Virus record (IMG/VR): IMGVR_UViG_3300042478_001549
Coordinates: 1 to 44,335 of that record
Direction: 5' to 3' (one strand)
DNA: 44,335 nucleotides
Source of the DNA: a virus
In this document: piece by piece, positions 1 to 44,335 of the stretch
Layout of the letters: each line of letters opens with the position of its first letter
Position numbering within the stretch: position 1 is the first letter of the stretch
The notes under the pieces: generated by a model
The model's database searches: none
The model's input: the letters and a program-made list of their open reading frames with translations, nothing else
Told to the model about the DNA's origin: nothing
Translations under genes and position numbers: made by a program

Positions 1-263
1 GCCATCCTCTCCACGGTATTCAGATAGTATTCTTTAAAATCCTCAGTTGGTTCAAAAATACAAAGAACATCTTCATTGTTAATTGCCACTGAATCACCTT
101 TCATAATATCTACCGGTAACCAATGTTGCAAAAGCAGATTTGAATTCCTAACTTCAAACATCATGGGGTTTGTAATTTTAATTTGATATGAATCAAGTTG
201 TTCCATAACACAAATAACATCAATACCATCTTTAAATCTCAAAGCGTAAATGTTATTTTCCAT
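1..263 (-). CDS. Small conserved phage protein, C-terminus cut by window edge
   Basis: An open frame starts with ATG at 263 and runs off the left edge, with about 87 codons visible. The start overlaps the last 11 bases of uvsW, which fits translational coupling in one operon. The visible protein begins MENNIYALRFKDGIDVICVM and contains the segment LLQHWLPVDIMKGDS. By memory this resembles the small Sm-like proteins next to uvsW in T4-like cyanophages, where an N-terminal strand-rich part is followed by an HWLP or PWMP-type stretch. That resemblance is an impression, not an alignment. Function is unknown. Confidence 0.7.
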   Translation of the reverse strand, partial: MENNIYALRFKDGIDVICVMEQLDSYQIKITNPMMFEVRNSNLLLQHWLPVDIMKGDSVAINNEDVLCIFEPTEDFKEYYLNTVERM

Positions 264-1740
264 CTTTTAATCCTATGTTATAAAGTTTGAAAGAGAACTT
301 CTCTTCATTATATATTTTCACTCTTTCCACGAAATGTTGCAACGTAAAGTTCATTTTCTTTTTGTGTCTGAGGTCGTCTGCAATGTCATAGAGTGTTGCC
401 ATTTCTTTACCTTCCGACTGTCTAAGAGATCGTCCAATCGATTGAAGATTTCGAACTCTTGACTTTGACGGAGATGCGAAGATAATATTATGTAAATTCC
501 TAATATTAATTCCAGTAGAAAAAGTCCCAAAAGAAGCCACAACAATAGCATCATTCTCTGTCTCCATAATCTTACGAATATTCTCTCTGTCTTCTGTTTC
601 TACTCCGCCATGTACAAAAAATACCTTGCGGCCGTTTGCTTTTTCTTTAATTATATTATACAATATTTTACCATGTTTTTCAACCATTTGATAAAGCACT
701 AGGGTATTTTTATCTAAACTGATGCATAGATTCCTGATGAATCTATTTCTGTTTTCGGATGTAATAAGGTATTCTATTTCTTCCTGATAAGTGTCATCTT
801 TATGATTTTCACATACCTCTGGTGAATGTTTAAGTACCAGACATTTGATATTGAAAGGTGACAATTGCTTTTTGTCGATCAACTCTTTTGTTGTGATTAC
901 CTTCTCTACAGTTCCAAACAAACCTTCCAAAACCAGTTTGTGAGTCTTTGTACCATCTAAAGTACCAGTTAAACCAATACGATACTTTGTCTTGTTTGCG
1001 GCAGTCATAATTGTTGTGAGTGACTGTGCCTTGAACAAGTGTGCCTCATCTCCAATGATGTAGTCAAACTGTTCAAAGTATTGTTTTGGCAATTGATAAA
1101 GTGACTGCCATGTAGAGATAGTCAGATTCTTGTTTGTATGTTTGTCTTTGCCTTGATATATTCTGTGTACGTTTTCTTCCACATTGAAACCGTTGTGTGA
1201 AGAGTAGTCTTCAAAGTCTGAATATAACTGTTCAACAAGAGAAGTTGTGGGAACAATAATCAATCCTTTTAGATTCTGATAATCTAGTAACTGTCTAAAC
1301 AACAAATAAATGATCAGTGATTTTCCTGATGCGGTGGGAGACAACAACAGAGCTCTTCTATGTTGCATTGCATGAATGAATGCTTTTCTTTGATGATCTC
1401 TTACATCAATTGGTCGACCTTGTGAATGTAGATTCAGAGTTTTAACATATTTTTCAAAATGATATATCGAATATTCATCTTGTGTTTCTTCAAATTCGTA
1501 CTTGTAGTTGCGTTCTTCACAGAACTCTTTCAGATAAGGTATCAGCCCAAGATATATTTGACTTGTCGCTAGATTGAATAGTCTTATTTTACCGTCCCAG
1601 ATTCGATTCCGATAGGTTGGAACGAATTGATAACCAGGTACAAAGAATGTGAAGTATTCTGATAACTCCATAGCGATATGGCGTTCACAAGATATCTTGG
1701 CGAACACCTCATCTTTTTTTGTTATTAATAAGTCAATCAT
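253..1740 (-). CDS. uvsW: UvsW-like superfamily 2 DNA/RNA helicase
   Basis: This is a 495-residue ATP-dependent helicase, close to the roughly 500 residues of T4 UvsW. In T4 the enzyme unwinds R-loops and branched DNA and helps switch from origin-dependent to recombination-dependent replication. Visible motifs are Walker A SPTASGKS (about residues 144-151), the DEAH box (231-234), motif III GLTGT (about 256-260) and an arginine-finger motif QSIGRSLRQ near residue 440. The N-terminal 110 residues before the RecA-like core match the position of the UvsW accessory domain. The start codon overlaps the end of the preceding endonuclease-like gene by 8 bases. It lies downstream of uvsY, as in other marine T4-like phages. 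Confidence 0.93.
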   Translation of the reverse strand: MIDLLITKKDEVFAKISCERHIAMELSEYFTFFVPGYQFVPTYRNRIWDGKIRLFNLATSQIYLGLIPYLKEFCEERNYKYEFEETQDEYSIYHFEKYVKTLNLHSQGRPIDVRDHQRKAFIHAMQHRRALLLSPTASGKSLIIYLLFRQLLDYQNLKGLIIVPTTSLVEQLYSDFEDYSSHNGFNVEENVHRIYQGKDKHTNKNLTISTWQSLYQLPKQYFEQFDYIIGDEAHLFKAQSLTTIMTAANKTKYRIGLTGTLDGTKTHKLVLEGLFGTVEKVITTKELIDKKQLSPFNIKCLVLKHSPEVCENHKDDTYQEEIEYLITSENRNRFIRNLCISLDKNTLVLYQMVEKHGKILYNIIKEKANGRKVFFVHGGVETEDRENIRKIMETENDAIVVASFGTFSTGINIRNLHNIIFASPSKSRVRNLQSIGRSLRQSEGKEMATLYDIADDLRHKKKMNFTLQHFVERVKIYNEEKFSFKLYNIGLKDGK

Positions 1741-2134
1741 TTAATAGATACTTATACGCTTTATATGCAATAGACGAATTATCTTCAAATCTACCTATAG
1801 CCACATTACAATTATTGCATATCCAATTGCGAAACTCTTCCGTTACGTGATTGTGATCTAAACACCAAATTGATCTATCCGCAAATCTTCCGTTCTTTTT
1901 TAATTGTGACTCTGTTTTTTCACAAATTGGACAACAGTAATTTAAATCTGTTGGTCTTGGATGTTGTTTTTCCAATTTTTTTCTTAACTTAGCTTTTTCA
2001 TAAGTACATTCTTTACACTCAGTTCTATAAGAAGATTTACCACTAGCCAAATTTTCTCTTGTCATAAATGCATCTAGTGGTTTTGATTTTTCACACTTAA
2101 TGCATATTTTGGTGGACAATTTATTATTACTCAT
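1733..2134 (-). CDS. Endonuclease VII-like HNH (His-Me finger) nuclease
   Basis: A 133-residue protein from the preferred start at 2134, where the uvsY stop and this ATG share one base (TAATG). A longer in-frame extension up to 2185 lies wholly inside uvsY and is less likely. The C-terminal half has the endonuclease VII layout: YCCPICEK, then WCLDHNHVTEEFRNWICNNC, then NVAIGRFEDN. This gives paired zinc-binding CxxC motifs around the DHNH metal site. An extra N-terminal CxxC pair (CIKCEKSK and CKEC) is typical of free-standing endonuclease VII-type genes. It could be the Holliday-junction resolvase (T4 gp49 function) or a homing-type nuclease. Placement between uvsY and uvsW, rather than as a standalone gene 49, leaves both open. 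Confidence 0.82.
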   Translation of the reverse strand: MSNNKLSTKICIKCEKSKPLDAFMTRENLASGKSSYRTECKECTYEKAKLRKKLEKQHPRPTDLNYCCPICEKTESQLKKNGRFADRSIWCLDHNHVTEEFRNWICNNCNVAIGRFEDNSSIAYKAYKYLLND

Positions 2135-2568
2135 TATTGACCACCTATAAATTTTTCCCATGAGATGAAGTCTCTCAATTGCCAAGTTCTTTGTTTCAGT
2201 TCCGACATGATAGATTCCACAACAGAAACTGTTTCATCATGGTATACTTTCTTTTCAAGTAACTTAATCAAGTCTTTGTCTGCTTCAAGATATGTGGAGA
2301 TATCCGATTTGAGTGCAAACTGAAATGGTTCCCAACCATATTCTTCCAGTTCTTCTTGAGACAATTTACCAGTGAAGTACTCCCACTTGACCTTACGCAT
2401 ACGTAGATAATCAAAGTGTGCCTTTTTCGATGCGATCTTGTGTTTGGTTAGAAATCCAAGATACTTGCTGTGCAGTGTGGGTATTTTGATAAGTTCTTTG
2501 CTGGGTTCCGTTTGGTCTATGACTGCATCGGTTTCCCACATTTTCAATATGTTTTCAATTGTTTCCAT
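2134..2568 (-). CDS. uvsY: UvsY-like recombination mediator protein
   Basis: 144 residues, compared with 137 for T4 UvsY. UvsY loads the UvsX recombinase onto single-stranded DNA covered by gp32. The sequence is helical and charged, with the region HSKYLGFLTKHKIASKKAHF and a C-terminal helix ending in WQLRDFISWEKFIGGQ. I assign it from length, composition and position: gp23, gp3, uvsY, uvsW is the order known in marine T4-like phages. It is the first gene behind a consensus sigma-70-type promoter at 2637-2665, so early expression with uvsW is likely. No catalytic motif is expected in this family. Confidence 0.87.
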   Translation of the reverse strand: METIENILKMWETDAVIDQTEPSKELIKIPTLHSKYLGFLTKHKIASKKAHFDYLRMRKVKWEYFTGKLSQEELEEYGWEPFQFALKSDISTYLEADKDLIKLLEKKVYHDETVSVVESIMSELKQRTWQLRDFISWEKFIGGQ

Positions 2569-2636
2569 AATCGTTTCACAAATTCAGTTTTTATTATACA
2601 GGACAACAACTTACGTTAAATAAATTGTTTCAAAAC

Positions 2637-2665
2637 ATTATAAAGGATATCAGTTAAATTGTCAA
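2637..2665 (-). promoter_or_regulatory. Consensus sigma-70-type (early) promoter before uvsY
   Basis: On the minus strand TTGACA (2665-2660) is followed by exactly 17 bases and then TATAAT (2642-2637). Both hexamers match the bacterial housekeeping consensus at all positions. Expected transcription start is near 2630, about 60 bases before the uvsY ATG at 2568. The -35 hexamer lies in the last codons of gp3. A second TATAAT-like stretch near 2592-2597 lacks a good -35. The structural genes upstream carry late-type boxes instead, so this site marks the change to early/middle recombination genes. Confidence 0.8.
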
Positions 2666-3166
2666 GTACTTATATGATTGATACCTAAAAGTTGCATTAC
2701 ATGTAACCACAGTGTCGGCTGATAATCTGGTATCAAAATCAATACTCGACATGGTTAATGGAAATACATTTGTAAAATCAATTCTTAAAATTGGATTATT
2801 CAGAGCACTTAGTACAGTCAACGTTGCATCAGAAAAATATTTTTGTTGTTGAAGTTCACGATTTGCTGTTCTTCCACCAAAACCTTCCGGATCGGCAATT
2901 GAAATGAACCAGTCATATAAGTTTTTCCAGGATTGCAAATCTTCATCTATTATGAAAGAAATGTCCAATGGATCATATTTTAGTTTTGTACCAGGAGAAT
3001 ACATGTCCAGAAACGGTGTAACTCTGTCCACTTCACCCAAAGAAATACTTGGTATACTAATTGTCTGACAAAAATATTGTGTCGTAGCAATTCTACTGAA
3101 CGTCAACAAAAACTTTGTTGGTTGTAATAGATTTGTATTTTCTGGATTTCTGTTCAGTGCGGTCAT
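2654..3166 (-). CDS. 3: Tail completion / tail tube terminator protein gp3
   Basis: 170 residues, close to T4 gp3 at 176. In T4 it caps the head-proximal end of the tail tube and stabilises the sheath. The N-terminus (NPENTNLLQPTKFLLTFSRI) and the segment ISIPSISLGEVDRVTPFLDM resemble tail-tube-fold proteins, and position directly after gp23 and before uvsY matches other marine T4-like phages. The start has a strong ribosome binding site, AAGGAGA, seven bases upstream. A weak late-like box (CCTAAATA at 3191-3184) sits between the gp23 terminator and this start. Confidence 0.82.
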   Translation of the reverse strand: MTALNRNPENTNLLQPTKFLLTFSRIATTQYFCQTISIPSISLGEVDRVTPFLDMYSPGTKLKYDPLDISFIIDEDLQSWKNLYDWFISIADPEGFGGRTANRELQQQKYFSDATLTVLSALNNPILRIDFTNVFPLTMSSIDFDTRLSADTVVTCNATFRYQSYKYLTI

Positions 3167-3197
3167 TTAAATCTCCTTGTAGGTATTTAGGAGCCAT

Positions 3198-3227
3198 AAA
3201 AAAAGGGACCAATTTCTTGGTCCCTTT
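3198..3227 (-). terminator. Rho-independent terminator after the major capsid gene
   Basis: An 11-base-pair perfect stem (3202-3212 with 3217-3227) closes a four-base loop. In the direction of transcription it is followed by a run of seven T (complement of 3198-3204). It begins about 30 bases after the gp23 stop codon at 3258. This is a textbook intrinsic terminator and would separate very high gp23 expression from gp3 and the recombination genes. Confidence 0.93.
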
Positions 3228-3257
3228 AAAGTGTCACTCTTAACGGTGACTTACCGA

Positions 3258-4604
3258 TTACATCAGGTTCTTAACTTGGAAGATTCTGTAGTAAACGTTG
3301 CTACGTGCGTTCAGAGCACCATTGCCAGTTGTCAGACCTGTTGCGAATGGGTTTGCAACCATGCCGTAACGTGTCTTGAATCCAATCTTTGGTTGGAATG
3401 TGTACTGGTCAACTGCACGAACCATTTGCAGAGGAACGTATGGGCAGTAGAACAAGCCTGCGTCATAAGGAGAAGTACCCTTATAACCAACTGTGACCAA
3501 TTCTTGGTTAGATGTGTATCCACCGAAGTATGGGTCGATGTAGACCTTGATACGACCATGTAACAGACCAGCGAAGGTGTTACCTGTGTCGTCAACTTGC
3601 AGGTCAGCTTGCAGAGCAGGTGTATATTGCAGAACACCAGCCATAGCCATAGCAGAAGCAACGTCTGAAGAAACGATCAGAACGTTACCTTTTCCACGAC
3701 GAGTCTGCTTAGCGATAACGTTAGCATCACGTTCGATTTGGAAAATCAGACCTTTGAAACGCTCAACAGACCAACGACCGTTAGAGTCTGTGTCTAAGTC
3801 GAACACGCCAGCGGTTGTTGTACCGTACTGAGCACCGTTAACAGCGCATGTGTAGATTGTACGAATAACTTCGCGGTTGATTTCAGCAAGAATCTCTGTA
3901 GACAGAATGTTAGACAGTTCTGTTTCAGCATCCAGACCATGAACTGCTTTCAGGTCTTGTGCCAGTTCCAGAGAATACTCAGCCTTCAGAGCACGTGATT
4001 GAGCAGTTACAGTAACTTTCTCAATGCTGAATGCCATCTGGTTGAACATACCTGTGTCTGTATCTGCACCCAGGCCTTCAGCACGTGTTGTTGTCATGCC
4101 GATACCGGTTGTGTAGCTGTTAGCAGTAAAGTCTGCAACAGAGTTTGTTCTAACGTCTGTTGTGTTGTTACCACGGAAGCCGTACAGGTTAGTAGAAGAA
4201 CCAGCACCAGAGAAAATGGTGTTGGCTTCGTTGAAGAAGGCTTCGTTTGTATTAGAAGGACCGCCAGATTGTGTGTCGTAACGAGCACGCATTGCGAAGA
4301 TCAGGCCTGTAGGACCTGTCATTGGCTGAACGCCAGCAACGTCATAAGCAATCAGGTTAGGCAGAGCACGACGAACCAAGCTGATTAAGATTGGGTCATA
4401 GTTTGAAACACCACCAGTTACGTTTGTTGGCGCAGCTGAGTATGTTGTTTCATTCAGTTGTTGTGCAGATTCCTTCATTGCTTGTTGTTGGTTTTCCAAC
4501 ACTACAGCAGTAACGGCTTTCTTATATGGATCTGTAATTTTTTCCAGTTCTGGGTGTTCCAGAACAGGAGTCCATTTCTTTTGTAATTCTTCAGATAGAA
4601 ACAT
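3258..4604 (-). CDS. 23: Major capsid protein gp23
   Basis: 448 residues, shorter than the 521 of T4 gp23 but normal for marine T4-like phages. It builds the hexamers of the prolate head. The N-terminal 52 residues look like the removable propeptide: helical and charged, ending at LNE (residues 50-52), which fits the [LI]xE cleavage rule of the gp21 protease, so the mature protein would start at TTYSAAPTNV. Later segments typical of gp23 include GLIFAMRARY, the Thr/Asn-rich loop near residues 95-125, and IDPYFGGYTSNQELVTVGYK. It has a strong AAGGAGA ribosome binding site, a late-type box upstream, and a strong terminator behind it. Confidence 0.97.
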   Translation of the reverse strand: MFLSEELQKKWTPVLEHPELEKITDPYKKAVTAVVLENQQQAMKESAQQLNETTYSAAPTNVTGGVSNYDPILISLVRRALPNLIAYDVAGVQPMTGPTGLIFAMRARYDTQSGGPSNTNEAFFNEANTIFSGAGSSTNLYGFRGNNTTDVRTNSVADFTANSYTTGIGMTTTRAEGLGADTDTGMFNQMAFSIEKVTVTAQSRALKAEYSLELAQDLKAVHGLDAETELSNILSTEILAEINREVIRTIYTCAVNGAQYGTTTAGVFDLDTDSNGRWSVERFKGLIFQIERDANVIAKQTRRGKGNVLIVSSDVASAMAMAGVLQYTPALQADLQVDDTGNTFAGLLHGRIKVYIDPYFGGYTSNQELVTVGYKGTSPYDAGLFYCPYVPLQMVRAVDQYTFQPKIGFKTRYGMVANPFATGLTTGNGALNARSNVYYRIFQVKNLM

Positions 4605-4641
4605 TGATTTCTCCTTGTGAGTTTCTAATATTGGTAAATTT

Positions 4642-4649
4642 TATTTATT
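4642..4649 (-). promoter_or_regulatory. Late-type promoter box for gp23
   Basis: The minus strand reads AATAAATA, fitting the NATAAATA late box of T4-like phages (TATAAATA in T4). It lies about 38 bases before the gp23 start, overlapping the gp22 stop codon. No -35 element is expected for the gp55-type late sigma factor. Confidence 0.65.
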
Positions 4650-5895
4650 TAGCCAATGTTTTTGAGATTGTTTTTGCATACATGTTGATCATTGGATCGG
4701 CCGAAGGTTGTTCCTTCTTTTCTTCCTCGATCTCCACCGCTTCATTCAGAGCAGAACTGTCCGCAGTTTTAACTGATGCACTGAAATATGATTGTCTCAG
4801 TGTAACTAGTTTGTCCGCGAAATCTTCGTCAGTGGTAAAGTCAACACTCTCTGCGAGTGATTTCATTTTTTCCACTTGAGTCTGCGTTAGGCCCTCACAT
4901 ACTGCATGTATAGCCTCATTCTTTTTGTGTTCGTTTAATTCCTTCTTCAACTGAACAGCAGATTCGATCTGTTCGCTGATTGTGGCTTCAAGTTCTTCAA
5001 CTTTGTTTGTCAGTTCTTCGACAACATCCACTTTTTCTTCTGGAATATCGATATAGTGTTCTTTGAACAGGTCGTGTAATCCACGGATGAAATCTTCAAC
5101 GATTTCGGCGCGCAGACCTTTTTCGATTGCCAGTTGGTTCTCTTTGACCCACTCTTCTGCCATATAGTTGATGTAATCATCAAGCTTTGTTGCCAGTTCA
5201 TCTTTGACTTCTTCAACAGCCAGTTCGAACTCTTCGTACAGAGCTTCTTCAACTTCTTCAACGATTGCGTGTGAACGTGCAATAACGGCAGCTTCAAAAA
5301 TTGTTTGTGCTTTCTCTTTGAATTCTTCAGAGAGATTTTCACCAGAAAGAAGTGCATCAACGTCAGCGTCCATGTCTTCTTTCATTTTTTGTTTCTTCAT
5401 CATCTTCTTGATCATTGCTTTGTCTTGAGCTTCGTCCTCATGGCCTTCTTTTTCGGCTTCTGCAATAACTTCAGAATCAACTTCTGTTTCTTCTGGAACG
5501 GCATGAAAAACTGCGCCAGGATTTGATTGCATTGTTTGTGTAGCCAGACGAGCTTTTACGCGGTCACGGATTGAAGCGTATTCTGTGGCATCTGCTTGAA
5601 CAGTTTGTGCCAAATCTTTACGGCCTTCTGTTTCTGCTGGGCCAGACAACTTGCCACCAGGCTGAGCACCGACAGGAGGTGTAGCACCAGGAGGTGTAGC
5701 ACTTGGTGTGCCTTTTGTATAATCTGGCTTATCGTCGTCTTGTTTGTCAACGACACCAGCAACTTCGCCAGCTTCTTTTGTACCATAAGCAACTGCGCCA
5801 CTTAGTTTTTGTGGTGCATCTTGGCCACCGTGTTTTGCAGATACGTTGCCTTGCAAAATGTCTTTAGCGGCTTCTGTCAGATTAAATTTTCCCAT
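4645..5895 (-). CDS. 22: Prohead core scaffold protein gp22
   Basis: 416 residues, longer than T4 gp22 (269) but in the range of marine relatives. It forms the inner scaffold on which gp23 assembles and is later degraded by gp21. The N-terminal 120 residues are Gly/Pro/Ala-rich and flexible. From about residue 130 to 340 it is extremely acidic and helical, with coiled-coil-like stretches such as VEEVEEALYEEFELAVEEVK and VVEELTNKVEELEATISEQI. Position between gp21 and gp23 confirms the call. It has a good ribosome binding site (AAGGAGA) and a perfect late box at 5925-5932. Confidence 0.92.
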   Translation of the reverse strand: MGKFNLTEAAKDILQGNVSAKHGGQDAPQKLSGAVAYGTKEAGEVAGVVDKQDDDKPDYTKGTPSATPPGATPPVGAQPGGKLSGPAETEGRKDLAQTVQADATEYASIRDRVKARLATQTMQSNPGAVFHAVPEETEVDSEVIAEAEKEGHEDEAQDKAMIKKMMKKQKMKEDMDADVDALLSGENLSEEFKEKAQTIFEAAVIARSHAIVEEVEEALYEEFELAVEEVKDELATKLDDYINYMAEEWVKENQLAIEKGLRAEIVEDFIRGLHDLFKEHYIDIPEEKVDVVEELTNKVEELEATISEQIESAVQLKKELNEHKKNEAIHAVCEGLTQTQVEKMKSLAESVDFTTDEDFADKLVTLRQSYFSASVKTADSSALNEAVEIEEEKKEQPSADPMINMYAKTISKTLAK

Positions 5896-5924
5896 TTTGA
5901 GAATCTCCTTGATTTTATATTGGA

Positions 5925-5932
5925 TATTTATA
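5925..5932 (-). promoter_or_regulatory. Perfect T4-type late promoter box for gp22
   Basis: The minus strand reads TATAAATA, identical to the T4 late consensus. It lies 30 bases before the gp22 ATG, with AAGGAGA in between. It sits just beyond the gp21 stop codon. Confidence 0.8.
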
Positions 5933-5933
5933 A

Positions 5934-6578
5934 TTAAAGTTTTTTGATGAAGTTTTCGAAAATTTGTAAACTTACTTTTTCAACATCTTTACGAGAAACT
6001 TTTTGAATTAGTTTTTTCGACTCTTCGATATGTTGTTCAGTCCAAATTCCGTTAACGAACACCCATTCTTTACCTTCCATAATACCTTGAACAAAAGCTC
6101 CAGGCGCAGAAGGATCTGCTACAATATCTGCCGCTGTGGCCAGATGAAAGTCATCTTGAACTATGTTAACACCATTGACAGCTTTCAGAGAACCCATACC
6201 GCGAGAAGACACACCTAGTTGTGCGCCGCCTTCGATCAGATTCTTTGCAATGTTACCCATTGGTGTTTCAAGAATTTTAGCTTTGCCTATCCAATCATTT
6301 CCTTCTTGACGTAGACCCACAATTAAGTGAGAGACACGGTCGAGATTGATTGAAGGTGTATCTGGATGCCCCAGTTCACCGAAGGCACGATTTTTATTGA
6401 TGTATTCTTCTGTATAACGAGAAACTTCTTTACGCATAGTTTCTTCTTTATACATGCGTCCATTTTTGTTTGTTCTTTCGGAAACGAGGAAAGGACCCTC
6501 AATGAAAAGCGTTTTCTTTCCATCTTTTTCTTCCGTTAAGTAATTTACGGACTCGGTAATTTCTTTAATAAGTTTCAT
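5934..6578 (-). CDS. 21: Prohead maturation protease gp21
   Basis: 214 residues, against 212 in T4. This serine protease (phage prohead protease family) sits in the prohead core, cleaves itself, gp22, gp67 and the gp23 propeptide, then degrades. The herpesvirus-type fold signature is visible: GELGHPDTPSINLDRVSH with His71, and LGVSSRGMG with Ser124 or Ser125 as nucleophile. The N-terminus NGRMYKEE is also typical, with the family consensus being NGR-Y. The start has an AAGGTAA ribosome binding site. Confidence 0.95.
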   Translation of the reverse strand: MKLIKEITESVNYLTEEKDGKKTLFIEGPFLVSERTNKNGRMYKEETMRKEVSRYTEEYINKNRAFGELGHPDTPSINLDRVSHLIVGLRQEGNDWIGKAKILETPMGNIAKNLIEGGAQLGVSSRGMGSLKAVNGVNIVQDDFHLATAADIVADPSAPGAFVQGIMEGKEWVFVNGIWTEQHIEESKKLIQKVSRKDVEKVSLQIFENFIKKL

Positions 6579-6590
6579 TTTATTACCTTA

Positions 6591-7136
6591 TTATGGACGG
6601 ATCGAATATTCGCCGTAGTTGAATGCAGCAGGATCGTTGAACTGACCGCGCTGGTAGTATTCGTTTTCTTTACGCAATTCTAGAATAATTGTGTAACTTG
6701 AATTTGCAACTTGACCTCTTGTAACTATGCCAATGTCCCCATTGTTAAATGATGTTCTATTGGGATTTCTGATAGTGATCCAGTTTCCACCGGCATCATA
6801 TTCACCATTACCCTGTAAGAACATGATTGGTACACCTGCATTAGCTAATGCACTTGCGGTATTTGACCAATACAATTGAACATCACCTGTTGCTCCATCT
6901 GTATCATACCAAATACGATTCACATTTAAACCGTAATATGATAGTGTTGTGTTTGCTGCGCCGCCTTGAGAATTTGCAACTAAGAAACCGTTTGTTGCCA
7001 AAGCACCATAAAGAGTGTTTGCGGCAATTCTTGCTGTATTGTTCTCTTGGCCAGTACCGTCAAAATCTGCTGTCAGTTTGATGACTGCAAATTGTGTGTC
7101 GTCCTTTAGTACTTGATAAGAATATTTGTTGGCCAT
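6591..7136 (-). CDS. Uncharacterised structural protein between gp21 and the core genes
   Basis: 181 residues with predicted beta-rich character, Asn/Gly/Thr-rich, no membrane segment and no cysteine. It begins MANKYSYQVLKDDTQFAVIK and ends EYSIRP. It occupies the place where T4 has gene 68 (prohead core), but it does not look like a charged helical core protein. A head-decoration or other virion role is my inference from the fold-like composition and position. Similar proteins at this position in marine T4-like phages are familiar to me only in outline. A weak late-like box (CTTAAATA, 7169-7162) lies about 26 bases upstream of the start. Confidence 0.75.
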   Translation of the reverse strand: MANKYSYQVLKDDTQFAVIKLTADFDGTGQENNTARIAANTLYGALATNGFLVANSQGGAANTTLSYYGLNVNRIWYDTDGATGDVQLYWSNTASALANAGVPIMFLQGNGEYDAGGNWITIRNPNRTSFNNGDIGIVTRGQVANSSYTIILELRKENEYYQRGQFNDPAAFNYGEYSIRP

Positions 7137-7164
7137 TTTTTATCCCTAGTATTATTTGAGGTAT

Positions 7165-7356
7165 TTAAGCGTTTTCAACCGCATCAGTTGAATCTTCCGA
7201 TTCTTCTGGTGCAATTAATGTTTTTGCAATACTCTGTTTGTGAGAATCTATATGTGCCATTACTCTATCTTGAATGGCTGCATACAATGCATCACGCATA
7301 TTCTTTGCATCACCTTCATCTGCCAAATCAACTATGTTTCTTGTTACTTCGCTCAT
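7165..7356 (-). CDS. 67: Small prohead core protein, gp67-like
   Basis: 63 residues, very acidic at the C-terminus (PEESEDSTDAVEN) and helical before it. T4 gp67 (80 residues) is a prohead core component encoded directly after gp20 and cleaved by gp21. The position between gp20 and gp21 and the small charged character match. No alignment was possible. It has a strong AAGGAGA ribosome binding site. The gene order 20-67-21 supports the call more than the sequence does. Confidence 0.7.
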   Translation of the reverse strand: MSEVTRNIVDLADEGDAKNMRDALYAAIQDRVMAHIDSHKQSIAKTLIAPEESEDSTDAVENA

Positions 7357-7366
7357 CTCTATCTCC

Positions 7367-9094
7367 TTATAATATACGTTTCAATTTAGTAAATGTAGTA
7401 TTTTCTAAACTCAAGTCGGCTCTAGAATTGGTTTGTTTCTTTTTGTCACTTGAATTATTTGCCACAGGCGTTTGCTCTTGTGGTTGCATATCTTGTTGTA
7501 TCTCAGCTTGACCTTGTGCCATTTGCAACTGCTGTTGCGTTTGAATGTCACCTGCCATTTGCTGTTGTGCAACTGAGTTTGTTACCTCAACTGGTAATCC
7601 TAAACCTTGTTCTTTTTCCAGATCGATTTGATCTTGCATGTCTTTAATTTCATCATCTGTCAGACGCAACACGTTTTGTTGAATCCACTTCTGTGAGAAG
7701 TAACGACCTGTATAAGGATCCACAGATTGCAGTAACGAAAGTCTTTCTCTCATTAACTCTGCATCTTTGAGTTCTGTGAAGTTATTGTCTTGGATGAAAT
7801 CGAAATAGATGTTTTCTTTGAAAGTATCCCACTCTTCAGCGGTACAAATACCTTTTAATACGCACTGAACACGCATTGCTTGGTCAAAAACATCCGAAAA
7901 CTTGTTACGCATACGTGCAACAAACTTAGAGAACTTAATTTCATCACGTGTAATTTCTGATGAACGACCTAGAGAAAAACTCTGGTTTGTTTCCAATCTA
8001 GAAACTGGAACGTTCAAAGCACCGTATAGTTTTTTCTGGAAATACTTAACGTCTTCCAGTTCACCCAGGTTTTGACCGCCTGGTAGTGTAGTGATTTCTG
8101 TACCCTTACCACCTTCTCTACGTGGCAACCAGAAGTCTTCCATCATGGATAAGAATTTTCTGTCGTCACGGATTTCACCAGTGTTTGCGTCATACACAAG
8201 TTTGTTTTTGTATTTGACCATAATGTCACGCAGGTATTGTTCTGCTTTTAACTTTGGTAAATTGCCTACGTCAATATAGAAGATACGGCGTTCTGGCGCT
8301 CTAGAGATACGGTAGATAACCGTTGCGTCTTCAATCATACGCAACTGGTTCAATGGTTTAATTGCCTTGTGTAGGTAACTTAAAACAACTGCACGGCGTG
8401 AATCCATGAGTCCTGAGACTACGGAGATAATAGAGTCTGTCGTGATACGAACACCAACAGGTCCATAGTTGGAAGAACTTCCAGTGACAACCTTGTCATT
8501 ATAGAGATAATACTCATTGACCGTGGCCATTATCTCTGCACCAGTTCTTTCATCCTTTTGTTTTTTGATTTCACGAACCTTGCGTAGTTTACGTGGATCA
8601 ATATATCTTAATTCTTTAATACCTTCAGCAGGATTTTCTTTATCAATGATGATGTGGTAATACATTCTACCATCAACATAATATCTACGGAAGATATCGT
8701 GAGCCATATTGTTGTAGTTCAACAATTTAAGAATGATGTTGAACTCTTCTTTTAAAGCTTTTTTGATTCTATCGGGTTGTTTTAGGTTGTCTAAAACGAT
8801 ATTGATAATTTTGCCATCATCGTCTTGGCAAATAGCTTCATTAACTATGTCATCAATCGCAGATTCGATTTCTGGTTGCATTGACATTTCGCGATATCTA
8901 GAAATCAGTTCTACTTCGTTCTTTGCGGTACCGTCTAAGTCAACATATGTACCATAATAAGCGGCTGATGAAATAGTTAATGCGCCATCATCTGCTGCCG
9001 GAGGCGCAAAAGATTGCTGGAGAACATCTTGCTGTTCTCTCTTATCACGTGAGATTGTAAAACCAAAAAGTGAAAATTTATTTGTATCGGCCAT
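7367..9094 (-). CDS. 20: Portal vertex protein gp20
   Basis: 575 residues, compared with 524 in T4. It forms the dodecameric portal at the head vertex, initiates head assembly, and is the dock for terminase and neck. Recognisable portal segments are EIESAIDDIVNEAICQDDD near residue 75, RYYVDGRMYYHIIID near 140, and PGGQNLGELEDVKYFQKKLY followed by LNVPVSRLE near 340-370. The C-terminal 80 residues are Gln-rich and probably disordered. No clear ribosome binding site precedes the ATG, in contrast to neighbouring head genes. It follows gp19 with an 85-base gap containing a hairpin. Confidence 0.95.
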   Translation of the reverse strand: MADTNKFSLFGFTISRDKREQQDVLQQSFAPPAADDGALTISSAAYYGTYVDLDGTAKNEVELISRYREMSMQPEIESAIDDIVNEAICQDDDGKIINIVLDNLKQPDRIKKALKEEFNIILKLLNYNNMAHDIFRRYYVDGRMYYHIIIDKENPAEGIKELRYIDPRKLRKVREIKKQKDERTGAEIMATVNEYYLYNDKVVTGSSSNYGPVGVRITTDSIISVVSGLMDSRRAVVLSYLHKAIKPLNQLRMIEDATVIYRISRAPERRIFYIDVGNLPKLKAEQYLRDIMVKYKNKLVYDANTGEIRDDRKFLSMMEDFWLPRREGGKGTEITTLPGGQNLGELEDVKYFQKKLYGALNVPVSRLETNQSFSLGRSSEITRDEIKFSKFVARMRNKFSDVFDQAMRVQCVLKGICTAEEWDTFKENIYFDFIQDNNFTELKDAELMRERLSLLQSVDPYTGRYFSQKWIQQNVLRLTDDEIKDMQDQIDLEKEQGLGLPVEVTNSVAQQQMAGDIQTQQQLQMAQGQAEIQQDMQPQEQTPVANNSSDKKKQTNSRADLSLENTTFTKLKRIL

Positions 9095-9134
9095 GTTTTT
9101 TAAAAATTAATAATAAAATCAACTAATCATAAGT

Positions 9135-9156
9135 GGAAGAGCTTTGCAGCTCTTCC
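9135..9156 (-). terminator. Hairpin between gp19 and gp20, possible terminator
   Basis: A perfect 9-base-pair inverted repeat (9135-9143 with 9148-9156) closes a four-base loop, 24 bases after the gp19 stop. Downstream in the transcript the sequence is only moderately T-rich, so it may be a weak terminator, an RNA processing or stabilising structure, or a translation-control element ahead of gp20, which lacks a clear ribosome binding site. Confidence 0.6.
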
Positions 9157-9179
9157 GTTTAAATCAATATTTAACCACT

Positions 9180-9761
9180 TTAACCTACTGCGCCAGGAGG
9201 AGTGGAATTGGTTTCCCAATACTGATAAGCAAATGTTACTGTGAATTCTTCGATAGCATCGTTTGAACCCCAGTCTAAGTCGATTGCAGATATGTCGATT
9301 GGGAAGATACCAACAAAGTTATAATTCTTTAAAGTATTTCCTGTTTTGCCATACTGCACAACATTTGCGTCAGTTGTATAACCACCAACGGTTGTTGCTG
9401 GACCAGAACCATTTCTTAGTGCAACGCCAGCTCTTGTGTTTGATCTGTGATTGTTGATTGCATTCATCCAACTTTCCATTGCATTTCTGATCAGGAAGTC
9501 TTCATCATTAACAATCGTAATTGTCCAATCTGCAAATGATCTGTTACCAGCAAATTTCATTTCACGACCAAAGTAGAACATAGGTACTGTTCCGATTGTG
9601 GAACCAGGTAACTGTGCCGACTTGGCCATGAATCTGACTTTGTTTGTTGCAGCTTGTGCAGATAGTGCATAGCTTGGTAGAATCATGTCTACAGAAAACA
9701 GATTGGCACGTGCGCCGTCACCAATCATGTTTGATCTGAATTCTGCTACATTAAATGCCAT
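9180..9761 (-). CDS. 19: Tail tube protein gp19
   Basis: 193 residues, against 163 in T4. It polymerises into the inner tail tube. Typical features are the N-terminus MAFNVAEFRSNM, FMAKSAQLPGSTIGTVPMFYFGREMKFAG near residues 44-75, FADWTITIVNDEDF, and a C-terminal FTVTFAYQYWE, which is characteristic of tail tube folds. It lies directly after the tail sheath gene. It has a GGGAG ribosome binding site and a late-type box. Confidence 0.95.
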   Translation of the reverse strand: MAFNVAEFRSNMIGDGARANLFSVDMILPSYALSAQAATNKVRFMAKSAQLPGSTIGTVPMFYFGREMKFAGNRSFADWTITIVNDEDFLIRNAMESWMNAINNHRSNTRAGVALRNGSGPATTVGGYTTDANVVQYGKTGNTLKNYNFVGIFPIDISAIDLDWGSNDAIEEFTVTFAYQYWETNSTPPGAVG

Positions 9762-9781
9762 TTTTTTCTCCCGTTATTGTT

Positions 9782-9789
9782 TATTTATT
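9782..9789 (-). promoter_or_regulatory. Late-type promoter box for gp19
   Basis: The minus strand reads AATAAATA 21 bases before the gp19 ATG, overlapping the gp18 stop codon. It fits NATAAATA. Confidence 0.6.
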
Positions 9790-11476
9790 AAGCTGCACCA
9801 ACAACTGTGTTAAACTCAACACCCGTAGCAACAGCAACAAAATTCAATTGAATGTAGTTAATTGAACGAGCAGGCTTAATGTAAATATCACCAACGAATT
9901 GATTGTTATCAATAACTTGTGGTGTATTATTTGTTGCATCGCAAACAACTTTAAAGTCAACGATACCACGGCGACCTTGAATGTCACGTAAGAATGGAGT
10001 AATCAGAGACACAAATTGTGATCTTGTGAATTCATCATTCAATTCGAACAGTGAGAACTTAGATGCCTCAGAGATTGCCTTTTCCAGAACAATAAACAAT
10101 CTACGCACATTGATACGATCAAATGCTGAAGGTTTGTTCAACAGTGTTTTGTCACCAAACAATATGGTTCCTTGACCTGGGAAGGAAACAACTGGGTTTA
10201 CACCTGCTGCATATAGTGTGTCACGATATGTTTTTGGTGGGTTCCAAGCCAGTTTGATAACGTTCTTGATGGCACCACGGTTGTAACCTGCTGGAGAGAA
10301 CCAAGGATCTGTTACGTTGTCGGTGTATACACACAGACCAGCAATATCACCGTTCAGTGGAATCCAACGATATACGTTATTGTATTTGTCGAACTGGTAT
10401 TTCCAACCAGAATCGGCAACAACATATGATGAAGAACGTGACAGTGTTGACAACCATGTGGTAATATTTGTTGTTGCAGTTGAATCTGTTTCACTTACAA
10501 CATCTGTTTCTGCTGGTGAAATGAAAGCAACACAGTCTTTACGAGCATTAACAACGTTATCAATTATGTATTGTTGAACTGTTGTGCTTGCATCACCGGT
10601 AACAACTAGAGATATGTCAACAGTGTCTTTGTTTCCAAATAAATCCCACGCTGTTTGCAGATTAGCAGTTGATGGCAGTTCATCATTTCCGCCACCCAAA
10701 GATTGGTATGTGTTTAACGCATTGGCGAAAGTTTTATTTGCAGCTGTTGTGCCCCATGTTGTCACAGTGTTTGAGAAATCTACAGGTGCAACTGCATACA
10801 CATAGCTTGATGTATCAAAAATTACTTGTTTGTAGTAGTTTGATTGACCATTAATCTTTGCGTCTGATGCTTTTGAAACAAATGGGAATGTTTCTAACAC
10901 GGTACCTTTGATACCCGTAAACAGACCATCTTCATCGACAACAACAACGTGCAGTTCATCATTTGAACCACCTAAAGAAGTTGTGTAATCAGATGTGCCT
11001 GGTGCTGATGTGAAATAAGACTTATAATCCCATGTACTGAATTGTGTGCTGCTTGAACAAACAGAAACGTTTAGAGAATTGCCTAATACGCCAGGGAATC
11101 TGGCCATGAAAGAACCAAAAGTGTTTGTATTTGCGCTTAGATAAGATTCTTGGAACGCAGATTCGTTGTTAACTTTAACGGCCGCAGCTGATGTTACGCA
11201 AGAATTGAAACAGTTTGCACCAACAGCACGGACAACACTTAAGTTATTTCCATATGCCAAAAAGTTTGCTGCTGAAAAGAAAGATACAGCAGAGTTTGAA
11301 CTTGGTTGACCAAAAGTTTTGAGTAAAGTGATTTCACTGTCAATCAACTTAATTTCTTGTGCTGGACCCCAATCGAAAGTTCCAACAAAAGCACCGGCGG
11401 TTGTAAGTACAGAAGGGACTACTGTTGTTAAGTCTACTTCTGAAACATTTACGCCTGGAGAGATTTGAAATGCCAT
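9788..11476 (-). CDS. 18: Contractile tail sheath protein gp18
   Basis: 562 residues, compared with 659 in T4; shorter sheaths are usual in marine relatives. The N-terminus FQISPGVNVSEVDLTTVVPS is the conserved sheath start. The C-terminal domain is also typical: FDRINVRRLFIVLEKAISEA near residue 455, RDIQGRRGIVDFKVVCD, and GDIYIKPARSINYIQLNFVA. The N- and C-terminal strands exchange between subunits in the assembled sheath. It lies between gp17 and gp19 as in T4. It has AAGGAG upstream and a late-type box. Confidence 0.96.
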   Translation of the reverse strand: MAFQISPGVNVSEVDLTTVVPSVLTTAGAFVGTFDWGPAQEIKLIDSEITLLKTFGQPSSNSAVSFFSAANFLAYGNNLSVVRAVGANCFNSCVTSAAAVKVNNESAFQESYLSANTNTFGSFMARFPGVLGNSLNVSVCSSSTQFSTWDYKSYFTSAPGTSDYTTSLGGSNDELHVVVVDEDGLFTGIKGTVLETFPFVSKASDAKINGQSNYYKQVIFDTSSYVYAVAPVDFSNTVTTWGTTAANKTFANALNTYQSLGGGNDELPSTANLQTAWDLFGNKDTVDISLVVTGDASTTVQQYIIDNVVNARKDCVAFISPAETDVVSETDSTATTNITTWLSTLSRSSSYVVADSGWKYQFDKYNNVYRWIPLNGDIAGLCVYTDNVTDPWFSPAGYNRGAIKNVIKLAWNPPKTYRDTLYAAGVNPVVSFPGQGTILFGDKTLLNKPSAFDRINVRRLFIVLEKAISEASKFSLFELNDEFTRSQFVSLITPFLRDIQGRRGIVDFKVVCDATNNTPQVIDNNQFVGDIYIKPARSINYIQLNFVAVATGVEFNTVVGAA

Positions 11477-11530
11477 TTTATTCTCCTTGAATTAATATTT
11501 GTTCTTTTGGCAGTTGAATACCATAATGGT

Positions 11531-11538
11531 TATTTATG
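11531..11538 (-). promoter_or_regulatory. Late-type promoter box for gp18
   Basis: The minus strand reads CATAAATA in the 73-base gap between gp17 and gp18, about 55 bases before the gp18 start. It fits NATAAATA at every fixed position. Confidence 0.65.
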
Positions 11539-11549
11539 AAACATTGTTT

Positions 11550-13226
11550 TTATAAACCACTTAATGTCTTTCTGATGAAGTTTGCATATGTTTCTCCTCC
11601 ATTTGCAACTTCCCAGATATCTCCACCCATTATTTCAAAGTCGTTGTCTAAACCATTTTCAATAATTGGTGCAGGTAAAGTTTCTTCATCTACCTGGTTC
11701 ATGCTTTCCAACTGAATTTGTTTTCTAACATCATGGTTAACGATTTCTTTAAAGTATTTTTGTGTTGTTAACCATGCAAAAATAACCAGACCCATAACTA
11801 AGTCATCATTTGCACCTTCTTCCGCTTTGAATGAATTGTTCTGTTGAACAAAAGTTGTCAGTTCGGAATAAGTATCAAAGTCATTGATTAAAAGTTTGTC
11901 GCCTTCGATCAAAGTTTTTAGGTTTGAACAACCAATTGCTTTAACTTGGGGAGACATTTTAATGCCCATCTGCACACCTCTTGCAAAACCGGCAGATAGT
12001 TGTTGTGGTTTCTTATTACCCGTGAATACTTTCCATAGGTTCTCATACTCAAAATCTGCATGTAGTGAGTCTGCAACTTGTGGGTTGTTATTGATTTCTA
12101 CCAGAACGTATGCATCGTTATAGTACTTTGCTGCGTTATAGATGACTGTCGGGAACAATATCGGTGAAATCGATGAACTCTTGTACGTTGCAACCTGTTT
12201 GTATGGTGTCTGAGATATATCAATCACAGAGAATGCAGAACTGTCCAAGTTTTTACCTTCCGACACATCAACAACAATTGCATACAGATTGTCTTTTGGA
12301 TGCCCGTTGATTTCTTTGATCGGATGTTCATAGATTTTCAACATGTCGTGATCAGCAATTGGATCTCTGTACACCAATTGCTGAAGTTTATAACCGGAGA
12401 TCAGTGTGTTTGAAGAACCCAAGAACTCAGTTTCAAATTCCTGTTGGAACTGACGTAATGAAGTGTTACGAATCGTTTCTTCTTTCCACTTTTCATCTCT
12501 TCCTGGTACGTTTGACCAGTGAATCTCAAATGAAACGTAATCGTTCTTTTTGTTGATTGAATCCATCCAGAGTTTGTAGAACAGATTCATACCATTTGGC
12601 GTAGAAACAATAATGATCTTTGTTTTCTTACCGGATGAGATAACGGGATAAACAGAGTTGAAGAATTCTGTAGCAATGTTTTGTGGAACGAACGCAAATT
12701 CATCCAAGAATACGATGTTGAATGCACCACCTCGGATAGCACTTGATGATGTGGATGCAGCAATAATCTTTGAACCGTTTTCCAGTTCTACGTTACCCTT
12801 ATTCCATGTGATGACACCTTGTTGTAACCACATTGGTAGGTTTTCATACGCAAGTTGGTATTTACCAAGAATATCTCTGGCCAGAGAGCCTTTGTTGGCA
12901 AGAACGGCAACGTTTTGAGAGTCTTGGAATAATGTTGCATGTAATAGATATGCAACCGTTGTTGTGGTTTTACCAACCTGTCGAGGACATTTTGTAATTA
13001 CGAAACGATTGTCCTTAAAAAGGTTGAGCATTTTCTCCTGAAAAGGCCACATCCTAAAATTAATAAGACCTTCATCAACGTTGACGATCTTTACATAATT
13101 TTTTGCGAAATAAATTGGATCTTTTGCACATTTTATATACTCATCGATTTGTTCTTGAGTATATTCTAGTTGTACACCGGCTCTCTTTAATAACGGATTG
13201 TCGCGGTAAGAATCTTTATTGTCCAT
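11550..13226 (-). CDS. 17: Large terminase subunit gp17 (packaging ATPase and nuclease)
   Basis: 558 residues, against 610 in T4. It cuts concatemeric DNA and pumps it into the prohead through gp20. Visible motifs: Walker A CPRQVGKT (residues 80-87), Walker B IVFLDE (171-176), the coupling segment VSTPNG (208-212). The RNase H-like nuclease has candidate acidic residues Asp320 (AIVVDVSEG), Glu377 (VLVEINNNP) and Asp474/Asp475 (ANDDLVMGL). The start overlaps the end of gp16 by 11 bases, so the two terminase subunits are coupled. Confidence 0.97.
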   Translation of the reverse strand: MDNKDSYRDNPLLKRAGVQLEYTQEQIDEYIKCAKDPIYFAKNYVKIVNVDEGLINFRMWPFQEKMLNLFKDNRFVITKCPRQVGKTTTTVAYLLHATLFQDSQNVAVLANKGSLARDILGKYQLAYENLPMWLQQGVITWNKGNVELENGSKIIAASTSSSAIRGGAFNIVFLDEFAFVPQNIATEFFNSVYPVISSGKKTKIIIVSTPNGMNLFYKLWMDSINKKNDYVSFEIHWSNVPGRDEKWKEETIRNTSLRQFQQEFETEFLGSSNTLISGYKLQQLVYRDPIADHDMLKIYEHPIKEINGHPKDNLYAIVVDVSEGKNLDSSAFSVIDISQTPYKQVATYKSSSISPILFPTVIYNAAKYYNDAYVLVEINNNPQVADSLHADFEYENLWKVFTGNKKPQQLSAGFARGVQMGIKMSPQVKAIGCSNLKTLIEGDKLLINDFDTYSELTTFVQQNNSFKAEEGANDDLVMGLVIFAWLTTQKYFKEIVNHDVRKQIQLESMNQVDEETLPAPIIENGLDNDFEIMGGDIWEVANGGETYANFIRKTLSGL

Positions 13227-13635
13227 TATTCTTTAGAATTTTTGATAGTTCAGCAGTCGAACCAACAAAAATAGCCTTGTCAATTTTAGTATCACCATTA
13301 TCTTTTTTCTTTCCGTCCATCTCACGCATTTCTTTTTGCATTTTTAATAGACGATCATTGGCTTCTACCATATTCTTTAGTAGAGTACCATAGACTTCGA
13401 ACGCTCTTGGATGCTGACCTGCTTTTGCAATCTGTAGGATTTCATCCATTGCATCTTTGCCTTGTTCGATTATATCTTGAAGATTACTTTTCGATTGTTC
13501 GTATGCATCTGTCAAGTCTTGTTTCAAATCCAATTCTTCAGAATCACTTTTCACAGGTATCAATGATTGTTTCTCCGGCACTTCAACCGGAGTAACATCA
13601 AATATTTTTTCCATATTTTTATCAAAAGTATTCAT
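13216..13635 (-). CDS. 16: Small terminase subunit gp16
   Basis: 139 residues, compared with 164 in T4. It forms the DNA-recognition ring that regulates gp17. The protein is helical, with a central AYEQSKSNLQDIIEQGKDAM and GQHPRAFEVYGTLLKNMVEA followed by a coiled-coil-like helix, the pattern of T4-type gp16. Its stop overlaps the gp17 start. Confidence 0.9.
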   Translation of the reverse strand: MNTFDKNMEKIFDVTPVEVPEKQSLIPVKSDSEELDLKQDLTDAYEQSKSNLQDIIEQGKDAMDEILQIAKAGQHPRAFEVYGTLLKNMVEANDRLLKMQKEMREMDGKKKDNGDTKIDKAIFVGSTAELSKILKNNGQ

Positions 13636-13638
13636 ATT

Positions 13639-14478
13639 TTATTGTATGTATCTATAGACTCCGGAATCAAAAACCCATGTGTATACTTCTCCAGTGTTTG
13701 ACATTCTTACTCTTGTCACAAAATTTCCTAAAGCATCAGGATCTTCTATGTATGGGTAAGCTCTTTCCGTACCACTTACGTTGACACTATATCCACCGGG
13801 ATTTATATTTTTAATTGTATAACATTTACCGGCATCTACGTTGGCTGAAAGATTTACAACTACATTGCCACCCGCAGTGGTTGGATCACAAAATAAAATG
13901 TCATTTGTATTTGATGCGTTGTGTGTATTTGAAGTTACTGTTATTGCATTTCTAAAACCTGGAGCCAAAGTTGTTTTGGCAGCTGTTGAAGTATCAAAAA
14001 CAGTTACTCTTCCATTACTAGTAAATGACCAATTCTGTGTATTTACTCTGACTAAAACTAATTCCTGTTCATCTTTCAATTCAACAGAAGTATTTGCTGT
14101 AGTGGCAACAACACCAACACTATCAACAATTGCAAAATTTGTATTTGCCCAATTTAATTGAGCAAAGTCATTTTCATTTCCTGCAAAAACATCAATACTG
14201 TTTGCTTCTTGAATATTACCTATTCTTGTATTTGGATATGCATTATTTGCATTCGTTCTAAAAATCAATGAGCCGGTAACAATATCACCAGCCTTTGCGA
14301 TTTTTGTGTTTGCTGTATCGAAAGCTGCGTTAGCTCTTTGTCTGGCTGTGTTATCTGTTACGGCGCCGACATTATATAACTCAAAAAAGTTATTGTTTAT
14401 TTTTTGACCGGCTATTCTTAAAGTATCGCCCTTACCATCATTTGGTAATGTTCCTGTGTTTATTACTTCTTGAGCCAT
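13639..14478 (-). CDS. Fibre-like structural protein inserted between gp15 and gp16
   Basis: 279 residues beginning MAQEVINTGTLPNDGKGDTL, then a short helical repeat (RQRANAAFDTANTKIAKAGD) of the type seen in the large tail fibres of this phage, then a beta-rich Asn/Thr region and a C-terminus ending SGVYRYIQ. T4 has no gene between 15 and 16. I infer a virion fibre or whisker-like appendage because of the composition, but attachment to neck, head or tail cannot be told. It is tightly packed: one base after gp15 and three bases before gp16. Confidence 0.7.
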   Translation of the reverse strand: MAQEVINTGTLPNDGKGDTLRIAGQKINNNFFELYNVGAVTDNTARQRANAAFDTANTKIAKAGDIVTGSLIFRTNANNAYPNTRIGNIQEANSIDVFAGNENDFAQLNWANTNFAIVDSVGVVATTANTSVELKDEQELVLVRVNTQNWSFTSNGRVTVFDTSTAAKTTLAPGFRNAITVTSNTHNASNTNDILFCDPTTAGGNVVVNLSANVDAGKCYTIKNINPGGYSVNVSGTERAYPYIEDPDALGNFVTRVRMSNTGEVYTWVFDSGVYRYIQ

Positions 14479-14479
14479 T

Positions 14480-15505
14480 TTAGTTGTATTCCCTTATTGA
14501 TGATGGATATTTACCTGAATCCAGGTCCATCGTAATATCACCAGCAGTGCTGTCCATGGTATATGTATTCAAATCGAATGTTGCAGTTGCAGTATCAATT
14601 TGTGCATACTTGCCTTCGAATGGTGAGTACGATGTGTATGTATAACTTGCATTTGTTTGAGCAGAAATAATTGGAGATGTTGAATTGAAATTACCTTTTA
14701 TATCTGTCAGTCTCAAAATATTTAGAGAAGGTATCCACTGTGTAACTTTTGCAGTGGCTGTGGCTGTACCAAAAGAATACCCTTGGTAAACAACATCTCC
14801 TATTCCATAATATCCATTTCCTGTGGCTGGATTCATTGTAAATGATACAACATCATTTGTGGAATTTAAACTGTATATTGAAGAAATAGAATGTGTAATG
14901 AAATTTGTTTCTGTGTGTTTACCAAATATAAAGCCTTTGACGGTGAACCTTAAAGTCCAAATGATCATCCTTGTGGCTTGTTCTCTATCACCTTCATAAA
15001 CTATTTCGTGATCTGTAGAATTTAAAATTACAGGTATTTCTTTCACGATACCCATTTCAGGAATCAGATTCAATTTTACTGTATAATCCGGTGTGAAATA
15101 TGGTACGATATGTTCAATAACTTGAGTTGCGTCTTCAATATTACGTACATACAAATACAGATTGAAATCAAAATTGTATGGTACTGGATTATATTGTGAT
15201 ATTGCTCCAGTTGCATTAGAAGCAAAATTCTTAACGTTTGTATTTTGTTTTCTGGAACTATCATAAGAAAGCCCAGTCATTTCAAAAGACAGACGAGGTA
15301 AAGCGATCTGTACTTTTTTGTCCAGGTTTGGATCATCCTCTAAACGCATCACATAACGTTCTTTGGAAGCGTATGCAATAGGTATTAAGAATCTTTCCTT
15401 TTCGATTTGATTTGAGTCGTAACGCACCAGTGTAATATTATTGAATAGGTCACCAAACCCAACAACAATTTTTCGTATGATGCGATTGTATTGAATTGCT
15501 GCCAT
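14480..15505 (-). CDS. 15: Tail sheath stabiliser / tail completion protein gp15
   Basis: 341 residues, longer than T4 gp15 (272). In T4 it caps the head-proximal end of the sheath and connects tail and neck. The family-like N-terminus is IQYNRIIRKIVVGFGDLFNN, followed by LVRYDSNQIEKERFLIPIAY and LEDDPNLDKKVQIALPRLSF. The C-terminal 130 residues (from about 210) form an Asn/Thr-rich extension that shares phrases with the C-terminus of gp14 (for example ASSNTISVTNIYGEF in gp14 versus PSLNILRLTDIKGNF here). It overlaps the gp14 stop by one base (TAATG). Confidence 0.9.
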   Translation of the reverse strand: MAAIQYNRIIRKIVVGFGDLFNNITLVRYDSNQIEKERFLIPIAYASKERYVMRLEDDPNLDKKVQIALPRLSFEMTGLSYDSSRKQNTNVKNFASNATGAISQYNPVPYNFDFNLYLYVRNIEDATQVIEHIVPYFTPDYTVKLNLIPEMGIVKEIPVILNSTDHEIVYEGDREQATRMIIWTLRFTVKGFIFGKHTETNFITHSISSIYSLNSTNDVVSFTMNPATGNGYYGIGDVVYQGYSFGTATATAKVTQWIPSLNILRLTDIKGNFNSTSPIISAQTNASYTYTSYSPFEGKYAQIDTATATFDLNTYTMDSTAGDITMDLDSGKYPSSIREYN

Positions 15506-16389
15506 TAAATTTTTCCGAACGGATTAATTTCCGTGAAATCAATAATATTATTTGCCTGATCTTCTATGTACATATTGTCATAGTTTTCATTTGGCGTACT
15601 ATCTCTCAAAGGATTGTAAGTTGTTAACATATATCGAGCATTACTTGTTGCACCAATAATTGTAACGTTGTCTGTAAATTCTCCATAAATGTTTGTAACA
15701 CTTATGGTATTTGATGATGCATCCCAATTCTGTACAGTTGCACTAGAAGATGCATTTGCCAGTGTTTGATCACTAGATTGATACACAATTTCTTTTTGTG
15801 AATAGTTTATTGCATTTCCGTTACGAACTGTCAGATCGATTGTGTAACTAGATTGTGTCACAACATCATCAATATCAGCAATACCGGTATCGATAACTTC
15901 TTGAGAATACTTAAACTTCTCAAGTTCCAGTTCATAGAAGAATGGAATCTTGCGACCTAATGTGAAGAAGTCTTTTGTTTGATTCACGAACTTAATCTCA
16001 AACAATTCACCAGTACCATTTAAGAAAGGTACATAAATCAAATCACCTTCACGTGGTCTTGTAAATACGTTCTGTGGAACACGTTGAGAGAACGAACGCT
16101 TTGATATGATAACGTTTGCGTTGTTTCGTATTTCTAAACCAAACTTGGTAAAGAACTCTTTGTCTCCCATATACTCCAAAGCATTTGAAAGATAGAATTC
16201 GACAGGGAAAGCAGACTTGAATTTTTTAACTGGATCTTCGCCATACAGTATATCTCTATCTTCTTCATTGAAGATTGGGCAGTAATAGGAGTCAAATCCC
16301 ATAATTTTTATCGACTCAACTATTAAGTCTTCAACAACCCGTTGTTCTGCAATCGAGTTGTAGTTGTTAAAGTACACCGAGGTCGCAAT
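15505..16389 (-). CDS. 14: Neck protein gp14, probable ATT start
   Basis: About 294 residues if it starts with ATT at 16389, or 290 if it starts with GTG at 16377. Gp14 joins gp13 to form the neck between head and tail. The family start remembered from marine phages is MAT..(F/Y)FNN. Here the in-frame codons before the GTG read ATT-GCG-ACC-TCG, so MATSVYFNNY results only if ATT is the initiator. An AAGGTAGG ribosome binding site sits at correct spacing for ATT and too far for GTG. The next upstream in-frame codon block ends at a stop. A homing-type endonuclease gene ends two bases upstream of this ATT. The gene body (ESIKIMGFDSYYCPIF, GEDPVKKFKSAFPVEFYLSN) is typical gp14. Confidence 0.88.
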   Translation of the reverse strand: MATSVYFNNYNSIAEQRVVEDLIVESIKIMGFDSYYCPIFNEEDRDILYGEDPVKKFKSAFPVEFYLSNALEYMGDKEFFTKFGLEIRNNANVIISKRSFSQRVPQNVFTRPREGDLIYVPFLNGTGELFEIKFVNQTKDFFTLGRKIPFFYELELEKFKYSQEVIDTGIADIDDVVTQSSYTIDLTVRNGNAINYSQKEIVYQSSDQTLANASSSATVQNWDASSNTISVTNIYGEFTDNVTIIGATSNARYMLTTYNPLRDSTPNENYDNMYIEDQANNIIDFTEINPFGKI

Positions 16390-16390
16390 T

Positions 16391-16948
16391 TTAGGTTCCT
16401 ACCTTTCTTCTTTCATTCCACCACTTTTTCATTCTTTGTGAGTGTGCTTGTTGACGGATAGGATCATTTTTATATTTTTCCGCACTTGCTTTTCCAGCTA
16501 TACTTGAAATTTTAGAAGTGTCGTTATTTTTTTTTCTTGTTTCAATTGATTTTTTTATTTGTTCTTCTGATATTGTTTTGCCTTTATTGGCATTCGACAA
16601 TATTTTTAAATGTTCTTCACTATTTTTTGAGTTTTTTCTACCATTGTGTAGGGCTTTCGCATGTTCTTTAGATATTTTTTTGCCTCTTTTAGCGAGTGCC
16701 ATTTTTTCTCTGGTTTCCAATGTCGGTATTCTGCCTTTATTCATATTTTTATGAATCATGTGTATAATATCTTCTTTACCAATGTGACCACTTAAAGCTT
16801 TCCAAGCAACATTGTCTTGCCAATTACCATATTTTTCCCATAATAAACGGTGAGCGTCTGCATGTTCTTCAACAGTGAGCTCAATTAAATTGGAAGGATC
16901 ATCTGTTCCTCCCATGTGTTTTGGAATTATATGGTGTTTATGCTTCAT
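16391..16948 (-). CDS. Free-standing HNH homing-type endonuclease
   Basis: 185 residues. The N-terminal HNH site is clear: KHHIIPKHMGGTDDPSNLIE with a following VEEHADAHRLLW. The middle and C-terminus contain repeated short basic motifs of the NUMOD3 DNA-binding type (GKKISKEHAKALHNGRKNS, NKGKTISEEQIKKSIETRKK), then a basic tail. Such genes cut phage genomes lacking them and spread by repair. It lies between gp13 and gp14, genes that are adjacent in T4, with only one base on either side, so it is a late insertion in the morphogenesis operon. Codon use is more A/T-rich than its neighbours. Confidence 0.92.
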   Translation of the reverse strand: MKHKHHIIPKHMGGTDDPSNLIELTVEEHADAHRLLWEKYGNWQDNVAWKALSGHIGKEDIIHMIHKNMNKGRIPTLETREKMALAKRGKKISKEHAKALHNGRKNSKNSEEHLKILSNANKGKTISEEQIKKSIETRKKNNDTSKISSIAGKASAEKYKNDPIRQQAHSQRMKKWWNERRKVGT

Positions 16949-16949
16949 A

Positions 16950-17723
16950 TTAATTCAAATAGAATTCCAAAATACCACCATAATTCTTTTCCATGTCGGC
17001 TTCCAGCATCTTTATTTCATCTACAGCTTCGGTGTATATTTTATCTCCGTTCAAAGTTACGCCGCCTGGTAATTGAACACCGGCAAACTTCTTCAGATTA
17101 TTGCCCCAACTTCTCTTGATGAGTGCAGTTGCATATTCTTTTAACCAACGATCATTCCAGACTCTACCATACGCACCAGGATCAATTAAACCATAACACT
17201 CAACAACAACTACTGTACCAACTGGTGCTTGCGAGGATCCCCAAGCCCAATCAATAAACAGTTTTTGCATATGTCTTTGATAACGGATAGGAACTTCACC
17301 AACGAATAACTGTTCCAACATACGTAGATGTTGCATCGTCATTGTGTAGTTAATGTATGATGCGGAAGTAAAGTCATACAATTCGTTTAGACGCAACTGA
17401 TATCTCAAGTCGAACATGTTAATCGATGCTTGAGAATCATACATTGGAAATATTCTGGTCACACCAGTAATTTCCGAAACGTTGTTTGCGGTGTCTCTGG
17501 CTTGACTAAGATCCAAATAATGATTGTCAATATCGGTTTGATCGATTCGTTTGATGAAGTATAATTTTTGCAGACCGTCAAAATGATAGTCTTGCCAATA
17601 CTGTAATGCATCATCGATACGATCTTCCACCTGGTCATCATCAATATTGATTTCGATGACAGGAAAACCCAAACGTCTTAGACAATAATCTTTGAAATCT
17701 GCTCTTGTTGTTATTGTGGCCAT
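16950..17723 (-). CDS. 13: Neck protein gp13
   Basis: 257 residues, against 309 in T4. It forms the neck ring with gp14 that closes the filled head. The N-terminus TRADFKDYCLRRLGFPVIEI, then DDDQVEDRIDDALQYWQDYH, is the strongly conserved head-completion signature. The middle contains MTMQHLRMLEQLF and the C-terminus GVQLPGGVTLNGDKIYTEA. The gene starts behind a late-type box and stands first in the neck-packaging-tail-head series. Confidence 0.93.
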   Translation of the reverse strand: MATITTRADFKDYCLRRLGFPVIEINIDDDQVEDRIDDALQYWQDYHFDGLQKLYFIKRIDQTDIDNHYLDLSQARDTANNVSEITGVTRIFPMYDSQASINMFDLRYQLRLNELYDFTSASYINYTMTMQHLRMLEQLFVGEVPIRYQRHMQKLFIDWAWGSSQAPVGTVVVVECYGLIDPGAYGRVWNDRWLKEYATALIKRSWGNNLKKFAGVQLPGGVTLNGDKIYTEAVDEIKMLEADMEKNYGGILEFYLN

Positions 17724-17742
17724 TTTTTTGTCCTTTATGGAC

Positions 17743-17750
17743 TATTTATT
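17743..17750 (-). promoter_or_regulatory. Late-type promoter box for gp13
   Basis: The minus strand reads AATAAATA 20 bases before the gp13 ATG and overlaps the stop of the LamG-repeat gene. It fits NATAAATA. Confidence 0.6.
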
Positions 17751-20700
17751 TGGTTATAAAGGGACTGCTAGGTGGGGTAAAGTTTGCAGTGTAACGGGCC
17801 GCACCGCGGGTGATACGAACATCGTCTAGATAGCCGTTTAAGGCTTGGCCGGCTGCGGCACCTGCTCCGTCGCCAACACGCAAAGTGGATGTAGAGTTTA
17901 ATGCTGTTGCGCCAGTATATGTAGATCCTTCTTGAATTCCGTTTACAAAAAGTTTTATTGATCCTGTTTGGCCCGATACTGCCAAGTGATACCATGTGTT
18001 AATAACAGGAGTGGTTGTGCCAACAATATCTGCCCCGTCTCCTGTTGCCCAAAAATTAAACTTTGAGTTGAATAAACCAAGGGCCCAGCCTGTGCCTGAA
18101 TCTTGATAAGTTGACATTATATATCGAGTACCTGACACAGAATTAAAATATACCCAAGATTCTATAGTAAACGGTCTTGCTCCAAAATTTGTTATTAGTG
18201 TACTGTTTGTAGCCAAATAATCCCCAGTGCCATCAAAATATAAACTACTGTTGCCGTATTTTTTAATGCTTGTTACCAAGTTACTATTGCCCACGGTTTC
18301 ATAATCGTTCATCATAGAACTGTCATAAACGCCTGCACTGGTACCATTTAACAGTAAAACACTGTTTTGAATTGCTATTAGTGGACTAACAGGGGGTGCA
18401 AAATTGCTGGTGTAAAGTGCTTGACCTGTTATAATTCGTAGATTGGAAATATATCCGTTCATTGGTGCATTTCCGCTGTCTATGGCACCAATTAACAAGT
18501 TGCTTGTGTCATCTGCTATAGTAAATGAAGCAGTACCAGTTGCTTGAGATACCCCATTGACCCATAGAGTGAATACATTACTGGAATTTCTAGTTATTAC
18601 AACATGGTGCCATTGTCTCAAAGAAAAAGTATCTGTTGAAGTCAACTGCACATTCCAAAAACCACCATCAGTATCACCAGCATAAAAAGTGAATTTGTTA
18701 TCTGTAATGTTACCATATGTAAGGAAAAATCCACGAGCTGAAACCTCTGCTCGACGAGATACTAATACTACATAGTTCGCATTGAGATAAACCCATGCTT
18801 CAATGGTGAATGCTCTATTAGACAAATATGTTGTTGTGCTGGGCGGAACAGTTAAATAGTCTCCACTACCATCAAAATACATACTACCACCATACACACT
18901 TGGTGAGTAAGCAACTCCTGTTGTTGCTGTGGGTGTAAATGGTGCAACTGTTGTTGGTGTGGTGTTACCAGCAACTGTAATAGTAAAGTTATTAGTTGAA
19001 TTGTCTATAAAAGTTGCACTTTGACATGTTAGTAAACTTGTACCGGATATTGCAGTTAATGGTTGAGTAGGTGGAGTGAATGCTGAGGTATATACTGCGG
19101 TTCCATTTACTAATCTATAGTTAGAGATATAACCCAACATTATAGTACCACCGGCATTTCCAGCAAATAATTCTCCACCAATTCTGTTTGCACCTGTAAA
19201 TGCTGTACTGTTAGATGCTGTAGTTGAATCTGCAACTCCATTAAGATATGCTGTTATTGTACCTGATGATCGAACAAATGCAATATGATTCCAAGTATTT
19301 ACTGCCACAGTCTGTGAAGTACCAACTAAAATATTACCACCGTTTCCAAAAATTGCTAATCTTCCAGATGTGTTTACAAAAAACAAGGCGCCAGTTGAAG
19401 TATTGTCGTCGCCTACACACACTAGGCTTCTGCCAGCTGCTAAAGATGTTATATAAACCCATCCTTCTATAGTAAAACTTCCAGACAATGTTGCAGGAGA
19501 TGTTGTTGTAACTAGCCAATCTCCAGTACCATCAAAATAACCACTATAAAAAGTAGTGACTGTCTGTGGACTAAAAGGACTAAATCTTTGTACACTAACA
19601 TCGCCGTTACGGGTGATGGTAAAATTGTTTGGGCTATCGTCTACGAATCTATTATCTGTGCAAGTTAGTAAACTGGTATTGGCTATGGCAGTTAGTGGTG
19701 AAGTACTTGGAGTAAATGCTGAGGTATATACTGCCGTACCTCTTACTATACGAAGATTTGAAATATAACCATTGTATCCTGTAGATTGTACTGCCCCCAA
19801 GTTTACAGTCTGCCCCGAAGGACCCTGAGGCGTGCCGGATTTTGATACTGAAAATGCTTGAACTCCGTTAATGTAACCTTTAAGAGTCGTGCTTGAATTA
19901 GTATAAACCATCGCAACATGCGTCCAAGTATTCAAAGGCACTGTAGCACTACTAACTGCTGATGTTACTGCGCCTCCGTTATAATAATAGAACATTAGTG
20001 TACCATTAGTAAGAGTACCGAATGACCAATAAGTATCAGCTTGGGCAGGGAGTCCGTAAGCAACTTGAAGGGGAAAGCCATTAGATGTTTGTGAGTTGGT
20101 AACATTATACACCCACATTTCAATGGTGTAATCAGTGTCCCACCACTGAACCATAGATGCACTGTAAGGAATTGTTAAATAATCACCAGTACCATCAAAG
20201 TAGTTACTCCATAACGGACCATATGGGCTAAATGTGCCTTGTGTGGTATTACCGTTTCTTGTAATTAAGAAGTTGTTGGTGCTGGAATCTAATAATATAT
20301 TGTTATTATCGGGTTGATTGGTTTGGCAGGTCAACAAACTTGTGTTGGCTATTGCGGTTAATGGTGTTGTAGGTGGAGTAAACGCTGAGGTATAGACTGC
20401 TGTACCTTTTACTATCCTAGCATCAGAGATGTATCCTGTAAAGTAAGCAGATAAACTACTACTTGCGTATCGTCCTGCACCAATGAATGCAGTAGTATTA
20501 CTAAAGTTGTCAGCGGCTGTTGCCGTTGCACCAAGTACACCATTTACAAATAAACGGTTGGTGCTACCCTGTCGTGTAAATGCGACATGTGTCCATGTAT
20601 TTACATAGTTAGAAACGGTAGCAGAAACAAGTACTGCTGTTGTATAAACTCTAATTACAGTTGAAGAAAATGCCGTTACAGTAAATCCATCTGTGGTTGA

Positions 20701-22305
20701 GTTTGTTGAACGGCTCTCATAAATTGGAGAATCATTAGCAGTAGTAGCATAAATCCAGCATTCAAAAGTAAAATCGCCTGTGCCAAATGCGAAAGCAGAA
20801 TTAGTTGCGGGTGCTAGATAATCACCAGTGCCATCAAAGTAAGTGCTTCCATAGGTACCGTAGCTGGTGTCGGGTACAAACGGATCAAATCCTGATACCA
20901 GTGTGTCACCATTGCGTGTGATAGTAAATGCGTTTGTGCTGTTGTCAATAAATCCATTACTTTGGCAGGTTAGTAAGCTGGTGTTGGCTATAGCAGTCAA
21001 TGGTGTCGTCGGGACTGTAATTGTAGTGCTAGAAGGGTTATATAGAGCGCTGCCTTTTATAACCCGAAGATTAGATATGTAACCGGGAAAAAATTCAGTA
21101 TTATTTGGATTACGACCAATTGAAAAAGCAGAACTGGATGAAAAATCATTTGAAGCACCTGTCGCAGTTGCAGCCCTAACACCATTTATAAACAATGATG
21201 TAGTAGTCGTAGCCCTGCAAACAACAATATGATGCCATATATTATTTACAATACTTCCGGAAGCACTATCCAAATACGCAGTATCCCAACTTGAAAAACG
21301 AATGGTGCTTGTGTTTCTAATAAAAACACCCATTTGAGTGGTGCCAGCAGAAAAATTTGCATACAGTACTTGTGATGTAGCGGACAATGCGGTTGGGTAA
21401 ATCCACATTTCAATACAAAAATCACCAGTGCCCATAGATAAACTTGATGTACTCGGAACAGTCAAATAATCACCAGTACCATCAAAATAATTACTATAGT
21501 AGCCAGGTGTATATGGATTAAAGCCGTTCGGTCTAACATCACCATTTGGTGTTATTGCAAAATTATTATTACTGGCATCACTGTCGTATGGCAAAGTTGC
21601 AGTGTTTGCACTAATCAAAGTAGTTACATAAGGAAAGTTTAAATCACTAAAAGTTATCGTTATGCTAAATGTTCTTGGGCTATCTTGCAACTCTGCGTCA
21701 ATTGCATTTATAGTAAAATTATAAGTTGTTTGATCTGTTCCTGTTACAGTTCCACTCAACAAACCACCACTTGAAAGTGTTATACCAGTAGGTAAAGTGC
21801 TGCCTGCGGCCAATGAATATACAACTGCACTATCACTTGTTGCACTCAATTGAATGGATACTAACGGATCACTATTTGGAAGTGTGCTTGATGTTACCCA
21901 ATTAGGTGTGCCACTAAATGTAATACCATTAACCCGTATTGCTACGCCACCATCGCTGTTTACCAAATAAACAACATATGTTCCGGCCGAGGTTGCAGGA
22001 ACTTGTGCCCTAACTTCTGTCGCACTTACAAAAGTTACTGATGTTACTGGAGTATTATTAATTAATACTTGACAACCAGATGCAAAGCCTGTGCCTGTAA
22101 TTTTAATGTAACCACCAGATGTACTTACAGATGTATCATCCAATACATTGTATGAACTATCGGTTACCTGTATATTTGTTATTTTAGGTCCGCCACCAGA
22201 AGAGATATCATTACCAGCAACAATAGCAGTGTTTGCTATAATACCATTGAATGTATAAGTTCCAGTGCTATCTAAACCTTGCGGTTGAATTCTAGTTAGT
22301 GGCAT
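17746..22305 (-). CDS. Giant adhesin-like protein with IPT/TIG, Ig-like and six LamG-like domains
   Basis: 1519 residues. The N-terminus is followed by an IPT/TIG-type domain (about residues 38-130, with KITGTGFASGCQVLINNTPV) and an Ig-like domain of the He_PIG type (about 135-222, AGSTLPTGITLSSGGLLSGT). Then come six concanavalin/LamG-like repeats, each opening with YFDG(T/S)GD(Y/W)L and containing (F/Y)xIExW(V/I)Y, W.H(V/I)(A/V), a (V/I)NG(V/I) strand and (G)Y(I/L)(S/D)(N/D).R(I/L). Linkers between repeats are near-copies (PLTAIANTSLLTC then a TITRNGD phrase). Such domains usually bind glycans, so a receptor-binding or virion-decorating role is likely. It lies at the end of the fibre region and has its own late box. 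Confidence 0.88.
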   Translation of the reverse strand: MPLTRIQPQGLDSTGTYTFNGIIANTAIVAGNDISSGGGPKITNIQVTDSSYNVLDDTSVSTSGGYIKITGTGFASGCQVLINNTPVTSVTFVSATEVRAQVPATSAGTYVVYLVNSDGGVAIRVNGITFSGTPNWVTSSTLPNSDPLVSIQLSATSDSAVVYSLAAGSTLPTGITLSSGGLLSGTVTGTDQTTYNFTINAIDAELQDSPRTFSITITFSDLNFPYVTTLISANTATLPYDSDASNNNFAITPNGDVRPNGFNPYTPGYYSNYFDGTGDYLTVPSTSSLSMGTGDFCIEMWIYPTALSATSQVLYANFSAGTTQMGVFIRNTSTIRFSSWDTAYLDSASGSIVNNIWHHIVVCRATTTTSLFINGVRAATATGASNDFSSSSAFSIGRNPNNTEFFPGYISNLRVIKGSALYNPSSTTITVPTTPLTAIANTSLLTCQSNGFIDNSTNAFTITRNGDTLVSGFDPFVPDTSYGTYGSTYFDGTGDYLAPATNSAFAFGTGDFTFECWIYATTANDSPIYESRSTNSTTDGFTVTAFSSTVIRVYTTAVLVSATVSNYVNTWTHVAFTRQGSTNRLFVNGVLGATATAADNFSNTTAFIGAGRYASSSLSAYFTGYISDARIVKGTAVYTSAFTPPTTPLTAIANTSLLTCQTNQPDNNNILLDSSTNNFLITRNGNTTQGTFSPYGPLWSNYFDGTGDYLTIPYSASMVQWWDTDYTIEMWVYNVTNSQTSNGFPLQVAYGLPAQADTYWSFGTLTNGTLMFYYYNGGAVTSAVSSATVPLNTWTHVAMVYTNSSTTLKGYINGVQAFSVSKSGTPQGPSGQTVNLGAVQSTGYNGYISNLRIVRGTAVYTSAFTPSTSPLTAIANTSLLTCTDNRFVDDSPNNFTITRNGDVSVQRFSPFSPQTVTTFYSGYFDGTGDWLVTTTSPATLSGSFTIEGWVYITSLAAGRSLVCVGDDNTSTGALFFVNTSGRLAIFGNGGNILVGTSQTVAVNTWNHIAFVRSSGTITAYLNGVADSTTASNSTAFTGANRIGGELFAGNAGGTIMLGYISNYRLVNGTAVYTSAFTPPTQPLTAISGTSLLTCQSATFIDNSTNNFTITVAGNTTPTTVAPFTPTATTGVAYSPSVYGGSMYFDGSGDYLTVPPSTTTYLSNRAFTIEAWVYLNANYVVLVSRRAEVSARGFFLTYGNITDNKFTFYAGDTDGGFWNVQLTSTDTFSLRQWHHVVITRNSSNVFTLWVNGVSQATGTASFTIADDTSNLLIGAIDSGNAPMNGYISNLRIITGQALYTSNFAPPVSPLIAIQNSVLLLNGTSAGVYDSSMMNDYETVGNSNLVTSIKKYGNSSLYFDGTGDYLATNSTLITNFGARPFTIESWVYFNSVSGTRYIMSTYQDSGTGWALGLFNSKFNFWATGDGADIVGTTTPVINTWYHLAVSGQTGSIKLFVNGIQEGSTYTGATALNSTSTLRVGDGAGAAAGQALNGYLDDVRITRGAARYTANFTPPSSPFITK

Positions 22306-22329
22306 GTTTTAAATGTCTTTTAAATAAAG

Positions 22330-22337
22330 TATTTATT
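22330..22337 (-). promoter_or_regulatory. Late-type promoter box for the LamG-repeat gene
   Basis: The minus strand reads AATAAATA 25 bases before the ATG at 22305, inside the last codons of the preceding small gene. It fits NATAAATA. Confidence 0.6.
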
Positions 22338-22710
22338 CTAAATCTAGAATCACTTCTTGCCAAGAAACAGTTTCTTCGTTCCATGTGTATGCTTTGCCAT
22401 CTTCTGGATAAGCAATTGGTGCTTCCCATCTGCATGTATCTTCATTCAAAATCCAAGATGCATATGCATATGGTTTTGGTGGAATAAAAGCATCTCTTTC
22501 AACATCATATGTGTAACCTACACCTGCATAATTTTTTCTTATGTTTGCATTGTAACTTGTTTGTTTCCAATTACCACCCAAAAGTGATTGGCAAAAAACA
22601 ATACCTTTTTCTTCTTGCTCGACATTGCTCTCATCCAATAATTCTTGGTTGTTTACTACGATTACTTGTGTGACAATATTATTTTCATCCAATTGTGCAA
22701 AATGTGCCAT
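22333..22710 (-). CDS. Small conserved phage protein, possible tail-fibre assembly factor
   Basis: 125 residues beginning MAHFAQLDENNIVTQVIVVN and containing many aromatic residues (GVGYTYDVERDAFIPPKPYA, then SWILNEDTCRWEAP, then TWNEETVSWQEV). The W/Y-rich pattern recalls small fibre-associated proteins of T4-like cyanophages, often located beside Gly-rich or LamG-like fibre genes. A chaperone or cap role is inference only. It lies between the glycine-rich proteins and the LamG protein. Confidence 0.75.
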   Translation of the reverse strand: MAHFAQLDENNIVTQVIVVNNQELLDESNVEQEEKGIVFCQSLLGGNWKQTSYNANIRKNYAGVGYTYDVERDAFIPPKPYAYASWILNEDTCRWEAPIAYPEDGKAYTWNEETVSWQEVILDLE

Positions 22711-22721
22711 TTTTTAACCTC

Positions 22722-23510
22722 TTAAAATGTAATACTACCTGATCCTGTAAAAGTATATATTCTATATCCACCCGACACAGAAATTGTGGGGCTACCGGTT
22801 GTGCTCTTAGCTGCTGGCAATGTATCAGAATATCTTATAATTACGATGCCGGATCCACCGCTACCCGATAAAGATGCATCGCCGTCCGATCCACGACCAG
22901 CATTGCCTGTATTGGAAGCTCCTGAAGTATTACCTGCTCCTCCTGTGTTACCACCATCGCCGCCGACTGCATATGTTACTGAAGATCCAGATATACTATT
23001 TGTTAAACCTGTACCTCCAATGCGGCCGCTAGCCGCAGAACCCGCACCTCCTCCTCCACCGCCGGTACAGGGTGTTACTCCAATCGTGCCTGCTCCTATA
23101 GAACCGTTATTTCCTTGGCCAGCGGTGCCTGAACCAGCGGTTTGATTTGCACCACTAACACCACCTCCACTTCCGCCGTTTCCTGCGGGTCCAAATATTG
23201 CACCAAATCCACCACCAATTGCCGATACTGTGTTAAATGATGAGTTTTGCCCAGAAGTTCCGTTAGTGTTGAACGCCGCACCGGCGCCGCCAGCACCAAC
23301 AATAATTGCGTAAGATTGATCGAAATTAAAAAAATCCATACCAGTTAATAAACCACCGGCTCCGCCGCCACCGCCTCCTACATTAACTCCACGGCCGCCG
23401 CCGCCACCGGCACCAGCAACAATTAAATATTCAACTGAAATGGGTGACGGAGAATAACCAAATGTTAATCCACCACCAACATTAATTCCTCGGCCTATAT
23501 TAATTCCCAT
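22722..23510 (-). CDS. Glycine-rich adhesin-like protein 2
   Basis: 262 residues from the preferred ATG at 23510 (MGINIGRGINVGGG); an upstream in-frame start would overlap the preceding gene. About a third of the residues are glycine, in runs such as AGAGGGGGRGVNVGGGGGGA and CTGGGGGGAG. The end is YRIYTFTGSGSITF, a short beta-type cap shared in style with its neighbour. The composition resembles the distal adhesin gp38 of Salmonella phage S16, where stacked polyglycine II helices display receptor-binding loops; equating the two is inference. The segments between glycine runs would be the specificity loops. Confidence 0.8.
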   Translation of the reverse strand: MGINIGRGINVGGGLTFGYSPSPISVEYLIVAGAGGGGGRGVNVGGGGGGAGGLLTGMDFFNFDQSYAIIVGAGGAGAAFNTNGTSGQNSSFNTVSAIGGGFGAIFGPAGNGGSGGGVSGANQTAGSGTAGQGNNGSIGAGTIGVTPCTGGGGGGAGSAASGRIGGTGLTNSISGSSVTYAVGGDGGNTGGAGNTSGASNTGNAGRGSDGDASLSGSGGSGIVIIRYSDTLPAAKSTTGSPTISVSGGYRIYTFTGSGSITF

Positions 23511-23520
23511 TTTATTTCGT

Positions 23521-24534
23521 TTATGCTGTATATGTTCCAGATGAGGTAAAAGTGTGTACCCAATAGGTAGTATTAGCAGACACATATGTTGAAACTATTC
23601 CTCCAGTACCTCTTTGAGCTGTACTAGCATACGAAACAATTACAATACCTGAACTACCAGATCCGCCCAATGTTCCACCACCACTGGCACCGCCGCCACC
23701 TCCTCCGCCACCGCTACCAGTATTTGGAGCAGGTGATGCACTTCCGTTACTATTACCAGATCCGCCGGCACCCCCTATAGATGATCCACCTGCTCCACCA
23801 GTTCCACCTGCTCCACCGCCTCCGCCTGCAGCATAGGTTACAGATGATCCAGTGATTGTTGAAGCTGTACCGGCTCCACCAGCACCACCTACGCTGGTGC
23901 TAGCTGAATTTGAACCTACTGCGCCAGATCCACCGCCACCACCACCGGCAGATGATCCAGACCCATTTCCACCAGACCCATTTCCACCATTGTTACCTTG
24001 TGATGGTGATGTTACTGGAATATTACCGGTATATCCCGTACTTGTGCCTGGAGCACTTGTATATCCACCGCCACCGCCACCAGATCCACCGGTACTTCCA
24101 GCACCATTAAAACCACTACCTCCGCCGCCGCCAGCTGAAACTATGTCTGTTGTTAATGAAGAATTACTGCCAGCTGTGCCTCCACCATATACTGATGTAG
24201 ATGTGCCACCAGCTCCAACTACAATGGTATAATTAGTTTGACTAGTTACACCAAGTGTTCCAGTACGATAACCGCCGGCGCCGCCGCCGCCTGCCGATGC
24301 CCAAGTGGAACCAGCACCACCTCCAGCACCGCCGCCTGCGACAACTAGATAATTTATAGCATAATTGAGACCCTGAAAAATTCCCTGCCATGATCCATAA
24401 GCTTGATTGTACCACTCTATATACCCCAATGTTGTATTCAATCCCATTTGACCATTTTGAGGATTACTCGGGCGACCAGCAGTAGCCCAAGATGGTAATA
24501 CTAATCCAGAGGATCCGTCTAATGTTATTGCCAT
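23521..24534 (-). CDS. Glycine-rich adhesin-like protein 1
   Basis: 337 residues. An N-terminal module of about 60 residues (MAITLDGSSGLVLPSWATAG, then LGYIEWYNQAYGSWQGIFQG) is probably the docking part. It is followed by INYLVVAGGGAGGGAG and then long glycine-rich stretches interrupted by short Ser/Thr loops. The C-terminus (YWVHTFTSSGTYTA) parallels that of the next gene. The Gly-rich part may fold as a polyglycine II sandwich, a known way to build phage tail-tip adhesins. It is separated by 10 bases from the second Gly-rich gene, which has the same core but a different N-terminus. Confidence 0.8.
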   Translation of the reverse strand: MAITLDGSSGLVLPSWATAGRPSNPQNGQMGLNTTLGYIEWYNQAYGSWQGIFQGLNYAINYLVVAGGGAGGGAGSTWASAGGGGAGGYRTGTLGVTSQTNYTIVVGAGGTSTSVYGGGTAGSNSSLTTDIVSAGGGGGSGFNGAGSTGGSGGGGGGYTSAPGTSTGYTGNIPVTSPSQGNNGGNGSGGNGSGSSAGGGGGGSGAVGSNSASTSVGGAGGAGTASTITGSSVTYAAGGGGGAGGTGGAGGSSIGGAGGSGNSNGSASPAPNTGSGGGGGGGGASGGGTLGGSGSSGIVIVSYASTAQRGTGGIVSTYVSANTTYWVHTFTSSGTYTA

Positions 24535-24540
24535 AATTGT

Positions 24541-25128
24541 TTACTCATACAAAATATTAACTGAGCCAGCGTCGAAAGTATCTGTACCGTTTACTGTGGT
24601 TAGTCTAACTCTATCTAAAGTTCCACTTAGTGATTTGGCACCAGCAGTTGAGTATATAAATCCGGCGGCGGTACCAGTTCCACCTAAACTACCCATACAA
24701 GTCCAAGAGTTTGTTGAACTAGAAAGCAAAGTAAGAACAGCTGACCCATGCAATATATGACCAGCACCGCCAATTGAGAATCCAAATCCAGCCGTGTAGT
24801 TTGTACCGCTAGTTGTAGCTCCAAGAAAAGTTCCAACCCCCAAATAGCCAGTGTTTTCAACTCCGCCTGAATCTCCGAGCTGTATTAACCAATTACTAGT
24901 ACCGCTAGTGCTAACGCCGCTATACATAAGTGTAATTCTTTTCACCCAATCTGGAATATCAGTGAAATTTATACTGGTGCCACTGGTTGTGGTCTTAGCT
25001 GTATTTGCCACTAAAGGATAAGTAACACCTGTAGAACTAGTAATTGTGCCCGTAGTTGTAACATTACCAGTAATACTTAAATTACCAGAACTTTCTATTG
25101 CGTCTAGTGCTAATGTTCCGTATGGCAT
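24541..25128 (-). CDS. Tail-associated structural protein, paralogue B
   Basis: 195 residues: N-terminal fibre-like strand (MPYGTLALDAIESSGNLSIT, NVTTTGTITSSTGVTYP), then a beta-rich domain with FTDIPDWVKRITLMYSGVST. The last 30 residues are almost identical to those of the preceding gene (LDRVRLTTVNGTDTFDAGSV, then NILYE). No catalytic motif is visible. Probably a fibre or baseplate component arising by duplication. The nucleotide similarity over the C-terminal region makes a recent duplication or conversion likely. Confidence 0.78.
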   Translation of the reverse strand: MPYGTLALDAIESSGNLSITGNVTTTGTITSSTGVTYPLVANTAKTTTSGTSINFTDIPDWVKRITLMYSGVSTSGTSNWLIQLGDSGGVENTGYLGVGTFLGATTSGTNYTAGFGFSIGGAGHILHGSAVLTLLSSSTNSWTCMGSLGGTGTAAGFIYSTAGAKSLSGTLDRVRLTTVNGTDTFDAGSVNILYE

Positions 25129-25140
25129 TATTTGTTCCTG

Positions 25141-25779
25141 TTATTCGTATAATATGTTAACTGAGCCAGCGTCAAAAGTGTCAGTGCCGTTTACTGTGGT
25201 TAATCTTACTCTGTCGAGCGCACCGGCAAGCGAAGGGGTATTACCAGCAATCATATACATAGCTCCAGCATTATTTGTGTATAACACAACTCCAGATGCA
25301 ATCCAAGTATTTGATCCAATTAAAGTGAGTATAATGTGTCCGGTGGATACAGAAGCTGCTGATGCACCCGCATATACAGGAATTCCTGTTGTAATGTTTG
25401 CTTGTCCGGTACCCAAATTAATTGCACCATAATTTGCAAAGTAACCAGATGTAACAAAGGATCCAGATCCAACTTGAATTTGAATTATGCTAGTTCCATT
25501 TGTGCTTACCCCATTAAACATCACTGTAATTCTTCTTACCCAACTTGGTATGCTAGTGAAATCTATGCTAGTTCCACTAGTTGTAGTTTGTGATGTTCCA
25601 GAAACCAATGGTTGAACTTCATTTCCGCTCACAAATAAACTGTTGCTTATTGTTACATTTGCATTAGCATTCACAGTTAATCCTGTTGTGCCATTACTCT
25701 GTAACTGTAGAATGCCACTGGCATCTGCCGATTGTAAAAGACCTGTTGATGAAGTTGATGCGTTAATAATACTTGGCAT
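25141..25779 (-). CDS. Tail-associated structural protein, paralogue A
   Basis: 212 residues. It starts with a fibre-type leader (MPSIINASTSSTGLLQSADA, SNGTTGLTVNANANVTISN) and shares with the next gene the domain FTSIPSWVRRITVMFNGVST and the C-terminus LDRVRLTTVNGTDTFDAGSV. The N-terminal leader differs from paralogue B, so the two proteins may dock at different places while carrying the same outer domain. Position between the 1294-residue fibre and the Gly-rich proteins argues for a tail-fibre role. Confidence 0.78.
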   Translation of the reverse strand: MPSIINASTSSTGLLQSADASGILQLQSNGTTGLTVNANANVTISNSLFVSGNEVQPLVSGTSQTTTSGTSIDFTSIPSWVRRITVMFNGVSTNGTSIIQIQVGSGSFVTSGYFANYGAINLGTGQANITTGIPVYAGASAASVSTGHIILTLIGSNTWIASGVVLYTNNAGAMYMIAGNTPSLAGALDRVRLTTVNGTDTFDAGSVNILYE

Positions 25780-25808
25780 TTTTTATCCGTTTTTGTCAAT
25801 ATCAAATT

Positions 25809-28800
25809 TTATAAAATTACCCATTTTTGTCCAGCAGCTATGTTTATAACGACATTGTTTGCTATAGATAATGGACCAACACTGACTGCACTGAAACCAG
25901 CACCTATTGTTACATTACTATCTATAACAGTTTTATTTTGAGTAACGAAACCTACAGTAGTATTACCACCGCCGCCTCCACCAGAAACTGTTATTTCAAC
26001 ATTTGCATTTGCTGCAACATTTTCCGATAAAATAATTGTGTTTCCACTTAATGAATATGTATTCTTTAATTGAATAACACCATCTATGTTTACTACTGTG
26101 TATTCTTTACTTTCAGGATTTGTTGTGACACTAAATGTTGATGTATTACCATTTGCAATAAAGAAATTACTATAAACTAACAAATTCACTGCGTTATTAC
26201 TAACTGCAATCAATGCAGCATTTGCTGTGTCTCTTGCGTATTGATCTGTGCCTGATCCTCCTGCGTTAGCTGCAGCAAATGCAGCATTGGCTTGTATGAA
26301 GGCTGCATTAGCCGTTTGTCTAGCTACGTTATCTGTTCCTGGACCGCCACCACCGCCGCCAGTATTCGCCACTGCGAAAGCGGCATTAGCTTGTATGAAG
26401 GCTGCATTAGCTGTGTTTCTAGCAAATTGGTCTGTGCCGGCTCCACCAGCATTAGCTGCAGCAAATGCAGCATTGGCTTGTATGTAAGCATTCGTAATAT
26501 AGGTAAATACATTATACCCAGAAACATAAATGTTGCTTGATATTACATTATTCGAAATAATTTCATTGCGGAATGTGGCTGATCCATCAACATTTAAATT
26601 TTGTAAAACATTAATGTCGCCATTTATAAATGTGTTTCCTGTCAATTCAATCGTTGCCATCGGAAGTCTGTACTGATAGACGGTATCATTGCTTGAACCA
26701 AGCATGTAAAATCTACTTCCGTCCACTTCAATGAACATACCTATTGGTGCATCATCTTGTGCAGCAACACTGAATGTTGTTGAGAATACGGCGGTACTAA
26801 CATTCCACGAAGTTGATAGATTGTATATGTTAACATCATCACCGATGTTGCCCATAACAAACATTCGGGAACCATCGTTAGCAAAAGACAAATCTTGTGG
26901 TACTGTTTCTTCAGAGGCAACACTAAAAGATTGCAGGAATGTGGCTGTTGAAACATCCCAAGCTGTTGATAAAGTATACTGATGAACAGAGTCTGTTGAA
27001 GATCCTGTCACATACATTGACAAACCATTAGGTCTAAAGAATATACCTGTTGGATTATTATCTTGACTAGAAACGGAGAACGATTTACTTTCGTAAGAAG
27101 CTGTCGATAAATCCCAAGGTGTCGTCAACGCATATTGGTAAACGGTGTCATTGGTTTGTCCAACAACATAGAATTTAAGACCATCTGGTCGGAAAAATAA
27201 ACCTGTTGGAAAATTTTCTTGTGAAGCAACAGAAAATACTCTGACAAATGTTGCTGAAGAAACCAACCATGGAGTAGTTAAGTCGTATTCGTTTACATCA
27301 TCGCCTGTCGTACCCATCACAAACATTTTCTTACCATCAGCACTAATAGACATGGCTGAAGGTGCATCTTCTTGTGTTGCGACAGAGAATGATACGTTAC
27401 TATAAATGGCGTTAGCCATATCAACGTTGCTTATAACGGTATTTCCAGTAACTCTACCACCAGTATTTGCATTCAATGAATTGTTTGCTCTGTTGAATGC
27501 ACTTTGAATGAATGGTACTACATTAACACCGGATACAATTGAAGCTGATGTAACATTGATAAAATTAGAAAAAATATTATTTGCACCACTGATATCACCA
27601 TTTGCACCAGATGTTGAGAATCCATTAGCTGTTATGGTGACAATTGTGTTTCCACTAACATTGGCTATTATATTTCCATTTGCTGTTGGAATGACAATAT
27701 TGCTACTTCCGTTTGCTATAGAAGAAGATGGAGCATTCGCAGTGTATTGTACTGTACCATCAGCAAAAGTTAATCCGTTTGATGATGGTCCTGTGATTCT
27801 GATTGCACCAGAAAATAAGTTTCCTCTAGTGGCGATACCACCAGTTGAAATTATTGCACCAGTTGTATTTGACGTTGTTGCTGCGTTTGATGTGAACAGT
27901 GTTGGTTGAGAGAACGTTACAAAACCAGAGTTGAAAACGTTACCGGTACTTGTTGTGTTACCAACCTGAAAATCGCCGTCTACAGTGAATATGCCACCAA
28001 CAAACAAGTTGCCCGCTATACCTACACCACCCCTAACAATTAATGCACCTGTGCTGTTTGATGTGGTTGGTCTGGTGTTTTGTATAATCATTGTCGATGT
28101 TGTGGACAATGTTAGGTTACCAGTTACTGTACCACCAGTTGTAGGTAGTGCTGCGTTTGCTGTCGTTCTCGCAAATGAATCTATTCCGTTTACTGTCTGA
28201 CCAACCCAATGACCAGTAGAATTGACAACCGGAATATTTGTGCCAACAGCAAGAAATTCTCCAGCCCAAACGTTACCAGTGGCTCTGAATGTATTATTCG
28301 CAGCATACATTAAGAAATCATTGCTAGAATAGTGTAATGTATCGCTGCCGGTAATTGTTGTGTCGGTAACAATGGGGAAATAAGTACCTGTTGTTACATT
28401 AGTGATTCTTGCATTGATTGCAACATTAGCTGTATTAGCACTTCCAGCTGAACCAGCCGATATGGTTTGACCAACCCAATGACCAGTCGAATTGACAACG
28501 GGTATATTTGAACCAACAGCAAGAAATTCTCCAGCCCAAACGTTACCAGTGGCTCTGAATGTATTATTCGCAGCATACATTAAGAAGTCACCACTTGAAT
28601 AATGGAATGTGTCGGCACCTGTAATTGTTGTGTCCGTAACAATTGGGAAATAAGTTCCTGTTGTTACGTTTGTTACTCTTGCGAATATGGACACGTTTGC
28701 TGTTGCAGCACTATTTGCTGTATTCGCATTTATACCAGTTGCACTATTTAATCTTGTACCATCATAGAAGATAAGTGAGTTTGCAACTATTTCATTTGAT

Positions 28801-29693
28801 ATGTTTGCATTTGGAACATACAAAGTATTGTTTGATAAACTAAACTCAGCATTTGAGTTAGATAGGAAACCAGTACCATTTGCAACAATTAAAGTGTTGG
28901 CTCTGAAACCACCTAATACAGAATTTGCTCTATTGAAAGCCGCATTGGCTTGTATGAATGCTCCGTTAGCATATAAAGAAGCACCAGCCGCATTATTGGT
29001 TGCGGTATTTGCTTGTGTATATGCTGAGTTTGCGTATGATCCAGCTGTTACTGCTTTGGAGTCTGCTGTTGATGCATTGGTTGTGGCAGTATTGGCTTGT
29101 GTATATGCTGAGTTTGCGTATGATCCGGTAGTATTTTGAGAAGCGTAAGCAGCATTTGCCTGAACGAAAGCAGCATTTGCAGTAGTTCTTGCTACAGAAT
29201 CTGTTGAAGAACCACCAGTGTTTGCTGCATTGAATGCTGCATTGGCGTGTGTGTAAGCAGCATTTGCAGTAGTTCTTGCTACAGAATCTGTTGAAGATCC
29301 ACCAGTGTTTGCTGCATTGAATGCTGCATTGGCGTGTGTGTAAGCAGCATTTGCCTGTGCAAATGCACCGTTAGCATATATTCCACCTGAAGTTGAACCA
29401 CCAGATGTGGCCGAAATAACAATTGTTTTTGTTGCAGTATTTGTATTGATACTGATGTTATCACCAGCAACAAAAGAAAGAGTATCTGAAACACCAGTAG
29501 CAAGTATCAGTGAGTTATTTGCATTGATGGTGTCGAATGAAAACTGGTTGGAAATGTAAGATGTTCCACCCAATGAATTCTTATAATATAGTTTACCATC
29601 GGCGTAGTTAATGGCAACCTCACCAAAGGATAAACCTGTTGGTGTGTTACCTGTTGCGCCTGATTTTTTTAACTGTATTGATGTGTTTGACAT
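25809..29693 (-). CDS. Long tail fibre protein with embedded propeller-like repeat block
   Basis: 1294 residues. The N-terminus (MSNTSIQLKKSGATGNTPTG, then LSFGEVAINYADGKLYYKNS) is the attachment module shared with other fibres here. Residues about 100-290 are Ala/Asn/Gln repeats of a helical, probably trimeric, shaft (ANAAYTHANAAFNAAN, SYANSAYTQANTATNN). A 90-residue beta unit is present twice. Around 27397-26660 five copies of a roughly 50-residue repeat (FSV..Q...P.G.(F)...DG...YV.G...D.V.QY.L(T/S)T.W..S) look like blades of a beta-propeller. A second shaft and a GGGGG hinge lead to the C-terminus AAGQKWVIL. No chaperone domain is obvious. Confidence 0.85.
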   Translation of the reverse strand: MSNTSIQLKKSGATGNTPTGLSFGEVAINYADGKLYYKNSLGGTSYISNQFSFDTINANNSLILATGVSDTLSFVAGDNISINTNTATKTIVISATSGGSTSGGIYANGAFAQANAAYTHANAAFNAANTGGSSTDSVARTTANAAYTHANAAFNAANTGGSSTDSVARTTANAAFVQANAAYASQNTTGSYANSAYTQANTATTNASTADSKAVTAGSYANSAYTQANTATNNAAGASLYANGAFIQANAAFNRANSVLGGFRANTLIVANGTGFLSNSNAEFSLSNNTLYVPNANISNEIVANSLIFYDGTRLNSATGINANTANSAATANVSIFARVTNVTTGTYFPIVTDTTITGADTFHYSSGDFLMYAANNTFRATGNVWAGEFLAVGSNIPVVNSTGHWVGQTISAGSAGSANTANVAINARITNVTTGTYFPIVTDTTITGSDTLHYSSNDFLMYAANNTFRATGNVWAGEFLAVGTNIPVVNSTGHWVGQTVNGIDSFARTTANAALPTTGGTVTGNLTLSTTSTMIIQNTRPTTSNSTGALIVRGGVGIAGNLFVGGIFTVDGDFQVGNTTSTGNVFNSGFVTFSQPTLFTSNAATTSNTTGAIISTGGIATRGNLFSGAIRITGPSSNGLTFADGTVQYTANAPSSSIANGSSNIVIPTANGNIIANVSGNTIVTITANGFSTSGANGDISGANNIFSNFINVTSASIVSGVNVVPFIQSAFNRANNSLNANTGGRVTGNTVISNVDMANAIYSNVSFSVATQEDAPSAMSISADGKKMFVMGTTGDDVNEYDLTTPWLVSSATFVRVFSVASQENFPTGLFFRPDGLKFYVVGQTNDTVYQYALTTPWDLSTASYESKSFSVSSQDNNPTGIFFRPNGLSMYVTGSSTDSVHQYTLSTAWDVSTATFLQSFSVASEETVPQDLSFANDGSRMFVMGNIGDDVNIYNLSTSWNVSTAVFSTTFSVAAQDDAPIGMFIEVDGSRFYMLGSSNDTVYQYRLPMATIELTGNTFINGDINVLQNLNVDGSATFRNEIISNNVISSNIYVSGYNVFTYITNAYIQANAAFAAANAGGAGTDQFARNTANAAFIQANAAFAVANTGGGGGGPGTDNVARQTANAAFIQANAAFAAANAGGSGTDQYARDTANAALIAVSNNAVNLLVYSNFFIANGNTSTFSVTTNPESKEYTVVNIDGVIQLKNTYSLSGNTIILSENVAANANVEITVSGGGGGGNTTVGFVTQNKTVIDSNVTIGAGFSAVSVGPLSIANNVVINIAAGQKWVIL
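28201..28683 (-). repeat. Two near-identical copies of a 90-codon unit in the long fibre
   Basis: 28201-28413 and 28471-28683 match with a period of 270 bases and only scattered, mostly silent differences. Each encodes RITNVTTGTYFPIVTDTTIT, then a segment with FLMYAANNTFRATGNVWAGE and VNSTGHWVGQT. This is a recent in-frame duplication that lengthens the fibre by one 90-residue unit. Confidence 0.85.
29168..29341 (-). repeat. Tandem 87-base repeat in the fibre shaft
   Basis: Two adjacent copies with a period of 87 bases (29 codons) are identical except for one base near the GAA/GAT difference (29211 versus 29298 region). They encode the shaft unit VARTTANAAYTHANAAFNAA plus NTGGSSTDS. A diverged third copy follows. 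Such repeats allow shaft-length variation by slippage or recombination. Confidence 0.85.
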
Positions 29694-29697
29694 TTAC

Positions 29698-30453
29698 TTA
29701 AAACGATCCGCCATCTTTGATTGGGCTATTTAATTCGCCAGAATCGATTACCATTTCTGGTTCTATCTGTTTATTTAGCTCATCAATTTTTTTTCTTTTG
29801 GCAGGAGGTAATTGTAAATAGTCAATTTTATCAGTTAATTCATTAACTTGTTTATCATGTTTTTCATTTAAACGCACAATATCTTTATTATGTTGTTCAG
29901 TTAATGTGGAAATTTTTCCCGCATTTTCTGATACTAGAGAATTAATTTTTGTTTCTAGTTCACTACGAACTCTATTAGTCTCTTCTCTAGCCTTGTTCAA
30001 TTCAGCTGCATTTTCCGATACTAAAGAGTTGACTTTTGTTTCCAGTTCAGTACGAACTCTATTAGTCTCTTCTCTAGCCTTGATCAATTCGGATTTAAAA
30101 GTTTCAACATGAGTCGATTGATTTTTAATACTGTCATAATCACGGTATTTTGTTATCAATTGATCTATGTCATTTCTTAAGTTAGTTGCAGTTTTTTCAC
30201 TTTCGACCAACTTATTTTTCAAATCTTGAACCAAAGCACTTTCATTTGACGTATTAATGTTTTTCAAATCTTGAACAGATTTTTGTAAATCGGCATTCAA
30301 CTTTGTTAATGCATCAATCTTTTCACTTTGTTCTTTGATAACATCATCAGTAACTTTTGCGTTTGCTTGCATTGAGACATTTCGAATAACACAATCTGTT
30401 ACTGTGCTTGTCAATGTCTCAATGTAATAATTTAAATATTTTTCATTTCCCAT
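29698..30453 (-). CDS. Coiled-coil structural protein with C-terminal DGGSF tail
   Basis: 251 residues, almost entirely helical from residue 35 to 215. Two near-identical heptad blocks occur (KAREETNRVRTELETKVNSL and KAREETNRVRSELETKINSL), followed by NEKHDKQVNELTDKIDYLQL. The C-terminus IKDGGSF matches the tails of the neighbouring fibre proteins. It may be a rod-like connector or spacer in the tail-fibre network, or an assembly factor. Nothing catalytic is visible. Its start has an AGGAG site. The neighbour downstream is the 1294-residue fibre, four bases away. Confidence 0.78.
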   Translation of the reverse strand: MGNEKYLNYYIETLTSTVTDCVIRNVSMQANAKVTDDVIKEQSEKIDALTKLNADLQKSVQDLKNINTSNESALVQDLKNKLVESEKTATNLRNDIDQLITKYRDYDSIKNQSTHVETFKSELIKAREETNRVRTELETKVNSLVSENAAELNKAREETNRVRSELETKINSLVSENAGKISTLTEQHNKDIVRLNEKHDKQVNELTDKIDYLQLPPAKRKKIDELNKQIEPEMVIDSGELNSPIKDGGSF

Positions 30454-30495
30454 TTCAAACTCCTATCATAAAGAAACATACATTATATAGTCAAA

Positions 30496-32397
30496 TTAGA
30501 ATTGACCTCCGTCTAGTGCAGAAGACCAAACTGGAACACCAGCATTGGTTACTGTCAGAATTTGGTTAGACCATGTTTGATCTGATGTACCAGCAGCCGC
30601 AGTGACTTGTAATGCACCAGTTCCATTGCCGTATACGATACCGCTTGTGGTGAATGTGGATGCACCTGTACCGCCTTGTGAAACAGTCAGACCGGAAATG
30701 TCTGCGAATGTTGCGGCAGTTACACGACCATATGCATCAACTGTCAGTGAAGTGACTGTCTTTGCTGCACCAGCAGAACCTGTTGCTGTGTATGTTGAGT
30801 TTGCAAGTTCACTGATTGCACCAGAACCGTTACCAACAAGCAGAGCACCACTTGTGAATGACGATGCACCAGTACCGCCTCTTGAAACACCTAATGTTCC
30901 GCTAGTAATCTGATCTGCACCTAGAGCAATTGCTGAAGATGTTAATGCACTAACACGACCATAAGCATCTACAGTAATTGCGGAAACTGTATTTGCGGTT
31001 GTTAACGTACCTGTTTGAGTGTATGTTACGTTAGCAATTTGTTTCAGGCCGTTGGTGCCATCACCAACAACAATTTGACCAGCATTGAATGTGTTAACAC
31101 CAGTACCACCTTGTGCAACAGTTAATCCAGAGATTGCTTCGAATGTTGCTGCCGTTGTTCTGCCATATGCATCAACTGTCAGTGAAGATAATGTATTATT
31201 GGCTGCACCTGTACCTGTTGGGGTATATGTACTATTTGCTAGTGTTGTCAATGCGCCTGAACCAGCACCAACCAGAATTGCACCGTTAGTGAAGGAACTT
31301 GCACCTGTACCGCCGTTAGGAACAGTCAGGTCATTTGTTAATGACAAAGTAGTTACATTCAGTGTGCTGACTTGTAATGTCTCAACGTTTGCATATTGAG
31401 AAATTAAGTTTGCACGTAAGTTTGCAACGCGGAAACTAGAATCACCAATATCAAGAACGTTATTAGCATGACCTCCAGTGTAATTATCGAAAACATAGAA
31501 ATCTTTTGTGCCCGCATGTCTGAACACACCAGCGTGTCTTATGGTTCCATCACTATAGTTACCAGAAAAACCAATATCTACGGTATCCGATATGTTGTTG
31601 TTAGCCGCCAAGAAAATTAACGGGTCAGCAATGTTTAGTGTTTCAACGTTAATGACTGTTTCTGTACCAAGAACAACCAAGTTTCCGCTGATTTCTACGT
31701 TACCATCAATAATCTGTCTTTGAATCGCAGTGTTTGTTCTCAGTACCGTTCCATTATCGACCGCGATTGTAACTTTATTGTTCGAAACGGCTGTTATTAC
31801 ACCAGAACCACCTTCAAAATCTAGTGTGTCTGTTGCAAGATTAACTGTATCTGTACCAGTATCACCTTGAATATTTAAAGATGTTGCGATGGTTGCGGAG
31901 TTTGCAATGGCCATAACACGACCGTTTGCAGCAACAGTAACAATAGGTACTGTTGTGGTACCACCATATGTGCCGGCAGATAAACCAGAGACTGTTGATA
32001 GAGATGCACTTAATGTTGCGTTTGCAGTACCGTTATACAGTTGTGCAGTTGCAACTACATCACCACCAGAGATATTAATATATCTATCTGTCTGGAATTG
32101 TGTTGCAGAGTTCGCATTACCTTCAATTGTTGCATTGATCGATGTTGCGGTAATGGTACCGAACGCTGCGTTACCGTTTGAATCACGGCGAACAATTGCT
32201 CCACCAGTGTTTATATTGGTTGCAGAATCAATTTGTGAGGTGTAAAATTGACCACCAACATTGACTACACCGGTGCCAGCTGGCGAACCGATAAAAATCG
32301 TATTTGATAGGTATGAGTACGCTAATTCACCTGAGGCCAAACTCCCTGGTGTTCCTGTTGTGGTTGAGCGTTTAATTCTAATCGAGGTGTTTGCCAT
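30496..32397 (-). CDS. Tail fibre protein with GGTG repeats and C-terminal DGGQF tail
   Basis: 633 residues from the preferred ATG at 32397 (MANTSIRIKRSTTTGTPGSL), which has an AAGGAAAA site; an upstream in-frame start adds 11 residues without better support. N-terminal attachment module ASGELAYSYLSNTIFIGSPA, then a central beta region (GNVEISGNLVVLGTETVINV). Four copies follow of a repeat of about 80 residues built on GGTG(A/V)(S/N)(S/T)F..G.(I/L)(L/V).G.G.GAL and SLTVDAYGR(V/T)(T/S)A(A/L)TF. These are typical of phage side and tail fibres. The C-terminus is SALDGGQF. Confidence 0.85.
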   Translation of the reverse strand: MANTSIRIKRSTTTGTPGSLASGELAYSYLSNTIFIGSPAGTGVVNVGGQFYTSQIDSATNINTGGAIVRRDSNGNAAFGTITATSINATIEGNANSATQFQTDRYINISGGDVVATAQLYNGTANATLSASLSTVSGLSAGTYGGTTTVPIVTVAANGRVMAIANSATIATSLNIQGDTGTDTVNLATDTLDFEGGSGVITAVSNNKVTIAVDNGTVLRTNTAIQRQIIDGNVEISGNLVVLGTETVINVETLNIADPLIFLAANNNISDTVDIGFSGNYSDGTIRHAGVFRHAGTKDFYVFDNYTGGHANNVLDIGDSSFRVANLRANLISQYANVETLQVSTLNVTTLSLTNDLTVPNGGTGASSFTNGAILVGAGSGALTTLANSTYTPTGTGAANNTLSSLTVDAYGRTTAATFEAISGLTVAQGGTGVNTFNAGQIVVGDGTNGLKQIANVTYTQTGTLTTANTVSAITVDAYGRVSALTSSAIALGADQITSGTLGVSRGGTGASSFTSGALLVGNGSGAISELANSTYTATGSAGAAKTVTSLTVDAYGRVTAATFADISGLTVSQGGTGASTFTTSGIVYGNGTGALQVTAAAGTSDQTWSNQILTVTNAGVPVWSSALDGGQF

Positions 32398-32440
32398 TAT
32401 TATTTTCCTTTTTGTTGTTTTTTGTAACAATCCTACGGTC

Positions 32441-32448
32441 TATTTATT
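32441..32448 (-). promoter_or_regulatory. Late-type promoter box for the GGTG-repeat fibre
   Basis: The minus strand reads AATAAATA 44 bases before the preferred ATG at 32397, overlapping the stop of the 74-residue gene. It fits NATAAATA. Confidence 0.6.
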
Positions 32449-32671
32449 AAAATTCGCCACCGTCAGCATTTAAAGTTTCAATTGACGTATTTGCGACTGC
32501 AACAGTAACGTTTTGTGCAAAACTTGAACCACCAATCAATATAACTTGACCGGTATTTGAACCAATATACAGTGCGTTTGCGAGAAAAGAATATGCCAAT
32601 TCACCATCCGCCAAAGTTGTTGGCGCAACGTTTGAATATGACCTTAAAATCTGTATTACGGTATTAGCCAT
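32447..32671 (-). CDS. Minimal fibre-module protein with DGGEF tail
   Basis: 74 residues: MANTVIQILRSYSNVAPTTL, then ADGELAYSFLANALYIGSNT, then a short linker and NADGGEF. It consists of little more than the N-terminal module and the C-terminal tail of the 633-residue fibre that follows. It may be a cap, adaptor or regulator of fibre attachment. It begins one base after the stop of the 178-residue gene. Confidence 0.8.
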   Translation of the reverse strand: MANTVIQILRSYSNVAPTTLADGELAYSFLANALYIGSNTGQVILIGGSSFAQNVTVAVANTSIETLNADGGEF

Positions 32672-33208
32672 TTAAAAAAATCCTGCGTCACCACCGGTGA
32701 ATTGTAAATATGTTGCGGTGTTTGCAATAATACTTTGTACATTTGTGTTTGCGGGTATTTCTCCACCCACAGTTTGCACTGGAGCAAAACCTCCTTGCGG
32801 AGTTATTAAAATTGCAATTGGATTTGGAAATTCGGCTGTTGGAGCTGCACTAAATGATAATGTACCATTTGCTGCGTCAGCTTTTAACTGTGTTCCGTCC
32901 ATATCAATGGTATTACCGGACAAATAAATACTTCTAAATCTTTGTGTTCTACTACCAAGATCGAAAGCTCTTGTAGATGTTGGTAACAATGCGCCTGTAA
33001 CTGGTGTCGCCGAGCCAATTCTTCTTGCACTGAATATTTGTGTGTTCGCATTATAGACAAGCACATCACCGGTGGCTGCACCGGTCATGTCAACGTCTGG
33101 AGAGTCCTTTATCGACTTTGTTGCATAATTGATAGTGCTGACTTTAGTCTGTTGACTATCAATCTTTACTTTTATTACTGAAGGTTGTGAGACAGTTACT
33201 GTAGGCAT
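32672..33208 (-). CDS. Structural protein of the fibre/baseplate region, tail ends in DAGFF
   Basis: 178 residues, starting MPTVTVSQPSVIKVKIDSQQ. The middle (PDVDMTGAATGDVLVYNANT, then STRAFDLGSRTQRFRSIYLS) is of a type found in many phage tail proteins, in which a row of short strands ends in a (LG)S-rF..(I/L)YLSGNT-like motif. The C-terminus GGDAGFF is a variant of the DGGxF tail of its neighbours. Function unknown beyond a probable tail component. Confidence 0.78.
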   Translation of the reverse strand: MPTVTVSQPSVIKVKIDSQQTKVSTINYATKSIKDSPDVDMTGAATGDVLVYNANTQIFSARRIGSATPVTGALLPTSTRAFDLGSRTQRFRSIYLSGNTIDMDGTQLKADAANGTLSFSAAPTAEFPNPIAILITPQGGFAPVQTVGGEIPANTNVQSIIANTATYLQFTGGDAGFF

Positions 33209-33217
33209 TTCTATCCT

Positions 33218-33559
33218 TTAAAATTTAGTAACTTGTGGCACAATATTAACGATTCCTTCCAGAACTCTAGTGGTATTGTTACTAGAATTTTTAATTAAAA
33301 CGTCATAGACATATCTTCCAGCAGATATGTTTGCTGTATTTGCTGCACTTATAGACATGCTTAACACACCATTCACTGGTGTGGGAATGGTTATGACGAA
33401 TTGAGCTGCCGAGGTACTTGAATAGTATGACTTCTTTATCTGACTTTTTGCTTGATAACCAGTTAAATCGAAAGGTTCGTTGTCTGCATCATCCAAGGTG
33501 ATAGAAGTCGAGAAGTCGGCGCCTTGCTCAATGAATAATTCTTGATATCCTGCTGCCAT
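33218..33559 (-). CDS. Baseplate-like small beta protein
   Basis: 113 residues: YQELFIEQGADFSTSITLDD, then DLTGYQAKSQIKKSYYSSTS, then RYVYDVLIKNSSNNTTRVLE and IVNIVPQVTKF. This is the pattern of small Ig-like phage proteins (similar in style to the N-domain of BppU-type baseplate proteins) found beside fibre genes in T4-like cyanophages. A role in fibre attachment to the baseplate is inferred. It is the first gene after the late box at 33591-33598 that follows the radical SAM cassette. Confidence 0.8.
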   Translation of the reverse strand: MAAGYQELFIEQGADFSTSITLDDADNEPFDLTGYQAKSQIKKSYYSSTSAAQFVITIPTPVNGVLSMSISAANTANISAGRYVYDVLIKNSSNNTTRVLEGIVNIVPQVTKF

Positions 33560-33590
33560 GGGTTATTTCTACCTTTTATTATTATATCGG

Positions 33591-33598
33591 TATTTATC
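33591..33598 (-). promoter_or_regulatory. Late-type promoter box downstream of the accessory cassette
   Basis: The minus strand reads GATAAATA, 32 bases before the start of the 113-residue baseplate-like gene and in the 84-base gap after the last cassette gene. It fits NATAAATA and shows that the structural genes that follow have their own late promoter, independent of the cassette. Confidence 0.65.
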
Positions 33599-33643
33599 AT
33601 GTCTGAAAGACACTAAAATATTTAGGACATTTTGGACTTATCG

Positions 33644-34216
33644 TCACTCATTTGTATAGAGGAACAGATCAACTGGCATAGCTATTCTGATGTTTCCCCT
33701 ATAAGTTTCAACAAAATGATATAGAAAACTTGGAAAAACCACGGCATCACCACTCTTTGGTGTGAAAGATAGATTATCAAACCACTTTGAGAATTGATTA
33801 TCATAACCTCTATTTGAGTTCTGTCTCGGATCTGTGAAGTAAATATCACCACCAACATCTATCTCTTCACACAAGATATAAAAGATGGATGATACTGCCG
33901 CACCCTTATGGTTGTGGAAATTTGAGGCGTAGTTTTTTCCGGAACCAGTCAACCAGCCTTTTAGATTGTGACTTTTCCAATCTGAGATTTCTTTTCCCAA
34001 ACTCTCTTTCAGAAATGTATCAAAAAGTGATAACACAACTTCATCAGTAAACTTACAAATAATATCCGATTCATCGTCGAATATGTTTATGTTACTTAAA
34101 TCACCTGAAGAATTGAACATGTCATATTTGGTTAAAAAATGACTGAGAAGATTATTTCTTATTTCTTCCGAAAAATCCGTTTTCAGAAATGGTGTTGGCC
34201 ACAAATTCTGAATCAT
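33644..34216 (-). CDS. 2-oxoglutarate/Fe(II)-dependent oxygenase-like protein
   Basis: 190 residues. The start LWPTPFLKTDF and the pattern FHNHKGAAVSSIFYI, GGDIYFTDPR, GDAVVFPSFLYHFVETYRGN and IRIAMPVDLFL match the small oxygenase family often called 2OG-FeII_Oxy_5. Candidate iron ligands are His101 or His103 and His167, with Arg177 as a 2-oxoglutarate contact. Such enzymes hydroxylate proteins or small molecules, so within this cassette it may act on a peptide already altered by the radical SAM enzymes. It is the last gene of the cassette, overlapping the preceding gene by four bases (ATGA). Confidence 0.85.
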   Translation of the reverse strand: MIQNLWPTPFLKTDFSEEIRNNLLSHFLTKYDMFNSSGDLSNINIFDDESDIICKFTDEVVLSLFDTFLKESLGKEISDWKSHNLKGWLTGSGKNYASNFHNHKGAAVSSIFYILCEEIDVGGDIYFTDPRQNSNRGYDNQFSKWFDNLSFTPKSGDAVVFPSFLYHFVETYRGNIRIAMPVDLFLYTNE

Positions 34217-34608
34217 AACATGAACTCTTCCATAAAATACTTTTTCACATCTGGCACCAAACCCTTTTCTTCAAAGTTCCAGTGATTGATCTTACTCAGA
34301 ATTTCATCATATGTTTTTTGATCCAGTTCGTAATTTTTATAGTATGGGTCGTTGTCGAAAAGAAGAGACTGTTCTTTCAAATATTCTAGTGGTTCTCCAC
34401 CAAAATATTCAGACAACCATCGTGCATAACATATGCCGACCATGTAACTTTTGGCTGGATATATCCATCCTATGTTACGATCATTGAAATAACGAACAGC
34501 ATTACCAATAATATCATCTGACATTTCAACCGATTTGGTTTTCAGATCATCATCGAAATCGGTGTTGAGTCTATGATAAATTTCTTGTCTAATTTTCCAG
34601 TCTTTCAC
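34213..34608 (-). CDS. Unrecognised 131-residue cassette protein
   Basis: Starts with GTG inside the end of the preceding radical SAM gene (20-base overlap) and ends overlapping the next oxygenase gene by four bases. The protein is helical and rich in Asp, Tyr and Trp (for example IGWIYPAKSYMVGICYARWL and EYFGGEPLEYLKEQ). No domain is recognised. Small proteins of this size in radical SAM clusters are sometimes substrate carriers or leader-binding partners; that is a possibility only. The alternative is a subunit of an oxygenase. Confidence 0.75.
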   Translation of the reverse strand: MKDWKIRQEIYHRLNTDFDDDLKTKSVEMSDDIIGNAVRYFNDRNIGWIYPAKSYMVGICYARWLSEYFGGEPLEYLKEQSLLFDNDPYYKNYELDQKTYDEILSKINHWNFEEKGLVPDVKKYFMEEFML

Positions 34609-35497
34609 GATACCACTCTATTAAAAATTTATAACCATTGCAACTATTATTTAGATCCTTGACGTAACGATAGTGTTCTGTCAGGCATTTACCATAAAAC
34701 TCACAACTTCTACAGATATCACTAACGTTGTTTCGTTTTTCTTTTTGTGTCCATTTAAGGTAGTCTTCCCAACTATCCAGTTCCAAAAAATATTCATTGT
34801 CATTTAAATCGAATTCCAGTACAGCAAATTTACCATTTGGTGTGATGTAGATGTGGTCATCACTGAATGCATTTCGGTTACCATTCAGAACATCTTCAAT
34901 ATAATATTCGTTAATGAATTCAAAGTTTTTTTGTAACGGGCTTTCGATCCACTTTTTAACAAACTCCTCAAAGTCTTTGTGTGTGACGGGATGTTGATTT
35001 GCCTGGTTGGTGCTGTAAGGTTTTATTTCCACACTTCTCACACTACTACACATGTTCATCGATAATATAAAATCATCTACATCCATCTGTAATACTTTGG
35101 GGCTAGCCAAGACCAGTACGGCTATGGGTACTGGGCTCATCAACATGTTCTGATAAACTCTGTCTGACTTTTCTCTGGCTACCCAATCGTAACTAACACT
35201 CAGGTAGAAATCATCTTCATAAAAACCTTCATGCAACATTGAATAGTTGGTATTGATATTGATTTTGCCACTATAGTGTTTGCGAATCGTGTCTCTCAAT
35301 CCATAAAAGTAGTCTTTCTTTAATGTACCAATTTCACCACCATACAAATCAACATGTTCTATGTTTGGTATCTGTGATAACAAATCATCTAGTTTTTCTA
35401 ATTCTATTTTCTTCTGGTCAGACAACTGTTCTTCCGTCAGATAACAAAAGTCACATCTGAAGTTACAGAAGTAACTGGGATTAATAGAAACATTCAT
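34589..35497 (-). CDS. Radical SAM protein 1 (CX3CX2C), reduced SPASM-like C-terminus
   Basis: 302 residues. The [4Fe-4S] site is Cys11, Cys15, Cys18 (FCNFRCDFC), and GGE (53-55) contacts SAM. The C-terminal domain has Cys262, Cys265, Cys271 and Cys286 (CRSCEFYGKC, then a later Cys), which gives CX2CX5C without the fourth close Cys of a full SPASM motif. Radical SAM enzymes with such C-termini modify peptides or proteins by forming C-S, C-C or C-O links or epimers. Its start shares ATGA with the stop of radical SAM protein 2. It is shorter than the others, so it might be a partner rather than an independent catalyst. Confidence 0.9.
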   Translation of the reverse strand: MNVSINPSYFCNFRCDFCYLTEEQLSDQKKIELEKLDDLLSQIPNIEHVDLYGGEIGTLKKDYFYGLRDTIRKHYSGKININTNYSMLHEGFYEDDFYLSVSYDWVAREKSDRVYQNMLMSPVPIAVLVLASPKVLQMDVDDFILSMNMCSSVRSVEIKPYSTNQANQHPVTHKDFEEFVKKWIESPLQKNFEFINEYYIEDVLNGNRNAFSDDHIYITPNGKFAVLEFDLNDNEYFLELDSWEDYLKWTQKEKRNNVSDICRSCEFYGKCLTEHYRYVKDLNNSCNGYKFLIEWYRERLEN

Positions 35498-36564
35498 GGG
35501 TATTCTCTAACATACGGTGTAGGCTCCAGAATACCTGTCATTCCATTTGACTCGATAATATCTGGTGCCAACAGTTTCATTTTAGAACAGTGTTCTTCCA
35601 CCAAGTCATGGTCTTTTAAATCTTTGATTGTTTTCTTGCAACCATTACAAATTTGAAACATTGGGCAAGTGAAACAAGAACTTTTAAGGCTCTGTATTTC
35701 TGGTTGAAATCTCAAAGGAAATATTTTTTCACCTGACATTTCTTTTTCGAAATCTATTTGATAAAGTTTATCGTCACCAAATGCACCGCAACTATAATAG
35801 TCACCACTAGGTTGTAATGTTCGGATGTTTGCATCACAGTTTCTATTTTGTGGGCAAGTGGTTGCATGACCAACCAGTCTTTTTACCATCTGTTTTGTGT
35901 TATATTCCCACTTTGTCAAATCTTTTTTCCATATTTCAACATATATTTTATACATATATGCCAGTAAATATGGTTGCCCTTGTTGGCCCATGGTAATGTT
36001 TTTAAATTTTACCGGAGGTCCACTACTGAACGCATAGTTCAATTTACATTCCACATCCATTTCCTTGGCCAGTTCAACGTTCTTGATGGCTAGATGTTCA
36101 TTCTCCTTAGTGATAACACTTATGAAGTCCGGGCGATAACCAACAACGTCCAGCATCATATCACTGACGTTCCAGAAGTCTTCTTCACTGAACTCTGTCA
36201 AGTCACCTTTGAGTCTACCACCACCATATTGGAAACTGGTTGTAATACCCATGCGAGGATGCGTAAACAGTTCGGTCCATTTTTTGGGATTCTTATAGAA
36301 TGGCCATAGATTACTGGTAAATGATATGCGAGCATCACTACCAATTTCATTCAGATGTTCAATTATTTTCCAGTAATATTCTGGGCTCATCATTAGTGGA
36401 TCGCCACCATTAACAATTATGGTATTTGTTTCTGGATATCTCTTTAAAAACTTAAAGATATATTCGTGATCCAACTCCGCTGTCTTATCATCGGTGATGT
36501 GCGTACTTGAACAAAAGGTACACTTGAAGTTACACTTTTCAGTGGGTTTAATAATTAATTCCAT
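35494..36564 (-). CDS. Radical SAM/SPASM-type protein 2
   Basis: 356 residues. The cluster site is Cys11, Cys15, Cys18 (KCNFKCTFC), followed by GGDP (53-56) in place of the usual GGEP. In the second half a CX5C pair (CPQNRNC) and PSGDYYSCGAFGDD precede the C-terminal cluster region Cys297, Cys300, Cys306, Cys309 (CFTCPMFQICNGC), with a further Cys at 326. The spacing CX2CX5CX2C is close to, but not the same as, the SPASM CX2CX5CX3C. Probably carries one or two auxiliary iron-sulphur clusters. Four-base overlap with radical SAM protein 1, so translation is coupled. Confidence 0.92.
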   Translation of the reverse strand: MELIIKPTEKCNFKCTFCSSTHITDDKTAELDHEYIFKFLKRYPETNTIIVNGGDPLMMSPEYYWKIIEHLNEIGSDARISFTSNLWPFYKNPKKWTELFTHPRMGITTSFQYGGGRLKGDLTEFSEEDFWNVSDMMLDVVGYRPDFISVITKENEHLAIKNVELAKEMDVECKLNYAFSSGPPVKFKNITMGQQGQPYLLAYMYKIYVEIWKKDLTKWEYNTKQMVKRLVGHATTCPQNRNCDANIRTLQPSGDYYSCGAFGDDKLYQIDFEKEMSGEKIFPLRFQPEIQSLKSSCFTCPMFQICNGCKKTIKDLKDHDLVEEHCSKMKLLAPDIIESNGMTGILEPTPYVREYP

Positions 36565-36579
36565 GACAAAATTTTAGAT

Positions 36580-37692
36580 TCAATATGTCCAAGTGTAATG
36601 AAAGATGAATGTGTATCTATTAATGTCGCGTTTGATTAAGTTCCGAATGCCATGTTTGAAGATTGGTGCAGAATTGTTTACCAATACCATGACACCATCG
36701 TTTGGTAAAATGGTTTTGGTGTTTGTTATTTCTGAATTCACTTCTTTCATAATATTAATGTAACCACCCCACTCTTCTTTCCAGTCCTTTTCTTCTGTCA
36801 GATAACAGAAAACCATTAGGTCAGAACCATCGATTGCATCAACGTGATGTGGTGAATTCTCACTGCCATTCCAGAAATGAAGATACTTTGTGATGGCATT
36901 TGGTGGTCTATACATCCTTAAAGGTGAGAATGTATCATCTTTGATCAGATCATCCGAAATATCAATTAAACTCTTTGGTGCATTTGTGAAAATGTCTGCA
37001 CCAATTTTTCTTTCGTAAGATGGTCTATCATATCCGGTAGGATCAACATAATGTTTTTCGTTTTCGTGATACCAGTCTGGAACTTTTTTGTAAGTTGATT
37101 TCTTTGCATCGATCCATTTGGTATTTCTGACTTCTTCCCATAATCTTTCGTGAATATGAGGAGGAATTTTGGTCACAACGAAACCTTTATCGAAATATTC
37201 TTCAATGAAATCAATATGGTAATTTCTGTTTGAACCTGCGGCAGAATTCGCAACAATCAATCCACAAATCGTATCAAATTCACCTAGTTTTTCTTCATTG
37301 AATTTTTGTTTAGTATCATACAGTTGTTCAAATTGTGTATTGTAAACTGGTTGAATTTTTTTATTTGTGATTACATCTTTTATTAAGTTTGCCGTGTATT
37401 GTATACAGTTTATTGTTTCATCTGAATGATTTCTGAAAACTGTAAACGACCTTTTGTATCTGTTCAGTTGAAAGTAAGAATCATCTTTACCTTCTTCGAT
37501 ATCATAGGAGTAAACACCACCTTCCACATGCAATTCACCCATGAATATGTCGATGACCATGTGTATGTCTCTGCGAAGCAAGTCATATTCAAATTTAAAA
37601 TCTGTATATGTTCTTTGAACGTAATGAATTGCCTCCGAGGCAATGAAATCTTTGTTTAATTCAATTAATGGTAATATCATTTTCGTTTCCAA
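36580..37692 (-). CDS. 2OG/Fe(II) oxygenase-like protein with extra N-terminal domain
   Basis: 370 residues. The C-terminal about 210 residues are homologous to the protein at 38682-39311, sharing WNGSE(N/S), a HxD iron site (His283, Asp285), EEWGG, ILPN(D/N)G.M, the second His (347) and INRYTF with Arg359. This is the double-stranded beta-helix oxygenase pattern of prolyl 4-hydroxylase-like enzymes. The N-terminal 150 residues (MELIELNKDF-type start near YVQRTYTDFKFEYDLLRRDI) are not recognised and are absent in the shorter paralogue; they may recruit the substrate. The gene starts 32 bases inside the preceding radical SAM gene. Confidence 0.85.
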   Translation of the reverse strand: METKMILPLIELNKDFIASEAIHYVQRTYTDFKFEYDLLRRDIHMVIDIFMGELHVEGGVYSYDIEEGKDDSYFQLNRYKRSFTVFRNHSDETINCIQYTANLIKDVITNKKIQPVYNTQFEQLYDTKQKFNEEKLGEFDTICGLIVANSAAGSNRNYHIDFIEEYFDKGFVVTKIPPHIHERLWEEVRNTKWIDAKKSTYKKVPDWYHENEKHYVDPTGYDRPSYERKIGADIFTNAPKSLIDISDDLIKDDTFSPLRMYRPPNAITKYLHFWNGSENSPHHVDAIDGSDLMVFCYLTEEKDWKEEWGGYINIMKEVNSEITNTKTILPNDGVMVLVNNSAPIFKHGIRNLIKRDINRYTFIFHYTWTY

Positions 37693-38680
37693 CTTTTAAA
37701 TCAACATAGTCATAGACTTCTTTTAACCAACATGTGTCTTGAGTTCTCATGTCTTTCACGTGATTGCTCATAAAACACCCCATAGTACACCTTTGTAGGT
37801 GTTCGCATTCGTAACAATTGTAACTATCAAACCATTGTTGTTCAGTCACAACTTTAATAGGTATAACTTTCTCCAAATTCTCAAAGTAACCACAACCACC
37901 CCATTTTCCAGATGGCATAACAGTATGCGTATCCATGCATGACATTTTGTTTGCGGTTTTATTGGCAAATGTTTTGAACGGATGACAATTGTTCCAGTTC
38001 TCAAACATGTACTTCATAAAGTCACGAATCTCAATGTCTTTCGCCATTAGAAATTCATGGTTTTTTCCTGGTCCATAATAATCAAAATAGATTGGAAAGT
38101 TTTCGTACAAGTAATCAAAAAACGGTACATTGTCCGACATGAATTTATCTATATTTGGCTTCGTCATAATGACGTTGACACTGATTATATATTCTTTAAA
38201 ATCTTGTATGTTTTTTTTGTAGACTTCAAAAGTTTTTTTGTTGAATCTACCTGACGGGTCATAACTAGTCATAACCGATATTTCGTTATCGTCCAGAAAT
38301 TTCTTTATTCTTTGTTTCTTTTCCCATATAAAGTTGGTAATGAAAGAAACTTCTAAAGGTATGTTTATTTCTTTGCCGTATGCCAGTAATTTCTTGGTGA
38401 GTTCGGCGTAGTCGTCGAATACTTTATCTTCTACTGTATCCGAGAATAATTCTCCACCCATCATGTGTATGGAGATTTGCTTTTTGCCTTTTTTTATTTG
38501 CTGGTCAATTGACAATTTAATTGAGTCAAATTTACCAACTATTGTATCGATACCCTCATAGCTATCGTGGTCTTGGTTGCAGAATAAACAACTCAGATCA
38601 CAATATTCAAACAGTGTTACAATAATTTCACCAGTATCTGGTCTCTTATTGTGTATATTCAATACATGTTCAGCTATCAA
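37661..38680 (-). CDS. Radical SAM/SPASM protein 3
   Basis: 339 residues from a TTG start at 38680, since no ATG or GTG lies suitably close. Cluster site Cys27, Cys31, Cys34 (CDLSCLFC), SAM motif GGEL (75-78). The C-terminus has an exact SPASM spacing: Cys289, Cys292, Cys298, Cys302 (CYECEHLQRCTMGC) plus Cys317. The SPASM cluster usually marks enzymes that modify peptide substrates. The N-terminus is about 16 residues longer than in the other three. It starts one base after the oxygenase at 38682-39311. A late-like box at 38717-38724 lies 37 bases upstream within that gene. Confidence 0.91.
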   Translation of the reverse strand: MIAEHVLNIHNKRPDTGEIIVTLFEYCDLSCLFCNQDHDSYEGIDTIVGKFDSIKLSIDQQIKKGKKQISIHMMGGELFSDTVEDKVFDDYAELTKKLLAYGKEINIPLEVSFITNFIWEKKQRIKKFLDDNEISVMTSYDPSGRFNKKTFEVYKKNIQDFKEYIISVNVIMTKPNIDKFMSDNVPFFDYLYENFPIYFDYYGPGKNHEFLMAKDIEIRDFMKYMFENWNNCHPFKTFANKTANKMSCMDTHTVMPSGKWGGCGYFENLEKVIPIKVVTEQQWFDSYNCYECEHLQRCTMGCFMSNHVKDMRTQDTCWLKEVYDYVDLKVGNENDITIN

Positions 38681-38681
38681 T

Positions 38682-39311
38682 TTAAAACCACTTGTAAATA
38701 AAAGAGAAGGTGTATCTATTTATTGATGTGTTATGAAGTTTTTCTACCTTGTGCATGACAAGTGGGTTTGCATTGTTTATAACCAACATAGTTCCATTAT
38801 TAGGAAGAATTTTTTGTTCATAATGACAAATGTTGCCGACTTGTTTCTTCATGGTTATAGAACCGCCCCATTCACTCGACCACTTTTCGGAGTCTGTAAG
38901 ATAAATCAGAATGAGCGTGTCACATCCATTTATCGTATCGAAATGGTAATCTATACTCTCTGAACCATTCCAGAGATCAATGTATTTTAATTCGTGTGAT
39001 TTGTAGTAAGTTCTGAAAAAATCAAATTGATCATTCTCTATAAGTTTATTGCCAATTTTTATCAGTGTGATCGGAGTCTTTTCGAAAACTTCTTTTCCAA
39101 TCAGACGTTCATATTCGGATCTATTTGAACCATCTTTCTTCAATTCATATTTGTTTTTCTTTTTGTACCAAGAAGGTATTTGTTTGTAGATACCCTCTTC
39201 CGAATCATTCATCCACTCAGTCAGATAAACTTCCGACCAAAGTAATTTCAAGATATCATCAGGTACATTCGATTGAAAAAAACCTAAATCATAATAATCA
39301 TTTTGTTTCAT
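38682..39311 (-). CDS. 2OG/Fe(II) oxygenase-like protein, short paralogue
   Basis: 209 residues corresponding to the C-terminal part of the 370-residue protein at 36580-37692. Iron ligands are expected at His123, Asp125 and His187, with Arg199 contacting 2-oxoglutarate (YHFDTINGCDTLILIYLTDS, then VMHKVEKLHNTSINRYTFSF). Shared structural markers are WNGSES, SEWGG and ILPNNGTMLVINN. It likely hydroxylates a side chain of a protein or small molecule. The start shares ATGA with the stop of the upstream unrecognised gene. Confidence 0.85.
   Translation of the reverse strand: MKQNDYYDLGFFQSNVPDDILKLLWSEVYLTEWMNDSEEGIYKQIPSWYKKKNKYELKKDGSNRSEYERLIGKEVFEKTPITLIKIGNKLIENDQFDFFRTYYKSHELKYIDLWNGSESIDYHFDTINGCDTLILIYLTDSEKWSSEWGGSITMKKQVGNICHYEQKILPNNGTMLVINNANPLVMHKVEKLHNTSINRYTFSFIYKWF
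38717..38724 (-). promoter_or_regulatory. Possible late-type box within the cassette
   Basis: The minus strand reads AATAAATA inside the last codons of the oxygenase gene, 37 bases before the TTG start of radical SAM protein 3. It fits NATAAATA and the spacing seen elsewhere, but it falls in coding sequence for a conserved motif (INRYTF), so it could be fortuitous. Confidence 0.35.
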
Positions 39312-40345
39312 CTAAGTTGATATGATTTCAATTGTTCCGAGTTTTGATTTAATACATGATCCAACAAGTAGATGTTGATGTGTTCTTCGTCGCTAGATGG
39401 ATAAACTCTACTGTTCGATGTATCTTCTTTTTCCATCTGTAAAACTTTATCGACTTCTTCTTTTGTTAAGCCGCCGCGCAGCAGATCAAGCAAGTCCAGT
39501 TTCTTGATGATGGGAGAATTCTCAGAGAATTTATCCCAATTCATATAGACTTGTTTGGCTATATCTTTGAATTTCTTAATGTCTTCTTCGGAAGAATTTA
39601 TGATATCAACATTCGATGCTTCACCAACTTTACCAAGTAGTTCAGATTTATACAGTGTTGAATTGCCAAAAAATGTTTCATCGAATGGAATATTAAAGTT
39701 GGGTTTATGTTGGTTCTTATACACAGTGTGTTTTATCTCCAACAATATTTCTTGTAGTGTTCTTTTTAGAATTTTTTCTAAAGAAACAATTAATTGTGGT
39801 AAGTTTGAACCATCATGTTTATAAGACGCGACTAAAAATTCTAAACTTATCTGTTCTCTGATTGTGGTATACACTGCATCAACTTTGTCAATAGTAAGAC
39901 CACCAAATACTTTTTTGAATTCTGTTTCACTCACATCTTTGTATATTTCTACTTGTGAAGAAGAGTGATTATTTCTCCAAGATTGGCTTTTCTTCGTTTT
40001 CTTTAGATAAGAATCAACAACGAACCAAGCAGTGCTTGCATCCATATTTTTGAATAGTCTAATTAACCAATTACTTGTCAATTCGATAAAATTTTTGTCA
40101 TCAACATACACCAAAACACTTTTGTTTGTTTTTGAACTATGATCGTGTAGTGCTTTTACAAAATTATCGAAAGATTTTCCCAGATTTGCAAATTTGTCTG
40201 CATACATTAATAACTCACCATATGAAACTTTGTCCAATTGTTCGGACATTTTAATTCCATACTTCTCCGATAGCACCACTCTATCAAAGTTTATATCAAT
40301 CAAACTATCTGAAACGATATAAACTTTATTGAACAGATGAAACAT
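39308..40345 (-). CDS. Unrecognised 345-residue cassette protein
   Basis: Starts MFHLFNKVYIVSDSLIDINF and ends SEQLKSYQLR. Mostly helical with alternating strands in the first 120 residues (VLVYVDDKNFIELTSNWLIR, ASTAWFVVDSYLKKTKKSQS), no membrane segment, few cysteines and no metal motif. The N-terminal strands followed by helices suggest a Rossmann-like or receiver-like alpha/beta fold, but that is an impression. It overlaps the upstream 239-residue gene by 20 bases and the downstream oxygenase by 4, so expression is coupled with the cassette. Confidence 0.78.
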   Translation of the reverse strand: MFHLFNKVYIVSDSLIDINFDRVVLSEKYGIKMSEQLDKVSYGELLMYADKFANLGKSFDNFVKALHDHSSKTNKSVLVYVDDKNFIELTSNWLIRLFKNMDASTAWFVVDSYLKKTKKSQSWRNNHSSSQVEIYKDVSETEFKKVFGGLTIDKVDAVYTTIREQISLEFLVASYKHDGSNLPQLIVSLEKILKRTLQEILLEIKHTVYKNQHKPNFNIPFDETFFGNSTLYKSELLGKVGEASNVDIINSSEEDIKKFKDIAKQVYMNWDKFSENSPIIKKLDLLDLLRGGLTKEEVDKVLQMEKEDTSNSRVYPSSDEEHINIYLLDHVLNQNSEQLKSYQLR

Positions 40346-41045
40346 CTTTAAACTCCTGAATAGTTTTATTTTTCATTTCAACGTATTCATTTTCTTTAAC
40401 CAGCCCTTCAGCGATACCATATGTAAGCAAAAATAAAGGATTGTTTTCGTTTGCCCAGTAAGAAAATAAATTCTTACCTTTAAAAACGTACTCATTAAAA
40501 TAGTGTGAATAAAATTTTAAACTGTTTTGATTTGTGTTCTGAAAGAACGAATATAAATTTTTGTGTTTTAACAGACTTATGAAATTAACTCCGTTCATTT
40601 CTTTTGTATCATCAACCGGAAAACTATCAACGAACTGTTTAAATGCATCATCTTTGATGATATGCATATTATAAAGAGTCAAACTTTCCAGTTTAGATAT
40701 CCATTTATTCAAAATTTCTCTATTCTGTTCAATGAATTCTTTATCAATCGGCGGTATCAATCCTTTTGCTTGATGAAGAATTGCAATCGTAGAACTTTCT
40801 AAAGATGGAACATTAACAATCATGGATGTATTCAAGTAATCTTTGATCATTTCAAAGCATTCTTCATTCGAACAATCTTTAAAAGAGATATCACATGGTA
40901 TGTCCAGGTTGGAAATATATGTCAAAAGTTTTGAACCTTTTAAGGTACTGTCTTTATAGTTGATAACAAAAAAAGTTGTTTTGTCTGTGAAATATTTTTT
41001 TAAATTATCAATAGATACTGGCGCAGTTGTTTCAACGACATTCAT
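40326..41045 (-). CDS. Unrecognised 239-residue cassette protein next to the CHxS protein
   Basis: Starts MNVVETTAPVSIDNLKKYFT and is alpha/beta in character (TTFFVINYKDSTLKGSKLLT, then mainly helices to IQEFKDVSSVQ). No known domain is recognised. Its ribosome binding site (AGGAGATAATAATG) overlaps the last codons of the CHxS-tailed gene, three bases away, so its translation is directly tied to that gene. This close coupling makes it a candidate chaperone, recognition partner or processing factor for the CHxS protein; no sequence evidence decides. Confidence 0.78.
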   Translation of the reverse strand: MNVVETTAPVSIDNLKKYFTDKTTFFVINYKDSTLKGSKLLTYISNLDIPCDISFKDCSNEECFEMIKDYLNTSMIVNVPSLESSTIAILHQAKGLIPPIDKEFIEQNREILNKWISKLESLTLYNMHIIKDDAFKQFVDSFPVDDTKEMNGVNFISLLKHKNLYSFFQNTNQNSLKFYSHYFNEYVFKGKNLFSYWANENNPLFLLTYGIAEGLVKENEYVEMKNKTIQEFKDVSSVQ

Positions 41046-41047
41046 TA

Positions 41048-41620
41048 TTATCTCCTAGAACGCGAACCATGGCATGACGAATGGCAAGAAGCATGACAGA
41101 CGTTAACTTGTATAGTCACTGTACTTCCTCTTGCACTATTATATGTACTTCTTAATGTGTTAAAGAATGATTCTAGATTTGTGGCAGACGCGACATTTCC
41201 GGAAGCTACACCATTATTTGCTGGTGTACCAATGCTTTGAAGATAACTACCGTTCATGTACGCAACAGCTGTTTGGTCGTAAATAACACCGGGTGTTGGG
41301 CGTGAACCGGTGTTGCCACCGGCGCCATCGACAAACAATATCGCACGTAAGTTCCTGATTGAAGTGTATGCCGCAGTTTCATTCACAAGTGTATTGTAAA
41401 TATTTGATGCTGTAATTCTTGTGCCGGAAGAACCAATACTTCCTCCATTTATGCCTATTGCTCTTCCACTAGTTGAACCACCAAAATATCCACCATCAAA
41501 TTCTGCAAATGGATATGCGTTTGTGCCCCATGAAATACCTGAAGCTGATGTTGCGGTTACGTAATCTGCAAATCTATCAACGATGTTTTGTGTTCTTATA
41601 GGGTTAGTTAATGTTGCCAT
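41048..41620 (-). CDS. CHxS-tailed protein, candidate substrate of the radical SAM cassette
   Basis: 190 residues, Gly/Ser/Thr/Asn/Ala-rich with a beta-type body (for example FAEFDGGYFGGSTSGRAIGI and NLRAILFVDGAGGNTGSRPT), similar in style to phage tail proteins. The body has no cysteine and no histidine. All three Cys and all three His lie in residues 175-184 as three Cys-His-Xaa-Ser units (CHAS, CHSS, CHGS; bases 41063-41098), followed by the basic end RSRR. No signal peptide. The His-Xaa-Ser repeat recalls HxsA substrates of paired radical SAM maturases, and a full SPASM radical SAM gene begins upstream, overlapping by 17 bases. Alternatives: the tail binds iron or zinc as a pointed virion tip, without modification. 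Confidence 0.8.
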   Translation of the reverse strand: MATLTNPIRTQNIVDRFADYVTATSASGISWGTNAYPFAEFDGGYFGGSTSGRAIGINGGSIGSSGTRITASNIYNTLVNETAAYTSIRNLRAILFVDGAGGNTGSRPTPGVIYDQTAVAYMNGSYLQSIGTPANNGVASGNVASATNLESFFNTLRSTYNSARGSTVTIQVNVCHASCHSSCHGSRSRR

Positions 41621-42659
41621 CTTTTAATATCCATACTTTTCTTTTTTGATTGCTTTTTAAGAATCTCATCAAACTTTTTGGTGCACCACACACATCATTT
41701 TCCCATTCTAGTTGATGACAATCTCCGCCACAATATTCAAATACATCACACGAATAACATCTAGGATCCCTAGACCTTTCACATGCAATGTTTTCCAATC
41801 TGGTTGGACTATTTATAAGGCTTTCTATATCATCATCTATCGTGCCAAATTGAAACTCCGGTGCAGAATTTGGGCATCCAGATATGGTTCCATCCGCATT
41901 TAGTGTGAATAACTTCTCTTCACAATCTCTACAGAATGTTCCGCCTGCGGTGAAACCCGTTTCGAATTTATTGTACACCGTTTCCAGAAATTCATTATCA
42001 AACCAACCTCTTGCACCATGTTCTTCACTCTGATGGTGCATCTTCAGAAACCATTCGTCCTGTTCCACATTTGTGGGAAATATATGTAGGTTTTGTTTGG
42101 CACTGCCGTTCATCGTCAGTCTTTCTAGTGCCAGTTCTTTGACACCGAGTGATCTGACCCACTCTAGTAGTTCGATAGGTTCAATTGCAATCGTGCCTTT
42201 AGTTACACTGATGAATAGTTTCACAACGACACCCATATCAATCAGTGTCTGCACATTCTTTCTCCACAGATCATACTGTTTAGGATTTGCAAATCGAATA
42301 TCTGGATCCCAACTGGTACCGACTCTGCCACCCAATGGACCCATAATGAAGTCTATTTTTTCTTGGTCTAGTTTGAAAGCCAGATTGGTTGTGATGCCCC
42401 AACTTTGACTTTTCCATAAGTTCTGGCAATTGTCATACACATACTGCATAGAAGATATATCTGCCAAGAATGGTTCGCCACCATGAAATTCAAAGTGAAC
42501 GTGTGGTGCATATTGTGTTTGTGCTGCCATTCTGTGTAACCAGTCGGCAACCTTGATGTGATTCCAATATATCTTTGCGCCTTTGGAACCACTGGTAAAA
42601 CAATGTAAACAGTTTAAGTTACAAGTTTCCGTCGTCTTCAAATAGAACATTAAGTCCAT
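41604..42659 (-). CDS. Radical SAM/SPASM protein 4, adjacent to the CHxS protein
   Basis: 351 residues. Cluster site Cys13, Cys17, Cys20 (CNLNCLHC), SAM motif GGEP (60-63). The C-terminal half has the pre-SPASM pattern CRDCEEKLFTLNADGTISGC and then an exact SPASM set Cys301, Cys304, Cys310, Cys314 (CYSCDVFEYCGGDC) with Cys324. This is the anaerobic-sulfatase-maturase-like architecture, whose members oxidise or cross-link peptide side chains. Its stop overlaps the start of the CHxS-tailed gene by 17 bases, which makes that protein the first candidate substrate. The start overlaps the upstream cupin-like gene. Confidence 0.94.
   Translation of the reverse strand: MDLMFYLKTTETCNLNCLHCFTSGSKGAKIYWNHIKVADWLHRMAAQTQYAPHVHFEFHGGEPFLADISSMQYVYDNCQNLWKSQSWGITTNLAFKLDQEKIDFIMGPLGGRVGTSWDPDIRFANPKQYDLWRKNVQTLIDMGVVVKLFISVTKGTIAIEPIELLEWVRSLGVKELALERLTMNGSAKQNLHIFPTNVEQDEWFLKMHHQSEEHGARGWFDNEFLETVYNKFETGFTAGGTFCRDCEEKLFTLNADGTISGCPNSAPEFQFGTIDDDIESLINSPTRLENIACERSRDPRCYSCDVFEYCGGDCHQLEWENDVCGAPKSLMRFLKSNQKRKVWILKDGNIN
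41810..41817 (-). promoter_or_regulatory. Perfect T4-type late box inside radical SAM gene 4
   Basis: The minus strand reads TATAAATA, the full T4 late consensus, about 190 bases before the start of the CHxS-tailed gene. It codes for part of the SLINSP segment of the radical SAM protein. If active it would give late transcription of the CHxS gene and the genes that follow, independent of radical SAM protein 4. Coding constraint and AT-richness allow a chance match. Confidence 0.4.
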
Positions 42660-43134
42660 GATTTATCTTTTCAACATAAAATTTTTCTAATCCAAAACTC
42701 AATATCAAAGACTTGTCTTCATTAATGATCTCATGTGGTGTGTTGGCTGGTATATAGATACAGTCACCACTTTTCAATACATTTTTCACATCATTAACAA
42801 ACAGAGTTTTTGAGCCGAAAATACATTCAATTATAACATCATCCGGATCTATATGCAAACCAAAACTTTTGGAACCTTTGAATGCCAGAAATGCATGACA
42901 AGTTACCGGACCATTATGTGAGTATTTTTTTCTAAGGTTCTGGCATTTCTGAAAAATACTTTGACTGTATTTTTCCATTTGTTCCAGTTTTATGGTGCTG
43001 CCTGTATGTTTATATAGTTCACCAATTCCATCCAGAAATATTTGACGCGATTGATCATCAATGACAGAGATTATTTTCTGTTCATATACCAAATCGGTGT
43101 GTAAGAAGTTTTCAAACTCATCTAGTGTAATCAT
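42619..43134 (-). CDS. Cupin/JmjC-like oxygenase, first cassette gene
   Basis: 171 residues from ATG 43134 (MITLDEFENF); an upstream TTG at 43143 gives three more residues but has no better ribosome binding site. The C-terminal half shows a cupin/JmjC barrel: FKGSKSFGLHIDPDDVIIEC with His94 and Asp96, LKSGDCIYIPANTPHEIINE with His134, then LSFGLEKF. This fits the Fe(II) site of cupin_8/JmjC hydroxylases, which hydroxylate proteins, but a simple metal-binding cupin is possible. It overlaps radical SAM gene 4 by 41 bases. Confidence 0.82.
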   Translation of the reverse strand: MITLDEFENFLHTDLVYEQKIISVIDDQSRQIFLDGIGELYKHTGSTIKLEQMEKYSQSIFQKCQNLRKKYSHNGPVTCHAFLAFKGSKSFGLHIDPDDVIIECIFGSKTLFVNDVKNVLKSGDCIYIPANTPHEIINEDKSLILSFGLEKFYVEKINHGLNVLFEDDGNL

Positions 43135-43166
43135 AACAATCAAAAAGTAAAAATGACTTTTCGGAA

Positions 43167-43206
43167 CCTGAGATGCGCGGCGATTTTTTTCGGGCCGGAT
43201 CTCAGG
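43167..43206 (-). terminator. GC-rich hairpin between the tail fibre and the accessory cassette
   Basis: Outer perfect 8-base-pair arms (43167-43174 with 43199-43206) enclose a second pairing (CGGC with GCCG) and a third (CGA with TCG) around an A/T-run loop. Weaker pairing continues outside the arms. It is 10 bases beyond the fibre stop at 43217. It stands out as GC-rich in an AT-rich region. The transcript after it is only moderately T-rich (GTTCCGAAAAGTCATTTTTA), so termination is plausible but not certain. The alternative is an RNA structure or a recombination site at the cassette edge. Confidence 0.65.
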
Positions 43207-43216
43207 ATTTCGAAAT

Positions 43217-44335
43217 TTATAAAATCACTGCTTCAATTAGTTTTACTCCAGTATCATCACTCGATTCTAGTGCGATTGCGAAAACGTCATTTGCATGTGG
43301 CACTGCTGCAACAGCCGTACCGTTGTTATATGCAACCAAACGTTGTCCTTTACGCACAGTGCCAGATACTTTCACTGGAACCCTACCTTTAAGTGCAATA
43401 TAAGTTCCACCTTCCAGTTCACTGTTCATCATATAAGCAGGATGAGCAGATACTACTCCGATTGCTCTATCTCCATATGAACCAGCGGTAACTTCTGCTT
43501 CGCCACCAACAGCAACAACTGTTCCAACTTCATATTCTTGATCAGCCAAATACTTTTCTGCCAAGTCAGCGTAGTTGGCACTAGTTGCAAGACCTCTGAA
43601 CACTGTTGCGTATATGTCACCCGAACCATCTCTTGCAGCAATTTTATTTGCGGTACCTGTTGTCGTGGCATCAACAGACCATGTTCTTGATGTGCTGCCA
43701 TTGTAAACATCACCAACCAAATATGTTCCCGCTGAGTGTGAAGATAAAGTTCCACCCAAGGAAACACCAGAAATTGTGCTACTTGACAACTGTGTATTCG
43801 TAATACCAGCACTAGCACTCAATTGTGTGGTTGTGATGCCACTCAGTCTAGCGAGAGGAACAGTACCACTGGAAAGATTACTTGCATTCAATGCACTACT
43901 TGCTGTTGAGAAAGCCGAATTGGCTTGAGTGAATGCGGAGTTTGCATATGATCCGGCAGTGACAGCTTTAGAGTCTGCTGTTGCAGCATTGGTTGTTGCA
44001 GTGTTCGCTTGAGCGTAACCAGCATTAGCTTGTCTAAAAGCACCATTGGCGTATAGAGAAGCACCTGCGGCATTATTAGTTGCGGTATTAGCCTGACCAT
44101 ATGCTGAGTTTGCATAAGAACCAGCCGTAACAGCTTTGGAGTCTGCTATTGCTGCATTGGTTGTAGCAGTGTTTGCTTGTCCGTATGCGGAGTTAGCATA
44201 AGAACCAGCTGTTACTGCTTTACTGTCGGCTGTGGCTGCATTAGTGGTCGCAGTGTTTGCTTGTGTAAAAGCACCATTTGCATATAGTGCAGCCGAATTC
44301 GCTATAGCATCTGGTGTATTGGCTCTCAAGAACGC
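43217..44335 (-). CDS. Tail fibre protein, C-terminal part (5' end beyond window)
   Basis: The frame is open to the right edge (first visible residues AFLRANTPDAIANSAALYAN), so the N-terminus is missing. About four copies of a 28-residue shaft unit (QANTATTNAATADSKAVTAG plus SYANSAYG) lead to a beta-helical part (LARLSGITTTQLSASAGITN) and a C-terminal domain DLAEKYLADQEYEVGTVVAV, then AIGVVSAHPAYMMNSELEGG, ending LIEAVIL. This C-terminal domain is common on tail fibres of T4-like cyanophages and myoviruses. The same shaft unit occurs in the 1294-residue fibre at 25809-29693. Confidence 0.85.
   Translation of the reverse strand, partial: AFLRANTPDAIANSAALYANGAFTQANTATTNAATADSKAVTAGSYANSAYGQANTATTNAAIADSKAVTAGSYANSAYGQANTATNNAAGASLYANGAFRQANAGYAQANTATTNAATADSKAVTAGSYANSAFTQANSAFSTASSALNASNLSSGTVPLARLSGITTTQLSASAGITNTQLSSSTISGVSLGGTLSSHSAGTYLVGDVYNGSTSRTWSVDATTTGTANKIAARDGSGDIYATVFRGLATSANYADLAEKYLADQEYEVGTVVAVGGEAEVTAGSYGDRAIGVVSAHPAYMMNSELEGGTYIALKGRVPVKVSGTVRKGQRLVAYNNGTAVAAVPHANDVFAIALESSDDTGVKLIEAVIL

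Follow-up and report, generated by a model that had tools for sequence, protein, structure and literature searches.

A phage fibre-region cassette of radical SAM enzymes and oxygenases and its probable substrate, a protein with a fixed Cys-His-x-Ser tail

Introduction

A phage locus that encodes four radical SAM proteins side by side with several oxygenases raises the question of what these enzymes modify and what the virus would do with the product. The locus lies in IMG/VR record IMGVR_UViG_3300042478_001549, of which the whole 44,335-nucleotide stretch was analysed (hereafter, the window). Our preferred reading, to which we assign a probability of roughly two in three, is that the genes form a RiPP-like system that matures a virion or fibre-associated protein, here called SUB, and that the product is not released from it.

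Results and Discussion

Twelve open reading frames of at least 120 amino acids overlap positions 33500-43200 in the ORF listing of the window. All twelve are on the minus strand, and they span 33644-43143 (Table 1). They encode four radical SAM proteins, three 2OG oxygenases, one JmjC/cupin protein, three helpers and one small protein. From 5′ to 3′, the eleven junctions measure -41, -17, +2, -20, -4, +1, -32, +15, -4, -20 and -4 nt; eight are overlaps, three of them 4-nt ATGA junctions, and the widest gap is 15 nt. Judged from the overlaps, translational coupling of the genes is plausible. The exact 5′ ends of rSAM-B, OG2 and S131 are uncertain because of their TTG, TTG and GTG starts, respectively. 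A promoter scan was uninformative (42 sites versus 45 expected). The initial annotation had described a packed block with ATGA junctions, and its count of twelve genes was right; the probable substrate at 41048-41620 was not singled out there.

Table 1. Positions of the cassette genes and flanking genes in the window
Feature	Position	Strand	Basis or remark
Cupin/JmjC_2 oxygenase, first gene	42619..43134	-	PF08007; H94, D96, H134 invariant
rSAM-A, radical SAM + SPASM	41604..42659	-	CxxxCxxC and eight more Cys invariant
SUB, candidate substrate	41048..41620	-	Folded over about residues 10-174 (body); C-terminal tail VCHASCHSSCHGSRSRR
SUB last 16 residues (DNA), likely modified segment	41051..41098	-	Structure model
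P20767 (phrog_20767), proposed SUB chaperone/presenter	40326..41045	-	Co-evolution with SUB body
U345, function unassigned	39308..40345	-	Family in 49/52 complete loci
OG1, 2OG-Fe(II) oxygenase	38682..39311	-	PF13640
rSAM-B, TTG start	37661..38680	-	SPASM-like Cys pattern, read from sequence
OG2, longer protein with C-terminal 2OG-Fe(II) oxygenase domain, TTG start	36580..37692	-	PF13640
rSAM-C	35494..36564	-	Best conserved of the cassette's radical SAM proteins (between-locus mean identity 0.675)
rSAM-D	34589..35497	-	SPASM cysteine set visible in part only
S131, helper, GTG start	34213..34608	-	phrog_20737
OG3, 2OG-Fe(II) oxygenase	33644..34216	-	PF13759, phrog_81
Tail-fibre-like protein, context, directly upstream	43217..44335	-	C-terminal domain recurs upstream of other phages' cassettes
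LtfC-like protein, context, directly downstream	33218..33559	-	PHROG 'L-shaped tail fiber protein assembly'

The enzyme content first read from the open reading frames was confirmed by profile searches. All four proteins rSAM-A to rSAM-D match PHROG 1802 'radical SAM' (E 2e-32 to 7e-66). With the Pfam radical SAM model, rSAM-C scores above the cut-off (41.2 versus 29.5 bits), rSAM-D falls 0.1 bit under it, and rSAM-A and rSAM-B are also below (E 5e-4 and 3e-4). The CxxxCxxC motif of rSAM-A and eight further cysteines are unchanged across 14 aligned sequences, and the protein passes the SPASM model TIGR04085 (35 bits, cut-off 27); solved structures that it matches include 8vpo, 5wgg (presumably CteB), anSME (4k36-4k39) and ChlB (9gm3). 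A phylogeny, which had been suggested as a check, places the four radical SAM proteins in four separate clades of orthologues. Two of the 2OG oxygenases match PF13640 and one PF13759. A 2OG profile gave no match against solved structures, from which a new fold does not follow. The cupin scores 38 bits with PF08007 (JmjC_2, cut-off 22) and also matches PF07883. Its HxD...H triad (H94, D96 and H134), likely the Fe ligands, is invariant in 23 aligned sequences, and the best solved matches to its profile are other cupins (quercetin 2,3-dioxygenase, E 1e-9); the profile matches MINA53 at E 9e-6.

Radical SAM genes in a phage could also serve host takeover or counter-defence, in a set that acts on nucleotides as viperin does or in a related way, and PADLOC pVip models weakly match rSAM-A, rSAM-C and rSAM-D, mostly over about 60-85 N-terminal residues. 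However, the scores with the NCBIfam viperin model NF038283 (26.6 and 27.3 bits) are far under its cut-off of 180, rSAM-A has a SPASM-type cysteine pattern, and the set is linked to the tail-bearing protein described below. We find this explanation hardly credible.

SUB ends in VCHASCHSSCHGSRSRR, whose repeat unit is C-H-x-S, with three units and then RxRR. A blind DNA scan with the pattern (CHxx)3RxRR-stop matched at least 120 viral stretches, and a control pattern with Cys and His swapped retrieved 0 contigs. The window holds one match, against 0 in 100 shuffles. Many contigs are near-duplicates; there are 165 distinct tail proteins, or 179 including genome matches. When columns were counted after rows with identical last 120 residues had been collapsed, which left 179 of 240 rows, those not fixed by the pattern were still conserved (S in 165/179, S or N in 174/179, S, A or N in 179/179 and G in 163/179). 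Tails with four repeats were found in only 5 contigs. The structure model of SUB has a confident fold, with the last 16 residues lacking secondary structure and a pLDDT of 53 in the last ten. As in RiPP systems, a precursor-like gene, the candidate SUB, lies beside modifying enzymes, and its core, conserved across the 179 distinct tails, is rich in modifiable residues. The last repeat also reads C-x-x-x-R as in sulfatases, but G, S or T predominate at its position 3, where the sulfatase formylglycine consensus has P or A; from sequence, formylglycine formation on the tail is only a possibility.

No Pfam or NCBIfam model recognises SUB, and no PDB chain matched its body at E 0.001 or Z 2, an absence that is no proof of a new fold. 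Its body matches viral models, one of them labelled as a protein of Agrobacterium phage Atu_ph07 with 296 aa, the length of gp170. A tblastn search of SUB against the phage collection returned nothing, probably because its relatives have little in common with it beyond the short tail and the fold; they were reached through the neighbouring enzymes instead. Among 62 loci with a SUB of 150-260 aa (1873 pairs, leaving out those with rSAM-A identity above 0.95), mean identity was 0.36 for the body versus 0.84 for the tail; the same comparison gave 0.57 for rSAM-A and 0.68 for rSAM-C. In 42 loci, the values were 0.382 for the SUB body, 0.388 for rSAM-B and 0.545 for rSAM-D. Divergence of the body is by itself not special, as rSAM-B is about equally divergent.

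These values bear on a different role for SUB, that of an Fe-S or iron carrier whose tail feeds the radical SAM and 2OG enzymes while they act on some other molecule, for example tRNA, a surface sugar or a fibre protein. A Cys-His-rich tail would suit a carrier, as would the abundance of Fe-S and Fe(II) enzymes in the cassette, and the available part of one report describes Fe-S genes in marine T4-like phages (PMC5332604). On the other hand, the SUB body is more divergent than rSAM-A, rSAM-C and rSAM-D, although this point is weakened because rSAM-B is equally divergent. The Ser and Gly of the tail are fixed like a recognition sequence, and gp170 opens a virion-protein cluster in Atu_ph07 (see below). 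A carrier role therefore appears unlikely.

The gene-neighbourhood search proposed in the initial annotation found the cassette partners together again in viral loci, and not scattered, when started from the tail, rSAM-A, P20767 or rSAM-C. Among the 120 tail loci listed, 98 have a cassette radical SAM match. Of the 22 that do not, 18 records were searched whole and 17 of them contain PF04055; radical SAM genes are thus present, in the locus or the record, for 115 of the 116 tail stretches examined. Starting from rSAM-A (77 loci), SUB is directly downstream in 68 and one or two genes further in 5, and the contig ends in 4, so that the tail protein is present in 73/73 loci that reach far enough. 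The tail was found in 80/80 of the best 80 of 153 P20767 loci, and the exact tail in 61/80 of the best 80 of 317 rSAM-C loci. Of the 19 rSAM-C loci without it, 12 have a match that begins under 4 kb into the stored piece, two (L330 and L342) have the tail gene further upstream in the same contigs (L131 and L141), and in four (L397, L399, L401 and L404) rSAM-A adjoins rSAM-C, resembling a rearranged twin-substrate order. The remaining locus, L377, carries a variant tail, which has four CH units and lacks RGRR. The grouping is not due to chance, since it recurs in similar order in other phages. The 2OG oxygenases are seemingly not essential, because the HMMs used gave no 2OG match in the Atu_ph07 and Phosso cassettes.

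The set occurs in jumbo phages of different groups. It is directly testable, since isolated phages (FLC6, FLC8, SURPRISE13, Atu_ph07, Phosso and DT01) carry it. In 84,980 bacterial and archaeal genomes, 19 stretches match the tail pattern, three of which (Frankia, Pseudoalteromonas and Bordetella) have no ORF ending in the motif. Among chromosomal genes, the set was found in Bdellovibrionota; in the phylum of the Bacteriovorax genome, only 8/290 genomes have the motif.

The location within a fibre region, as annotated earlier, also recurs. In 70/117 phage loci, the 3 kb upstream of the cassette include a gene with the C-terminal domain of the upstream tail-fibre-like protein; no such gene was found there in the other 47. 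Four Bdellovibrionota loci are beside a tail-fibre-like Peptidase_S74 protein. In Atu_ph07 the tail protein is gp170, at which, in the available part of the report, the virion-protein cluster 'CDS 170-215' starts (PMC6102473). From these published limits we infer that gp170 is in virions. The SUB of FLC6 is gp72. SUB is probably part of the attachment gear of the particle.

With fibre genes so close, the repeating Cys-His pairs could instead make the SUB tail an unmodified, metal-binding trimerising tip, with the enzymes modifying the adjacent fibre. The HxH tip of T4 gp37 trimerises and coordinates metal. This is distinctly unlikely given the positions of the genes, for it is SUB that follows rSAM-A directly (68/77) and accompanies it wherever the locus reaches far enough, whereas the fibre neighbour was not found in 47/117 loci.

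P20767 is proposed to be a body-specific partner of SUB, either a chaperone or a presenter. In 42 of 48 loci, kept after removal of near-copies, it co-varies with the SUB body (partial r 0.448, reached in 0/500 permutations). For rSAM-A, which flanks SUB on its opposite side, the partial r is only 0.095. The common history of adjacent genes may inflate the P20767-SUB signal. P20767 was not found in 12 of the 146 distinct loci having at least 900 nt downstream. Its confident model had no PDB match at E 0.001, which again does not prove a new fold, and the best VIA match had a Z of 3.9 over 57 residues. RRE Pfam models, which describe leader-recognition elements, matched none of the twelve cassette proteins.

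Taken together, a conserved candidate substrate linked to the enzymes supports the multi-step modification of a protein or peptide that the initial annotation had envisaged. We predict that SUB consists of a folded domain from which a flexible tail extends, formed by three Cys-His-x-Ser units and RxRR. P20767, which co-evolves with the body, would bind the body and present the tail. The repeated Cys, His and Ser would be the targets of the radical SAM enzymes, which most likely form cross-links or comparable radical modifications there. Hydroxylation of residues in this tail would fall to the cupin and the 2OG oxygenases. We can only guess at the exact chemistry. The modified tail is probably retained on SUB, because no leader protease or exporter was recognised among the twelve proteins with Pfam and PHROG, or in ten of them with NCBIfam; U345, P20767 and S131 have no assigned function, which limits this null. 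SUB would then enter the virion during assembly, together with the neighbouring fibres, and serve attachment to the host envelope.

The same null speaks, with that limit, against a tail that is cut off and released in classical RiPP style as a toxin, signal or anti-competitor molecule. The RiPP-like gene set and the basic RxRR end would fit release, but the tail is near-invariant across phage groups, and the large body that carries it is probably a virion component. We regard release as very unlikely.

Returning to a tail kept on SUB, a broader picture can be put forward only tentatively, at less than even odds. Tailed phages of several groups and predatory Bdellovibrionota may encode a common tip, in which a three-unit CHxS tail on a fibre-associated protein is turned into a non-canonical, cross-linked or metal-binding structure by four radical SAM enzymes and several oxygenases, and with which both kinds of predator grip or breach the prey envelope. 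We know of no earlier radical-SAM-made modification built into a virion. If the reading is correct, a particle protein carries complex chemistry that phage enzymes have installed, and virion proteins and adsorption would have to be viewed differently. The sets of four or more radical SAM genes that phage papers have listed without a role would gain one, and radical SAM enzymology would gain a defined multi-enzyme system with a short, fixed substrate tail. Use by predatory bacteria as well would suggest that they and phages have solved the problem of attachment to bacterial envelopes in a common way.

Comparison with known systems

The initial annotation knew of no described phage system with this gene set. 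This holds for function only, and text searches turned up no paper whose title or abstract describes the system; it does not hold for the individual genes, which had been named, nor for radical SAM cassettes in pelagimyophages, which had been noted. In the parts available, the jumbo-phage papers (FLC6, S13, RP12/RP31, 332-Vera) list radical SAM genes singly, with eight within the structural cluster of 332-Vera, and the HRC regions (which we read as host-recognition clusters) of pelagimyophages MAGV3 and MAGV16 differ by radical SAM cassettes. Within those parts, genes are named, and neither a substrate nor a tail motif nor a joint function is put forward. FLC6 and S13 carry the present cassette (S13 being taken as record SURPRISE13, which has the same gp numbers), while RP12/RP31, 332-Vera and the MAGV phages are likened to it through named radical SAM genes only.

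The His-Xaa-Ser system resembles the cassette in the two-radical-SAM idea and the H-x-S motif, but every SUB repeat begins with Cys and the tail ends in RxRR; the HxsB and HxsC models gave 36 bits (cut-off 370) and 28.5 bits (cut-off 267.9). The cassette cupin recalls the JmjC_2/ROX enzymes, such as the histidyl hydroxylase MINA53, in its PF08007 match and HxD...H triad. ROX enzymes have ribosomal substrates. Unlike them, the cassette cupin is small and single-domain, and its nearest solved structures are other cupins.

The SPASM RiPP clusters and their relatives (ranthipeptide PapB, SCIFF maturase CteB, anSME, darobactin/dynobactin, FxsB/GrrM cyclophanes) likewise place a SPASM-type radical SAM gene beside a ribosomal precursor with repeated modifiable residues. 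The profiles nearest to rSAM-A are PapB, anSME and DynA, all far under their equivalog cut-offs: the PapB ranthipeptide maturase model NF047865 gave 47.6 bits (cut-off 340), and the anSME model TIGR03942 gave 43.3 bits with rSAM-A and 47.3 with rSAM-C (cut-off 349.45). In contrast to these clusters, the cassette has no recognised protease or exporter, combines four different radical SAM enzymes with oxygenases in a phage fibre setting, and has a folded variable body with a fixed core. A point against the RiPP-like reading is that RiPPs usually have a variable core and a conserved leader; the cassette reverses this pattern, with the tail fixed and the body variable.

The cassette and its candidate substrate

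The window comes from a myovirus, read by us as T4-like, with genes for the head, scaffold, portal, tail sheath, sheath stabiliser and terminase. The cassette is flanked by genes for a tail-fibre-like and an LtfC-like protein (see table) and comprises twelve genes, all on the minus strand; its junctions range from -41 to +15 nt, and 8 of 11 are overlaps. In order, these encode a cupin/JmjC_2 oxygenase, the radical SAM protein rSAM-A, the candidate substrate SUB (190 aa), the phrog_20767 protein P20767, U345 (345 aa), a 2OG oxygenase, rSAM-B, a second 2OG oxygenase, rSAM-C, rSAM-D, the phrog_20737 protein S131 and a third 2OG oxygenase. SUB ends in VCHASCHSSCHGSRSRR, a tail of three Cys-His-x-Ser units and RxRR. 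Neither Pfam nor NCBIfam gave a match to it with E of 1 or below; its last 44 residues match PHROG 35144 (unknown function). Six jumbo-phage records (Phosso, Atu_ph07, SURPRISE13, DT01, FLC6 and FLC8) have, following rSAM-A, a gene whose product combines a different body with a tail of the same type.

Coordinates of features in the window and in related loci
Locus	Positions	Feature
Window	43217-44335	Tail-fibre-like protein
Window	33218-33559	LtfC-like protein
L377	7617-8186	Variant substrate between rSAM-A and P20767
L003	16406-17583	Tandem gene pair annotated as dihydrofolate reductase
L005 (FLC6)	16319-17532	Tandem gene pair annotated as dihydrofolate reductase
L004	16934-18965	Further radical SAM-like protein (GCxxxCxGC)
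L239	13722-15898	Further radical SAM-like protein (GCxxxCxGC)
L243	11874-12971	Further radical SAM-like protein (GCxxxCxGC)
L005 (FLC6)	8555-9463	Gene annotated as GIY-YIG nuclease, between a virion structural gene and the cupin
L002 (Atu_ph07)	5243-5956	Gene resembling the FLC6 GIY-YIG gene
L205	7153-7704	Protein ending ~WVKVK or WVQVK
L221	1563-2153	Protein ending ~WVKVK or WVQVK
L240	5198-5824	Protein ending ~WVKVK or WVQVK
L241	930-1526	Protein ending ~WVKVK or WVQVK
L240	15072-16808	Extra radical SAM protein
L241	3569-5278	Extra radical SAM protein

Linkage of the tail to the radical SAM enzymes

Viral contigs were scanned, blind to enzymes, with the DNA pattern (CHxx)3RxRR-stop. At least 120 stretches matched; a control pattern with Cys and His swapped matched none. 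With profiles of the window's enzymes, a radical SAM gene was detected at 98 of these 120 loci. Whole records were searched for 18 of the remaining 22, and PF04055 was present at E 0.001 or better in 17 (two weakly, E 3e-4) and absent from one 18-kb record. Tail columns left free by the pattern held S in 165/179 sequences, S or N in 174/179, S, A or N in 179/179 and G in 163/179; conservation there was thus not created by the search.

Linkage was also evident starting from the other genes. Among 77 rSAM-A loci, SUB lay directly downstream in 68 and one or two genes further in five, and the contig end was reached in four. The tail was present in 80/80 P20767 loci (the best 80 of 153) and in 61/80 rSAM-C loci (the best 80 of 317), leaving 19 exceptions. 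In 52 loci with distinct SUB and at least 9 kb of downstream and 2 kb of upstream sequence, we counted P20767 and rSAM-A in 52 each, rSAM-B in 51, U345 in 49, rSAM-C and the cupin in 48 each, rSAM-D in 47, S131 in 33, and the oxygenases OG3, OG1 and OG2 in 39, 25 and 18. Radical SAM matches numbered four in 45 of these loci, three in five and two in two. In a tree of 65 radical SAM sequences the four proteins formed four clades (B, C and D at 100/99 to 100/100, A at 93/91); the A+B and C+D pairings were supported at only 86/68, and the tree warns of long branches.

Variation in gene content and tail form was also seen. The Burkholderia phage cassettes contain a gene pair annotated as dihydrofolate reductase, and radical SAM-like proteins without assignment to the four core families occur in three loci. 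The L377 variant has four CH units, with the Gly-rich end CHSSCHYSCHSSCHGDGPGNGGGV replacing RGRR, and five viral contigs (L037, L244-L247) matched a four-repeat tail. Small proteins of ~127 aa with the same tail, usually in tandem pairs (L048, L072, L089), may form a second substrate class; their bodies are unrelated by BLAST and their cassettes rearranged. Tail proteins of 124-140 aa numbered 41.

Divergence and predicted structures

Across 62 loci (1873 pairs), mean identity was 0.675 for rSAM-C, 0.574 for rSAM-A, 0.406 for P20767, 0.361 for the SUB body and 0.837 for the tail, with 0.627 for the seven pattern-free tail columns. The tail thus acts like a constant chemical unit carried by a body that varies. 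For the 42 loci in which every part was present, rSAM-D averaged 0.545, and rSAM-B was as divergent as the SUB body (0.388 vs 0.382). Here, SUB body distances tracked those of P20767 beyond the effect of the four radical SAM proteins (partial r 0.448, 0/500 permutations); for rSAM-A, which likewise adjoins SUB, partial r was 0.095. This distance correlation suggests that P20767 may bind the SUB body.

The SUB model (79 sequences, mean pLDDT 86.7) has helices and strands in the body (~10-174) and a tail without secondary structure. In the PDB, nothing matched it at thresholds of E 0.001 or Z 2; BFVD gave five matches with E of 0.001 or less, one being a 296-aa Atu_ph07 protein of gp170's length (E 4e-7). 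The P20767 model (mean pLDDT 92) had no convincing PDB match. Across 14 sequences, rSAM-A retains CxxxCxxC as well as another eight cysteines, and its solved matches include 5wgg (presumably CteB), anSME and ChlB. The cupin keeps its HxD...H triad; its best solved matches were quercetin 2,3-dioxygenases (E 1e-9) and other cupins, then the histidyl hydroxylase MINA (E 9e-6).

Probable virion association and neighbouring fibre genes

The available text on Atu_ph07 places most ESI-MS/MS virion proteins within CDS 31-76, 170-215 and 284-329 (PMC6102473). SUB is gp170 in the Atu_ph07 record, whose baseplate wedge subunit, gp181, agrees with that numbering, so the second cluster begins at SUB. Read from these limits, gp170 is likely, short of proof, to be among the detected proteins. 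Of the 117 loci that had a cupin and were long enough, 70 carried, within 3 kb upstream and on the same strand, a gene whose product shares its C-terminal domain with the fibre-like protein of the window; in 67 of these the distance was within about 200 nt. The GIY-YIG-type genes of FLC6 and, from our reading of the sequence, Atu_ph07 (a few genes upstream) are possible homing insertions.

Cassettes in bacterial genomes

The tail-motif scan of the GTDB collection gave 19 stretches, 16 with an ORF ending in the motif. Eight records are titled Bacteriovorax, Bacteriovoracaceae, Halobacteriovoraceae or Bdellovibrionaceae, names assigned by NCBI to Bdellovibrionota, and a ninth genome belongs to the same phylum group. 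These organisms are predators, and the motif is rare in the phylum (8/290 genomes). Five loci were followed out to 19.5 kb. Their cassette genes have cellular neighbours, namely pyruvate kinase and ABC transporter (L239), FHA-domain (L240), cbb3-type oxidase (L241), feoB (L242), and AMP-binding and ACP-synthase-III genes (L243). Among selected neighbours scanned, a protein with Peptidase_S74, a tail-spike/fibre chaperone domain, occurred in 4/6 loci inspected (L205/L239, L221, L240, L241), and a prepilin N_methyl match was above cut-off in L205 and below it in L221. The proteins ending ~WVKVK or WVQVK adjoin the Peptidase_S74 protein. The extra radical SAM protein of L240 has a B12-binding match below cut-off (26.2 bits vs 32.1), which suggests possible cobalamin-dependent methylation; the L241 copy, judged only by its start, is a probable counterpart.

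Prior reports and comparison with RiPP systems

In their available text, reports on FLC6 (PMC8066314) and S13 (PMC11898562) name cassette genes, and that on RP12/RP31 (PMC5468394) radical SAM genes, without a joint function. The available text of other papers, again naming no joint function, describes eight radical SAM genes in the structural cluster of 332-Vera, called highly unusual (PMC12390700), 12 in a marine T4-like genome (PMC5332604), cassettes of radical SAM genes in the pelagimyophage HRC region (PMC7029224) and enrichment of radical SAM genes in Tasman Sea viral samples (PMC7150976). As far as their main texts were available, 'radical' and 'oxygenase' do not occur in a related Sinorhizobium phage paper (PMC11242549), nor 'phage' in PMC9062424, which touches on His-Xaa-Ser RiPPs. 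Full-text searches, with subscription papers and most preprints outside their scope, listed no paper whose title or abstract describes SUB or the system.

We propose that modification would occur on the CHxS tail while it remains part of a virion protein associated with the fibres. Possible chemistries include thioether or C-C cross-links at Cys/His/Ser, cupin-catalysed His or Arg hydroxylation, and conversion of the last Cys to formylglycine. The proposal follows from the likeness of the cassette to RiPP systems together with its differences. By analogy, its anatomy is RiPP-like: a ribosomal precursor whose core is conserved stands beside several radical SAM enzymes, Fe(II) oxygenases and a partner specific to that precursor. 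Unlike RiPP systems, the cassette pairs a fixed core with a carrier that is folded and variable, no protease or exporter was recognised among its genes, and its precursor seems to be structural.

Follow-up and report, generated by a model that had tools for sequence, protein, structure and literature searches.

A CHxS-repeat tail paired with radical-SAM genes in jumbo phages and Bdellovibrionota: a candidate substrate for tailoring of a virion tip

Gene content of the locus

The window, meaning the whole stretch of 44,335 nucleotides that was analysed, is a fragment of a myovirus genome in which portal, sheath, terminase and baseplate genes were found. A 1294-aa open reading frame without a PHROG match also lies among the structural genes, at 25809–29693. 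The gene of interest encodes a protein that terminates in V-CHAS-CHSS-CHGS-RSRR-stop and, as a preliminary description of this DNA had pointed out, the Cys residues (175, 179 and 183 only) and His residues (176, 180 and 184 only) are confined to this tail. The same description had placed a complete SPASM radical-SAM gene across the start of the tailed gene and this was confirmed, as the start codon of the tailed gene lies 17 nt inside rSAM_A (Table 1). Upstream of rSAM_A are the genes for the JmjC-type cupin and for a protein resembling tail fibres, while downstream of the tailed gene the order is phrog_20767 protein, g345, 2OG oxygenase 1, rSAM_B, 2OG oxygenase 2, rSAM_C, rSAM_D, g131 and 2OG oxygenase 3, all on one strand with ends that overlap or almost abut. 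A tailed protein identical to that of the window was also identified on a contig of 156,657 bases.

Table 1. Genes and features of the tailed-protein cassette, in window coordinates.
Feature	Position	Strand	Basis
CHxS-tailed protein, 190 aa; proposed substrate and proposed virion protein	41048..41620	-	ORF, homologues, AF2 model
Tail, residues 175-190, CHAS-CHSS-CHGS-RSRR	41051..41098	-	Conserved C/H/R positions
rSAM_A, SPASM radical-SAM enzyme, 351 aa	41604..42659	-	PHROG 1802 E 7e-66; TIGR04085; SPASM cysteines
JmjC-type cupin (HxD...H) protein	42619..43143	-	Pfam JmjC_2 and Cupin_2 above cut-off
Tail-fibre-like protein, Ala-rich repeats and C-terminal Peptidase_G2-like domain; continues past window end	43217..44335	-	PHROG tail fibre families
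phrog_20767 protein, conserved cassette partner	40326..41045	-	PHROG match; alignment
g345, conserved cassette protein, 345 aa	39308..40345	-	Homologues, alignment
2OG-Fe(II) oxygenase 1	38682..39311	-	PF13640 above cut-off
rSAM_B, SPASM radical-SAM enzyme	37661..38680	-	PHROG 1802 E 8e-43; alignment
2OG-Fe(II) oxygenase 2, 370 aa	36580..37692	-	PF13640 above cut-off
rSAM_C, SPASM radical-SAM enzyme	35494..36564	-	PF04055 above cut-off
rSAM_D, twitch/SPASM-like radical-SAM enzyme	34589..35497	-	PHROG 1802 E 2e-32; alignment
g131, small conserved cassette protein	34213..34608	-	Relatives found by HMM in cassettes of phages and bacteria
2OG-Fe(II) oxygenase 3	33644..34216	-	PF13759 E 3.7e-10, above cut-off

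Conservation of the tail and divergence of the body

IMG/VR was scanned with a degenerate nucleotide pattern encoding (CHxx)3RxRR, which recovered at least 120 stretches. R-x-R-R-stop formed the exact end of 137 of the 141 pattern matches listed, and the pattern matches exclude a chance origin of the CHxS tail. Over the whole analysis, 160 distinct tailed proteins were counted in phages and 19 on genome contigs; one protein has four repeats and all other distinct tailed proteins have three. As loci fetched with the pattern would make the argument circular, invariance of the Cys, His and Arg positions is claimed from loci fetched without it, where these positions were identical across 73 distinct tails. 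The fourth place of each unit, where the letters were free in the search, was occupied by Ser in 73, 61 and 64 of the 73 tails for units 1, 2 and 3, respectively.

Sequence identity of the body falls to 23–35% between tailed proteins while the tail stays constant, as would be expected if a variable carrier bears a modified core, and the carriers range from 125 to 370 aa across the family. The whole tailed protein used as a query against 50,697 phage records gave no match because its body evolves fast, and neighbouring genes were used as queries instead. Of the window protein, the profile of phrog_35144, a family with no assigned function, covers the last 44 residues and no other part.

The AlphaFold2 model of the tailed protein, built with 58 aligned relatives, had a pLDDT of 85.8 and a pTM of 0.78, and its last predicted strand (residues 167–174) leads straight into a tail of low confidence or disorder. 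Pfam contained nothing that matched the tailed protein, and a PDB fold search with the body returned no match (best E 1.2, probability ≤0.03). In a viral structure library the body matched only members of its own family, including that of Atu_ph07, together with three proteins of Myoviridae sp. ctijX18 that are larger (504–660 aa; BFVD entries A0A8S5USJ7, A0A8S5USJ8 and A0A8S5USV2), have unassigned functions and share the body fold. The resemblance of the body to phage tail proteins that was initially proposed was therefore not borne out, as neither Pfam nor the PDB offered a relative and the viral relatives have no known function.

Association of the tail with radical-SAM genes

Among 80 loci fetched by rSAM_A alone, from which four with less than 300 nt of room were left out, all 76 testable loci carried exactly one tailed protein with three repeats each, and in the reverse test a radical-SAM gene lay within 2.5 kb of 96 of the 97 tail genes that had at least 1.2 kb of DNA on each side; many of these loci are overlapping finds from the same contigs and the pairing counts are not independent events. 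The tailed gene started no more than about 30 nt from the end of the rSAM_A match in 67 of the 76 loci. The sole exception in the reverse test (L125) has four radical-SAM genes elsewhere in its record. A radical-SAM gene accompanied none of the 72 chance pattern matches in bacterial genomes. A 5.4 kb fragment (L181) with a truncated tail gene and no radical-SAM gene was excluded from the count, being part of an incomplete bacterial bin that is cut at the gene. The pairing with radical-SAM maturases put forward at the outset thus withstood a search for the tail in phages that lack radical-SAM genes, which found none, and the genetic tie of the tail to radical-SAM genes is obligate where it can be tested.

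One subtype of the family has two tandem tailed proteins of about 125–140 aa with RRTVDLIEGR bodies and a second, divergent radical-SAM set directly behind them (L015, L039, L047, L048, L058, L068, L082, L084, L100, L102 and others). These tandem-pair loci were considered as candidates for radical-SAM-free loci and rejected, as several divergent radical-SAM genes adjoin them.

Predicted activities of the cassette proteins

Sequence analysis of rSAM_A identified the CxxxCxxC motif and a full set of SPASM cysteines (CX10GX4C / CX2CX5CX3C / C), which did not vary among seven diverse relatives. This arrangement falls within the CX9-15GX4C / CX2CX5CX3C / C definition of SPASM members, and the TIGR04085 score was 35 bits against a cut-off of 27. 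The top-scoring equivalog models for rSAM_A, all sub-threshold, were PapB, anSME and their relatives, with PapB as the best at 47.6 bits against a cut-off of 340, and its best PDB matches were CteB and anSME; PapB, anSME and CteB are all SPASM enzymes that modify peptides. No named equivalog cut-off tested (PapB, anSME, CteB and others) was exceeded by rSAM_A. The parallel to the Hxs system drawn in the preliminary description was not supported, since HxsB scored 36 bits against 370 and HxsC 28.5 against 267.9, and since the unit is CHxS and not HxS; H-x-S is embedded in every C-H-x-S unit, with an invariant Cys and a variable x-Ser pair. The rSAM_C sequence has 57–64% identity to its counterparts in six isolated phages.

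The cupin possesses the iron triad of JmjC cupins (H97, D99 and H137), which is invariant in 29 relatives, and scored 37.9 bits with the Pfam JmjC_2 model against a cut-off of 22. Its PDB profile matches include the histidyl hydroxylase MINA53 (E 3.8e-5) among other cupins. The enzyme activities of rSAM_A and the cupin are predictions from sequence. For g345 no relative was found in the PDB by sequence, and the phrog_20767 protein, modelled with a pLDDT of 87, had no PDB fold match. An in-frame TGA in some radical-SAM matches was considered as a possible selenocysteine codon and rejected as alignment overhang beyond the gene ends. Burkholderia phage cassettes contain two genes with a dihydrofolate reductase annotation (L013, 20319–21532; L014, 20406–21583), which may encode reductases of the pathway.

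Cassettes of isolated phages and indirect evidence for a virion location

Queries with neighbouring genes identified the cassette in six isolated jumbo phages, namely Atu_ph07, Phosso, FLC6, FLC8, SURPRISE13 and DT01, which span at least two unrelated groups. The cupin, rSAM_A, rSAM_C and phrog_20767 protein each led to the same six phages among the 50,697 records. In the five phages examined rSAM_A is followed by a gene for a 178–306 aa protein that ends in (CHxS/A/N)3-RxRR, and the gene order of the cassette is constant across unrelated phages.

The tailed protein of Atu_ph07 is FDI40_gp170 (121118–122008). According to the Atu_ph07 proteomics report, most virion proteins identified by mass spectrometry fall in three clusters, one of which is CDS 170–215 (PMC6102473). 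The numbering in that report agrees with the Atu_ph07 record, where gp181 is a baseplate protein, gp215 the major head protein and gp227 a tRNA-His guanylyltransferase. Since the cluster so delimited runs from gp170 to the major head protein, gp170 itself was very probably among the proteins identified, as read from the cluster boundary. In addition, of the 157 loci in which 3.5 kb or more of sequence precedes the tail gene, 122 have upstream of it a gene for a fibre-like protein with a Peptidase_G2-like domain, and this domain of a close relative matches Peptidase_G2 above the cut-off. The virion location suggested earlier is thus supported, albeit indirectly, by a reported proteomics cluster that starts at gp170 and by a fibre gene that precedes the cassette.

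The Campylobacter phages CP220 and CPt10 have eleven to twelve radical-SAM genes, five of them in an exchangeable module (PMC2853527). In the searches made these genes showed no relation to rSAM_A, rSAM_C or phrog_20767, and they are possibly another phage tailoring system.

Cassettes in Bdellovibrionota

A scan of 84,980 species genomes recovered further tails on bacterial contigs, several of which are phage contigs in bins. Nine tail-bearing genomes are titled or classed as Bdellovibrionota, with one copy per genome of 2.5–4.2 Mb, and the cassette was present in 5 of the 129 genomes of one class. These cassettes are chromosomal, and those examined are flanked by thiolase, acyl-CoA dehydrogenase, ABC-transporter, FixG-like or FeoB genes. 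They share the radical SAMs, the phrog_20767 protein and the oxygenases with the phage cassette.

Proteins of a prepilin-S74 family are encoded near the cassette in six Bdellovibrionota genomes, and in four of these Pfam confirmed both Peptidase_S74 and the prepilin methylation motif. At loci L310–L324 (genomes G010–G018) a prepilin N-terminus is fused to a C-terminal Peptidase_S74 chaperone domain, and this protein is paired with a conserved 'GRHWVKVK' protein. The DNA examined around the cassettes of some genomes (G014 and G015) shows no prepilin/S74 gene. Comparison of the GRHW protein with the phage Peptidase_G2 domain gave an hhalign probability of 44, and the sequences of the bacterial tailed and GRHW proteins contain no obvious secretion signal. 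Another bacterial tail gene adjoins a prepilin peptidase gene. Two bacterial cassettes also contain a larger gene of one kind (L311, 5571–7310; L313, 1568–3280); the L311 copy matches Radical_SAM, with a B12-binding domain below the Pfam cut-off, hinting at methylation in the bacterial version of the cassette.

A proposed tailoring pathway and its alternatives

The explanation that we consider probable, with considerable room for doubt, is that the cassette is a tailoring pathway for which the (CHxS)3-RxRR tail is the substrate and a modified, virion-borne C-terminal tip on the attachment apparatus is the product. We infer the modification of the tail, its chemistry and its role in attachment, while the evidence that the tailed protein is present in the virion is indirect. 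The carrier would fold and offer its tail to rSAM_A, possibly with the phrog_20767 protein and g345 as adaptors. Together with rSAM_B to rSAM_D, the JmjC-type hydroxylase and the 2OG oxygenases, rSAM_A would then modify Cys and/or His, and possibly Ser or Arg, in the three repeats; candidate reactions are the formation of a thioether between Cys and a neighbouring carbon (as for PapB and CteB), oxidation of Cys to formylglycine (as for anSME) and His or Arg hydroxylation of the kind catalysed by JmjC oxygenases, and the sequence does not discriminate between them. After the oxygenases had finished the tip the protein would join the particle, where its body would dock, probably with the tail fibre whose gene lies a short way upstream, and the invariant RxRR end could be a recognition handle or part of the finished tip. 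The finished tip would be hardened chemically or made reactive, and would assist the particle in contacting the Gram-negative envelope or in getting through it. In Bdellovibrionota, the protein tailored by this cassette would be one associated with a pilus or fibre and employed on prey. Counting against the tailoring pathway, four radical SAMs and the oxygenases exceed the obvious need of three repeats, and some of these enzymes may act elsewhere. The body also lacks a recognisable virion fold, the bacterial tailed proteins lack an obvious secretion signal that would account for their reaching the surface, and no prepilin/S74 gene was seen near some of the bacterial cassettes, all of which likewise count against it.

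Alternatively, the tail may be a metal-binding site with thiolate and imidazole ligands that the radical-SAM genes serve indirectly, or these genes may act elsewhere. In favour of this explanation, Cys and His paired at every fourth residue are natural ligands, the tail is predicted to be disordered without a ligand, and iron bound by His is known from the tips of phage spikes. It is nevertheless unlikely in our judgement, as every tail that allowed the test is accompanied by radical-SAM genes, the rSAM_A and tailed genes overlap or abut, and four radical-SAM enzymes are not needed for simple metal binding; the tail could also bind metal after its modification. The layout of a variable carrier, a fixed core and SPASM enzymes would also fit a RiPP precursor, from which the modified core is cleaved and released as a small bioactive peptide that, for example, excludes or kills competitors, and several of the top-scoring rSAM_A models are peptide maturases. 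The size of the carriers argues against this, as do the predicted fold of the one modelled (pLDDT 86), in which a beta strand runs straight into the tail with no obvious leader or cleavage site, and a cassette in which neither a peptidase nor an exporter is constant; gp170 is moreover the first gene of a virion-protein cluster in the proteomics report cited above. A cleaved peptide is consequently an improbable product.

Similarly improbable is a cassette whose product is a small molecule, or whose targets are nucleotides or some other protein such as the fibre, with the tailed protein as a scaffold or carrier that binds the enzymes through its tail. This would account for there being more enzymes than a 12-residue core requires and for the two predicted dihydrofolate reductases of the Burkholderia phage cassettes, and it would agree with earlier papers that assign the radical-SAM genes of phages to metabolism or DNA repair. 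The strict conservation of Cys, His and the terminal Arg suits a substrate better, however, and SPASM enzymes act mostly on peptides.

With the tailoring pathway as the preferred explanation, its extension to attachment rests mainly on phages and predators sharing the cassette beside fibre genes in both. We therefore propose, tentatively and as something short of probable, that a mobile radical-SAM/JmjC/2OG cassette common to phages and predatory bacteria builds an altered, possibly cross-linked or covalently reactive, prey-contact tip by a chemistry otherwise known only from peptide natural products; in phages this would amount to tailoring of a virion protein by several enzymes that the virus itself encodes. 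Earlier papers on these or similar phages listed their radical-SAM genes without a role or as Fe-S, metabolic or DNA-repair genes, and a search of the open literature, as distinct from subscription papers and preprints, gave no description of the system, of the motif or of radical-SAM modification of phage virions. The present analysis provides phage radical-SAM genes, in culturable isolates, with a specific, obligate partner whose candidate core is obvious. Should the tail prove to be modified, phages would apply natural-product chemistry to their own particles, predatory bacteria would use the same device, and folded proteins could be tailored with a newly available set of enzymes.

Comparison with known systems

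Bdellovibrio uses Peptidase_S74 fibres (MAT) on its prey (PMC10769870), and the Bdellovibrionota cassettes likewise lie beside proteins with the S74 domain, a domain as in phage fibres; the cassette-side proteins differ in starting with a prepilin-like signal, and the MAT paper includes neither radical-SAM genes nor a pilin. The cassette cupin resembles the JmjC ribosomal oxygenases MINA53, NO66 and YcfD in its HxD...H triad and its JmjC_2 match, and differs from them in being a cassette gene product of about 170 aa. SPASM cysteines and a Cys-rich core beside the enzyme gene are features in common with the SPASM RiPP maturases (PapB of ranthipeptides, CteB/SCIFF and the sactipeptide enzymes), whose short leader-core peptides contrast with a candidate substrate that is predicted to be folded and is probably particle-associated, in a phage cassette without a constant exporter or peptidase. 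The Hxs system (HxsB/HxsC; TIGR03978, TIGR03977) similarly combines radical-SAM enzymes with a partner protein that has short His/Ser-containing repeats, whereas in the cassette described here the unit is CHxS, occurs almost always three times at the extreme C-terminus before RxRR, and is accompanied by JmjC-type and 2OG oxygenases. Judged from these sequence comparisons, the cassette appears to work like radical-SAM peptide maturation and to lie outside Hxs and every named equivalog tested.
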